Below, one piece after another: positions 1-64,000 of a DNA stretch of 64,000 nt (within the stretch, counting starts at the first letter, position 1; every line of letters begins with the position of its first letter). The translations under genes and the position numbers were made by a program. The notes under the pieces are model-generated. The model saw only the letters and a program-made list of their open reading frames with translations, had not been told where the DNA came from and searched no databases. The DNA is from Branchiostoma floridae (lineage: Eukaryota > Chordata > Leptocardii > Amphioxiformes > Branchiostomatidae). The stretch is taken from assembly GCF_000003815.2 (NCBI RefSeq), contig NW_023365781.1:56465-120464 (forward strand), given 5' to 3'.

Positions 1-2995
1 GTCCCCCTAACCGCGACCCAAAATGTTAATTTTGAAAAAGTATCCGAAATAGGCAAACTATGGTATTATTAGAAAGGTCTCTTTGTGGGGAGTTGAACAC
101 TACAATCCGTTTTTTGATAGCTCTTGTTTTTGGCGAGTTATTTGCGTTCTTAGCTAAGTCCCCCTAACCGCGACCCAAAATGTTAATTTTGAAAAAGTGT
201 CCGAAATTGGCAAACTATGGTATCATTGGAAAGGTCTCTGTGTGGGGAGTTGAACACTACAATCCGTTTTTTGATAGCTCTTGTTTTTGGCGAGTTATTT
301 CCGTTCTTAGCTAAGTCCCCCTAACCGCGACCCAAAATGTTAATTTTGAAAAAGTATCCGAAATAGGCAAACTATGGTATTATTAGAAAGGTCTCTTTGT
401 GGGGAGTTGAACACTACAATCCGTTTTTTGATAGCTCTTGTTATAGGCGAGTTATTTGCGTTCTTAGCTAAGTCCCCCTAACCGCGACCCAAAATGTTGA
501 TTTTGAAAAAGTGTCCGAAATAGGCAAACTATGGTATTATTTGAAAGGTCTCTTCGTGGGGAGTTGAACACTACAATCCGTTTTTTCATAGCTCTTGTTT
601 TTGGCGAGTTATTTCCGTTCTTAGCTAAGTCCCCCTAACCGCGACCCAAAATGTTGATTTTGAAAAAGTGTCCGAAATAGGCAAACTATGGTATTATTGG
701 AAAGGTCTCTTTGTGGCGAGTTGAACACTGCAATCCGTATTTCTNNNNNNNNNNNNNNNNNNNNNNNNNNNNNNNNNNNNNNNNNNNNNNNNNNNNNNNN
801 NNNNNNNNNNNNNNNNNNNNNNNNNNNNNNNNNNNNNNNNNNNNGAAAAAGTGTCCGAATTAGGCAAACTATGGTATTATTAGAAAGGTCTCTTTGTGGG
901 GAGTTGAACACTGCAATCCGTTTTTTGATAGCTCTTGTTATAGGCGAGTTATTCGCGTTTAAAGTTAACCACATCTAACCTCAACTGAAAATGGTGATTT
1001 TTAAAAAGTGTCAGAAATTGGCAAACTATGGTATTATTGGAAAGGTCTCTTTGTGGCGAGTTGAACACTACAATCCGTTTTTTGATAGCTCTTGTTTTTG
1101 GCGAGTTATTCCCGTTCTTAGCTAAGTCCCCCTAACCGCGACCCAAAATGTTAATTTCTAAAAAGTGTCCAAAATAGGCAAACTATGGTTTCATTAGAAA
1201 TGTCTCTTTGTGAACACTGCAATCCGTTTTTTGATAGCTCTTGTTATAGGCGAGTTATTTGCGTTCTTAGCTAAGTCCCCCTAACCGCGACCCAAAATGT
1301 TGATTTTGAAAAAGTGTCCGAAATAGGCAAACTATGGTATTATTTGAAAGGTCTCTTTGTGGGGAGTTGAACACTACAATCCGTTTTTTCATAGCTCTTG
1401 TTTTTGGCAAGTTATTTCCGTTCTTAGCTAAGTCCCCCTAACCGCGACCCAAAATGTTGATTTTGAAAAAGTGTCCGAAATTGGCAAACTATGGTATCAT
1501 TAGAAAGGTCTCTTTGTGGGGAGTTGATCACTTCAATCCGTTTTTTGATAGCTCTTGTTATAGGCGAGTTATTCGCGTTTAAAGTTAACCACATCTAACC
1601 TCAACTTAAAATGTTGATTTTTAAAAGTGTCCGAAATAGGCAAACTATGGTATCATTGGAAAGGTCTCTTTGTGGGGAGTTGATCACTACAATCCGTTTT
1701 TTGATAGCTCTTGTTATAGGCGAGTTATTCGCGTTTAAAGTTAACCACATCTAACCTCAACTTAAAATGTTGATTTTTAAAAAGTGTCAGAAATAGGCAA
1801 ACTATGGTATCATTAGAAAGGTCTCTGTGTGGGGAGTTGAACACTACAATCCGTTTTTTGATAGCTCTTGTTTTTGGCGAGTTATTCCCGTTCTAAGCTA
1901 AGTCCCCCTAACCGAGACCCAAAATGTTAATTTTTAAAAAGTGTCCGAAATAGGCAAACTATGGTATCATTGGAAAGGTCTCTTTGTGGGGAGTTGAACA
2001 CTACAATCCGTTTTTTGATAGCTCTTGTTTTTGGCGAGTTATTTGCGTTCTTAGCTAATTCCCCCTAACCGCGACCCAAAATGTTGATTTTGAAAAAGTG
2101 TCCGAAATAGGCAAACTATGGTATCATTAGAAAGGTCTCTTTGTGGGGAGTTGAATACTGCAATCCGTTTTTTGATAGCTCTTGTTATAGGCGAGTTATT
2201 TGCGTTTAAAGTTAACCACATCTAACCTCAACTGAAAATGTTGATTTTTCAAAAGTGTCAGAAATTTGCAAACTATGGTATCATTGGAAAGGTCTCTTTG
2301 TGGGGAGTTGATCACTTCAATCCGTTTTTTGATAGCTCTTGTTATTGGCGAGTTATTCCCGTTCTAAGCTAAGTCCCCCTAACCGCGACCCAAAATGTTA
2401 ATTTTTAAAATGTGTCCGAAATAGGCAAACTACTAGTATGGTATTATTAGAAAGGTCTCTTTGTGGGGAGTTGAACACTGCAATCCGTTTTTTCACAGCT
2501 CTTGTTATATGCGAGTTATTCGCGTTCTTAGCTAAGTCCCCCTAACCGCGACCCAAAATGTTGATTTTGAAAAAAGTGTCCGAATTAGGCAAACTATGGT
2601 ATTATTAGAAAGGTCTCTTTGTGGGGAGTTGAACACTACAATCCGTTTTTTGATAGCTCTTGTTATAGGCGAGTTATTCCCGTTCTAAGCTAAGTCCCCC
2701 TAACCGCGACCCAAAATGTTAATTTTTAAAAAGTGTCCGAAATAGGCAAACTATGGTACCTTTGAAAAGGTCTCTCGGTGGGGAGTCGAATGCTGCAATC
2801 CGTTTTCGGACAGCTCTTTTTGTTGTCGAGTTATTCACGTTTAAAGTTAAGCACCGATAACAGTAACCCAAAATGTCGATTTTTAAAAAGTTTCCGAAAT
2901 AGGCAAACTATGGTATCTTTGAAAAGGTCTCTCGGTGGGGAGTCGAATGCTGCAATCCGTTTTCGGACAGCTCTTTTTGTTGTCGAGTTATTCTC
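1..2995. repeat. 157-bp satellite array
   Basis: Head-to-tail monomers recur every 157 bp, for example starting at 1, 158, 315 and 472, each beginning gtccccctaaccgcgaccc. Two junction variants alternate: one with ttcttagctaagtcccc, the other with gtttaaagttaaccacatc. The last two monomers (about 2700-2995) are more diverged. The array runs off the left edge and is interrupted by 100 N. Short open frames in it are by-products of the repeat. Confidence 0.95.
745..844. other. Assembly gap (100 N)
   Basis: A run of 100 N inside the satellite array. The round length suggests a placeholder of unknown true size, as expected when a tandem array cannot be assembled. Confidence 0.98.
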
Positions 2996-2999
2996 TTCG

Positions 3000-4080
3000 C
3001 CAAGAAGAGTATGAGATTGCTGACTTTGGTCTGTATGTAGGTCAACAGCATATAACTCGAGGAATTGTGGATGGAACTTTGTGATTTTTGGTAGGTGTGT
3101 AGCGGTTGTCGAGTTGAAAGGAATGCCAAGTTTGAAAACGGTTTACCTGGCGTTTTCCTACGGTACTGCAGCGAGCTTGGTATGTTTTTTGCGGTTTGTT
3201 TTGGGCAGCATAAGTCAAAATCTAGCTGGGCGATTATCACGAAACTTGGTAGGTGTGTAGCGGTTTTGGAGAGGAAGGTCAAGTGCGAAAATGGTTTACC
3301 TGGCTCTTACCTACGGTGCTGTAGCGGGATTTGTATGTAAGTGCGTTTGTCTGTATGCAAGATAACTCGAGAACCCTTGAATGGATCCTGATTATATTTG
3401 TTAGGTGGATGGGGGTTTAAAAAACGAAGGTCGAGTTCGATAATGGGCACCCTAGTGGCTGCCTAAGGTACTGCAGCAAAACTTTTAATTTTGACACTTC
3501 GTGTTCTGGACATGCTGTGGTCATGATTTTTGAGTGGTAGATAGCCCTTGGAACAGAGAGTAACTGCTGTGAGTTTGGACCCCCTAGCGGCTTTTTGGGA
3601 ACTGCAGACACCGATTTCCGTTCAAACTTTGGACGAGGATAACTCGAGAACGTGTAAACGGATCATCAGGATTTTCAGTATGTAGATAGAATGAGTGATG
3701 ACTTATACAATGTAATACTAATTATGCAAATCAGTAGCTAATTTTCATAATTAATGAGGAAAGTTCATAAATCCATTCCAACAGCATATAACTCAAGAAG
3801 CTGTGTATGGATTTTCATGATATTTAGTATTTAAGTAGCGGCTGTGGAAAGGAAGGTTGTGTTCGAAAATAGTTGACATAGCATTTTCCGTTAGGACGGT
3901 AGCGGGCCGAGTGTGTGCGTCCGTTTGTTTGTGGAATGCATAACTCGAGAAGCCTTGAAAAAATCCTGATAATATTTGGTAGGTGGGTAGGGGTCAGGAA
4001 AACGAAGATAATATATATGATAGTGGCCCCCCTAGCGGCTTCCTAAGGTACTGCAGCAAAACTTATTAACAGAAATAAAC
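3000..4080. repeat. Interspersed repeat cluster
   Basis: No gene is recognised here. The stretch holds several diverged copies of one family, marked by aactcgagaa, then ggtaggtgggtag, then aaggtcgagttcg, then ccctagcggc with ctaaggtactgcag, at about 3050-3160, 3220-3330, 3365-3480 and 3790-4070. A related copy sits at about 46000-46400, and shorter ones near 37225-37470. The class is not assigned. Confidence 0.7.
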
Positions 4081-4383
4081 TGTGTTCTATATATCTCATT
4101 TTGACCTATATCTATGGACACAGCTGTTATACAGATGTTTTGCTGGAGCTGGACGCCCTTACACTGGGGACAAAGTCTTTGACAAGCATGAAATTCTGAT
4201 TGACCAGGGATGCTACCAGGTCATCTGTCAGGTCACAGTCTGGTTTTTGGTAATATCTGTGTGTTTGTGAGGAACATAGTTCATGCAGTCATTTGCTATC
4301 TAGTAATACATGAACAAGACCTTAAAGTCTTAAATAAAGACATGATTATTTGGCGAAGAGATGGGTTCGTTGAACTCTAGTTC

Positions 4384-4535
4384 CCGTTTAAAGTTAAGCA
4401 CCGATAACAGTAACCCAAAATGTCGATTTTTTAAAAGTGTCCGAAATAGGCAAACTATGGTATCTTTGGAAAGGTCTCTCGGTGGGGAGTTGAATGCTGC
4501 AATCCGTTCTCGGATAGTTCTTTTTGTATATGCTA
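4384..4535. repeat. Isolated satellite monomer
   Basis: A single diverged copy of the 157-bp satellite, of the variant that begins gtttaaagttaagcaccgat. It lies 1.4 kb from the end of the main array and next to the 11-bp minisatellite, which marks a former array boundary or a dispersed monomer. Confidence 0.85.
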
Positions 4536-4539
4536 TGTA

Positions 4540-4978
4540 ATAAGCTCTTTTTGTATATGCTATGTATAAGCTAAGGTATGTGCTATGTAAATCTGAGTAT
4601 GGCTAAGGTATGGCTAAGGTATGGCTAAGGGATGGCTACGGTATGGCTAAGGTATATACTATGTAAATCTGAGTATGGCTAAGGTATGGCTAAGGTATGG
4701 CTAAAGTATGGCTAAGGTATGGCTAAGGTCTGGCTAAGGTATATGCTATGTAAGTTTGAGTATTGCTAAGGTATGGCTAAGGTATGGCTATGGTATGGCT
4801 AAAGTATGGCTAAGGTATGGCTTAGGTATATTGCTATGAAATTTTGAGTATGGCTNNNNNNNNNNNNNNNNNNNNNNNNNNNNNNNNNNNNNNNNNNNNN
4901 NNNNNNNNNNNNNNNNNNNNNNNNNNNNNNNNNNNNNNNNNNNNNNNNNNNNNNNATGTATTTGAGTATGGCTAGTGA
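4540..4978. repeat. Minisatellite, tatggctaagg unit
   Basis: Dozens of copies of an 11-bp unit (tatggctaagg), with occasional longer interruptions containing ctatgtaaatctgag. The array is split by 100 N at 4856-4955. Open frames through it are low complexity and not credible genes. Confidence 0.93.
4856..4955. other. Assembly gap (100 N)
   Basis: A placeholder gap inside the 11-bp minisatellite; the true array length is unknown. Confidence 0.98.
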
Positions 4979-5059
4979 GACCGAAGATACTAGTAGATGA
5001 CAACCTTTGACCCGGATATAGAAACCTATCTCGTAAGGCAAAAGAGGAAGTTATCACTC

Positions 5060-5181
5060 AGGGCGCCTGGGCGGGAGGAGTAAACATTGGTGCGTGCCGT
5101 TTGAAAGCAGCCATCGTGCGTGTGCTTCCTGGACACTTTCCACAGTAAAAATAGGATGTACTGTCAGAGGTAGTGTCGGGC
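5060..5181 (+). promoter_or_regulatory. Probable 5' UTR and promoter-proximal region of tetraspanin gene
   Basis: The GC content rises sharply just before the first coding exon. A GC-box-like 13-mer, tgggcgggaggag, occurs at 5068 and again at 5189 inside the coding exon. No TATA box is obvious. The transcription start is not determined. Confidence 0.35.
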
Positions 5182-8100
5182 ATGGAGCTGGGCGGGAGGA
5201 GAGAGAGACAACAGCGGCAACAACTGCGTCATCGCCGTCAGAAACGCGTCACGGCCATCAGTCCGCTCGTCAAGTATTCTCTCTTCGTCTTCACCTTTTT
5301 CTTCTGGGTACGTATTTAAATTAACGTAATTAACTGTTCCTTGTTGACCCGACAATGTTCTAAGATTGACCATCTTTGAATACAGCTAGCGTTAGCCTTC
5401 ACTCGAGTGTTATGGATGGATGTCAAGTACGTATACTCAGCCTGAGTAGTAGGTGCAGATAGAGGTTTAGAAAGTCAGATATCGCCAAGTAATTTTGCAC
5501 CGCCCCCCTCCCCACGTGAGAATCTTTGTCGGATGCTCAATCATGATAATATTCTAACGTTATAACGTTAACAAAAAGTTACCGGTGCAATGCCCAAGTG
5601 GGCAGGGTGACCAGTCGGTATGCCGTGAGTTCGATACCAACAGCCGAGTCAATGATACCAAAAGAATTGAACATGCTGCTTTCTCTGCTTAGCACTCAGC
5701 ATTTGGGAAAGAGACTACTAACGTACGTTACATGTTTAACTTTAAGTCGAACAGACACTTGAAGCTCAGATAACTACCAGTGGCCTCCTGCTGTAGTGAT
5801 TGGACAAAGTTCTGTGGCCCAGGGCTTCAGACACAGAGATGGGCACTGCTTAATGCACCATTGGTGTAAATCACTAAATGGGAAGGACTTCATGATATAT
5901 TGAAGAATTATAAATTCATAACAACTGGCAGAAATTGTCTGAAGCGTCGGTGTCAGGTACTATGAATTATTGAGGCTCGTTAAGTAACAACTTTAAAGTC
6001 GAGATTACGAATACTGTATTTTTTTAAATGTAACGTTACATTATAATATAAAGTTCAACCAAGAATAGATCTTCTAGAACACTACACACCTGTATCTGTA
6101 TCTGTATCTATATAGCCGGTATAACCGCCCTTTGGCGTAACGCACCAGCTATGCAGGTACGCGACATGGCAGCAGCTGGTTAAATTACACTGAATGACCC
6201 GTCACACCTAGCTTTTTCACATCTATCTGCAAGCACTCTTTGAAACTAGGGGGCAGGTTGATGGTGATCCCATTAACAGAAGAAGGCAGTATATATGTTG
6301 ACTGAATAATACAATCATTGTTGTCAAGACTCAAATAGAAATGTTTATTTTGGTTTATGCAATATTAGTGTATCTAATGTCTTCTTATTTCTCGGGTGGG
6401 TATGATGGATACAGCACTCAGTGCATTCCACATCACCATTGGTACGAACCATCCAGCGTGACAGTCGGATTACCCTTTGGCCGTCGGTCAATCCTACCTC
6501 AATTCGGGCTGGAAGCTTCAAGGGTTATACGCAACATACCATGTTGTATAATCATATTTTCAGCATTGAAGGTTTAGTTAAGCCTAAGGTCTCTGCCTCT
6601 CATACCTATAAGTATAATCTCACTAGTAACTGTACCTTCCCCCAGCTGATAGCAGGTGCCCTACTAGGGATCGGGATCTATGCACGTGTGGAGAAGGGAC
6701 AGGTGAACGCCGTGGTGGATCTGCTGGCAGATCCAGCCATCGTGCTGATCGTGGTGGGATCCCTGGCCTGGATCCTGGGCTTCTTCGGCTGCGTGGGAGC
6801 ACTGCGGGAGAACATATGTCTTCTGAAAACTGCAAGTCATGAATTTAAACATATAAACTAGCATATAAACTCTATATACATGTACTAAGCAGGGCTCGAA
6901 GTACCTTTTTCTGCATACCTGCACTGTTGCAGGTAACATTGAAAATTATCTGCACCTGACAAATTTTACCTGCACCACTCTGAATTTTGGAAGTATGGGC
7001 CATATGAAATTGTTCAGGAACCATTATTTTATACTTAATAGGTGATAACAGTCAATGCAGCTAATAACATTCAACATGCACCTACACCGGTACCAAAGCA
7101 TATTATGTATTATATTATTATATTATATATACTATTAAACCCAGTACATGGACCAGTGCAGGTTAGGTGCAGGTAGACATCAGATATACCTGCACTGTAC
7201 CTGCACTAACCTGCATATGCCGGTGGTATTTTGAGCCCTGACTGGATATGCAGATCCTCACTGTGCCTTCTTTCAATATTGTATGTATAGAAAAGAACAT
7301 GAGTGTAGTTTGATCTATGTTATCAGCAAGTAGTCTGATTCAACATTCTGACTTTGTCTGACTTTGAACACTGTGTTTTCTTTTGATATTGCATATCCTA
7401 GAATCTACATCTACTGTAACAGTTACAGCATTTAGATTATTGCTACTATAGTTGTCTTGTACGACATATTTAAGTATATCATACATTGTCCCCATTGTAT
7501 TTGTTGTGCATGACTTGACTTGGTTTGTACCCATGGTTGTGTGACTGTAAGACTAGTATAAAGAAAACAAACAACATTTTGTTTTCAGATTATTATCTTA
7601 ACAAAAAAGTTCACACACGAAATTTGGAAATTTGATTTGTAGTTGATTAAACTGAGTGTATCTTCCTAGTTACTTTATCAATAATTATGTTGCATCATTA
7701 TTGGATAGATATTAGAGCTTCTCTATTGACTAAAGTGATAAATGACCTACATCTACATGTGATTTTATATTTTTTCCCTACAGTACTGCTATGTTCTGCT
7801 GATCCTGTTTGTACTACAGTTGGTGGGAGCCATACTGGGATTTGTATTCTCTGATAAGGTACATTGTACTAGTTTAGGAAAAGAACTAACATATTTGCTA
7901 GATTGATTGCAAAATTGACTAAGTCTTGACTGTCAAAAACAAATTTGCAGTCAAACCCCAATGGAGAAGTCTACCAAAGCAATATTTTTCTGATCACAAA
8001 ACTTAGAAGACTCACTGACATTATACAATTAAAAAATGTTTGCTTCTTTGTGGATGTAGTTGGGAACAACCGAGTAGCAACGGAAAAAGGGTTCTATAAT

Positions 8101-11100
8101 AGTTTCTATAGAGATGGACAGAACAGGGTGATGAACTGTCACTGATGTAACCGTATCTAAGTACTACATGTATCTGCCCTCTGGATACCTAACACTTCTT
8201 CATTGATATGTACTGAATATTCACATGATCTCGTCTGCGCTCAATTTGTGATTAATTTTGTATCTATTCATCTTCATCTGAGAGGTGCCTCCCACATGTA
8301 ATGCTAGTACCTACCTAGTCCCTAGTAGGTAGGTAGGTACTACACTGTAGCTAGTAGTACTGTACAATATTTAGCACTTTGACAAGGGGGTAAGCATCTA
8401 GAAGATAGTACAAATTTTTGTGTGGAAGCTTTGAGTGTAAAGCCTTCACTGTGAAAATTGCAAACATTTCTGGATTAACAGAAAAGTTCCTTTGTTCCAT
8501 CAATTATAGGTGGAGGAACACATAGGAAACCTGGTGGAGACAGCCATTGAGAAGTACCGGGATGACATTGACCTTCAGAACCTTATCGACTGGACACAGA
8601 AGGAGGTAGGTCTGGATCAGACAGTTAACTTTAGCCTTTAAAGTTTTAACAGTTTAACTCTGCCCTGTTAAGAGGCTCTGTCTGTAAAAACCAAGCATAG
8701 GGTGGCCAAACTCAAAAAATCTATTTTCCTTAAATTTTGTGTGGTGGTAGGGCCTTGGTCCAAACCTACAAAAATGGCAAAGTTTTAGATCTGCGGTCAC
8801 CGGTTGCCATGGCAACGGCCATTTTTCAAAATGGCGGATTTTCACCAAGGGAAGGCCTTGGTCGCGTCCAAAATAGGCCTCATTTGGACTCCTGTAGCCC
8901 CCGCAAATTAACAGATATTTTATTGATTCTCGGATATGTTATTACCCATATTCTAATTTAAAAAAGCATATATAGTGATGCTCAAAATGTTTTTGTAGTG
9001 AGGTGCAGCAGATGTTTAAAAATGATGTGTTTTCGTGAATTTCCAAAATTGACAAAAATCACTTTTTTGACCATTTTTATTGACCATTAGTTCATTTACA
9101 GGCAAATCAATTTGCTTGATTTTTGGCACAATTATAGTTTGAACCTTTGTATACATCATATGTAAAAAAAAGTTTGGGACTTTTACGTATCGGACCGTGG
9201 TGGCCCCGAGAGTAAACCAATATTTCCATTTCAAGAAAATCGTAACCATAGAATTATTCCTGGAAAAACAGTCATAGCTTACCAAAAATGAATCTCAGTT
9301 TCATTTTATGTAGCAGAGGAACTTACCTATCACTTATAAAAGCAGGGTTGTTCTAAATTTTTTTTTTATTGCCTTTAAAATGATTTTATTGAGTTTTTTT
9401 GGTCATTTTTAGACCAACAAATGTGTATTTTGCCCCAGCACCCTGGTATTGCAACCAAATGACCTGAAATTTGGTATAGGAATGTCTTGGACATGTACAC
9501 ACATGGGTTGATAACTGGTTTGCCATATAATAGAACAAAATGCTGAATTTTGTGACTTTTTTTGGCATTTTCGGCCCAAAAAGTACATTTTTGGCCCCTG
9601 TACCCTGGTTTTACAACCAAATGACCTGAAATTTGGTATAGGAATGCCCTGGACACATACGCACATCAATAACCAGTTCGGCATACTGTTCAACAAAATG
9701 CTTAATTTTGTGATTTTTGGTTTATTTTTTTCCCCAAAAAGTACATTTTTGGCTCCCCTACCCTGGTTTTACAACTGAATGACCTGGAATTCGGTATAGC
9801 AATGCCCTGAACATACATGTCATGTATGCACACATGGATTCAATAACATGTTTTGCATACAGTACAACAAAATGCTTTATTTTGAAATGTTTGCCATTCT
9901 TTTTTCCCAAAATCATTTTTTGCTCCTATTCCCTGGTTTTCCAAGTAAATAACCGGTAAAAATTTGGTATAGGAGCGCCTTGGAAATGGCTTTTATAACC
10001 CGTTTTTTCATACAAAACGCGTGCAACAAAACGCGTAATGTTGTAATTCTTGGTCATTGTTTTACCCAAAGTACATTTCTGACTCCTTTTTGTAATTTTT
10101 GGCGCCAAAAGTACATTTTTGGCCCATTAAACCCTGGCTTTACAACTAAATGACATGAAATTTGGTATAAAAATGCCGAAGACACATACGCACATAGAGC
10201 CAATAATAATTTTGGCATGATGATGGCTGTTTCTTCGTATCCGAAGATCAATGGTAGGCAGACAAGGTTGATTAGACGACCTGGCCTGCACGTGACTTTT
10301 TTTTAAGGTGAAGGAGGGGTGTGCACTCCCTTCTCCACCCTCTCCGAGTCTACTGGCGCACTAAGTCCTACAGGGACAGAACTGTTTGCCACGTAAGACG
10401 GCCCCAGCAGATGCAGGTTTATTATTTGGAGTTTCCGTCTCCTAGGAGGACTTCCGACCAAGGATGTAAGGGGTTCCTCCTACCCCCGATCGCGCAACTC
10501 GTGTGTCATTGAATCCATGTGCGCATACATGACATGTATGTTCAGGGCATTGCTTTACCGAATTCCAGGTCATTCAGTTGTAAAACCAGGGTAGGGGAGC
10601 CAAAAATGTACTTTTTGGGGAAAAAAATAAACCAAAAATCACAAAATTAAGCATTTTGTTGAACAGTATGCCGAACTGGTTATTGATGTGCGCATGTGTC
10701 CAGGGCATTCCTATACCAAATTTCAGGTCATTTGGTTGTAAAACCAGGGTACAGGGGCCAAAAATGTACTTTTTGGGCCGAAAATGCCAAAAAAAGTCAC
10801 AAAATTCAGCATTTTGTTCTATTATATGGCAAACCAGTTATCAACCCATGTGTGTACATGTCCAAGACATTCCTATACCAAATTTCAGGTCATTTGGTTG
10901 CAATACCAGGGTGCTGGGGCAAAATACACATTTGTTGGTCTAAAAATGACCAAAAAAACTCAATAAAATCATTTTAAAGGCAATAAAAAAAAAATTTAGA
11001 ACAACCCTGCTTTTATAAGTGATAGGTAAGTTCCTCTGCTACATAAAATGAAACTGAGATTCATTTTTGGTAAGCTATGACTGTTTTTCCAGGAATAATT

Positions 11101-14100
11101 CTATGGTTACGATTTTCTTGAAATGGAAATATTGGTTTACTCTCGGGGCCACCACGGTCCGATACGTAAAAGTCCCAAACTTTTTTTTACATATGATGTA
11201 TACAAAGGTTCAAACTATAATTGTGCCAAAAATCAAGCAAATTGATTTGCCTGTAAATGAACTAATGGTCAATAAAAATGGTCAAAAAAGTGATTTTTGT
11301 CAATTTTGGAAATTCACGAAAACACATCATTTTTAAACATCTGCTGCACCTCACTACAAAAACATTTTGAGCATCACTATATATGCTTTTTTAAATTAGA
11401 ATATGGGTAATAACATATCCGAGAATCAATAAAATATCTGTTAATTTGCGGGGGCTACAGGAGTCCAAATGAGGCCTATTTTGGACGCGACCAAGGCCTT
11501 CCCTTGGTGAAAATCCGCCATTTTGAAAAATGGCCGTTGCCATGGCAACCGGTGACCGCAGATCTAAAACTTTGCCATTTTTGTAGGTTTGGACCAAGGC
11601 CCTACCACCACACAAAATTTAAGGAAAATCGATTTTTTGAGTTTGGCCAACTTTTTCTGATTTTGCTTGGTTTTTACAGACATCAGCTCTTAAGATTTGG
11701 TCAATTTTCTGTACTGCTATCTGATGTACATGTAAGTCTTGTTCATGTCATCCCTATAGGCTGTGATAATGTTTGATACAGGTGTTCCAGACTGGGTGAT
11801 AACTTGGGCTAGTAATCACATGGGCCTTTACTTGTAGCCGTAGAAAAATTCGACCCACCCTTTTTGTGTGTGGCTGCTGTGGAATTTATGTGGATGTTGG
11901 AATTGGAACATTTTGTTCAAGAACACCAAAGTTTATCAATTTCTGGTGCATTTTCTATTGAAATGTGTGATTTCTAGGGTGGGTATGACATAAATAGAAT
12001 ATATTACACAGTTTATTCCTCATTAACATCAGTCCCAGCCTCAGATGTTGTCAACCTCAAGGGTCATCACCCTCGGATAACCCTCTGGCCTTGGGTGATA
12101 TGGAATTAATTATCATATATAGTTTCTTCAATTTAGCATTAGTCAAACTCTCATGAGCAAAATTTTCAACCTCACAGCATTTTGTTAGTCAATTTCCTAC
12201 CTTCCTTGTGCCAATAATGAGGGTCTACTCTAGTCATGGACTGTGATGAGGGGGGATACAGACTTAGTCATGTTTGGGACTGCGTTCTTCCCACTGCAGT
12301 ATCCATTAGCCAGTAGAACCATCCAGTATTGCTGCTATGAGGAAAGTTGTAATTTTAATGATATTAATTGAATAACATTAAGCGGAAAGACTACCACAAC
12401 GTTGAAAGGTGACAAGCTTTTGTTGAGTGAAAAGTTGACTTTTATGACGACAGACTTCTTTCATTTATCTATATTCTCTTCTATTCTCTCTCCTGCTCTC
12501 TTTATCAAAGGACATCTATCATAACATTTATTCCTGTAAGTAACTTTTCTTCCCTGTCCGGTGATCAGATGCCACATTTTTGTTTGCTCTTGTTAAGTTC
12601 ACTTACAAATTGATGGGTTTCTAAATTCGGTTCTGCCTTTGAGCTATGGTGTTTCTTGGTTAAACACTTGTACGTTTTTAGTAACAGCTCACATAATCTT
12701 ATCTTTCTGATTTGAGACTGAGTGAGCAACTCCTTGAAAGAAAACATTGAAAGAAAGCATGACAACCCTGTCCCTAAAAATATAGCACATGCATCCAGTG
12801 TGTCAGTCAGACTATTTTGTTGAACCTAAGTATTGTCAAACCTGTCTATATCATATGTAGTAACTGCTAGAAGGAAAATGGTTAAAGGTGGCCACTATAA
12901 ACAGGATTCATTTTGCTTGTAGGTCTGTTTGGAAAATGTTCTTTGAGTACCACCAAAAAGTAGTCACAATGACAATGGCCAGGTGGTACCAAATTCGGCA
13001 TGACCTTCAGCCATGTTTTTTGTTCAGGGTCAGAAGGCTGCCAAACCTCAAAATCACGGGAGAGTTGAGCATATTTTTTACCTAAAAATCTACTGTTATT
13101 TTCAACTAATTCTAGGATTGAGATTAGTATTGGCTGTGTTGCTGTCAATAATGTCATTTATGTCATACCTGTGACGTGAAAACGTTCGATACGGGTGTTC
13201 CAGACCAGGCAATAACTTCCGTATCACACAGGTTCGAAAGGCGTATCACGCAGGCTCCATTCGAATAAATCAAACTGTTTCAAGCGGGCCGAGTGCAGCG
13301 CCATCGAAAGTTCGAATACCTGATTCAGACGTTGGAACATTACTGTTGCAACACTTTTTGTTCGAGGGCACCAAATTTGTTCAACTTCTGGCGCATTTTG
13401 CATCAAAACATGGGTTTTCTCAGGTGGGTATGACATAAATAAAATACAACACGGTGTATTTCGCATCACCCTAGGTCCCAGCCCTCCCGCGGGTCGGATC
13501 ACCCTCTGGCCTTCGGGCGATCCGACCTGCGACCTCGTGTGATACGGAATACACCGTGTTGTATTCTATATATATAACCAATTTAAAAAAAAATGTCTGC
13601 CTTGTGGTGTCCAGTTCCAGTGCTGTGGAGGGAAGGATGGTTTTAAAGACTGGCATCAGCACAACCGGTACTTCAACTGTTCCGAGGAGAACCTGAGTCG
13701 GGAGAGGTGTGGGGTTCCCTACTCCTGCTGCAGACCTGAGGGGGAGGAGGTCAGGCCTTTAACCACTCTACAATGTTATCACTAGTGTAGTATATAGGGG
13801 GCCCCCTACGCTGTGATTTGTATCCCCTACTCTGTGATATGGCCCCTTATGCTGTTTTGCTAGCGTAGGGAGGATTCCTGTATTTTATAAGAAATGTAAA
13901 AATGTTTGGCTTCATTTCATTACATGTGGCCTTCAAAATATAGGAAATAGTCTGTATTGGGGTTATAGATTTAGACAATTTAAGGCAGATATTCCCAGAC
14001 CGCCACTTTTGTTACCTGCCCTGTAATGCATTACCATTATGGGACCAAAAATAACAAGTTGCCATTTTTTGGCTATGGTTAAAACAGGTCCCACATAAAT

Positions 14101-17100
14101 CACCCTCACACTCAGGGTTGACAATCGCGGCAAAGCCTAACGATATCACCCCTGACAACTCAGCCACAGAATTCGGTTATTAGGGGCGTGGCTTCTTACC
14201 AACTGTCATCCCATCGGAGAGATGGCTTTTTGTTGTCGAAAGCTTGGAAAGGCGCCATATAAGGCGACTCATTAATATTCAAGAGCAAGATAATAGTACC
14301 GGCAAAACGTTTCACAGTACTTTCAGCGTCCATACGTCTTTATTCAGGTACCAAATTTAACAGTTGTCGGTTCTGTGGGTAAACTATATACCAACCTAGC
14401 ATATGAAAAAAAAAAATTACCGTCCTGCAAAGATAAACAGATCTTTGTGCACGCCGTGCCGTACCATGCATACGCTGTTTGTTCGAAACTTGCAATCCAG
14501 TTGCTGATTGGCCTGCGACAAATCAGGCAAGCTCATTAATATTCATAAGCAAGGCACCCCTAATACCCGAATTCTGTGGCTGAGTTGTCGGGTGATATCG
14601 TTAGGCTTTGCCGCGATTGTCAACCCTGAGTGTGAGGGTGACATAAACTAATTATTCTGATTCTGCTGGATTTACATTGTGATCAATACATGATTTACTC
14701 ATTTATGGAAGAATGTATATACTCAACAAGTTATGAGGTGAAGTTTTATTTTAATTTACTATTGATAATGATGATGACAAGTGTCTTCATTATACAGGAA
14801 TCTGTATATTTTAATTCCATAATTCAATATATTTAAAGATAAGCTGATCACTTTACACCTTGATAAGATACAGTGATTACCTCTAGATCCTAACAATTGG
14901 AATTTAATTGCATCTATCACTCTTTTTCAGTTCCACTAGACTTGAGTGTACTACCAGAACACTCAATACTCTACTTTAACATGAAACTGGAATTCCTTGA
15001 GACACTGAAACATGTATATATATCAGAATATACATGGTAAACCATGGTAGGAAAGTAAATGGCCTCCCTGACTTCTGTCTAATGACATCTATTGTAACTG
15101 AACATTTATTTAGTAAATGAGGCCACGTTGATTTGATTATATGGATGACATCCGCGCTCGCACTAATTTTCGGCCATTTCCAAAAAAAAAAAAAAGTTTT
15201 CGACCACACAATAAATTGTGCAAAGCAGCTGTTAAATGAGCACAAATATTCCGTAGATTGAAAAAAAAAGTATCAGAAAACAGATAACTAATGCCATATA
15301 TAGAATGCCAAAATGAATCTAAAGTCAAAGAATAAGATGTGAAAAGACGGAAAGAAAAAAAATCTATTGTTGGTTGGGGGAGGTACCAGTACAGAAAATT
15401 CAGGTCCAGTGGATCATGGTATACCATACTATGTGTGCTTAGTCCTATGTTCAACCTTCCTGGCCACTTTGATTTCATACTTTAGGCAACTTTTTTTTTT
15501 TGGCCAAACTTTTTTTTTATTCGCTCGCTCGCATCAGTTTTGGAGATCCCGGAGGATGTCATCCATATAATCAAATCAACATGGCCTGATCTAGAAACAA
15601 ATCAAAATTTTACCTTTTCAGGTTGTGATCAACACCATGTGTGGCTACGACTTTGCTCCAGATGCTACGGTAGGTCGAATGGATTTGCAAAGTCACATTT
15701 GCTAGTTAATCACATGGAGAATGTTCTAAACACAAAATAATGTATATTTAACATTGAGCATTATAGAAGCTACCAGTACAGTAGGGCTCTGTACCTAAAT
15801 GCAGGGTTATATAGGTACAGGACAGATCTAGATTATGTAGAAACAGGGATGTGTACCTAAACATACAAGTCATGTAACATCAGGACTGGTAAAGGACAGG
15901 TGCAAAGGTTTAGGAACAGGTCCAGACCTGAATAATTGTACCTAGGGCTGCGTACCTGAACGTAACATCAGGTACAGAGGTTTAGGTACAGGTTTTGGAC
16001 CTGTACCTGTGCCTGAAGAATTTGACAGCGACGAAGAAGGTAAGTAAGTATGTACCAGTACCAGAGCGCCAGCAGCTCTAGTCGTATCATTGCTTGTTAA
16101 TGACCTTTACTATCAGGGTTGGACAAGTCCATTAGCCCAATTATCCCGGGCAAGTGAATGTGCTGATTGGGCAAGTGTATGTCCTACCCCACTTGTCTGA
16201 TCAGGCAAGTAAGATTTTTGCATGAGTAAGATTTTGACGTACTACTTATACAATTATCCTACCCAAAGAGTCGAACGGCGCTTGTTGTATAACTTTTCAC
16301 AGTCATGTCATCAAGAATGATCAACACAGAAAAAGAGAGCCAAGAGTAAAAGACTTCCATTGCTTGAGGTAAAAGTACATGAAAAATGTTATGTAGATTT
16401 TGGGCAAATGAAAAGTTGGCTCGGACAAGTAGGTTTGTTGATATTACATTGTATGTAGTTGCGCAATAGGACAAGTGAGTTTTAGAAAACTTGTCCACCC
16501 CCAACTATGTGCGCTCATGGTTGCATTTTTAAATACTTCCATTTCGGATAACACCATAGTGTTGCACAGACATTCAGCAAACACCATATTAATGTATGAT
16601 GAACACATATACATTGTAAAAGCTTAAGCACAAGTCATAAATGAAACAAACACAATACACATTCTTACATTAACTGTTCAAAGCCTTAATCTGTTATAAT
16701 TATCAGAGTGTGAAGAACTGGAGTCTGCAAGAAAATTTGCAAGACTACTTTGAATTCTGTTTTGAATCTTATCATCTTACTATTGGCAATGTACGCGTGT
16801 TCTGATCTCATGCTCAACTTGTTGTCCATGGTTAGAACCTCCTGGGACAGGTCCGTGCTGTTTTCTGTGGGCTGAACAAGTTAACGCAAGGGGATGTTGT
16901 TGACATTAAGATCCTGCCGATTGCAGCACAGATTTGTCTTTTTCATGAGTCGTACAAGGCAGGCAATGCAAGCTAAAACTGCACAAATTTCAATCCCGAA
17001 AATAATGATATAAAGAATTGTATGTTTTTCCCTTTTTGGGCTCTTTGTCTCTGTTGATTCCGTGGGATATGTAACGTTGTATGCACTGGTCTGGTCATTA

Positions 17101-20100
17101 GCACTTGTTGGGATCTTTGCTGAACTTTTGTTCTGATAGGACTCTGTTGCGTTCACTTTCTTCCACAATTCGGCTTGTGTTGAATGGTTGATGAGGAAAG
17201 TGCCATTTTCTATGGTTGGAAGTTCGGTCTTGGCTGTCTGGGTCGGTCCACAGCCCAATAGCTGGGTGGGCACAGTGAACAAATGTCGCTGATACAGTTG
17301 ACTCGGACTCTTGCAGTCAAAACCTCCGTTCAGAACAAGAAAACAAGCAGAACATGACAAACAGCAGGTCTGTCGATTGCTCCATTTACATGCTTCTAAA
17401 CATGTGACTTTGTCGATCAGCCAGGAAAGCTCACAGTCACAGCGAAACGGGTTGTCGTTGATTATTATGCTGGTCACCTGTGGCCATCCTAGCACGTATT
17501 GAGAGAATGATGCAAGCTTGTTTAGACTCAGATTTATGTTACTCAGCTTTGGCAGATATGCAATGACGGTGTTGAGTTGGACGTACTGCAGTCGGTTTCC
17601 TTGTAGAGAGAGAATTTGCAAAGCTGGCAAAGTCCGCAGAGACATCCAGGACACAGTTTCGATGGAATTATAGCTCAGGTCTAACAAGTACAGATATGGT
17701 AGTGGCGGAAAGGACGAGACGTTCTTGATGTTATTGTGAGCAAGATCGAGTCGATAAGTGCTGGATGGTATCTCCCCAGGCCATGTCACAAGTCCCAGTC
17801 TGTTACAGTAGACTGATGTACGTGTACGCTCAGCAAACGTAAGATGTCTCTTTTCGACTACACATTGAGTTGGTAGACTACTACATGCTAAGATCCAAGA
17901 TGCAAAGGCAACGAGTAACAAGAAGTCACTTACAGTCATTATGCCAGGACAGAAATCTGGTTGTCACCTGGGACCTACATGTATATGCTGGTCTGCTTTT
18001 CTCGTGCACTGTCTCCTGTAGTGGAGGGATAGGTGTGTGCCACACAGCCGCTCTAGACCTCACCGTCAGTATCACTGCAGTGTTACCGCTGGGGGGAAGA
18101 TTTGTCTGAGTGCAATGATTCCTTTTATCCCTACAACCAAATTTGATAACCTGATTACATAAAAACATTGGCTATACCAGACACCTCTTCTTTGAAATCT
18201 GGAAATCTTTCAATCTGGAAATATATGCAGGAGGATTGGAAGAGATTAGCCACGAGGGAAATGAAAAACTGCAAAAAAGCCCTTAAGGACTCCATGTCAA
18301 TTGAGCAGAACTAGAAGCTTTGAAAAATAGAAAAGAGGGTGATGATTTACATAATTTATGTAAGAAGGCTGTGAAGAAAACAGAAAAGAGAGGAGGAGTT
18401 ACCGCCAAAAACGTGTGCAGCCGATAAATTGGAACAAGCTGCGAGCAAGAGAAAAGCACATGAGAAGGAAGGATAATGATAGAGGAGAGATGGAAGGAAA
18501 GCACATTCAGGACCATGAACCGACAGACTGAAACAATTCCAAGATACAACCATTACATATGTACACAATTTACAACTTTTAAAAGAAAATTAATCTTAAA
18601 GAGTTCTAAAAAGTAAAACGCCATTTGAAGACTAGCTTTCTGATTACATTCAGTGAAAGTAGGATACTGCTGGGGCATTTGTTTTGTAACCAACCTTGCA
18701 TAGCCAATTAGGAACATTGTGACAGTCAAAAAGATAAGGATGAATGGCAAGGTACATTGTACCACATACAATTGTCGTGCAATTAAGTTCTTCTTTGTAT
18801 AGTTATCATATCTTTTAAATTGGAAGATTGGACTTTAATTTCAACTTAAAATGATTGTGTATGCATGCATGCTTGAAAGTGATTAAAAAGAAATATTTAA
18901 GAAGGTAACGCTAGTTCACCTTTATCCACTGGGTAACCTTTATCAGTTGTTTTCAAAAATGGTATTTAATGATCTATCAAGTAGGCAGAAGGTGCAATAT
19001 TTTGAAAATAACAGTTACTGCTAATAGTTTGAAAATATTGCAGTTTGAAACCACCGCCCGTCATTTGACTTGATATCTATTAACACCCTGTTTTTAAAAT
19101 CAACAGATATAGGTTATTACCCATCGGATAAATGTGAATTAGTGTTATGTGTAATATGTAGAGTGTGTAATGAGTTTTGCCATATTGTACATGTACCAGT
19201 TCTGTGTATGCAGCAATGTAAATTAAATTAAACTATCTAACACTGTTGGTTGTCCCCCATAGCCAACTGAGGCCATAGATAGGATCTACATCCGCAGCTG
19301 TATCTTTGCTGTGGCAGACTGGGCCAGGGAGAACCTGTTTCTGTTAGGAGGGATCGCTATGGGCCTGGCTATTCCACAGGTAGGGCATTCTGTGTTTTCA
19401 GAGGGATAGTGCTATGGGTCTGTGTTCAACTTCTTCAATGTTTGAAGGTGGAGCCCGTTGCCCTCATTATACAGCCTTTTGTCTTCCCAACGGAAGTCAG
19501 GTACCCTATTTTTTACACCTGGGTCGAGTGAAGAAAGTCGTGTTAAGTGCTTTTCCTGTATATAAGGACACAGCATGCCAGCAATATCTACTCTCTTGTA
19601 TAAGCCTTTTCACTCAGCATTTTAATACCCCAAAATGTAAGGCCTAAGAAAATGTTATGAGTTAAGGAAAAAAAGCTGGTCTTCCACTGGTTGTAACCCA
19701 AGTTACATACACACAGACTGGCCAGGGTGTATGTTGAGAGACACAATGTTGGAAATGTATGGCTTGGAAATGTAAAAAAGAACTATTATGATGTAAAGAC
19801 ATAATTATCTTCTCAAGTATCTCAGCCAACAGCTGATCTTCCACTGATTTATGACTAAAAGCGCATACATGTAGTACACTCCTAACACTTAGTTTTATTT
19901 GTACCAGGGAAATATCACCACACACACACACACATGCACACACTCTTCCCTGCAGTACATTGAGCTTTGAACCATATAGTTTAATATCCCATTCTAAGGA
20001 CTGCAAGCCTTAGTTAACAACATGTACTGACAGCATATGACCCAGAACTCTCTTTCCTGAAAAGCAGTGTCCTTAAACATTGTTCTTTTTTCTCTGCATG

Positions 20101-21474
20101 CTTAGTTAACTTAAAAGAACTTCATAGCAAGTTGACATATAATGTCATAGATACTAAATGAACAAAATTTTATACTATGTTCCTATAACTAATCCAAATA
20201 GCCCTTCTCCATTAGTGTGGTGCATGTTTAAATCACTGCATGATGTACATCTTGCCAAGACTTAAGCCCCTGTCACACATACTAGCCAACCATGAACTCC
20301 CACCTTAAACCATGGTTGGGAGCAAGTCATGAGCAAGGTCGCCTGTCGTTGGGCAAGCTCGAAGTGCAGTTGAGAGTTGGTTTGCAAGTTTGCTATCTTT
20401 AAAGTTGTCTGCACCAGTCAACTATGAAATTTGAAAATCAAAATTGAGAAAGTCATGTTTATCTATTCTTGCATGCAATCAGAAATTAAAGCAAACTGGA
20501 GCTAGAATAGTACAGATTCCATGCTACTCCTAACCCCTAGGCTACTCCTAACCCGTTGCTGGCCTTGGTAGTGACCATGGTCAGGAGTACAGTCGTGGGA
20601 AGGTCCTGAATGTGTGATAGGGGCTTAAGACTGAGTTAACAGCCTGCCTGCCTGTAGTGGATTAACCCCAGCACCTCTCTACCACCCAGCTGGTAGGCAT
20701 CCTCCTGTCCAGGGTCTTCATCAACCAGATACAGGATGAAAGGGAACTGGCCAATCAGGAGGCCCGGTTGTAAGGACATGGGATGATAGGGTGCTGGCCA
20801 ATCAACAGTCTCCTTACTGACAAGTCATGGTCACCAAGTACTCTAACTGTCATGGTAGTTTACATGCATGATTTGTATACTAGGATAAATTTCATCATAG
20901 ATTTTGCTAATAAGGAGAGTTAAGCAATAATAAGCGCAGCTAACAAAAGCTAAATTCTCACACTTAATTAATATACAGAGGGATACACTGTCATGTTGTT
21001 CAGAGGAGTGTTGTGAAGGAAAGTCTATATTGTGAAACATCATTATATATCCCAAAGCTACAAATGTCAAGCCCTCATGTAGTGTTATGTTCTATGCATA
21101 AGGATTTACTTTGTTTAAACATACAGATAGAAGGCATACTTTACATTTTATAGGCTTTTATATATCCAAAATGTATATCGATGTATGTCAAATGAAAATG
21201 ACTGTTTCTATAATTATCTGACCATTGATAAAACCAAATGTGCCTTTCAGTAAAAATAGATAACTATTAAGTAAATGTTTTGACAACCACACATTTTGAT
21301 AGAAGTAATTGAGACTGAAGAGTGTCATGTTGCGGCCTTACATATGATATGATAATTGCATCATTGCAAATAAATGTGCCGTACAATTTATCCCCCTAGC
21401 TTCTGGGCATTGTGCTGTCTCGGCTACTGGTCAACCAGATCATGGTGGAACAGGGCTTCCAAAATGGATTCTGA
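5182..21474 (+). CDS. TspanC8-subfamily tetraspanin (TSPAN33-like), eight exons
   Basis: A four-pass membrane protein. TspanC8 members bind ADAM10 and control its exit from the ER and its sheddase activity, for example on Notch. Coding exons: 5182-5307, 6646-6831, 7784-7858, 8510-8605, 13615-13749, 15622-15669, 19263-19379, then 20690-20773 or 21400-21474. Every exon is in phase 0, giving 288 or 285 residues. Exon 1 is an Arg/Gln-rich cytoplasmic N-terminus running into TM1 (SPLVKYSLFVFTFFFW). Exon 2 ends TM1 and holds TM2 with FFGCVGALRENICLL; exon 3 is TM3. The large loop (exons 4-7) has CCGG, FNCSEENLSRERC, PYSCC and two later cysteines, eight in all, which defines the C8 group. TM4 ends GGIAMGLAIPQ. 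Intron 2 starts with GC. Start is the first ATG in frame with TM1. Closest to human TSPAN33 from memory. Confidence 0.93.
5308..6645 (+). other. Tetraspanin intron 1
   Basis: Starts gtacgt and ends ccccag. It contains a diverged tRNA-type SINE at about 5590-5905. I see no other gene or convincing exon. Confidence 0.85.
5590..5905 (+). mobile_element. Degenerate tRNA-derived SINE
   Basis: Same family as the well-preserved copy at 54839-55111. Shared blocks are gtgagttcgataccaac (B-box-like), gccgagtcaatgatacc, cttagcactcagcat, cccagggct and gagatgggc. The head is eroded. Confidence 0.75.
6832..7783 (+). other. Tetraspanin intron 2, GC-AG type
   Basis: Exon 2 ends ctgaaaact and is followed by gcaagt, a GC donor with an otherwise perfect consensus. 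No GT donor fits the frame. The intron ends cctacag. It carries a hAT-like MITE. Confidence 0.8.
6890..7240. mobile_element. hAT-like MITE, 351 bp
   Basis: Terminal inverted repeats cagggctcgaagtacc and ggtattttgagccctg bound an element rich in acctgca motifs. The cagggctc terminus is shared with the element at 60241-60564. A clean 8-bp target duplication is not visible. Confidence 0.75.
8672..11681. repeat. 3-kb palindrome with about 1.17-kb arms in tetraspanin intron 4
   Basis: The left arm (about 8676-9845) and the right arm (about 10507-11676) are near-identical reverse complements; paired positions sum to about 20352. The spacer is about 660 bp. The arms contain a ~150-170 bp internal tandem repeat marked by aaatttggtataggaatg and aaaagtacatttttgg. 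The open frames inside are mirrored on both strands and are not genes. It is probably a foldback-type transposon or an inverted duplication. Confidence 0.93.
10257..10506. other. Unrelated insert in the palindrome spacer
   Basis: The spacer centre differs from the arms. It is GC-richer, starts near the small palindrome tcttcgtatccgaaga, and includes cagatgcaggtttattattt and ctcctaggagg. It lacks arm-type repeats and has no recognisable gene. It is probably an inserted fragment of another element. Confidence 0.5.
11765..12115. mobile_element. Repeat element, copy 1
   Basis: Shares an ordered series of motifs with 13173-13575: gatac(a/g)ggtgttccaga, gttggaa, ttgttc(a/g)ag, tgg(t/c)gcatttt, ggtgggtatgacataaat and ccctctggcctt. 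This copy is the more decayed. Confidence 0.7.
12116..13172. other. Intronic stretch between repeats
   Basis: Part of tetraspanin intron 4. It holds no exon that I can support. About 12875-13085 resembles the gtggtcac-type repeats at 21478-21673 and 53150-53400. Confidence 0.5.
13173..13575. mobile_element. Repeat element, copy 2, with terminal hairpin
   Basis: A better preserved copy of the 11765-12115 element. Its 3' part has a long stem: aatacaacacggtgtatttc (from 13442) pairs with ggaatacaccgtgttgtatt (from about 13546). It is G/C-rich compared with its surroundings. It ends only about 40 bp before tetraspanin exon 5. Confidence 0.75.
14100..14641. mobile_element. 542-bp MITE with long TIRs and 6-bp TSD
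   Basis: Begins tcaccctcacactcaggg and ends with its reverse complement. Inverted homology continues for about 100 bp and includes cgcggcaaagcctaacgata. It is flanked by the direct repeat cataaa at 14094-14099 and 14642-14647. No coding capacity. It lies in tetraspanin intron 5. Confidence 0.88.
15120..15590. mobile_element. Foldback/MITE element
   Basis: Inverted ends: gatttgattatatggatgac near 15130 and gtcatccatataatcaaatc near 15556, each followed by ggcc(a/t)-type sequence. The inner arms also match (gctcgca, and poly-A against poly-T). The right end lies about 30 bp before tetraspanin exon 6. Confidence 0.75.
16113..16500. mobile_element. Probable MITE with cagggttggacaagt ends
   Basis: The left end cagggttggacaagtcc is matched in inverted form by acttgtccacccccaac on the right. 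Several internal gggcaagtg copies are present. No clear target duplication. Confidence 0.55.
16881..17939 (-). CDS. Intronless LRR single-pass membrane protein, nested antisense in tetraspanin intron 6
   Basis: An open frame of 352 codons. Residues 1 to about 22 form a signal peptide (MTVSDFLLLVAFASW, then small residues). A cysteine-bearing N-cap is followed by about five leucine-rich repeats (YRLDLAHNNI, LYLLDLSYNSI, LQILSLQGNRL, LSNINLSLNKL). An LRRCT cap (NPFRCDCELSWLID, ending LLGCG) comes next, then a Ser/Thr/Asn-rich stalk with several N-glycosylation sites, a TM helix (LYIIIFGIEICAVLACIACL) and a short basic tail. This is the general architecture of adhesion or receptor LRR proteins and of the ectodomain-TM part of LRR receptors. 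The ligand is unknown and I assign no orthologue. It is single-exon, lies wholly within the 15670-19262 intron and is transcribed against the host gene. Retroposition or tandem-family origin is possible. Confidence 0.85.
   Translation of the reverse strand: MTVSDFLLLVAFASWILACSSLPTQCVVEKRHLTFAERTRTSVYCNRLGLVTWPGEIPSSTYRLDLAHNNIKNVSSFPPLPYLYLLDLSYNSIETVSWMSLRTLPALQILSLQGNRLQYVQLNTVIAYLPKLSNINLSLNKLASFSQYVLGWPQVTSIIINDNPFRCDCELSWLIDKVTCLEACKWSNRQTCCLSCSACFLVLNGGFDCKSPSQLYQRHLFTVPTQLLGCGPTQTAKTELPTIENGTFLINHSTQAELWKKVNATESYQNKSSAKIPTSANDQTSAYNVTYPTESTETKSPKREKHTILYIIIFGIEICAVLACIACLVRLMKKTNLCCNRQDLNVNNIPLR
18905..19150. mobile_element. Short MITE
   Basis: Inverted ends: gctagttcacctttatcc with ctgggtaacctttatcag on the left, and ggttattacccatcggataa with atgtgaattagtgtta on the right. 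About 245 bp and non-coding. Confidence 0.7.
20262..20628. mobile_element. TTAA-flanked MITE (piggyBac-type signature)
   Basis: Ends gcccctgtcacacat and atgtgtgataggggc are inverted. They are bounded by ttaa at 20262-20265 and 20625-20628, the target site used by piggyBac-class transposases. It lies in intron 7, about 60 bp before terminal exon 8a. Confidence 0.82.
20690..20773 (+). CDS. Tetraspanin terminal exon 8a
   Basis: After ccacccag the exon reads LVGILLSRVFINQIQDEREL and ends NQEARL, then TAA. It completes TM4 and gives a charged cytoplasmic tail. It joins in phase 0 to the exon ending GLAIPQ. The next AATAAA is at about 21369, only 26 bp before the alternative exon, which fits a transcript ending between the two. 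Confidence 0.9.
   Translation: MVGILLSRVFINQIQDERELANQEARL
21400..21474 (+). CDS. Tetraspanin alternative terminal exon 8b
   Basis: After tccccctag the exon reads LLGIVLSRLLVNQIMVEQGF and ends QNGF, then TGA. The first 14 residues are a clear paralogue of exon 8a, with the same phase 0 and the same NQI at the membrane boundary, but the tail differs and is shorter. Tandem exon duplication with mutually exclusive last exons is the simplest reading. AATAAA candidates downstream lie near 22976 and 23449. Confidence 0.82.
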   Translation, partial: LLGIVLSRLLVNQIMVEQGFQNGF

Positions 21475-21477
21475 TTC

Positions 21478-21680
21478 AGTCAAAGTTGCCCAAGAACATC
21501 GATCACTCAGGGGGTCGGTAAAATCTGGTCTATGTGGACAGGTGGTCATTATAGACAGGGTTCTTAATGCTTTTGTCAATGCAGAAAATTATCTAAGGGT
21601 CTACCAAAAAGTGGTCACATTGGGTAGGTGGTCCTTATGTAGAGGTGGTCATCTGTACTGGTTTGATTGTACTCACAGGA
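21478..21680. mobile_element. Repeat fragment of the cagtcaaa/gtggtca family
   Basis: Starts ttcagtcaaagttgccc right after the exon 8b stop and ends ggtttgattgta. Internal gtggtcat and ctaccaaaaagtggtcac recur at 12875-13085 and 53150-53400. It resembles the TA-flanked element at 41536-41998. Confidence 0.55.
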
Positions 21681-21866
21681 GTTGGGTACAGAGTAAAGTT
21701 TTTGGCAATGCCTCAGGGGCAGAGCCATATTATCTGTAATGATAATGGCTATGACTATTGCCAGCTTCTGTAAAAATTACTACTTGTTCCTAAGATGCCC
21801 TACACAGTATTGCTGCTTGCTTCTTACATTCCCTATCGTTGAAGAGATTCATCAGTCACGTATGTT

Positions 21867-22411
21867 AACAGTTAATAGAATTTTTCATCAATCAGTGACT
21901 AGTTTGACAGGAAAATACACATACCTCCAAATTTTNNNNNNNNNNNNNNNNNNNNNNNNNNNNNNNNNNNNNNNNNNNNNNNNNNNNNNNNNNNNNNNNN
22001 NNNNNNNNNNNNNNNNNNNNNNNNNNNNNNNNNNNNNNNNNNNNNNNNNNNNNNNNNNNNNNNNNNNNNNNNNNNNNNNNNNNNNNNNNNNNNNNNNNNN
22101 NNNNNNNNNNNNNNNNNNNNNNNNNNNNNNNNNNNNNNNNNNNNNNNNNNNNNNNNNNNNNNNNNNNNNNNNNNNNNNNNNNNNNNNNNNNNNNNNNNNN
22201 NNNNNNNNNNNNNNNNNNNNNNNNNNNNNNNNNNNNNNNNNNNNNNNNNNNNNNNNNNNNNNNNNNNNNNNNNNNNNNNNNNNNNNNNNNNNNNNNNNNN
22301 NNNNNNNNNNNNNNNNNNNNNNNNNNNNNNNNNNNNNNNNNNNTTTGGAGGTATGTGTAATAACTCGTCAAAACTAGTCACTGATTGATGAAAAATTCTA
22401 TTAACTGTTTA
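21867..22411. mobile_element. Palindromic element around an assembly gap
   Basis: The left flank acagttaatagaatttttca, continuing through atcagtgactagt to cacatacctccaaa, is repeated inverted on the other side of the gap, ending ctattaactgtt. Arms of at least 60 bp face each other across the N run, so the unsequenced part is the body of a hairpin-forming element. Confidence 0.82.
21936..22343. other. Assembly gap (about 408 N)
   Basis: A run of N with a non-round length, lying exactly between two inverted repeats. The length may be a real estimate from paired reads. Confidence 0.97.
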
Positions 22412-24500
22412 CATTCCCTAATATTGGCAAAAGACTTAACAAACTACAAATGCATGTGTATTGAGCACACTGATTGATTGTATCAAGCATTCAAATTTCC
22501 CCTACTCTTTTCTACTAAGGGTAAAGTCTCTCACAATGTAGATGTTCTGTTCTTAAGTTTGAATATAGCTATTTTCAGGTTTGGTTTTAGATACGTTTGT
22601 TAGGCTACTTGACTTGTTGAATGCACCACATTGTTGCACTGCTTTATTACTTGCCAGCTCCTTGTTGTTAACATACTATTTTGTAGCAAATTCTTTAAGA
22701 TTGAACTATTTTACAATTTCATGTCTTCATCTGCCCGCAGATAAAAATTACTTGTACAAGTATGTTTTAAAGGCAGGATGTGCCTTTTGTGTAATTATTT
22801 TGATATTAAGTGCCTTTTTTGTAATGACGAAAATAACAGAGTTATTGAAACTATTTTTACAGACTGAGGGTATCAGTGATTTCGGCTAACTGAGCATTTT
22901 TGTCCATTTTGGTGATTGGGATCTGTGATCGTCCCCTTTGTTATCCGTCCTATAATTTGAAAATTAATAATACTAATAAAATAGAGTTAAAACTCATCTG
23001 CTGTTTTGATACATGTGATGTATTTTAAGTGTGTCTAAATTGTGCCGTTTTTAAGTTTCAAATCTTAAGTGTAGAAAAGTTGCTGTAATTCAACAAAGTC
23101 TGTCATTGAATTCTAAAAATGGGTGTTCTAATTTTTTCCAACAGAACGATTGATTTAGGATAAAAAATCACCAAGTAAAATAGATGGACACTTAAAGTGA
23201 CCTACTCATTTAGAGACACGATTTTTCCATTTTGTATTTATTGTTAGATGTCATGTAATGATAATACAGTAATGTGATGACTATGTAGTGCACATTGTCT
23301 ATATTTTAGAGATTGTTATATATAATGGCTATAATGAATGAGGTAACAAAAAATTGTATAATCTATGAATTAATGATTTGTATGACTTGTATAGAAATTC
23401 TTCTAACGCTGATCATTGACACTTGGTTATTCATCATGTAATTATTTCTAATAAACTTGTGAACCACTGGATGATGATGATGATGATGATAAGTCCGTAG
23501 TTAAAGACAATTTAATCTACACATCAACTAGATAAGAGATAGAGATTAAAATCCGGGCATTTTGACATACGTCTGTCACTCTTCTTCAGCAACAGTGGAA
23601 GAGCATCCGGAAGTAATCTCTGTATCTTACCCAATTGAGATTCAATTGTTTTTAGATATTGTTTACCTGGACGTCTAACCTTCATCAACGTGATAGTTCC
23701 TTAGTTTGTGTGTGATTATGAAAAATGCCACTAATGTGCCTTACTCTTAGGCTTAAGCTTTACAAACATTTTATTTTCAAATGAAGATTTTTGTGATATA
23801 GTGAGGCACATTGAAAGTTTCGTATGAGGAGACTTAGTGCTACAGGCTTGCGAAAGAAAATAAAGTCTGAATGCCTTTAGTAAAAACAATTGTGTTGTCT
23901 TCATGTTTGTTTGCAAGTCATCATACTTGTGATTTATACTTATGTTGACGTATTCCCCTAGTTTATGTAAAACTCCATTTTACAGAGTTCTTGCAGTTTT
24001 GGAGGGTCTTACAACATAGACTAAATTCATAGTCATACCTTACATGTAAAGTTGTGTGAAAAGGTGAGTATTTTCAAAGACGACTTTGACAACACGTACC
24101 GGTTTTTAACTAGCCTGGAGCGTGCCTAATACGAGCGATTGCGATGATGTCACGGTGACGCAGTGGTAGGCAAAAAGCAGGTGTTTGGCAAAAGCTTGAT
24201 TTACATTTTAACCAATAATTTGATCTGCTAATTTAAATATCAATTTTTAATACAATCTGCTGACGTCCTGTTAGGCACCAACCGTCCAATACCCCGGATA
24301 TATAAACAACAACATCGATCCCTCGTATTAACAGTCCCCTCTGGGGGACCTACCAGTGTAAAGCTTGTCTGCACTAGCTAATCGGTCTAAATTTATGTAA
24401 ATTGTGATGGTGAGTCGAAGTCATTGGACCTGATGATTATGTCGGTTGCGTCAGTACAGACTGAAGGAATTAGAGATAGCGATGCAAATATGGTAAAAAA
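22412..24500. other. Gene-poor stretch between tetraspanin and GPCR cluster
   Basis: AT-rich, with AATAAA signals near 22976 and 23449 that could end the tetraspanin mRNA. A gatgatgatgatgat microsatellite lies at about 23473. A hydrophobic 102-codon frame at 22581-22889 has T-rich composition and no recognisable motif. About 23480-23940 is present again, inverted, at about 27640-28060. Confidence 0.6.
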
Positions 24501-24579
24501 AAGTGGTTGTACCAGCCATTTAACTTCCCAGCTCCGATATTAGCTGCTCGATTTGATCCTCATTTTTGTAAATACGGTT

Positions 24580-24909
24580 CCACACCTGGGTAAAACAGGG
24601 TACAGGTGTAGCAAAGTACGCGGACCAAATCGAGTGATTAATATCGCAGCTGCATCAGATGGTCTACACAAAATTTTATCGGCTTCTTATACTGCAAGTT
24701 ATTAGACAAAACCAATCATGGTCGTGCGGTGTTGTCCATGGCAACAGCCCACGTGAGCCGGGTTATGTGTATAAGTCTTCCTGATGACCTAGCTGCAGCT
24801 GCATCATCGTTCTTGTCTACCCTCCCGGCCACAAACTGCATCAGAGTTGTCCAGAAAGAAGAATCTCGCCGCCTTCTTCATACTGAAGATCAGAGTCGGA
24901 CGCTCCAGC
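24580..24909 (+). promoter_or_regulatory. Conserved upstream module of the GPCR genes
   Basis: Sequence including cacctgggtaaaacagggta, gcatcagatggtct, acagcccacgt and the block before the start ATG recurs upstream of each GPCR copy (about 26460-26620, 30185-30500 and 31600-31979). It therefore belongs to the duplication unit and probably holds the promoter and 5' UTR. The start site is not mapped. Confidence 0.5.
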
Positions 24910-26091
24910 ATGTTCAACAACAGCTCCGACCCATGGAAGCTCACTGGGGAGACATCTGCTCCAGAGTTTGTACGCTTACAGCCTTGCTACAAGTGGCATC
25001 TACAGAACAAGACTGTATCCATTGCACAAGCCGACGAAGCCTGCTCAATGCACGAGGACCTTGTGAGATTAGGGACAGGGACTGAAATATGGCTGTTGGG
25101 ATTTCTCATCATCATCAGCAATGCCGTTGTGTTCCTGGGAATCATTGGAACCAGAGAACTCCACAGACCCATCTACATCTACCTGGCAAATCTGACAATG
25201 GCAGATATTTTCGCAGGTATTGGACTTCTGTATCGAACAGCGGGTCATGACTTACATAACCTGATGTATGAATTTATGATGACTTATCAGAACTTGATAG
25301 TATTTACTCAGATGATTTCAACATCAGCGTTAACTCTTTTGTCTGTTAACTCCTACGTTGCTTTAAGGCATCCTATATGGTTCCACATCCACGCCGACAG
25401 TGCCAAACTGCGTGCAGGTGTAGCGATGACTGTTTCATGGATTGTTTGCTCCTTGCTTGCCTTCTCACCCAATATGGGCTGGAACTGTATCTATATGCAG
25501 ACCCTGACCACGGGTATCTGCATTTCATATTACCCTCTGCCCTTTGTCATCATTTCAGTATCTATTTGGCTCTTGATGTGCATAGTCATAATGTTTACCA
25601 ACATAAGTGTATTCATAGCAATCAGACAAATGGAAAAGAGAAGGCTTCAACAGGCTTCTAGGGAAAATGGTCCAGTACAAAACAGGGATGGGGGTAATCC
25701 GGAAAACAACGGTTCACAACTGGAGGCACAGAGGAAATATGAAGAAAGGGTGCACAAGTCCAGGACTGTGATGATTCATGTAGTTATTTGCTTTCTCTTC
25801 TGGTTATTACCACTCCTTTTAGTAGCAGTGTGCTGGAGTAGCCAAGATTTCTGCCCTCGCTCGATTGAACTCTTTACGGGTGTTACTCTGAACTCACTTA
25901 TAAACCCAATTGCAACACTTATCCGCATAAAGGGCGTAAGGGACACAATCTGGCGTAAACTAGCAGACATCTATCGAACACTTGTCGGTGCAATACAGAG
26001 AAACATTGTGAACCCACAGGAAGACCGAGCTGAAACAGGAGATGCCCAACATCTACAGGAAGGTCAAAACGGTCCGACTCCGGTTGATTAG
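24910..26091 (+). CDS. Divergent class A GPCR (MECA/EDG-like), intact copy 1
   Basis: A seven-helix receptor of 393 residues in one exon. I start at MFNNSSDPW because this block is kept in all copies while upstream frames are not; a start at 24847 in the same frame would add 21 residues. The N-terminus has N-glycosylation sites and cysteines. TM1 has the SNAVV asparagine, TM2 NLTMADIF with its Asp, TM4 the SW tryptophan. Loop 2 has MGWNC and a later Cys, as in S1P/LPA/cannabinoid and adenosine-type receptors. TM6 has FWLLP. The DRY position reads NSY (residues 147-149) and NPxxY reads NPIAT (332-336). Loop 3 is long and polar. The ligand is unknown. AATAAA follows at 26212. Its nearest neighbours are broken copies of itself. 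Confidence 0.88.
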   Translation: MFNNSSDPWKLTGETSAPEFVRLQPCYKWHLQNKTVSIAQADEACSMHEDLVRLGTGTEIWLLGFLIIISNAVVFLGIIGTRELHRPIYIYLANLTMADIFAGIGLLYRTAGHDLHNLMYEFMMTYQNLIVFTQMISTSALTLLSVNSYVALRHPIWFHIHADSAKLRAGVAMTVSWIVCSLLAFSPNMGWNCIYMQTLTTGICISYYPLPFVIISVSIWLLMCIVIMFTNISVFIAIRQMEKRRLQQASRENGPVQNRDGGNPENNGSQLEAQRKYEERVHKSRTVMIHVVICFLFWLLPLLLVAVCWSSQDFCPRSIELFTGVTLNSLINPIATLIRIKGVRDTIWRKLADIYRTLVGAIQRNIVNPQEDRAETGDAQHLQEGQNGPTPVD

Positions 26092-26099
26092 CCTTAAGT

Positions 26100-26640
26100 T
26101 GACAACAGTGACTGTAAGACCCATAGTTGCTAAAGCACACCAGTACCAACAATTGTAAAATAGTCTGAGCTGATGAAGTTAATTCTTTATTTATTTATTG
26201 AAATAAAACTTATCTTGAAAGCAAAATAGTGAATGTGTACCATTAATTGCAACAGTAGATAGCGAATATTTTCATATGCTAATTCCGTGCGCAAAATAGC
26301 TTAGCGCCTACGTACCAAGAAGCTTTCGGACAGTCTTCTGATCCCTCTTAAATTGTTAAGCGCTTTACTTTGTGTACAGACTTAGCGTATACAAATCGCT
26401 ATAAGGTCAACTAGACCGATTTTCTGTATATGTACGCGTCTTTTGTATACGTGCCGCAAATCGTATCAAATACCCGGCCAGCTGGGTAAAGCAGGGTACA
26501 GGTGTAGCAAAAGAAAGGGCCAAATTAATATCGGAGCTGCATCAGATGGTCTATGTTTGTAATTTCCCAGCTTGAAAGGTCGGCTTCTTCAATTCATTGG
26601 GCCAAGAATGATGATCATTGTCGGGGAGGTAAAAAAAACT
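26100..26640 (+). other. GPCR 3' flank and truncated upstream module
   Basis: After the copy 1 3' UTR comes another partial copy of the GPCR upstream module (about 26440-26620: cagctgggtaaagcagggta, gcatcagatggtctatg). It breaks off without a coding region, which marks a rearrangement boundary. Confidence 0.6.
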
Positions 26641-26972
26641 ACCTTATGTTTGTATTACCTTCTGTCTATACTGTGTATGGGCACTGTTAATATAAGTTAC
26701 AAAACCTGAGTGCAGCGCCACATTGTCCTCATCTGTCCAAAAGCAAAAATAGACTAGAAAGACCGACTTGAGAGCAAATACAGCATATTTCAGCCATCTC
26801 TCTCCAACAATAGACTGTTCTAAAACCGCCCATGTGAAAATCTCAACATGTAAGAATGAAAGTTGCCTTTTCGTCCACAAAACAATATTAGCAATAGTTC
26901 TTGTATACCAAAGCAATTCCAGGGCTTTTCCATTACAATTCAGACCACCATCACTACAGTACAAGACATTGT

Positions 26973-27279
26973 AAATATCTGTGACTGTCAGATTTGCCAA
27001 GTAGATATAGGTGGATCTGTAAAGTTTTCTTGTCGCAATGATTGCCAAGAACACAACAGCATTACTGATGATGATGAGAAGTCCCAACAGCCAAAAGACA
27101 ATTTCAGTCCCTGTCCCCAATCTAAGAAGGTCCTCGAGCATGGAGCAGGCTTTGTCGGCTTGTGCAATGGTTACAGTCTTGTTCTGTAGATGCCACTTGT
27201 AGCAAGGCTGTAAGCGTACAAACTCTGGAGCAGATGCCTCCCCAGTGAGCTTCCATGGGTCGGAGCTGTTGTTGAACAT
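26973..27279 (-). pseudogene. GPCR 5' half, inverted (copy 2)
   Basis: On the minus strand the frame begins MFNNSSDPWKLTGEASAPEF and stays collinear with copy 1 through TM1 (LLIIISNAVVFLAII) to TM2 (NLTVTDIY). Homology stops abruptly just after the TM2 Asp. The frame runs on to 26644 in unrelated sequence. Upstream flank homology continues to about 27530. The missing remainder resembles the plus-strand piece starting at about 28909, so one gene was probably split by an inversion. Not expected to make a receptor. Confidence 0.85.
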
Positions 27280-27539
27280 GCTGGAGCGCCGGGCTCTGAT
27301 CTTCAGTATGAAGAAGGTGGTGAGATTTCTGAGGGTAGACAAGAAGGATGATGCAGCTGGATCCGATGGTGATGGGTTTGATTCTGTATGAGACTGAAGA
27401 CCGTTACGACAGCGGTCGCTCCGGGAGACTATAAGCTGACTTACGTGGGCTGTTGCTATGGACGACACCGCACGACCATGACTATTTTGGTCTAATAACT
27501 CGGACCTAAGCAGCTGACCTTTCAAGCCAATGCGTAGAC

Positions 27540-28267
27540 CATCAGCAGAAAAACGTCAACAGAATTATGAATCACAAGTACGAAAATAACCTTTCAGACA
27601 AACATGAAGACATGACAATGTTTACTAACTCAACACATGCAGACTTTTATTTTCTTCCACAAAATACAAGCCTGTAGCACTAAGTCTCCTCATACGAAAC
27701 TTTTCATGTGCCTCACTACATCACAAAATCTTCATTTGAAAATGTAATCTTTGTAACGCTTAAGCCTAAAAGTAAGGGACATTAGTGGTATCTTTCATGA
27801 CCACACACAAACTAAGAAAGTTTCACGTTGATGACGGTTAGACATCCAGGTAAAAAATATCTAAAAGCAAGTCAATCTAAATTGGGTAAGATACAGAGAT
27901 CACTTCCGTATGCTCTTCCATTCATGCTGAAGATGAGTAACGGATATCTGACAAAATGTCCGGATTGTAAACTCTATATCTTATCTAGTTCTAGAGATTA
28001 AATTGTCTTTAACTAATTATAAGGACTTATTGTTCTCATCATCATCATCCAGTGGTTTACAACATAAGTAGAAATAAGTATGACGAATAAACAAGTGTCT
28101 ACAATCAAACAGCATCAAAATATTTTCTACACAACAAAATGAATCACACTTCATCGGCTCAGCCTATTTCACAATTGTTGGTACCGGTAGGATTTCTACT
28201 CTGTAGGGAGGATGTGATGTGGGGATTGGCGTCCTTTAGCTTTACAGTCCCTGTTGTCAACTTAAGG
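27540..28267 (-). repeat. Inverted copy of the 23.5-23.9 kb intergenic region
   Basis: Blocks such as aagcctgtagcactaagtct and tgaccacacacaaactaag are reverse complements of 23700-23860, and the ctcatcatcatcatcc microsatellite matches 23473. It lies between two GPCR fragments of the same orientation, so an entire intergenic unit has been duplicated and flipped. Confidence 0.8.
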
Positions 28268-28462
28268 CTAATCAACCGGAGTCGGACCTGAAGTATTTTG
28301 TCCCTCTCCATATGCAAGACCTTGTTGTAGATTTGGGCTATCTATTGTTACAGCTCGGTCTTCCTGTTGGTTCACAATGTTTCTCTGTCTTATGCTGACA
28401 AGTTTCCGATGGATATCTGCCAGTTTATGCCATTTTGCATCCCTTACGTCCTTTATGCGGAT
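28268..28462 (-). pseudogene. GPCR C-terminal tail fragment, inverted
   Basis: Minus-strand reading IRIKDVRDAKWHKLADIHRK, then RNIVNQQEDRA, ending SGPTPVD and TAG. This is the post-TM7 tail of the same family (copy 1 has IRIKGVRDTIWRKLADI). Only about 64 codons survive, still without a stop. The seven-helix part is absent, and upstream homology ends at the site of the rearrangement. Confidence 0.85.
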
Positions 28463-28908
28463 ATGTTTTTGACATACACATCACCATTATACAATGCAAA
28501 CCGAAGACAAATATTCACAATTCTATATTTTATACCACAGGTATGGTGAAATATATTGTATTCGTAATGTTTCTTCTTTTTTCTTTTCCCTGTGAAATCT
28601 TCAAAACGCGTTATCTCCGTCGTTTTTAATTCATTTTAGGACTTTGGTGATTATGTTAAAGTCATATCTTAGCGGAAGTATTTTTGGATTCCTCCACTAT
28701 ACATAGGGATATCACCGGAAGAGTCTATTCATGCACGGAGGGGGGGGGGGTTTGAAAATTCAGTTTTGGATGAGTGACGATTCAAATTCCATTTCTTAGC
28801 GAAAGTGTTTTAGACTGGTCTATTTTACCTTTCTACATGTGGTGTACTAGAAGAGTTTTATTTGATTTGATTTATTTATTTTGCACAATCTTTAAAAAAG
28901 ATTGGACT

Positions 28909-29717
28909 CAGGTATTGGACTCCTGTATCGGACAGCAGGTCATGATTTACATAACTTGATGTATGAATTCATACTGACTTATCAGAACTTCATCATATGT
29001 ACTCAGATGATTTCAGCATCAGCACTAACTCTATTGTCTGTTAACTCCTACGGTGCTTTAAAGTATCCTATATATTTCCACGTCCATGCCGACAGTGCCA
29101 AACTGCGTGCAGGTGTAGCAATGGCTGTTTCATGGATCGTTTGCTCCTTGCTCGCCTTCTCACCCAATATGGGCTGGAACTGTCTCCATATGGAGACCCT
29201 GACCACTGGTATCTGCAGCTGCATTTCATATTACCCTCTGCCCTTTGTCATCAGCAGGCACCAGGGGAAAATGGTCCTGTACAAAACAGGGATGGGAGTG
29301 ATTCACCAAACAACGATGCACAAGAGAAGGCACAGAGGAAATATGAAGAAAGGGTGTACAAGTCCAGGACTGTGATGATTCATGTAGTTGTTTGCTTTGT
29401 CTTCTGGCTGTTACCACTCCCCTTAGTGTTATTGTGTTGGAGTAGCCGAGCTTTCTGCCCTCATACGATTGAAATTTTTGCTGGTCTTACTCTGAACTCA
29501 CTTATAAACCCACTGGCAACACTTATCCGCATAAAGGACTTGAGGGATATAATCTGGCGTAAACTGGCAGATATCCATCGGACACTTTTCAGCATACTAC
29601 AGAGAAACGCTGTGAACCCACAGGAAGACCGAGCTGGAACAGGAAGCCCCAAACCTACAGGAAGGTCCTGCATATGATGAGGGACAAAACACTCCAGGTC
29701 CAACCCCGATTGATAAA
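28909..29717 (+). pseudogene. GPCR copy 3, 3' part with TM5 deletion and frameshifts
   Basis: Homology starts at GIGLLYRTAGH (late TM2), so the start codon, N-terminus and TM1 are missing. TM3, TM4 and loop 2 follow (SVNSYGAL, SPNMGWNC). At about 29254 the reading jumps from PLPFVI to the loop 3 region, deleting all of TM5 and the start of loop 3, with a frame change. A second frame carries TM6, TM7 (NSLINPLATLIRIK) and the tail, which is shifted again near 29665. The TM2 breakpoint matches the inverted 5' half at 26973-27279. AATAAA at about 29822 survives. Confidence 0.87.
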
Positions 29718-30159
29718 CCTTAAGTTGACAACGGTGACTGTAAGACCCATAGTCTCTAAAGGACACCAAAACTAACAATTGTGAAAAAGGCTGAGCTGAT
29801 GAAATGTGATTTATTTATTGAAATAAAACGTATGGTGAAAGCAAAATAGTAAATGTGTTCCATTGATGGCAACCACGTCAAGTACAATTTTTACGTCATT
29901 ATAGTGGCAATAAATCACGATGTAAATCGTAAGTAAACAGTAGATAGCGAATATGTTAATACGATAATTCTGCGCGCAATGTAGCTTAGCGCGTGCGTAC
30001 CAATAAGCTTTCGGGCAGTCTTCTGATCCATCTTAAATTGAGATGGAGGAGGACTGATAAAGGATATCTTTGGTTAAGCGCTTTACTTTGTGTACAGACT
30101 TAGTGTATACAAAACGTTATAATAAGGTCAATTGCAACCTGATCGATTTTCTGTATATG

Positions 30160-30570
30160 TACGCATCTTTTGTATGCCGCAATTCGTATGGTTCCACACC
30201 TGGGTAAATCAGGGTACAAAAGAAAGAGCCATGTCGATATCGGAGCTGCCTCAGGTGGTCTATGTTTGTAATTTCCCCAGCTTAAAATGTCGGCTTCCAA
30301 TCATTAGGCCAAGAATGATGACGTCAATGCATAGTGACAGCCCACGTAAGCCGGTATCAAGTCTCCCTGGGTGACCATTGTCGTCACTGTCTACCGTCTC
30401 AGAATGAAACCCATCGCATTCGGGTACATCTGCATCATCGCAATTGCCTTCGTGGTCGGTCACAAACTGCATTAGGGTCATCCACAGCATGGATCACAAC
30501 CTCGCGTCAGGTCTGGCTCCAGTTGAATAATCTCTATTGGGCAACCATGACTGTAAAACCCATACTTACT
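30160..30570 (+). pseudogene. Remnant of a further GPCR copy with the coding region deleted
   Basis: The usual upstream module (30185-30500, including acagcccacgtaagcc and caaactgcattagggtcatc) runs straight into a 3' end motif (tcaggtctggctccagttga, like the stop region of copy 4 near 33195), followed by a GPCR-type 3' flank with aaataaaact near 30677. Start-to-stop has been excised, leaving only the flanks. Confidence 0.65.
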
Positions 30571-31600
30571 CAATGAGGCCTGAATTATCTCCAAAATGCA
30601 TAACAGAGACAGTAGAAATCAACAATTGTGAAAATAGGCTGAGCTGCATGAAGCCTGATTCAGAACTTTTTCACTGAAATAAAACTTCTCGTGGAAGAAA
30701 AATGGCGAATGTGCTACATCAATGGCAACCATGTCGAGTACAATTTGAATGTCATTACAGCGACAGTGAAAAATGAGGTCTAGTTTCCTTCTACGTAGAC
30801 AATAGATATAGCCCTGCCATAAACGCACGTGTATCGCCAAAGTCAATTAGTTGAGCTTAGGTAAAGGAGATATTATAAAGAGTTTCATACGCTAATTTCA
30901 CACACTCAGTAGCTAGTATATATCAACAGCGAATACCGACAAGCTTTCGATCAATCCTTTGATATTTTTCAAGTTAAGATGAGGGAAAACTGACAGAAAG
31001 GTATTTGGTAAGTGCTTTATTTTGTGTACGAAATTTGCACGTACGAATCTTGTACTGTCAATTACCTTCAAATACAAGCTTTAAATGTGTGAATAGTTGT
31101 CTTCGGTATGCATTGTACAATGGTGATGTACATACATGTATGTCGAAAACTGAATTTACAACCAAACTGCAAGCCATTGCAAGTCTAGATAACATATTTA
31201 TACTAACCCTCTTTGAATGTAGATAAAGCGCAAACAATTGCAATGCTCTCATTTTGGTAGCAAAAAGGAAAACAGCATTTTTTTCAGAATCTATTTTACT
31301 CAAGATAGACATTTGAAAAATAACAAGTTCATAGTAGCTGTAATTTTTATAAGCCAAGATAAAAATACAAACCTAGTGTGTTCGCTTCCATGATCTAGCT
31401 GTTGTTCGTGAAATAATGGAGACAAAGTGATATTATTATATGATGCGAGTTAAAATCAATGTACATCAAAATCTTCGTTTATATTTCTCAGTCTGCTCTT
31501 GAAAATTAAGATTTTTTTCCCTCATTATCATCACCAGCATCTACGCCGCATTTTACTTCTTCACCAAGTGTTCAAATGTCAATATTTGTGTAGAGCCCAC
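30571..31600 (+). other. GPCR-unit flank, no gene seen
   Basis: A 3' UTR-like and intergenic part of the duplication unit. The gtaagtgctttattttgtgtac block near 31008 recurs at about 26357, 30073 and 33782. No coding exon supported. Confidence 0.5.
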
Positions 31601-31979
31601 GTCTGTTAGGCACAGGTGTACTAAAATGCCTAGGCCAGTCAAGCAGGCAATATCAGACCTGTACATCAGATGGTCTGCACATGTAATTTCCTCGTCTTGA
31701 AAGGTCGGCTTCTTAAGCCGCAAATTATAAGCCCAAAGTTTATGATCATACCCTGATGTCTATGGCAACAGCCCACGTAAGTCGACTTCTGTTCATTAAG
31801 CCTCCCTGCTATAGAGCGCTGTCGTGACGGGCTTTGGTCTCATACACAATCAAACCCATCTCGATCAAGTGCGGCTGCATCATCGTTCTCGCCCTCTAGT
31901 CCAGCCACAAACAGATTCAAAGTTGTCCACAGCGTGGGGATCTCATAGTCTACAGAAGTCCAGAATCATCTCCGGCAGC

Positions 31980-33212
31980 ATGTTCAACAATAGTTCCGAC
32001 CCATGGATGCCCATTGACGAGACATTTGCTCCTGAGTTTGTAAGCTTAGTGTCCTGCTACAAGTGGCATCTGAAGAACAAGACTGTATCCATTGTACAAG
32101 CCACCGAAGCCTGCTCTATGTACGAGGGCCTTGTGATATTAGAAACAGGGACTAACATTGTCTTTTGGCTGTTGGGACTTCTCGTTATCATCAGTAATGC
32201 TGTTGTGTTCTTGGGAATCATTGGAACAAGAGAACTTCACAGACCCATCTACATCTACTTTGCAAATCTGGCAATCACAGATGTTTTTGCAGGCATTGGA
32301 CTGCTGTATCGAACAGTAGGCCACGTTGGACAAACTGTAATGTATGACTTTATATTGAGCTATCTCAATCTAATCATATTTACCCAGATGATTTCAGCAT
32401 CAGCTCTTTCTCTGTTGTCTGTGAACTCCTACATTGCTTTAAAGCATTCTATATATTTCAACATTCATTCTGACAGTAGCAAACTGCGTGCAGGTGTAGC
32501 TTTGGCCTGTTCGTGGATGATTTTCTCATTGCTTGCCTTCTCACCCAGCATGGGCTGGAACTGTCTCCATATGCAGACCCTCGCCACAGATATCTGCATT
32601 TCATATTACCCCCTGGCCTTTGTCATCATTTGTACATCCATACTGTTCTTGTTGTGCATAGTCATGTTGTTTACAAACATAAGTATATTCATAACAATCA
32701 GACAAATGGAAAAGAGAAGGCTTGAACAGGCTGGGGTCCACCCTGCACCAGATGGAAATGGTCCTGTACAAAACAGGAATGAGGATCCGGATGATCCACC
32801 AAACAACGCTGTGCAAGAGGAGGCACAGAGGAAATATGAACAAAGGGTGTACAAGGCTAGGACTGTGATGATTCATGTAGTTGTTTATTTTGTCTTCTGG
32901 CTGTTACCACTCCTCCTAGTGGCAGTGTGCAAGAGTAACCGACATCTTTGCACTCGTACGACTGAAATATTTGCGTGTTTTTGTTTGAACTCACTTATAA
33001 ACCCAATTGCAACACTCTTTCGTACAGAGGACTTAAGGAATGCAATATGGCATAAACTGACAGGTATTCATCAGGCACTTGTCAACATGATACAGAGAAA
33101 CTTTGTGAACCCGCAGGAAGACCGAGCTGGAACAGGAAATGGCCCAAGTGTACAGGAAGGCCCTGCAAATGGAGAGGGACAAAACGCACCAGGTCTGGCT
33201 GAAGTTGAATAG
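31980..33212 (+). CDS. Divergent class A GPCR, intact copy 4
   Basis: A single-exon receptor of 410 residues starting at the conserved MFNNSSDPW; the frame is open upstream to 31824 but not conserved there. All seven helices are present: TM1 LLVIISNAVVFLGII, TM2 NLAITDVFAGIGLL, TM3 ending LLSVNSYIALKHS, TM4 SWMIFSLLAFSP, loop 2 MGWNC, TM5, a long loop 3, TM6 YFVFWLLPLLLV and TM7 NSLINPIATLFR. It shares with copy 1 the NSY in place of DRY (residues 149-151) and NPIAT in place of NPxxY (341-345). The C-tail is rich in Gly/Glu/Gln and ends GLAEVE. Ligand unknown. It is the best preserved of the right-hand copies; AATAAA lies near 34101. Confidence 0.88.
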   Translation: MFNNSSDPWMPIDETFAPEFVSLVSCYKWHLKNKTVSIVQATEACSMYEGLVILETGTNIVFWLLGLLVIISNAVVFLGIIGTRELHRPIYIYFANLAITDVFAGIGLLYRTVGHVGQTVMYDFILSYLNLIIFTQMISASALSLLSVNSYIALKHSIYFNIHSDSSKLRAGVALACSWMIFSLLAFSPSMGWNCLHMQTLATDICISYYPLAFVIICTSILFLLCIVMLFTNISIFITIRQMEKRRLEQAGVHPAPDGNGPVQNRNEDPDDPPNNAVQEEAQRKYEQRVYKARTVMIHVVVYFVFWLLPLLLVAVCKSNRHLCTRTTEIFACFCLNSLINPIATLFRTEDLRNAIWHKLTGIHQALVNMIQRNFVNPQEDRAGTGNGPSVQEGPANGEGQNAPGLAEVE

Positions 33213-35413
33213 GCTCTAGTGGAAAAAAGCGAATGTAAATCCAGTAACCAAAGGAAGCAAGCCCCCCAAATGCCTTAAGGGACTAATCTTCAAGCAGAGC
33301 CTGCTGTGGTATAAGACAGTATCATAAGCTTGGGAAGGATTTTAGTCGGAAGAGAAGTTTCATTTCTCGCTGTGTATCTTATGCCACAGCAAGATAGGCC
33401 TGGAGATTATTGTAATATTGAGGGACACAGTAGAAATCCTATTAACAACTGTGACATAAGCTGGCCTGCATGAGGTGTGATTTTCACAACGTTCTTACTG
33501 ACATGAAACTTATTGTGGAAGCTCGATGGTGGATGTGGACCATCAAAGGCAACCATGTCGAGTACACTCTGAATTTCATTATAGCGACAATGGAAATGAG
33601 GTCTAGATTACCTCTAAGCGAATACTAGCAGTGAATGTCGAATACTATGAACGTTTTATACGCAAATTCCGTGCACAAAGTAGCTTAGCGCCAACCAAGA
33701 AGCATTTGGACAGCTAGTCCTCTGAGCCTGATTAAGTTGTCCTAAGTTGAGATGACAGATGATTTACCGAAAGCTTTTTGGTAAGCGCTTTATTTTGTGT
33801 ACGGGCTGAGTGTGCACAAATCTTTATAATGTCACTTACCGTCACAGATGAACTTTTATTGTTAAATCATTATTGTTATTCAAATGTAAGGTGTTAACAG
33901 CTGTGCATTGTATGTTATGCAATCTAAAATTCTATCTGCAAGTAAACTGTAAGCAAGTTTGACTGCGCCAATAATATCTTAAGAACCATGTAGCATGACT
34001 GATTGTGATAGTGTGTTTATCTGACGATCGTACTCTATGTATGTTATTGTTGTTGGTAGGAATCGTCTAGTGACAAGTACAGGATGTTAGTGAAAGTCTT
34101 CAATAAAGTATCAAACAAGTACAAATGAACCAGTGCATGTTTTTTTCTCGAAACCCGACATTCGATGTCCTGTCTGCCATCTACTTCAGGGCAAGACTGA
34201 CTGTTCACTTTGCACTACAGTTAGGTGTTAGTAGTTTCATTGTGACTCGACTTCAAAATTCGTCCTTATATTCCAGTTTACGTAACAACAAATATCTATA
34301 TCTGCATTTGCGCACGGAATGAAATGGCGGGGAATGTCCTTGGTGCTGATCACGCCATCTGCCTGTACCACCTCCACCTGTCGTCCTATAGCAAACAGAT
34401 AGGTGGCGCTTCCTCCTGTTCTTTTTGTTTGTAATTTTCGGTTTTGCATCACTAACAGCCCTGCTGTAATCTAACTAAATGGTAAATAAAACGGACCTCA
34501 TTTTCATTTAGAAATAGGATTCCGAAACAACCAAATTCCATGTTTTTATTGTAATACCAGGATACGGGGGGGGGGGGCCAAAACATTTTTTGTCAAGACC
34601 TCAATGAAAATAGTTTTGACAGGATGTATAAAAAAAATTAAGGCACCAGGATATTGCCCCTTCTGCCGTTGACCAAATTCCAGACAATTTGGTCCAGAAT
34701 TTAATTCATTCATTTATTAGCGGTCAGTCTGAAGGATGTCTGCAGGCAAGTGACCTCATACAGAACCGACTTCAACAGGTAACCTACATTTATAATCGAG
34801 TTCGCCTCCTCTGCAAATCATAAAGCTTGTTAAGACCAACTGTAGACCTGAATAGTTTTATTACAATATCAGAAGTGCTGTTGTACAACTACTACTGAAC
34901 ACATCTTTTCACTTGATGTAAATTTATCTTTACGGAACAACTACATTATTGCTTTAATCGTTGATTTCGCTACCACACTTTGTATCGTTTATATGGACGA
35001 ATGAAGAATTTTAATGTACATTTCTGTCCCAGTGTATGGCTAAGTACGTGTCATACGTATTGTAAACACAGTTGAAACTAGTTAAACATCTATTGCATAC
35101 TAATGTCTAGTACTTTTGGTTTTCTTTGTCTTCTTTGTAATGGCGAAATTGTAGTAGGATGCTATTTAATTGAAGTACAATTGAATGCTTTACATCTTCT
35201 ATTTTACTCAACTTTTTCAGAGGTTTGTGGCGGCGGCATTAGAAGTTATATATGAAAACATCATGAGATATAGATTTCATTCTAAATTAGTAGTATCGGT
35301 TGTATTGATAAAACAATTTTCAATATAAGCGCAGTCGCGCTGCATATACATTATTTAACATATACACTGCATCTGATTTGATGTCATGCCATTCATTAAA
35401 ATCATTGTAATAT
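33213..35413. other. Region between GPCR copy 4 and the CARD-TIR gene
   Basis: Holds the probable GPCR 3' UTR with an imperfect hairpin (gctgtggtataagaca near 33303 against tatcttatgccacagc near 33386) and a poly-G run near 34565. A minus-strand stretch at 34320-34450 has coding-like composition (GGSATYLFAIGRQVEVVQAD) but no recognised family. A minus-strand AATAAA near 34856 could serve the CARD-TIR gene. Confidence 0.45.
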
Positions 35414-38400
35414 CTACAGTGTCATTTCGGACAGCATTCGTACACAGTCACTTGCAGAAGGCCTGGACTTTGGGTCCAGCTTCCAACAGCTTTTCATCAG
35501 GCTCACCCACCCTTTACAGGGAGACATAGTATTTGGAACTTGCAACTGTACAGGAGGAGAAACAAACTCCTGTGGTTTAATAACCACCTTGTGCAAATAA
35601 TCTTTGTCTTCTGTCACACGCAAACCATACCACATCTCTAGCAGACAGAACCCCAGGCTGTAGATGTCTGCACTGGTGCCATATGGACCGGATGCAGAGA
35701 ACATCTCTGGTGCTGCATATAATACCGTTCCCGGCACTGCTCCTATCAGCCTCTTCGGGGGCTTTGCTCGGCCCACCTCTGTAATCTTCAGTACACCGTC
35801 TTCTGTGACCTGCATTTATCACACAATATCATTGTTACTTAGCATTCTTGCCATTTTGTCGCAGATGGTGGTGGAAAGGGCATGTATACATTACACATGG
35901 CTGTTTGGAAGCTTACAAATTCAAAATTGGGCGGCAATGGAACCTGATTAAAAAAATATGAAATTATATTCTTTCCAGACTTAGTCTCGTTCTCATTGAG
36001 ATTTGCAAAATACAGAGAAATTTTCGTAAAAGAAAAGTTAGGTGTGCTGGAAAAATAGGCTGGTTTATTACAGTTATTTTGCACATTTCGCTGAGAACGA
36101 GCCTTAAAATGGTGTTATGTTATAAAAAAAACGTTTTGTTATATAGAACAAGACTATGAGATTCCGGTACCAGCAAATCAATATTTTCTGCCTTGCCATA
36201 CAAACAGTTTTCTTATGTTTGAGAAATTTCAGTTAAACAACGGCAGGTTCCCACCATTATGTTATCCAGCTTTATGTCTCCATGCATGAATCCCTTTACG
36301 TGCATTGCCTTCAATCCATTGCACAGTTGCGAGGCCAAGTCCCTGACGGTGTTGAAGCCTGCTGTCATCTTAGCCTCATCATCTGGCCACCAAGCAGGAG
36401 TTCGCTCTTTGTGAGCACGTAGCCTGGGTTTGAGAAAATGTACACTGAATAGTTTGCTTTTGAGTAGTTCTCTACTGTTAAAATGTTTTTTTTTTCATAT
36501 CTGCCGATTTTTACGGTTAACCTTTACCTGTTTTACAGATTCTACTGACTGCACAATAGTCCAATGTCGAGTTTTTATATATACAGCTAGCTATAGGTGG
36601 AGAGGGGTGAGACATACCATGATTCAAGTAGATAAGGACCATACTCCATGACGAGACCAAAGCGAAGACCGTCTGTTTCAGAATGAGCTGTTGACGCCAG
36701 TCCATAGTAGCCAACAATGTGTGGACTCTCAAAATACCTGTCAGGAAGGTATAGATGATAGCTGAATGTCAGAATACATTTAGACTACTAAACCTAATTG
36801 TAGACTAGATACGTTTAAGTATTGTCGCACACCTAAAGCATACGAAAGGTAAAGCAGTAATGCTCAACATATGCTGGGGCGAAGTATGATGTTTTTCAAG
36901 TAGATGGAACTATCACCATGTAGCTTTGCTACGGCTTCAAAATTTACTTCAATAACCCGGCACTACTGATAGACACTGTTCAGGTACAATGTAGCCTTGT
37001 TAACAAATTGACTACAATAACAGGCAATATTAGCGGGTGTTTATTCGGAATATACCAAAAAGAACTTTGAAAGTGCAAACGCCTGCTGAAATTCTATTAT
37101 AAAAAACACTAGAATTACAATTTGCGTGCCGTTGTGTACATCTCTGTCTAAACTACCTGCATACCGAATATGATGGAAATTCGTCGTTCTTTTGTTTAGT
37201 TATCCTCTATATGTTCTTTACAAAAACGCCCCTGCAGTTCCGGAGCAAGCTGCTAGGGGACCAAACCCACAACATTCCCTTTCATCTTTTCATCTGCTAC
37301 AAAAATCACGACCAAAATTATGCCAAAGTGCTATTACTTTTTCTAACTAACACAGGAAGAGTTGGGACCCAAATTTTCAGTAGAAATCCATCAGCCTTGT
37401 TCACAGAATGATCCCGTCCCCAGCTTCCTGCAACGGGTCGTAGGTGCCAGATAATCCATGTTACGTACATTTTAACTCAACATACAACAGTTTATTTGGC
37501 ATCTCCCAACTGTTCCTGTGTTGGTTAGATAAAGTTATAGCATTTTTGCATAATGTAGTTTACCAACATAGATGACCTTTCATGCTAAGAAGACCACAGC
37601 ATATCTAGGACAAAGATACAAAAACCGGTTTCCGTTGCAGTTCCAAGGTCAAACACCAGGGAGCCCCAAATCGACCTTAACCTTCGTCTTCCCAACCCCC
37701 CCTAGTCACATACGTAGTATCATTACAATCCACTTAGAGGTTCTAAAGTATTTCTGACAAAATTTCCCGAAAAAAACACACACACAAAAAAAAAACAATA
37801 CTTCCATTTTTCGTGGAGGTATTGAAGGCCGTATTCACTTAGGGGCAACTGGTCAAAATACCTGAGGGTCTCCTCTTCATCTTGGAACTCGGCCACGTCT
37901 GCTTCGTGGGTGAATTCTCTTATTATCAGTACTGCCACCTTCGTGATGCCATGGGTCTTGACTTGGACCTTGTAAACGGAACCAAATGATCCCGATCCCA
38001 TCTTCTGTGGGTTGGAGGCCAAGAGCTCGTCCAGGTCGTACTGTATGTCTCTTAGATGTTTGAGATTGAAGAGAGCAAGGTTTCCGCGAAGCGCGTTGCA
38101 CTGGTCGAATTGCGGACTGTACAGACTGAGCAGGACGTCTTGGCTTCTAGCATCTCCCTCGAGAGACTCAATCATTTGGATGTCAGCTTTTGCTACCTTG
38201 GGAATAGCATTCTTCAGTTTACTCAGATATTCTCTGGGCCTCTGAAAGCGCTCATTCACAAATGCTTCCAACTGGTCGGTTTCCCTAATGTGTTTGACCA
38301 CCTTGTCAGTGACATCTTTGATGTACGCCTCTTTGTCTTCATTGTAGGTTTTCATGAACGTTTTGTCGCTGGCCAATTTCTTTATGGTCTTATTTAAAGC

Positions 38401-41400
38401 AATCATTCCAATGCTTGGGCCACTGACAAAGGCAGAGAGAACATCAACAGCAATACCAAAAATAGATGTCTTCGACGCCTTTACATCTTTGTCTCCGATG
38501 CTACTTTCTGTGTCCCATAATGATGCAGTCGGCAACAACGTAAGGTCGTCACCCAAGGCTTCCTCGAACTCATGTTCACGTGTCTCTTTGAGCAGAGTGA
38601 ACTTATCTTTAAACATCTGAATGAGACTAGCTTCAATCGTCTGAAAGTACTGTTCATTAAGCAAAAGTCCCCTTGCGTGCCTTAGTACAAGCTTAGCTGT
38701 CTTTTCTCGGACAAGATCGCACTCTGCAATGGAGGTGATGTTCGGAGCTTCATTTAGTGCATTGTGCGCAATGGTCGTCTTTGTCTCAGCAACCTCCAAG
38801 TGGCTCCTTAAATGCTGCACTGCATCGCTTGTTTTCACGTCAAGCTCCTCATTCAGAACTTTCATAACTTTGTCAGTGAGATGTTGCAACTTCGTCAGCC
38901 GTTCAGACACCACGCGAGCTTTTGCTTTTCGTTCCTCCTGGCCTCTCATTACATTGTTTAATATGGCTCGGACGATTTTGCCGGATTGATCGATGAGCGC
39001 CCAAATCAAACTGAAAAACAAACACATAAAGAAATTTTTCAGCAATAATCTTCACCACCTACAATCCATTGTATCGTGGCATAAATACACTGATGAGGTA
39101 CTAAAGACACCGACCTGTGTTGGACCATGAGCTTGTGCTTGAGACTCCGCAGAAGAAGCGACTCAATCCCACCCAATAGCTTGTCTAGACCATCAGCCAT
39201 GTATCCAGCAGATTCCTTGGCCTGAAAGGACGGTACTCAAATATGAACACCAATGACCGCATAATTTGAAATGCCAGTGTCCTTGCAAATTTGGTTCATA
39301 GCAAATTATACCTATTAGTAAAATGTTACGTCTTTCTAGCACAATGTCTACTTTCTTATATGCAATTTTATTCATACCTTGGCTGAAAACCAAAGCAATT
39401 GTGTCTCATCTAGTCGTGGAAATTGGTGTTTCAGTCTACGCAAGGTGTGTCGTTTGACTTCCTCTTTCTCGTAGTCTGGCACTTGATCCCACTTGTTGCA
39501 CACAAATAGCACGTTGTCACAGTCCTCTGGTCCTGATCTATTTAATGCCCTTAACAGTTCTGCGACCTAAAACAAAGGATATATATACCTGTCTTTTATC
39601 AATAAATATGAAAGGAAGTACGATGTTAACACCTCAAAATCGTACACTTTTTTTCTAAGGAACATTCCACCCCAGAAGAGGGTATCATAATTCCTCAGAT
39701 AATAAATTGTTATGATTGAATCCAGTTTGTTTTATCAAATTTAATATACATTGAAACCTGAACGCAGGACAAACACTGTATACATAGATATCCTTAGAGG
39801 ACCATTTCAATTGTGCAATGGTGGGAGAGGACGTGGCCGATATAATAGAACTGTTTGGTACTGTAAAATTATAATACTATGATGTTTTAGGATTACTTTT
39901 TTGGGTAGACTAAATATGTGGACAGAGACGTCATCATTACTATCAGCCAATGCGTTTCAACTATCATTTGTGGGTCTGTATCCGAAAATTGTCTTTACAT
40001 GTACACTTGCTGTGTACCTTCCTCAATGTCACTCGGCTGCTTTCGTTAAACTTACCCTGTCTACCTCGGTTTGTAGTTGACACCGCCATAAATTCTATAA
40101 CGGAGCATCATACGACGTCGACTTCTCTCTTACCCAAGTGCTGAAAGCCAGGGCGCAGAATTGTATTCGAATATTCCATGACTGATGACTAAACGTCGAG
40201 GAAAAGCCCATAGAATAACCCAGATCATTGCGTTGCGCCCTCCTGATGAAATGTCACGAAACAAAGGACAGACCTGGGCTTTACAATTGAATAGAATAAA
40301 ATTGAACCGAATAAAATGATTATCCCCCTTTGATTGATTGGTTAATTGATTGGTTAATTGATTGGTTGATTGATTGAATGAGGTTGGAGAACGCTTGCCT
40401 ACTCACGTTCCATTGCTGCAGGCCACCTGCGTTGGCAATATTGATGACATAGATGAGGGCATATACTTCAGGAATGTACTTGCTGACTTGTTCGTCCACC
40501 AACAAACTTTCTCCCAGACCAGGGCTGTCCACAATACAAATGCCGCCCTTATGCACAAAGAAAATGTGAAGTTAGATTACATGTTCCGATCGCAATTAAT
40601 GTGTATTATTGTAAGTATTGCTAGGGATTTGCCTTTTTTGAAACATTGGTTTATTGATTATTTGATTATCAAGTAAATATTTAGTACATAGAATGAATGT
40701 TGAGTGGTGATATTTTTATCATGATTCAGTCAAAACAAGGAATACAACTTGATTTTATGTTCACCTCTAGCATAGTCAACGGCCAGTAGATTTCCACCTT
40801 ACTGCAACGTGAGAGTTTGTTGCCTCTCATGTGTATGTATCGGGAAATTGTCTTCAGGTCCTCTTCTGCTGGTCCATCTAGGTACATATTGAGGACCTTC
40901 AAACCAGTGACGGGGTCCGGCTCATTTAGGTGGAATACTGCTTTCTTCCTGGTACCGTACTTGATCTCACAGATAGCTGATGTCGTAGCTAGCAACGATG
41001 TTGGAAGGATGTTTTCCCCAAGTATGGCATTCAAAAGGGTGCTTTTCCCAGAGGAAGTTTCTCCTAGAACATACCCATTTATCATCTGATTAGAACAACA
41101 GGACACATCCATAAGGAGGTAAATTTTGTGTTGAATTATTTCTTTATGTCTCTGTAGATTTGCATATTTAATGTATTTTGTTGGTCATATGACCCTATAG
41201 TACCGAATGATCGTTAGCGTGACGTAAATGGATTGGAGGGGTCCTATATATGTGGTGTCTTGCACCCCTTTCCACTACACAGTTAAAGGATATACCTGCA
41301 ACAAGTATTGGGTAGTCGTCTTTGGCAAGTTGGTCTCGACATCTTTTCAGAATGTCACCAACGTCTCCAGATAAGATGCGCATTTGTTGACGGACATCAG

Positions 41401-44400
41401 GTTCTAATGTGGTCATTAGTAATTCTGTTGCAGAATCACACAGTTGGAGGAGTTCCTGTCGGGTTTCTTTGTCACGTTTTAACATGGCTCTCATCTTTGT
41501 GGCAGCCTAAAAGTGAAGGAACAAAACAAAAACTACAGTCAAACCTGTATTAGCGGTCACCTTTGCATAGCAGCCAACTGGCCATAGTGGCCACTTTTTG
41601 TCGGTCCCTAGGATTCGTAATGATTAAGAAATAGGCTTAGCGGCCACCTGTCCAACGCGGCAACGGCCATACGATTTCCGGTCCTGTTGATACAGAAACA
41701 CTGCCTATTGCAACCATACTGCAGCCTTATGTCACCCTGCACCGAGTTTGAAATTGTAGTTTGCGAGGATTTGGAGTTCCTGACAGGGTCATTTTGGCGG
41801 AAGCATTAAAGTGCAAGTCTTTATCGGTGAATTGACCGATCGAGACAATGTTACTTGGTGAGAAAGATTTGTGGGAACTGAAATCATGTGTAGCTTGCTC
41901 ATGGTCAATTGATCAACATTTTCTCTATAGTGACCACTTGTCTATAGTGGCCATATTTCTCCAGTCCCTTGAGTGGCCGCTATAGATAGGTTTGACTGTA
42001 CATGTAGGTGGAATAGCCATCTAACGTGCATGATCAGAAACTGCCGTATGTTGTTTCTTGTTTATAGCTTTATTTCGAAATGCAAATGAAATCGAAATGT
42101 ACTGAATTTTTTTATATTGGAACAGCAGCCTCAAATTTGGAATGTTTCTTCGTAATGCTTCCTTATAACGTCGAGGGTAGCCATTTAGCTCAATAAATAG
42201 CGATATACATATCTACGTTTCCACTTAGGACGTATTTACCTTATAAATCGGACTGCAGATATTTTAGTAACAGATAATGTGAACTGACCAAATGCTGCAT
42301 TACACCCCTATCTCTACATGTTTTTTTTTTCACTGTGCTACCAGAAGAACGTAATAAAAGTACTGCATCAAGCGTTCACTGAATGTTAAACATAATTCAA
42401 AAGTACTATTAGTCAGTACTTACTGATTCGGGGCGCAGTTCAGATTTAGTTGCAATCGCCAGACTTTGCAGCTTCATGACTCCTTGTGGTTTGTCTGAAA
42501 ATACCAAGATACCGTTAGTAATTTATCTTTTAACGAATTATTGGAGGTTAATCTTAAACGTATTTCCTGTGATTTCATTTTGCTTTGATTAGAAGTGAAG
42601 ATCAGAAGAACGGATGAAGATCATGATAAGGTTCACCTCCTTTTCTCTAAGTATGAACTTGTGAACTGCACATCATGAATAATTAATTTATTGTAAATGC
42701 ATACCCAAAGGGCTGATTGCAAATACATGTAACGTAAAAATATAAGAATGATGGATGCGATGTAATCAAGTTAACTTCTTTTGAGAGTATGGAAGCCGAT
42801 TTTATCCACTTCTTCTATAATATGTAGGTTCCTTGATTTTTTTATCTAATAGAATTGTGTGCCAAATCAAGACAGAGTTATGATCAGGAACAAATAAAGC
42901 TCAAACCCACCTCTGAGATGAAAATAATCCTTCCACTGCCTGTACTGCTCCTCCAGTATGATGACTCCTATCATCAAGTCCTGACCGGCAACATCTCGCA
43001 TCCCATCCGTAATGAGGTATTTTGAAAGGTCACTACTCAGCTGTCCAGACCTGTAGTCTGTCCAAAACCTTTCCAAGCTTTCGTCGTTGTCTGGAACCAA
43101 GTGGATGACTGCGCAGCCTGATTTCACCTCCAGAAGGTCGATCCCGTATTCATCTATTTCCAATAATACTTTTCTTGTCCGCCTTTCAATCTCTTCTCTG
43201 GGCAGAATATTTTCTGCTGCTCTCAGTAAGTCAATCGTTACCAACCCCTTCTTGTGTAGGAACTCGAGGACACGAATCTTTTCCTCCTTTAGTTTCTTCT
43301 CTACCACTTCTTCATCGTTATGCTCAGTGACATGCCGGCGCTTTCTGCCGATGCCTGTTTCTTCATCTGAGCTCAAGGAGCCTGAATCACTTGGTGGCGT
43401 TCCAGTTGGTCGTACGTAAAGAAGGGCTTGCATAGCTGCAATGCAAAGAATGCATTTTTAAAAAATCGTGTCCATACGTTACATACTAAATGTGGCAAAA
43501 ATGCAGATTTTCCACTGTATGTAATTCTCTACACATAAATGATAAGTCGTGCTATCATATTCCTAAAGTATATGCAGAAAGTACGAGCAAACATTGGTAA
43601 AATAAACTCAATAGACGTACGTGGTGGAGTTAGCCGCTGTATGATTTCAGCAGCAACGTCCGACATTTCCTCCTCGACACTGTCTCTTTGTACACGTCTG
43701 GCGCTCAGCTGCTTCAAGGTGGGGGAGTATTTCCCAACTGATTCACTGAACGTCTTAAAGTTATCCTGGTTTTCATCTACCCATATAGGAAATATACGCT
43801 TCCTGCTTTGTAGACAAGTTTCAAACTCCAGTTTTGGCCAGTAGTGTTTATTTAGTAATGACGTGCTGACGACAATGACGACAAGTTGCAGATTTTCACT
43901 CCCAAGGGTCGACATTATTCTGTTACGAATAACTTCACCAGGCTTAATCGAAATGTCATCGAAAAATATGTCGTCTTTGTCCAAACCCTGTTCCTGGAGA
44001 GTACGGACCAGTGGTCGGACAATAGAGTCTTTGTCTTCTCCTGCGTGGATGATAAAAATCCTTGGTTCTGCAATGAAAGGAACGTAGATATAGTGTTATA
44101 CAATTCTGAAACCTGTAGACTGCTAAGTGGTTGTATTCAAAGATCGACACATGCGTACTGTCGACTTTATGGCAGTGAAACATAGACTGTTTACTCACTC
44201 ATAGAACTACCTACCAGTCCAAAATCATGCCAATAGCATGTCCAGAGATTTACGAGATGTCAAAAGTTAACTCGTTCCGCGTCAGTACCTAAGAAAGTTG
44301 CTAGGGGGCCCCAAATCTAATCATTCCGAAGTTTTAGCAAGACCTACCTCATACCAAATATCAAGACAATTCACTCATAAATTTTCAAATTCACTGACAT

Positions 44401-44801
44401 ACACTGACAAACACACACACACACACATACACACACAGAGAGAATTCGAACTTGCATGTCAAGTGGGATTTGATGAATGATACAAAAAAATGAAGCTTTA
44501 ATTTACCTTTCGTCTCCGTGTCTCCGCTCGGCCCTTCATCACTCAAGAGTCGTGAAAGATGTGGATAACGTTGTTGTAGAGCCTCACGAAACACCGAGAA
44601 CGCATTCGGTCCTCTTGTAGGTAATATATCCAACAGGGCCTTCACTTGGCTTACACGCGTTGGCTGTCTCTCAATCTCATCCAAGTGATCCCAATTCAAC
44701 ACTCCTTTGCCCATTAGATACCTACGAACGTCTCTAAATCGTAGGTCACTTGCTATCTCAAAGCCTTTGGAACTAAGGATGTCTCTGTGTCGTTGCTCCA
44801 T
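35414..44801 (-). CDS. CARD-TIR-GTPase-pseudokinase protein, 13 exons, 1372 aa
   Basis: A probable intracellular innate-immune or cell-death signalling protein. Exons (5' to 3' on minus): 44801-44507, 44067-43621, 43435-42911, 42494-42424, 41506-41296, 41063-40765, 40547-40407, 39566-39378, 39221-39115, 39010-37862, 36737-36618, 36423-36255, 35809-35414. All junction phases agree. The start is fixed by an in-frame TAA six bases upstream. Residues 1-95: CARD (LLDILPTRGPNAF). 99-247: TIR (IFIIHAGEDKDS; KPGEVI BB-loop; WPKLE with Glu179). 248-420: unassigned, with ERFWTDYRSGQLSSDL. 510-730: dynamin-like GTPase with GETSSGKST (517-525), DSPG (623-626), NKWD (687-690). 730-1090: helical. 1099-1372: DSTYK-like kinase with GSGSFGSV, HGDIKLDN and APE, but VAVL (Leu1123) and EVG (Glu1252) replace VAIK and DFG. 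Confidence 0.88.
37225..37480. repeat. Dispersed repeat in kinase-gene intron
   Basis: The gctgctaggggaccaaaccc motif and the following phrases resemble gttgctagggggccccaaat at 44296 and agctgccagggagcccataa at 57349. A moderately repeated element with the consensus 'ctgccagggggccc', often ending near a CA run. Confidence 0.5.
39585..40400 (-). other. Intron between GTPase exons 7 and 8
   Basis: Lies between the G3 (DSPG) and G4 (NKWD) exons. It contains a ttgattgattggttaattga microsatellite at about 40327-40380 just downstream of exon 7. No exon seen. Confidence 0.7.
41534..42000. mobile_element. TA-flanked MITE (Tc1/mariner-type signature)
   Basis: Ends cagtcaaacctgtatta and tagataggtttgactg are inverted and are bounded by ta at 41534-41535 and 41999-42000. 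The interior has repeated gtggccac motifs and no coding frame. It is in intron 4 of the CARD-TIR gene. Diverged relatives occur at 12875-13085, 21478-21680 and 53150-53400. Confidence 0.8.
44285..44450. repeat. Dispersed repeat with CA tail in CARD-TIR intron 1
   Basis: gttgctagggggccccaaat, then taccaaatatcaagacaatt, leading into acacacacacacacac. The same order of motifs with a CA tail is seen at 57295-57465. Confidence 0.65.
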
Positions 44802-45055
44802 GAGTTATGACGTGAGATCACAAAACTCACAAAAAAGTCTGTCAACCGTGCACGTTCATCGATGATTTCTAGCACATGTTCTCTATGATAGACCGACAGG
44901 TTTTGTCGATCGCTCTATAGTTCCCGTGCTCTCACATCGTGTGCAAGTTTAGAGTTCACTTTTGACATTATAGACATGGATTCTGGCAAATTATTTTACA
45001 CTGCAACCCCTATGTTCGTCCTTCCAATGGCAATATTGTTGGCATTTCAACATTT

Positions 45056-45076
45056 CGTATATATATATATATATAT
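45056..45076. repeat. (TA)n microsatellite
   Basis: About ten consecutive ta dinucleotides some 260 bp upstream of the CARD-TIR start codon. Confidence 0.9.
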
Positions 45077-45999
45077 CCCCAGTTTCACTCAAACCTGGGA
45101 GTACAAAAGCAGCAATTAGACATATCACCTACTAATCACAATGACAAGGCAAAGGAAATCAAGAATGTTGACATTCATGGGTTTAATTACTATTCTAAAA
45201 CTTTAAGACATGACTGTTATGCATCCATATTGCTATAAAGTTGATACATGTAAACCAGCAGAAAATAACTTACTTCCGCATTTCACCATGGTGTTATACA
45301 CTTAAATTGACATTGACGCCGTCGTTGGTGAGAAAACAGTCGCATGTAATCACACATTATCAGCATAAGATTGACAGAATGAGGAATATCTACACCTACC
45401 TTCTCTTCCTGACAGAAAAACTAGTCCGAAACAAAGTTGAGAAAACATGGACGTCCCGACCCGACGCTATCTTTCAATACAGGTTTAGGGTTCAACCCCT
45501 GAACAATGAACTTTGTTGACTATATCCCATAGTTCCGCGCGCGGGGTTAATCAAAGGTCTTGCCAACACTTGTTTTCCTTTACTGAATACTGTTACTAGT
45601 AGTAGTAGATCTACATCTAACATCAACCACCATCTTACTACATATTTCAAAAATGTTCACATTCAGCCAATCCAGTGTGCATGTAACAAAGCTGTGTGAA
45701 TGTTATAATACTAGCTATTGTATAGGAATTTTTTTTTGATTAGCCACAGTGTGACTGTTGGATAATCCATCAAGGAATGATAAAAAAGTTCACACACGTT
45801 TTCGTCTTTTCGCAACATGATAAGTTGAATCTACCCTAGCACACGGCCTTAAGCAATACTCAGAGCGTGCAAATGCGATGTAGTTGAGCCTCAGGATCGT
45901 AAATGCAAACCTGGGATTTAATTACCTATTTGCTTTGTATCGTACCGGATTGATTACCTTCGTCAAGGAGATCATATGTTTGGTTATTTAATGGTGGAG

Positions 46000-46420
46000 T
46001 GGCTTGTGTGCATAACTCGAGAAGCTGTTGGTGGATCATATTTGGTAGGTGGGTTGTAATTGGGGAAACCAAGGTCAAGTTTCATAACGGGCATTTTGGT
46101 ACTGCATTGGAACCTGTACGCAAAAAAAAAAATACATTTTTGTTTGTAAACAACGTAGCTTATTTCAAAGAAGCCGTAGGTGCATCTTCATATTTGGTAG
46201 GTGGGAAATAAAGGTGTTCTGGAAATAAAGGTCAAGTTCGATGATGGGCCTTCTAGTTCATTCCTGTGGTACTGCGTCAGGAATAATTCTGGGTTTGGGA
46301 TCTAGTGTTCTGGAAGTGATATGGTCGTGATTTTTGAGTGGTGGATAGCTGGCTTGGGCACAGAATAAAAGTGGTAACGTTACACGTTTGGTCCCCTGGC
46401 GTCTTGTTAAAACCACATCA
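46000..46420. repeat. Interspersed repeat copies
   Basis: Contains cataactcgagaagctgt, ttggtaggtgggt and aaggtcaagtt, followed by a second partial copy, matching the cluster at 3000-4080. Confidence 0.7.
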
Positions 46421-46987
46421 ATTTGGGCCTTTTTGTCAGAAACTTTGGGAGATGGTAAGTCTAGCAGATTCGAGATATTATAGACAAGTCATTGAGACAA
46501 ATGAAGGCTTTATTGATTGCACCATGAAATAAATTCTGACTATTGCTGAACATATTATACTTATAGGCAGGGAATATCTTCTGAGTATACAGTCCATTGC
46601 ACTAACAAAAGCAACATTTCAAGAAGTTGAGAAACGCCCCGACAGGGTCATATTGACTAACCTATCGTCTTTGCTGTAAGTTGCATCTTAATATTCCATG
46701 AAGGATTACATATGACCATGATATACAGAAGTATATAGTATACATACAAGTTCTATAGAGTAAATCAATGTAATATCACAGAGCTATGACACTTTTCACT
46801 CATTCATACAGGAAGCAAACGTTAAAATCACAAGTATATCAAACAAACATCAAAATTACAGTATTCAGCTACAGTCAAATAAATGGCACCCCAGCAATAC
46901 AAAAGTCATAACAACATACATACATGTCTAGCACTGTCTGTCTGATCCATGGCATTCATTTATACGTCAATCACAGAGTGTTGTTTA

Positions 46988-47216
46988 CCCTGGGTGCCAG
47001 ACTTTAATATGCCAGCAGAGAGTTTCTTAGGCTGCCAAGGGCCCCACCTAACTGGTTGTTGTTGTTGTTAGCTAGCCCTTTAGCTAGAAACTCCCTGGGG
47101 TTACAATCCTCTCCCCAGTTATCTAAATTAGAAGTCCTAGTTACTGTAGCTGCATTGGGCCACAAAAGTACTTGACTGCCTGCCCAATGGAGTCTGGTAT
47201 CCAGGGTAAGTGAAGT
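46988..47216. mobile_element. Short MITE
   Basis: Inverted ends ccctgggtgccagact and agtctggtatccaggg bound about 229 bp of non-coding sequence. Confidence 0.7.
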
Positions 47217-48959
47217 TGCGACAGGACGTCATAGGTGCATCCAATGGACACCACTCAGTCCCGATACCATCAGCTGCTTCTTGGGCACCCTACAGTACTC
47301 ATCACTTATAATTAGGCTTAACAAATCACATATAACAGTAAAACACAATATCATCAGAATCTACATCTGACGACCCACCCAACACAAATTTACCCATCTA
47401 AAGGCTCACTGTACTGTGTCTGGGGACATTCACTTCTTAAATTTATATTGTATACTTGCTATTGTCTTGCAATTTTATAGTATTATCATTCTAAGGGCAA
47501 TGATCATGAAGTGCAATTTTTCATGAGTAGGAAATGTCAATGAACGAAATCTAATCAAATTTCATAATGTGAAAGTACAGTTGCACATTAATCTCAGAAC
47601 TACATTCTAACTATAACACTACAGCTGCATCTAATAATATAGAATGTTGGGGTTTTGAATGCCTGTAACATTAGTCAAAATTGCTGTACTGGCGACACTA
47701 CCCTGATATCTGTGATGGTAATTTAAGTTAGGTAATAGTTTGTCGCACAATAATCTATCAGCAACAATACGTAATAGTACAGTACAAGTTTTTTTTTACC
47801 ATTTAGAATTTGATGAAGCTAACTAAGGATAACCAGTAGCTTTATGCACTAACAGACATGTTGCACTGTTATTGTATATGTTCAATTGTCTACAATCTAT
47901 AGCTGTTAGAGGAGGCTTACATTGACACTTCTTGTGGGAGAAAATTTATCAGGTTGTTGCAATTTTACATTAATGTCACAAGCATTACTACATGGTACAA
48001 GCACATCACCTACATGTACATGTATTTAAATGTGTTTTTTTACATTACTTTACATTATACTGTTTATTGTGAAACTGTGTCTATCAGTTAGTGATTTACA
48101 GTATAAGAAGCATGTCATAAGTACAAGATGCACCTGTCAATGCTTCCTTTGTTCTAAGGAATAAGCCGTTGAATCAAGAAATACCATAAGCAAGGTAACA
48201 GGTACTCACGCTACTGGACGTAATTTTGAAATTTCCAAATTTGCAGTTGCTTGAATAACTGTTACCTTGAGTAATCCTGGATGCCTTGCCTTTATCCACG
48301 TAACAAGAAATACCATCTCTGAGCTATATACTTACAGCAAGCATCAACATTATCATCTCAAAGGCTGTTTGCTTTTCATATTTCTTACCCAATGTTACTA
48401 CATGACTTCACTATTGGTGCTATACTAAGCTGCCAAGGTCAGAAAGTGCATCTAAAACAATACGTCTACATGTTTTTAGCTGTTTGTAATATGGTGTGCT
48501 ACAATTACATCTGGACTGTGTTTTCATTCATCTACAACTGTATAACACTGATGTTGTACCAAATTTGGCACCAGTAGATACATGTACATTGTAAACAGCC
48601 TTGTTCAACAATATTTACACTCTTCAACTGACCCTCTTTTGCCAGAAATAACTTCCTCTTGCTACAGACACATTTATCAACACTACTCCAATTCAGATTG
48701 GCACATCAACTATATATGTTAATGTTTCCCTCAAAGCGTATTTACTGTGGATTGGAGCTTTCCACTAGAATGGTGTCTGTCGTATTCTAGTTCTGGTTTG
48801 CTCCTTTGATTGCTTCTAAGCAGAATAGTCTGGTTCCTGTCACCATGGAAACGTTTGGCCCTTACATCCTGCATTATTTTGAACATTTCTCAGAAGCAGC
48901 TTGAAAGCGATCAGAGGAGCTATCCGGTCCGGATCTAGAATAGGGCACTTTCTAAGTGT

Positions 48960-49395
48960 GATGTACAATCTATGGGGACTGAGACCTGGATGGATGTTTG
49001 CGGCTGTATTCCCAGGTTGGAAACCCGGGTGGGTGTTTGCAAGTGTGTTCCCAGGATTAGTGACCTGTGTGGGTTTTTATAGGTATGTTCTCAGGGTTGG
49101 AGACCTGGGTGGTGTGTACATAGGGTTGGAAACCCGTGGGTGTGTACCCTGGGTTGGAGACCCAGATGGGTGTGTTCCCAGGGTTGTTGATGCAGGTGGG
49201 TGTGTACCAAGGGCTGGAGACCCAGATGGGTGTGTACCAAGGGTTGTTGACACGGGTGGGTGTGTACCAAGATGGGTGTGTACCCAGGGTTGGAGACCTG
49301 GGTGTGTGTGTGCCCAGGGCTGGAGACCCAGATGGGTTTGTACCGAGGGTTGGTGAGCCGGATGGGTGTGTTCCCAGTATTGTTGACCCGGGTGG
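48960..49395. repeat. Minisatellite abutting the huntingtin stop codon
   Basis: About 13 diverged units of roughly 30-33 bp, of the type gggttggagacccagatggg followed by tgtgt. The array ends within a few bases of the huntingtin TGA (49400-49402), so it would form the start of the 3' UTR. Open frames on either strand are repeat artefacts. Confidence 0.9.
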
Positions 49396-49399
49396 GTGT

Positions 49400-52300
49400 T
49401 CAGTGGATGAGTTGGATGAGCTGCAGATAGGGACCGTCGGGAGCAGACGATGACGCAGCCTGGAAGATGGACTCAAACGCTCGTCTGTCCAGCTCCTCTG
49501 TGATCTAACAAGACAAAGCCATGCATACCTTTTGTACAATTCAAGAATGGTTTGGAAGCACATCTGGCAAAAGCGTAGTTGGATAGATGAGAGAACCTAT
49601 AAAAACTCTTCCTTTACAAACACTATGCAAGAAAAAACACTTTTATTCCTTTGTTCACACTCCATTTTTTGGAAAAGAATACATGTCACAATAGTAAGCA
49701 TATATCCACCTATAATGAATGAAAGAAAGAAAAAAAGAATTCAGAGTAAAAATGTTGCTGGTACCTGGTTCTTGTAGAAGTCCAGCGCAGTGATACAGAA
49801 GAGTTTCCGGTCAACAGTCTCCATCAGACCCATGCGCCCGATCACATGGGGTAATCTTACACAAGGTGTCAAGGATTAGCTTACTGCACACTGAACATAA
49901 TTTACACATACATGTACTGGTAAATTTCCTAAGGCTTACAAACCTTCGACTTATGAACGGCTTACTACGAACCAAAGAAATCTTTTCACCCACAATAAGT
50001 CCAGTGGTCTGAAAATGGACTTACTCAAGAAAGACTGAAGTCTGAAGACTTACTTAATTGGTGTGAATGACTTACTCTGGATAACAGTCCAGCAACAGCC
50101 CTCAGACAATTCGAAATGGAGTGGACTTCCTGTGGAGGCAACCCCCCCTCTGGTGCAGGTTCGTAAGTCCACTTACAGTCTACATTCATCCCAGGTTTGC
50201 AAGTGTCTAATGGTGAATCAACAAAAAACATGCACCAACTACAATGTACTCCCTAGGCATGGGGGACCTAACTGCTACATGATCAGCACCAAGGCTAGGA
50301 AGAGTAAATGTGGAGCTTTGCTTCATCCCAAATTTGCCTGAACTCTCCAATCACTTCCATACAGTCAAGTCATACTGTAGTCCGACATGTCTTCATGATC
50401 AATAATCAAAAGCAGCAAATACAATTATGTACAGTATAGAAAACACACAATAAATGCCATTTTTGCCTTCTGTTACACCTCACCTTATGCACATATAGTG
50501 CCAGATAAGTCCATAAGTATATAGCACCCTTCCCATATAAAAGTACCCACCTTTTCCCTATTCAGAAGGTTTCTAATGTTTGCTTTAGAGGATATAAAAT
50601 GTATATCCGAAAAGTTTCCTTATTGCCAATGTGATTCCAATGTGTTTCATGGTAATCAATCACTCATTGGAGGGGAGCATACTATATTTAGTAGACAACA
50701 GGCTGTGGGTGGAGTAATTGGTCACGGATATTAGCTATGATTCTTTTGGATTTTGCATGACTTGTGTATTCTTCAGTCATACATTGGCATCACAATAGAA
50801 AAGTGTTCCACTATGTTTTTACTGTATGACAGATCTTCGTGAGGGACTGTAACAAAGGATACAGTGCACAGACCCAGGGGTTGGTGGAGGCGCTGAGGAA
50901 GAAGCAGGTGAGGCTCCAGGTTGCCATGGCGACAGGTGTACGCTGGGTGAAGTTGGAGAGGGACAGCATGACCCAGTCCCGCACCACCTGCTGCTGGTCA
51001 CGCTCATGCAGGTTGTGGAACACCTGGAGGGGGGGGGGGGGGTGTTACATGTACAACACTGTTTCGCTTAACAGGTAAACCAGCTTTACAGGTAACAAAA
51101 TACATTTGTTATGCTGGGTATGACATGACTGAAGAACATTTTTTTCTCATGTTTGGAATACAGTGGGCGAAGCTCACGAGAAGTTTGCCAGAAGTTGTTC
51201 CTTTGCAGTTGTTGAAGACCTAATGAAAGTCACTTTGTTGTAATTTCGTTGTGTCAATAAAGATAATAAGATGCTTGAATCCCTTACCAATTTAAAATTA
51301 GATTTAGTCATTATTTTGTTCAATGATAAGTGTCATGCATAGGATATAGCAGCAGTCAGACCTACAGGACCTTTGCTGAGCCAGTGTTCAATATTGACTA
51401 AAGTCATGTACTCTTAAATACAGATATTATCCTACCAAAATTGACTTATATCATTTCTCTGATAGATGAGTATACGACAAAGTGAGACTTACATCATATA
51501 AAACCTTCGCCATGAGTTGTGGGTGAGGCTGCTGGGAGGACAGGAACTCCCCAATGACCTTGTTCATGATATCCTGGGCGGGGAAAAAGTCGTCCAGGAA
51601 GGTCGGAAGGATCCGCGCCACCACGCGCGCCTCGCACGGGAAACCTTTCCGGATCCTGCACAGAATGAATGAAGAAAATGTAGACAACATAATCAATCAT
51701 GTAGGAAAGATCATAGTAAAGACATGATTGCAGTTTACTTTGCAACATTGTGTAATCAAAGTAACATTACAATTTTATTCATTTAAATGATATGAATAAG
51801 TCAAATGATGCTACTTCACGTTACATACATATGTATGTTACTTATCGTCAACATTCATTATATTGCTGCCTGGCACAAAAGAAAAACACTGTCATCATGG
51901 CCTTCTCACTGACAAGAACGTCTTGAAAACTTCTGAAGAGAGCATAAATTGTATCATGGGCATTACTGATGATGTACCCACTAGCAATTTAGAAGTCTCT
52001 TTAAATCCACTGATCTTTAAATGGTGTAGAGTGCGTGATGTGTTGTTGAACTGATTTTGACAGAAAGTTCGGAATGGGACCGGTCAAAAGAATTGGTATG
52101 ACTCATTACGCTAGAGGTGTCAGAACTTCTCTGTTCCTTAATCAATTCACAGCATGTTAGGGACAATAAGGACAAGTGATTTCCCATCCTTGAGTCATTT
52201 GACTCAATCGTTCTTGTATGACCTGTTGATGGTGTTGACTAGGAGAGGAACTTGGACGGAGACTTGAAATACTCCTCTAGCTGCCAGTAGCTTCTAGATT

Positions 52301-55300
52301 TCAGATGTATGTAGAGAGGTGACATACGTGTGTGCATGTCTGGATGTAAAGAGAATGGTTCCAGGGTATGGAGTTACCTTTGTGACTGAGGCACTAAATA
52401 TGCAGATATGGACTATACTGTCTTGTCTATACTGACCTGGAAAAAGAGGGGTGTTTTCTAACTTGAGATATTACTGATAACACAACAATCCTGACCTATC
52501 AAAGAGTACTGTGACCCTCTCCATGGCAACAATGAGTGACTCGTTGTCGGGCGTGGTTGGTTCGGAGCGCCCACTGCTGGTGTCGCTGCCCGTGTCCCCT
52601 GCGTCCTTCCCGGTGTACATACAGGTCAGCATCAGGCCCAGCGCTGCGATGGCTCGGGGTGGGCTGGGCAGGCACAGTCTGGGGAACACACGTTCAACAG
52701 GTAACAGTGATTACATGTATCTTCACCTTATGCTACCAAGACAAACACAAATGTGCAGCCATATCAAAACAGCACTTCTACTGCCTTACACTTCCATTCC
52801 ACTTGAGGCTGCGACCTTGCTGCAATTGCTGTCTTTAACAAGACAGTACACATTTCTATCTTGTATCATATTCCCAAAGCCAAATTTTTGTTGGTCAGCA
52901 ATTGTTGCCTAGTAGGGGGGCTTAATTGTAAGACAAAGTTAAGGTAACAGAAGATTGTCAAGATAAACCATACATCAAAAACATCAGTGCACCAGGTTTT
53001 CACACTACCAATGATTCTTTCCATGGTGAAATAAAGTTATACCATATCACGGTACTTATGATACCCATACGAGGCTTAGCGTGGTCAGTATTTAGCTTCA
53101 ATATTAGGAGTTCTAGCTGTCCTCTGTTCTTACTTTTTTTTCAAAGATGAATGTGTATGTACAATCAGACCTGTACAAGTGACCAGTGCACCTCACCAAT
53201 GTTACCACTTTATCCAATAGATTTCCTTTCACAAAAGCATTAAGAATCCTGCCTCTAGTTATAACCTGCCCACATACATCATCATTATTGTTGGTTGGTT
53301 GAGCTCCTTTATGGTCAGGCATAACTGTATTCAAACAGATTTCCAAATTGTACAAGTCATGTGAATGTTTCTCTGTAAAATGTAAATAGCCTACACGCAC
53401 CTGTCCACACTGAGTTTGACCAGTGGTTCTGCCTCGTGCCCGGTCAGTACCCTGGTGACCAGAAGCCGCTCCAGCCCGCGCACCACGGCATGGTACACGG
53501 GCGCGGGAGTCACCTCCTCGCTCCCCGAGGCTGTGGTGATGGCAGCTTGCAGCATGGTGGACTGTGCAAATGGAATACTTCTGATTCAGCATTTTCCCTA
53601 CTATTTCAGCACATGTACATTTTTATAATGTATGGCAGCATGTTTTCATTGATAATAGAAGAGTGTACCTCTACTTAAGGACCACCTTGACATTGTAACA
53701 GCATGGTCCAATTAAAATGCCTTTGATTCATCATTTTTCCTACTGTTGCAGCACATGTGCACAGCAAGTTAGAAGTGACTACCGCTACATAAGGACCACC
53801 TGCATGGCCACATTTTGGTGGAACCTGTCTGGTTATTTTTCAATGTTTCAGTTAGAATCAAGTAAATTTGTGGTCATCTGTCTGCTGGAACTATAATTCT
53901 ATTGACTTCAAACAATTAAGCAACTTTAATTCTATCTCAGCACATTTATAGCAGAACCTAGTACATTTTATTATAGATCACATGAACTGTTTTCAACACA
54001 AGCTTTCTCGTTAATTGAGTATCAAAAGCATGAATTTTTACATCATATAAAGTTTCCCTAACAAAAGTTGAGAACTAACTGTACCTTAAAGTCTGACTCC
54101 TTCAGGTCCTCCTGGTAGTGCTCCATCAGATAGAAGGCTGTAGCCCACATGGCCAACGCATGGGGCTCCACATGTACAATACAGCACCTGGTACAATACA
54201 GGGTGTTACTATAGGAAATATAGCACATGGCCAACACATGGGGCTCCACATGTACAATACAGCACCTGGTACAATACAGGGTGTTAATATAGGAAATATA
54301 GCACATGGCCAACACATGGGGCTCCACATGTACAATACAGCACCTGGTACAATACAGGGTGTTAATATAGGAAATATAGCACATGGCCAACACATGGGGC
54401 TCCACATGTACAATACAGCACCTGGTACAATACAGGGTGTTAATATAGGAAATATAGCACATGGCCAACACATGGGGCTCCACATGTACAATACAGCACC
54501 TGGTACAATACAGGGTGTTACTATAGGAAATATAGCACATAGCCAACACATGGGGCTCCACATGTACAATACAGCACCTGGTACAATACAGGGTGTTACT
54601 ATAGGAAATATAGCACATGGCCAACACATGGGGCTCCACATGTACAATACAGCACCTGGTACAATACAGGGTGTTACTATAGGAAATATAGCACATGGCC
54701 AACACATGGGGCTCCACATGTACAATACAGCACCTGGTACAATACAGGGTGTTAATATAGGAAATATAGCACATGGCCAACACATGGGGCTCCACATGTA
54801 CAATACAGCACCTGGTACAATACAGGGTGTTACTATAGTGCAATGGCCTAGTGGGTAGAGTGTTCGCCTTGCATTCGGTAGGTCGTGAGTTCAATCCCCG
54901 GCCGAGTCATACCAAAGACTTTAAAAATGGTACATGCTTCTTTCTGTGCTTAGCACTCAGCATTCTGGAAAGAGTATGGAAGTTGAACACACTACCAGTG
55001 GACTAGCCCCCTGCTGTACGTAGTGATTGCGTTGTGTGGCCCAAGGGCTACTGAAACGGAGATGGGCGCCGCCCTATGCGCCATCAGGCGCGGGAAGGAA
55101 CTTTGACTTTGACTATAGGAAGTATAGTACATGGCCAACACATGGGGCTCCACATGTACAATACAGCACCTGGTACAATACAGGGTGTTACTATAGGAAA
55201 TATAGCACATGGCCAACACATGGGGCTCCACATGTACAATACAGCACCTGGTACAATACAGGGTGAACACTATAGCAAATATAGCACATGGTTGAAGAAA

Positions 55301-58300
55301 TACTGTTAAAACCTAAGTAACAGCATGTACTTAATGTATCAAGACATAAGCTGCATTCACAACATGGCATCTAAACTGAGCCTGAGACAAATAACAACAC
55401 GTAAACTGCACATATTTCACACATTTCAAAATGAAAAACTAAGGAAAGTAAATACCTTCTGGGTAAAGAAATTTTGACTAAAACTTGAACAATTGGAAAG
55501 GCAAAGACTTCCTTTGAAATGTTGGAACTAAGATATTGGCATTTACAATGGTTTAGGGTTTGATACAAATGCAGAATGGTATACCTCGAATGCAATTTTT
55601 TTTCAAATTGAAAAAAAAAAATGAACTGGCCAAATACAAGAACCAAGAAATTGATTTGAGACCAATGGTATATGTTGAAAGCACAGCCTCCCATACTTAC
55701 AGGACAATGCATGCAATTATACGATGCAATTAAAGGTTCTTTGCCAAATGCCCATTATAATGACAATATTGAGACTTACTGTGCAATGGGTGGGATGCTC
55801 TTGCTGAGGTAGTCCTGCAGTACCGGCACCAGCAGCTTGGTGGCCTCGGATGGCCCTGCCTCCAGAATGTACAGACTACCATACACACTGCCCACCTGGG
55901 GAAAGGGAGGAGAAATTATTGAGTTTTGTTTGTATTAGCCTTTATCTATTCATGAATAACTCAATTTGGTCTACTGCCTGTTCTTCAATGACGTCATGAG
56001 AGAAGAGGTAATATTTAGCAAAGATACAGACTATCCCGGGTATGTGACTGAAGTCCTAATAAATCCTTCAAGATATAGTCCAGATAAACCCATAAGATTA
56101 CTTAATGCTATGACCAAAACAACTATTTGAAACAAAACGAACATTTTGTGTACTACGGTTTATAGATAAGTGCTGCTCTTCCATATTCATCTATCAACAA
56201 ATAACTAACTCATGCATATACTGTCAGTACTATGAGTTACCAGTAGTTGCTGTGGAAAATCCTGGCTTTTCTAAGAGGAAGCTGGCCAGAAACCTTAGGG
56301 GTTAGGGTTAGGGTTAGATTTTTGTCATCCACTCAGAGATTAGCTTACAGGCTGGTTACCTTGGTTGGAAGATGTGTGCTCTTTAGAGAAGACTCCAACA
56401 GTTTGGACACCCTTTCAGCGACTGGTCCTTCCTTTGAAACAGAAACAGTTAAAAATGCAGATTTGTCATGACATGAGATCAAGAGATCGAGGATTTGATT
56501 TCTGTGGCACTTTCGCTATAGACGTTGTGTCCAGCTTTCGATCTGGCTTACATACCCTAGGTAAAACCCACTGTAGCAAGATTTTATCCTGTTATATCTA
56601 CTAATTATAGCTTTGAAAGTGAATGTTCCCTACCATGCCCATGACAGCTCCAGCCTTACAGACCCCAGGTACCACATACTGTAGCAGGATTTCATATTCA
56701 CAATAATAATTATAATAAATTATAGATAATAAAGTGAATGTTCCCTACCATGCCCATGACAGCACCAGCCTTACAGACCCCAGGTACCACGTACTGTAGC
56801 AGGATTTCATATTCACAATAATTATTATAGATAAGAAAGTGAATGTTCCCTACCATGCCCATGACAGCACCAGCCTTAAGTTACAGACCCCAGGTACCAC
56901 GTACTGTAGCAGGATTTCATATTCACAATAATTATTATAGATAAGAAAGTGAATGTTCCCTACCATGCCCATGACAGCACCAGCCTTACAGACCCCGGGT
57001 ACCACGTACTGTAGCAGGATTTCGTCCTCCACGGGGTGGATCTTGTTCAGCTCCAGTAGGGAGTCGAACATCCACTCGTACTGACGCAGCTCAGTGAACA
57101 GGTCGGAAATTAGCAAGATCTGCAGACACAGGAGAAAACAAAGTAATTCACATGTCAATCAAAGCATTTATAGTTCAACAGGGCTCCCTCAAATCTGATC
57201 GGACAAGCGGTTGTAAGAAAATTAAAGCTGTTCAGGGGGCCCAAACCTTTGTCTCTTCTTCACTAAGTCCAAGAGCTAACCTGTCAAAAACCCTGACCAT
57301 AGCATGTCCAGAACATGAGATATCTTAATGGAAGTCCTGCCAGAGAAAGCTGCCAGGGAGCCCATAATTCTACCATTTCCCCAACACCATAAAGATGACA
57401 TATATCATGAAGATCTCCAGTTAACCTGTTCACAGAAAAAAAAGACATAAAAACACACACACACACGAAAGCAGGACCTTCTTGCAGAACATAAAAAAAC
57501 GGTGCAGAGAATAAAAGCCTGACTTGGCCACTTCACATACATGGCATTGTACACTGTTACTACACTACAATGTATTGTAGCAGACTACATGGCACAGGAG
57601 TCATAGGGATGGCTGTACTGTATAACACAAATCTAGCAACTAATTGAAATGACTATGGCAAGTGTGGCTTTTCACAAAGCTTGCTATATGATAGAACAAT
57701 TCACAATGACTGAAATGATTCAACGCAAACCAAAAGCACAGTGCAGTGACTGACCGACTTGGCCACCTCACACAGCAGTGGTACGGGTGTCCTGGGCATG
57801 GCTGTGGGCTCCATCCACTGGCTGTACAGCTCCACCAGGAACTGCAGACAGGAGTGGATGTCCAGTCCGCCGCGGAACCGCCGCGGGGTTGTCACCATGG
57901 GCTGGGCCGTCCCCCCACCCTCCTGGTCAGGGAAGTCTGGCTCCTCGTCCGTGTCCGGAGTCTGGTTCAGGATGTGGTTGTCTGACCAGATGGACTTGAT
58001 GGACACCTGTCAATACAGAGCAATTGTACCATTAAATTCAGAAGTGGTCATTATCATCATCAGGGGCAATGGCACCATGATACAACTGTTCATCACATCT
58101 AAAAGACAATGATTCCAGCCACTAAGGCAAGTTAATTATAGAATGGTCTGTACATACACATGTATTGTTATAACCACAATTTAGTCTAACTTCTACTTTA
58201 CACAATTGAACATCAAAACCGCTTTTTCCAATTCTTTTCTTTTGTAAATCTAAAGAAAAACAGTAATCAGTTTCTGAGAAGCCCTGTGAAGTGTCCTGTG

Positions 58301-61300
58301 CACATCTGCGCTGTACAGGCCCCCCCTCCCCCTCATGAAACAGTGACAGTAACTCACATGTCCCAGACCATAGTCTGTGAAGCCCAGTGTCCTATGCACA
58401 TCTGCACTGTACAGGCCCCCCTCCCCCTCTAGTAGCTGCTGCTCTTGCATGTTAAAGTATTGATGATGGGAGCACAGGTCACATCTGAGGGTAAAGGAAA
58501 ATCACAGTCCAACATTATAGGCACATAAATATAGTTTTATTAGTACATATAGCCTAGTTCAAATACAATGGATTTAAAACACCCAATAAATTACAATTAA
58601 TGCTTAGATCTATGATCTTAAATCTAAAATCAAAGCATTTATGAAAAAATATGTTAAACTTTAAAAATAATTTGTTTTCAACATTCAAATCAAAGACAAG
58701 TCAAATATATTACAGACTATCAACCACACTTTAACCGAGACGGGAGCTGATACCGACTCTCAGGCACATTTGACCTTTTGACCTGTTGCTGACGAAACAC
58801 TTTCATTCAGGTCACATGACATAAACTTTTATCAGAGGACTAACAGAAAGCTTGTTGATTAGAGGTTTACTTTGAGTAATGAAATGGCATATTATATATA
58901 GAAATGCTTTCAACATGGTTGTGAATGTACAAACAACAAATTAAAGGCATTTCCAGTTGCATAAGACAACCCACCTTTCTGCTGCTATTGCCATGATTTC
59001 CTTCTCCACAATGTGTCTGACCTGAGCAAGCTTCCTTCCCCACCTGAGACAGGAAATAAGACAGAAACATTTAACACTTAAACATCAATTTCCCATCATA
59101 AATAACAACATACATTGTAAATCATCTGTCTCCGATGTTGAATTGTGTTTTGAAGCTGCTGCCTACCCTGTCTACAGTGACGCCGGCCACTGCCAGGCAT
59201 ACATTGTAGGAAAGGTAAAGGTAAAGGTCCCAAAGCCTTTTTGAGGACAAACACATGTTGGGCAGTGGGTTGTTATTTCACCATCTAGGAGATGGTATTG
59301 GAAGGCGGAGCACTACCACCTTTCCCTCCCCAAACAAAGTCAGAGGCTTCTGAGGTACAGAATGATGTGACTGTTATTTCCCCACCTGGTGTTGATGTAA
59401 GAAGGAGGCTTGCTGCGCGGGCGGTACTCGTACACACTGCTGGCGGGGTTTCCCGGCTGGGGGTGCAGGGTGGAGTCCAGCACCAGGGCAGTGATGGTCC
59501 GCACAGCCAGGACGTTGGCCTGGGTCTTCTCTATCTCCTCCTGAGAAATGATGGTTAAAGCTGTTTTAGACACTTTTAGACACTTCAAACTATAGTTATG
59601 TACATGTGTAGAAGTCAATGAGATACCCTTTGTAAGACGCAAGTATCGAATTATCAGAAAACCTTTTATTGCACATTTCTGCCTCACTGAGCTAAGACCT
59701 GGTCACATTGTAACAATCATAATACATACATATCTGTGTACATACAAATATCTAACCTAGTCTTGACTAGTACATTCGACTTCCTCTTGCTTCTTGGTAA
59801 TTGCTAATGTAGCGAGCTGTATGATTGGTCAGAGTTGGTTTATCGAAGGCTGTAAGTAATGTAAATTTCTCTTTACTATTAAAGTACCTGAAGTGGGCAA
59901 ATTTATTCAACAGATAGCAGAATAGAATGACACTATCGTACAAAAGACAATTCTACATTAAAATGTACTTTGTCTTCTACCTTTACCTAAACTACAAAAT
60001 TGTCAGATTCTTTGCTCTGGAGGACTATATGAGACCTTACCTCCCTACTCTCAGCAGGTACAGTGATGGGCAGGGCACTCAGGATGCCCAGCAAACCTGC
60101 CCACGTCTCCTCAAACTGTGTCCGTGATGTCCAGCCTGGAAATGGCATAAATGTAGGGTCAGTAGATGACATCAACAATGATGACCATCATTCTACCAAC
60201 ACAAGCAGATACTTGAGTACAGGGAGAGGCAGCCTCAGCTCAGGGCTCTAGCCAGCTTGAAATTTTTTTCCGTCAGCCAATTCCCATTGTCGCAAAAATA
60301 GCGAAAACACTGTTCCATGAGTTAGAAAAACTGAACTGAGACCTCGAAAAACGGGTTTTTAATTAGATTATCGTATGCTAAAGGACGCCGACACACTTCG
60401 TCAGTGTGTGGTTTTTACGGCCATGGACGGCGTCCCCAAGCCGCCTGTAGCTTCCATCAAGGATTTTTGTCCGTCAATGTTGACGGATTGGTTTTAAAAA
60501 ATTTCCGTCACACGCAGCAAATTTCCGTCAATTGACGGAAAAACGGACGCTGGCTAGAGCCCTGCCTCAGCTATACATTTCTATGTTATCAACAAGGTAT
60601 AATAACAAGAAAACCAAAAATTAGTTTCCTAAAGAGCTATGGTGAGATGTCACTGGATATGTGGTACTGATTCTTCATTAGAGTGTTTGGCATGTGGTAT
60701 CTTCCTAAAAAAAAGTATTATTACCATTTAGCTTAGCAATTTCAAAAACACTTTTCCATGTTGTACAGAGCTAGAACTTTGTTCCAACAGACTATACAAA
60801 GTTTTAACTCTGTACAATTCAACTACCATCATATGAACTAAGTCTTATATCAAGTCTTCTCTTGATCTTATATATAGCATGTTGACAAATGTCACACATT
60901 ACACCTACCAACAGCATTTATCCTGAAGATGAAGTCCTTCAGCACTTCTCTCTCCTGTAGAAAGTCAAACGGCAGCTCTGGTAGTTTTGTCCCCGTCTCT
61001 CCCCCAGGCGACGCCCCCCAACCCATCTTCCACACGATTGGTGGAGTTCTGGCATAGCTGTTGACCAATGGCAGCCTGGCTAGGTTCAGCACCACGTTCC
61101 TCAGGGGTGCAGCAAGGAACTGTGGGAGTCTGGTGTTACCCGGGGACAGGGTAGTTGTTAGGCACTGCAGCAGCTCACACATCTGTCTGCAGGCCAGAAG
61201 AGCCCTCTGTTGATCTGAAAGTGCATTGCATACCAAAAATACACTAAGTGGATAGAATTTAAACAGACTTTATACATATACTAACTGAGTCCTGATTCTT

Positions 61301-63575
61301 TTTAAAAATCACAATCCATTATTTCATCAGTAAAGTCTAAAATGTATTCATTAATATACAACCTGAAATTGTCGGTAAAATAATGCTGACAAACGAGGCC
61401 AACATTTAAAGTCTTCAAATCAAAGAAAAGTTGTCCTGAAATGCAAGAAGTCCTTTTTTCACCTCCTTGTTATATGCAATCATCTGTCAATATTATGTCT
61501 AACATGTTCTTGACACAATACAGTAGACTGAAGTATATATAATATAATAATTGTAGGCCTAAACTTTTCTCCCTCATTTCTGCAAACTTGCAGTTAAATG
61601 TTAAGATACACGATGTATTGGTATGTGCATAAAATATTTAGTAATCATAGGTTAATGTCACACTATACCTTCTGAGATGTTCTTGCTTTCTCCTGGTTCA
61701 GGTAAGCTGACAGGTGACAGCTTCTCTCCTGCACTAATGCACACTGGAAAAACATCAACAGTTCCATTTTAACAAAGCTGGATATATTGAATACACTCAC
61801 ACACACTCACTATCCGGTTTATTGTACAATATAAATGTTTTGGGTTCAAATCCCTTGGACTTATTTTTCCTCACTCTGCTCACTCTACTTCCTTGCTTCA
61901 GTCAGGGATGTCCTCTTAGACAGAGCATGTAGAGACAGAGCTCCCATGTTTGAGGTTAGCCTCACCTCAAGCATGTTTAAGTAGTAGTATCCAGTATTTG
62001 ATCCAGTAAAGAATGCTTCATTTTAATGGAAAAGAGTAGAGGTCCATGCAAGTAGGAGAGGCTCAAACCTTACAGTCTGATTTTATACACCTGGTACATG
62101 TACAAAACTGGTGCGTAACAGTTGATGAAATTTTGCAAAGATCTCCAGAAATTTAACACATATGCCATTGGATAAAGCTGAGTCTTCTCTACCAGCAAAA
62201 TTTGCCCCTCAAAATGCAGGAAATATTGTTTCAGAGGGTTAAGAGTTGAACATTGTCCCAGACCCACTAGGATTGTTGGGCCTTCTGCACTTAACAGGAT
62301 TTCCATTCAAAATCCTGGGGACAGAAAAAAATTTAAGGCTGGCTAGAACACTGATATTCAAAACATGCAGAACAAACAAAAAACGAACCTGACTTGACGA
62401 CTTGATGAATGCTGCCCACAGCTGTGGTGACCAGGTTAGCGTGTTCCGTGGCCACCATGATGGTGAACAGCTGCGGATTCTTCAGCACGGCACAGCAGCA
62501 TTCCACAGCTGTCTGCAGCTGCTGTGAGCTGGGCGTGCGCCCCTTGTACAGCAGGTAACACAGGATCTGGAACAGCAATGTGGAAGAAGTTACTGTAAAT
62601 GTGTTTAATTTTGCGGGGATTTAATTTTGCAATGGTTTTAAGTTCGCGATAGCGCCATAGACTGTAGTCTAAAACTATAATGGAAAAGTGTTGGCGGTGG
62701 TTTTAAGTTTGTGGCCACCGTGAAAACCGCGAACATAAAACCACCGTGAACATTTCTGCATTTACAGTAGTTCTTCTCACGCCAGATGGTGCATAGGGCA
62801 GCACCTACAGTTATGTATCTCCACCTCAGTAGCCCTTGGGCCACACAACTTTGTGCAATCACTACCAGGTACAGCTTGTAACACAGATATGGGGCAATAT
62901 TAGAGGTAAAAAAAAACAGGTTTCTAACAAGTTTAGCTCAAAATAAACTAAACTTAAAATTAGGCTAATCTTCTTTTGGTCAGATGCTTCAATTGATGAG
63001 AAGACGGCTGATGCAATTAACATTTTATATACTTGTTATAGTAACGATGATGATAGTTTATAACTTATCCAGAGACATTTTACCAGGTCAATTGCAGTTT
63101 TAAATCTTTTCAGGGACATTTTACCATGTTTGTTTGTTTGTTTGTTTGAACCTTTATTTATTCATGACAATGTCAATGTCAATCACAGTTTTAAATCTTT
63201 TGCAGAAAATACAATTAAATGAAACATTTACCTCTAAGACCAAGATGCTAAATCTGCAGATATCTGTGAAAGAATCTTCGGGAATCTGACACTGTTCGGG
63301 AATCTTACTCAGGGAGAGCAGATACACCGTCAGCCCCGCGGCCATGTGGAACACGGAGTGTCTCCACTCCCGGTCGGCGAACAGCATGTCCATCTTCAGC
63401 CGGTACTTCTCCCGCGGGGGCGTCCGGCTGCGGCTGGCGTGGTTGCCCGGGTGATGGTTGCCGGGGGAGACCAGCTGCTGCGGACTGGGGAGGATGTTGA
63501 CGACGTTGCTGACGTGTCGTAGTAGCGTGATGCAGGATGCGCGCAGGAGGTGGTGAGCCTTCCCCAGCTTCAGAC
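49400..63575 (-). CDS. Huntingtin (HTT), C-terminal 969 residues, 5' part outside window
   Basis: Huntingtin is a large HEAT-repeat scaffold acting in vesicle transport, autophagy and spindle orientation. Nineteen exons (5' to 3' on minus): 63575-63232, 62566-62389, 61743-61669, 61214-60909, 60135-60041, 59540-59386, 59043-58975, 58484-58358, 58006-57755, 57119-56964, 56431-56360, 55895-55780, 54187-54085, 53561-53401, 52678-52496, 51655-51493, 51023-50863, 49855-49765, 49504-49400. All phases agree. Segments close to human HTT from memory: [80 protein letters not shown] and [13 protein letters not shown]. The protein ends LIQLIH, shorter than the human tail. The N-terminal region with any polyQ lies off the right edge. 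The 5'-most visible exon starts in phase 1, so a further upstream exon is required. Confidence 0.95.
54100..54838. repeat. 78-bp minisatellite built from a huntingtin intron/exon boundary
   Basis: Nine units of exactly 78 bp. Each holds ccacatgtacaatacagcac, then ctggtac (the reverse complement of the 3' splice site), then gtgttactataggaaatata. The first unit is the genuine boundary of the exon 54187-54085. The unit is 26 codons and stop-free in the exon's frame. Units differ at only a few positions. Confidence 0.95.
54839..55111 (+). mobile_element. tRNA-derived SINE inserted in the 78-bp array
   Basis: Head atggcctagtgggtagag resembles an A box, and gtgagttcaatccccg a B box. A tRNA-unrelated body follows (cttagcactcagcattctgg, gatgggcgccgcc) with a ctttgactttg tail. 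The target duplication actatag is present at 54832-54838 and 55112-55118, inside a repeat unit. Older copies lie at 5590-5905 and, inverted and partial, at 62770-62880. Confidence 0.88.
55112..55285. repeat. Continuation of the 78-bp array beyond the SINE
   Basis: Two more units of the same 78-bp repeat, showing that the SINE landed within an existing array. Confidence 0.92.
56296..56322. repeat. Interstitial telomere-like repeat
   Basis: ggggttagggttagggttag: three ttaggg-type units inside a huntingtin intron. Confidence 0.8.
56630..56960. repeat. Triplicated 3' exon edge and donor site of a huntingtin exon
   Basis: Three tandem copies (starting near 56630, 56747 and 56853) of about 57 nt from the end of the exon 57119-56964, with its GTAGGG donor and about 45 bp of intron. 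On plus they read taccatgcccatgacagc, then ccaggtaccac and agcaggatttcatattcac. All lie in the intron directly after the real exon. Confidence 0.92.
57290..57465. repeat. Dispersed repeat with CA tail
   Basis: agctgccagggagcccataa with flanking phrases, and a terminal acacacacacacac, related to 44285-44450. Confidence 0.6.
58285..58357. repeat. Partial duplicate of a huntingtin exon in the next intron
   Basis: On plus, gtgtcctgtgcacatctgcg followed by ctgtacaggcccccc closely copies part of the exon 58484-58358 (minus-strand sense [12 protein letters not shown]). It starts right after the exon's donor. The copied part has no acceptor of its own in the right place. Confidence 0.85.
60233..60572. 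mobile_element. hAT MITE with 8-bp TSD
   Basis: The element 60241-60564 (324 bp) has perfect ends cagggctctagccagc and gctggctagagccctg and is flanked by cctcagct at 60233-60240 and 60565-60572. Eight-base target duplication plus caggg ends are the hAT signature. The interior has repeated ccgtcaa/ttgacgg motifs. Confidence 0.93.
62590..62772. mobile_element. TA-flanked palindromic MITE
   Basis: Ends tactgtaaatg and catttacagta are inverted. Internal ccaccgtgaa and ggttttaag motifs pair across the middle. Located in a huntingtin intron. Confidence 0.75.
62770..62880 (-). mobile_element. Partial SINE, 3' half
   Basis: The reverse complement matches the body of the 54839-55111 SINE (agcccttgggccacacaact, gggcagcacc). 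It has no tRNA-like head. Confidence 0.65.
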
Positions 63576-63679
63576 CTGGAGAGAATAAGAAACAGTCATC
63601 CGTAAAATATATAGTTTTATCAGGTTGGTAAGTTATTCATATAGCAAGGTTCTTCAAACACAACCGAGAAAGCACTTAC

Positions 63680-63850
63680 GTCCAACATTTAGTGTCTGTC
63701 AGACACCATCATCAGGATTAGAATGGCTGGATCTGATTCTCGCTACTACTTATAGCGCTGCAGCAGTGAGAATGCCATCCCAAACGTGGCTCAGTTTGTA
63801 GCCCCCTTATCTCTGATGATGGTGTCTGACAGACACCAAAATGTTGTACT
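63680..63850. repeat. Inverted repeat with gtgtctg(a/t)cagacacc arms
   Basis: gtctgtcagacaccatcatc near 63700 is mirrored by gatgatggtgtctgacagac near 63818. The arms also include ccaacattt/aaaatgttg. A small foldback element at the right edge; no huntingtin exon is recognised between 63576 and 64000. Confidence 0.75.
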
Positions 63851-64000
63851 ACTATCTCAATTGTGTTTGAAGAACCTTACTATATGTAGAAATAGTCATG
63901 CCTTCTAGGACCATAGGTATCAACACAGCATTGATGTGTTAAAAAATTCATTTTTCCCTAGAACTACATGCATGATAGTGGAGTGGAACACCTTGCTCCC

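Follow-up and report, generated by a model that had tools for sequence, protein, structure and literature searches.

Organization of the locus

The window, by which we mean the whole 64,000-nucleotide stretch of Branchiostoma floridae DNA analysed here, contains on its minus strand (44801-35414) a gene model of 13 exons (4119 nt; Table 1) that was rebuilt from the window by script. All 12 introns are GT...AG, the phases are consistent, and the joined frame comprises 1372 codons followed by TAG with no internal stop, in agreement with an earlier sequence-only reading of this DNA. The start ATG is directly preceded by an in-frame stop, and four paralogues have the same start. Exons 1-3 have counterparts in paralogues at other loci of the genome, and the C10 paralogue provides matches to exons 5-13; exon edges correspond at most of the edges compared by eye.

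Pfam profiles detected CARD (6.1e-16), Dynamin_N (6.2e-22), and Pkinase (3.5e-35) in the joined protein. TIR gave no match at E<=1 in this whole-protein scan and was recovered from exon 2 alone, as TIR_2. The previously proposed order and coordinates of CARD, TIR, GTPase, and kinase-fold tail are thus upheld by the protein and its exons. Neither NACHT nor NB-ARC matched the 1372-residue protein at E<=1, so it would not be classed as an NLR.

Table 1. Features of the proposed chimeric gene model and of its fourth intron, in order along the minus strand
Feature	Coordinates	Strand	Evidence or remark
Exon 1, ATG and CARD, aa 1-98	44507..44801	-	Phase-1 donor; Pfam CARD
Exon 2, TIR_2, aa 99-247, W-x-x-x-E glutamate present	43621..44067	-	Pfam, PDB, alignment
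Exon 3, charged linker and TRADD-N-like domain, aa 248-422	42911..43435	-	PF20694; alignment A1
Exon 4, 24-codon stub, start of LRR-related exon	42424..42494	-	Donor TCA/GTAAGT, phase 0
Unspliced exon 4 reading, V-S-T-D then TAA (stop 42411-42409)	42409..42423	-	Translation
MITE in intron 4, presumably Tc1/mariner-like	41534..42000	-	TA at both ends, 13-nt inverted ends
Exon 5, helical N-terminus of GTPase module	41296..41506	-	Phase-0 acceptor AG/GCTGC; C10 match
Exon 6, P-loop GETSSGKST and switch I region	40765..41063	-	Dynamin_N; PDB matches
Exon 7, GTPase G3 DSPG	40407..40547	-	Model translation, Pfam, PDB
Exon 8, GTPase G4 NKWD	39378..39566	-	Model translation, Pfam, PDB
Exon 9, end of GTPase domain	39115..39221	-	Model, C10 comparison
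Exon 10, helical stalk, hydrophobic stretch, start of kinase fold	37862..39010	-	Lacks beta-3 lysine; 43% identical to C10 exon
Exon 11, kinase fold, HIVGYYG region	36618..36737	-	Model, Pfam, C10 comparison
Exon 12, kinase fold, HGDIKLDN (C10: HRDLKLEN)	36255..36423	-	PDB, C10 comparison
Exon 13, C-lobe, EVG at DFG site (C10: DMG), stop TAG	35414..35809	-	57% identical to C10

The front half belongs to a CARD-TIR-TRADD-N family

Exon 1 matches the CARD family PF00619 at 2.7e-17 (63 bits; curated cut-off 23.9), which substantiates the proposed CARD. Its best CARD match in the PDB is RAIDD (1.2e-10), and its identity to near full-length paralogues is 49-64%. Exon 2 searched alone matches TIR_2 (PF13676) at 2.7e-10 (41.2 bits; curated cut-off 28). 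The closest solved structures are likewise TIR proteins, with 3h16 at 3.1e-14 and the NAD hydrolase AbTIR at 5e-12. The glutamate of the W-x-x-x-E motif (E80 of alignment A2), which we take to be the TIR catalytic residue, is unchanged in all 15 aligned copies and aligns with the E of WTNYE in AbTIR. The motif is also present in non-enzymatic TIRs. Based on these structures and the invariant glutamate, the NAD-directed activity previously suggested for this TIR is plausible.

The segment formerly left unassigned, encoded by exon 3, can now be described as TRADD-N-like. Of 10 family members, 9 give a PF20694 match at E<=1, the best at 8.2e-6; the window copy itself scores 0.00087 and 19.5 bits, below the curated cut-off of 23.7. 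A profile search of the PDB with the TRADD-N exon found no TRADD structure. It returned two designed TIM barrels, which we rejected as repetitive, weak chance matches.

CARD-TIR-TRADD-N exons recur at other loci of the same genome. The genome-wide TIR family searches missed the TIR of the window, which is absent from both the 85 PF01582 and the 145 PF13676 matches, and these lists therefore say little about where its relatives lie; the relatives were located by protein search. The CARD family search does include the CARD of the window. Four copies on C12 share the first three exons with the window (TIR 70-75% identical, exon 3 about 45-50%) and continue into a leucine-rich-repeat-related exon, the start of which is recognizable in exon 4 of the window. 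In the L042 copy this exon is long, with 938 aa and LRR matches; in the L043 copy the match to it is split over two frames. In contrast to these four copies, which run into the long exon, the window has a 24-codon stub followed by the GTPase-pseudokinase tail. When the L042 LRR exon was searched against the window by tblastn, only the stub (42516-42418, E 0.089, positionally right) and one match at E 6.5 were obtained, and hence no LRR-bearing fourth exon was found. Judged by its sequence, the front half is a member of an expanded lancelet CARD-TIR-TRADD-N family.

The tail combines a dynamin-like GTPase with a probable pseudokinase

The GTPase-kinase tail proposed earlier is confirmed by the Dynamin_N and Pkinase matches. 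Dynamin_N covers aa 513-687 (78.8 bits; cut-off 27), and G1 (GETSSGKS), G3 (DSPG), and G4 (NKWD) are intact, as expected of a dynamin superfamily GTPase. The best solved relatives of the domain are the bacterial dynamin-like protein 2j68 (4.7e-17) and mitofusin-2 (9.3e-8). To our knowledge, neither bacterial dynamin-like proteins nor mitofusins carry a CARD, a TIR, or a kinase fold. Exon 5 is 56% identical to that of C10, with the same acceptor and the same ATG. The hydrophobic stretch of exon 10 could be a membrane paddle; the 19-residue Kyte-Doolittle maxima are 1.67 for the window, 2.25 for C10, and 2.21 for a fragment of L060.

In the kinase fold, the glycine-rich loop is kept, and the HxD catalytic aspartate and the following asparagine are present (HGDIKLDN). 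In contrast, the beta-3 (VAIK) lysine is absent (KVAVLIIREF in the window, KEAALKIEKE in C10, VAIKII in STK25), as is the DFG aspartate (ITEVGRA in the window, IADMGLA in C10, LADVGLT in L060). The C10 gene retains the AALK lysine, HRD, and DMG, and thus looks catalytically able. Because both residues are lost here and kept in C10, the kinase output that the sequence-only reading assigned to the tail is unsupported and probably wrong, and the fold is probably a pseudokinase.

The sequence-only reading likened the GTPase-kinase half to invertebrate DSTYK-like proteins, a putative relationship. The PDB search returned 337 distinct kinase sequences at E<=1e-10; the best 60 of the 337 are general kinases, with no DSTYK among them. 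Human DSTYK is described in PMC11933320 as acting in STING signalling and cell death, and its kinase-dead mutants K681A and D777A failed there to restore STING signalling. The window domain, by contrast, lacks two catalytic residues.

The junction between the two halves

Exon 4 (71 nt) is the sole exon of the model that rests on weak homology. In addition to the L042 match, the C7 copy L020 has DMTQMVQKLPSLTMA downstream of its exon 3 (E 4.9), and the exon 4 donor GTAAGT coincides with the position of a GTGAGC in two paralogues. An in-phase GTAAGT within the 83-nt exon 4 frame occurs in 1.3% of random stretches, and a looser donor class is in phase by chance in 12%. Intron 4 separates exons 4 and 5 by 917 nt, of which 467 nt are a MITE. 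Its inverted ends, TACAGTCAAACCT/AGGTTTGACTGTA, were read by eye; a repeat search with a minimum of 14 found no inverted pair there. The element stops 27 nt short of exon 5. Forty copies, itself included, were scored among 2994 candidates, and the others are 84-95% identical.

We favour one chimeric gene, at a probability of about 0.62, in line with the earlier proposal that a single gene joins both halves. The stop-free frame, the compatible phases, and the internal position of the acceptor exon in paralogues point to this reading. In the proposed origin, a CARD-TIR-TRADD-N gene would have lost nearly all of exon 4. Exons 5-13 would stem from a dynamin-like GTPase-kinase gene that has lost its original first exon or exons, with the phase-0 donor of the remaining stub spliced to their phase-0 acceptor. 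Both halves would then be translated as a single protein.

The strongest competitor, which we consider unlikely, is a pair of adjacent genes on the same strand. The first would end in exon 4 at the stop 42411-42409, so that the residues of the unspliced reading would form the C-terminus of a shortened CARD-TIR-TRADD-N product about 450 residues long. The second would start at the ATG of exon 5 (41494-41492) and encode a GTPase-pseudokinase of about 922 residues behind its own 5' untranslated exon. The exon 4 donor is indeed atypical: with A at -1, it scores -2.77, the worst of 12, compared with 6.6 to 11.4 for the other 11, on a rough, home-made matrix of 22 training donors that include these 11. 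Intron 4 holds an AATAAA at 42074 and a strong rival donor, AAG/GTAAAT, at 42239, which could close the untranslated exon; no exon between exons 3 and 5 that ends at this donor is both phase-keeping and stop-free. The fifth codon of exon 5 is an ATG with A at -3, and this ATG is common to C10, L054, and L063. Furthermore, GTPase-kinase genes recur in this genome with no CARD match nearby: around the C10 gene, the stretches examined, roughly 12 kb upstream, contain neither CARD nor TIR, and the nearest CARD match on C10 in the genome-wide family search is about 1.2 Mb off. False gene fusions are also documented in lancelet annotation (PMC4967905).

Against two genes, intron 4 without the MITE amounts to about 450 nt, which leaves little space to fit the 3' end of one gene together with the promoter and 5' exon of another, and an in-phase GTAAGT is improbable by chance. 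The exon 5 homologues bear on the question directly. Among six other paralogues, the head of exon 5 has a readable phase-0 acceptor in five (L054, L063, L056, L057, and L065). There is no ATG at this head in L056, L057, and L065, and upstream ORFs with an ATG end at a possible phase-0 donor in L054, L056, and L065. Hence, the exon is internal and coding in those genes, which favours one gene in the window. The small upstream first exon of these paralogues was not found in the window, where the best candidate (E 1.2) was rejected, nor in C10, L072, and L059; L072 has almost nothing upstream of exon 5. In a leave-one-out trial, this search recovered three of four training members but not L065, which means that the window could hold a divergent first exon that went unnoticed. 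A DNA comparison of the regions preceding exon 5 in C10 and the window aligned exon 5 itself, about 29 nt of adjoining intron, and repeats, and is silent on a shared 5' exon.

A single transcript from a decaying gene, with a kinase that is losing function and an unused product, is distinctly improbable. The lost lysine and aspartate fit such decay, as does the dN/dS of the tail against C10 (0.30-0.48), which exceeds that of the front half against its paralogues (<0.09-0.27). However, these values indicate constraint on both halves, all 1372 codons are open, every intron is GT-AG, and the P-loop, G3, and G4 of the GTPase are kept along with the glycine-rich loop and HxD-N of the kinase fold. 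An assembly or recent-rearrangement artefact that joined halves from different genomic places is very improbable: the scaffold, C223 (188,785 bases), is small and unplaced-looking, so misassembly is possible, and most relatives lie on contigs of 19-35 million bases, but there is no N run between exons 1 and 13 (those of the window are at 745-844, 4856-4955, and 21936-22343), both halves run in one orientation with compatible phases, and an intron adjoining a homologous exon stub contains the junction.

Proposed function and implications

In the proposed chimeric protein, the GTPase-pseudokinase tail stands at the position of the repeats in the C12 genes and may therefore take on sensing and regulation. 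Assembly would be driven by the GTPase and the helical segment as they bind GTP and contact membranes, and the pseudokinase would provide a surface for docking or switching without catalysis. The assembled protein would bring its CARD and TIR domains into clusters, CARD partners would be recruited, and NAD would probably be cleaved, with cell death or inflammation as the predicted output.

The gene follows an already known lancelet theme of domain shuffling. The plan of a constant Death-like domain and TRADD-N with variable flanks is shared by the invertebrate DEDD2-clade TRADD-N proteins (eLife 2021, PMC8195603), for which the parts of that paper on this clade report 46-71 copies in cephalochordates, LRR followers, and fusions to the GTPases AIG and GBP. 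Its main text uses the word "dynamin" 0 times, and its text on the DEDD2 clade does not name the order TIR-TRADD-N-dynamin-kinase. Similarly, the portions of the literature on DSTYK, CARD-TIR, TRADD-N, dynamin, and domain combinations that we drew on describe no protein with this architecture.

A more speculative reading, which we regard as doubtful, casts the gene as an "integrated decoy" receptor of an animal. A copy of a host dynamin-like GTPase-kinase would have replaced the repeat sensor of a death-signalling CARD-TIR-TRADD-N chassis, and interference with the decoy would trigger TIR/CARD signalling. Catalytic residues could be lost in such a receptor, since the kinase would need only to resemble the intact C10 paralogue to attacking parasites. 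In plants, inactive copies of host enzymes serve as baits.

Should the junction be real, a single protein would combine a CARD, a TIR that probably cleaves NAD, an adaptor of the TRADD type, a GTPase of the membrane type, and a pseudokinase, and the locus would be a well-placed case of sensor replacement. Relatives of both halves occur in the same genome, and C10, the nearest relative of the tail, keeps an intact-looking kinase, so that the ideas of tail swapping and of a dead-enzyme bait are directly testable. A real junction would bear on whether receptors in lancelets arise by exchange of tails behind a constant death-signalling front, and on whether animals, like plants, employ inactive host-enzyme copies as baits.

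Gene model and domain composition

When its exons were rejoined computationally, the minus-strand model proposed by the sequence-only reading was borne out: 13 exons, with GT-AG introns throughout, yield 4119 nt, in which 1372 codons are followed by the stop TAG, and the exon edges named in that reading (44801, 43435-42911, 42494-42424, 41506 and 35414) were all recovered. In Pfam, the joined protein matches CARD (6.1e-16), Dynamin_N (6.2e-22) and Pkinase (3.5e-35), and exon 2, scanned alone, matches TIR_2 (2.7e-10). PDB relatives of the front half (exons 1-3/4) are the TIR protein 3h16 (3.1e-14), AbTIR (5e-12) and the RAIDD CARD (1.2e-10), and the glutamate of the TIR W-x-x-x-E motif is kept in 15 of 15 aligned copies. 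The window copy of exon 3 matches the Pfam TRADD-like_N model at 0.00087, its 19.5 bits lying under the 23.7-bit threshold; nine of ten family members match this model at E ≤ 1, the best at 8.2e-6. Judged from these matches, the exon 3 domain is TRADD-N-like rather than a proven TRADD-N.

In the tail half (exons 5-13), the GTPase has a bacterial dynamin-like protein (4.7e-17) and mitofusin-2 (9.3e-8) as PDB relatives, and its motifs GETSSGKS, DSPG and NKWD are all intact. The hydrophobic stretch of exon 10 may be a membrane paddle, and its Kyte-Doolittle maximum is weaker in the window (1.67) than in relatives (2.25 and 2.21). The kinase motifs are AALK, HRDLKLEN and DMG in the nearest GTPase-kinase paralogue, on contig C10, and VALK, HRDLKLEN and DVG in L060, a more distant paralogue on C1; at the same sites, the window has VAVLI, HGDIKLDN and EVG. 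The beta-3 lysine and the DFG aspartate are lost; the glycine-rich loop is kept, as are the HxD aspartate and the asparagine that goes with it. From these residues, the window kinase domain is probably dead.

Relatives of the two halves

Searching the 513,431,437-base assembly (431 contigs, with the window at C223:56465-120464), the full protein gave at least 37 matches (34 of 385 first-look candidates scored). Among the matches listed, TIR copies 51-74% identical to that of the window occur on many contigs. Copies of exon 3, grouped manually, lie at 11 places besides the window among the loci examined, and CARD and TIR matches stand on the same strand, ≤6 kb apart, at 14 or more other places (at least; hit lists compared manually). 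On contig C12, four copies run past exon 3 into sequence matching the LRR-bearing 938-aa exon of one of them, L042; this match is divided between two frames in L043, and no Pfam family was found in the 560 aa scanned of L045. The copy on C4 has no match to this exon within 2.9 kb downstream. By eye, the opening of the L042 exon looks like the last part of a NACHT module, and no nucleotide-binding core was seen in the preceding 450 nt. The C12 copy L022 has a stop codon inside its TRADD-N exon and is a possible pseudogene within the array. A further Death-domain and TIR_2 pair lies on the window's scaffold, ~50 kb past the window.

Tail exons 5-10 gave at least 68 matches (68 of 81 candidates scored), the nearest being C10; the more distant groups among the matches listed are on C1, C2, C10, C15, C16, C54 and C156. 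No CARD or TIR was found around the C10 gene (tblastn, whole model, 28 kb, E ≤ 1e-3), and the closest CARD match listed on that contig is ~1.2 Mb from it. Near the remaining tail groups, no CARD was seen among at least 149 matches (150 of 187 candidates scored). The closest Death-domain and TIR_2 matches listed lie ~75 kb and ~45 kb from a tail group, both on C2; these absences are weak, since 150 of 588 Death-domain candidates were scored and the TIR_2 search missed the window's own TIR. Upstream of their dynamin-like GTPase exons, the paralogues L054 (in two copies) and L056 carry a ~55-aa N-terminal domain with no Pfam name.

Divergence was calculated by Nei-Gojobori for seven exon pairs. 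The tail against C10 gives dS of 0.64-0.98 and dN/dS of 0.30-0.48, and the front half against its paralogues gives dS from 1.35 to saturated and dN/dS from <0.09 to 0.27. As pairwise values, which assign no change to a branch, they make the tail/C10 split look younger than the front-half splits and the tail less constrained.

The exon 4-exon 5 junction

In the window, exon 4 (DKPQGVMKLQSLAIATKSELRPES) is similar to the start of the C12 LRR-related exon (DMAQTVQDFQSLTIT...) at the expected place, with E = 0.089 in a small database; in a copy on C7, DMTQMVQKLPSLTMA lies downstream of exon 3 (E 4.9). The window donor GTAAGT stands where two paralogues have GTGAGC (VS), and a stop would follow four codons beyond it if unspliced. 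An allowed alternative is that two genes are present, divided between exons 4 and 5. The exon 4 donor, TCA/GTAAGT, fits perfectly in its intron part but poorly in its exon part, and a rough matrix ranks it last of 12. The chance of an in-phase GTAAGT is 1.3%, but that of a looser donor class is 12%. The strong donor at 42239 and the AATAAA at 42074 also leave room for two genes, although no phase-keeping coding exon is able to end at 42240. In addition, portions of a 2016 paper (PMC4967905) attribute many of the 'novel' domain combinations of lancelets to errors of prediction and describe fused neighbours refuted by ESTs.

On the tail side, the acceptor and early ATG of exon 5 are common to the window and C10. 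A phase-0 acceptor is readable at the exon 5 head in five of six other paralogues (L054, L063, L056, L057 and L065) and is less clear in L058. The ATG is absent from L056, L057 and L065. Upstream of the exon, L054, L056 and L065 each have an ORF that contains an ATG and ends at a possible phase-0 donor; the exon 5 homologue is therefore an internal coding exon in at least part of the family. This status is the main evidence that window exon 5 draws its coding sequence from exon 4. A paralogue-type upstream first exon was not found in the window, by a search that had missed one divergent member in leave-one-out trials, and C10 shows none either, so C10, and likewise the window, may begin at the exon 5 ATG. 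We place the probability of one gene at about 0.65-0.7.

Intron 4 also contains a MITE, 27 nt from the exon 5 acceptor, which we take to be Tc1/mariner-like; its family has at least 40 copies (40 scored of 2994 candidates), the others being 84-95% identical.

Other genes in the window

The rhodopsin-type receptor genes form a cluster. Two ORFs carry matches to the C-terminal HEAT model of huntingtin, so a gene for lancelet huntingtin probably extends across the window end. The LRR_8 ORF is a probable leucine-rich-repeat membrane protein.

Features of the window (plain coordinates) and of related loci
Feature	Position	Strand	Match
Rhodopsin-type receptor	24793-26088	+	7tm_1 2.3e-17
Rhodopsin-type receptor	31815-33209	+	7tm_1 6.7e-21
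Receptor copy, looks partial	26647-27555	-	0.0036
Receptor copy, looks partial	28896-29674	+	
Two ORFs, huntingtin C-terminal HEAT model	59343-61269	-	3.2e-11 and 3.4e-31
360-aa ORF, LRR_8, then hydrophobic stretch (by eye)	16884-17963	-	8.1e-13
MITE, 467 nt	41534-42000	-	
Tandem CARD-TIR-TRADD-N genes with 938-aa LRR exon	L042:5651-8464; C12 array 20.44-20.49 Mb	- (L042)	
TRADD-N exon with stop codon	L022:745-1257	-	
~55-aa domain, two copies	L054:2-841	+	
~55-aa domain	L056:2754-3002	-	
Death-domain + TIR_2 pair	G000:C223:168921-170463		

Discussion

The sections of PMC8195603 (eLife 2021, on TRADD-N domains) drawn on here assign 46-71 DEDD2-clade TRADD-N proteins to cephalochordates. These combine a Death-like domain and TRADD-N with variable flanks, including LRR and AIG or GBP GTPase fusions; dynamin has zero mentions in the main text. 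In the relevant part of PMC2575513 (2008), 20 of 28 amphioxus TIR combinations are amphioxus-specific, and an excerpt of the 2025 pangenome study (PMC12373286) reports TIR (PF13676) as over-represented among dispensable lancelet genes. Among the titles and abstract openings listed in literature searches, none describes a CARD-TIR-TRADD-N-dynamin-kinase protein.

In a single chain, the GTPase-pseudokinase would occupy the place of the repeat region in the C12 paralogues, and because of this position it may be the sensing or regulatory part. Assembly driven by GTP and membrane would then lead to clustering of CARD and TIR. In a bolder version, the tail would serve as an integrated decoy for the C10-type kinase.
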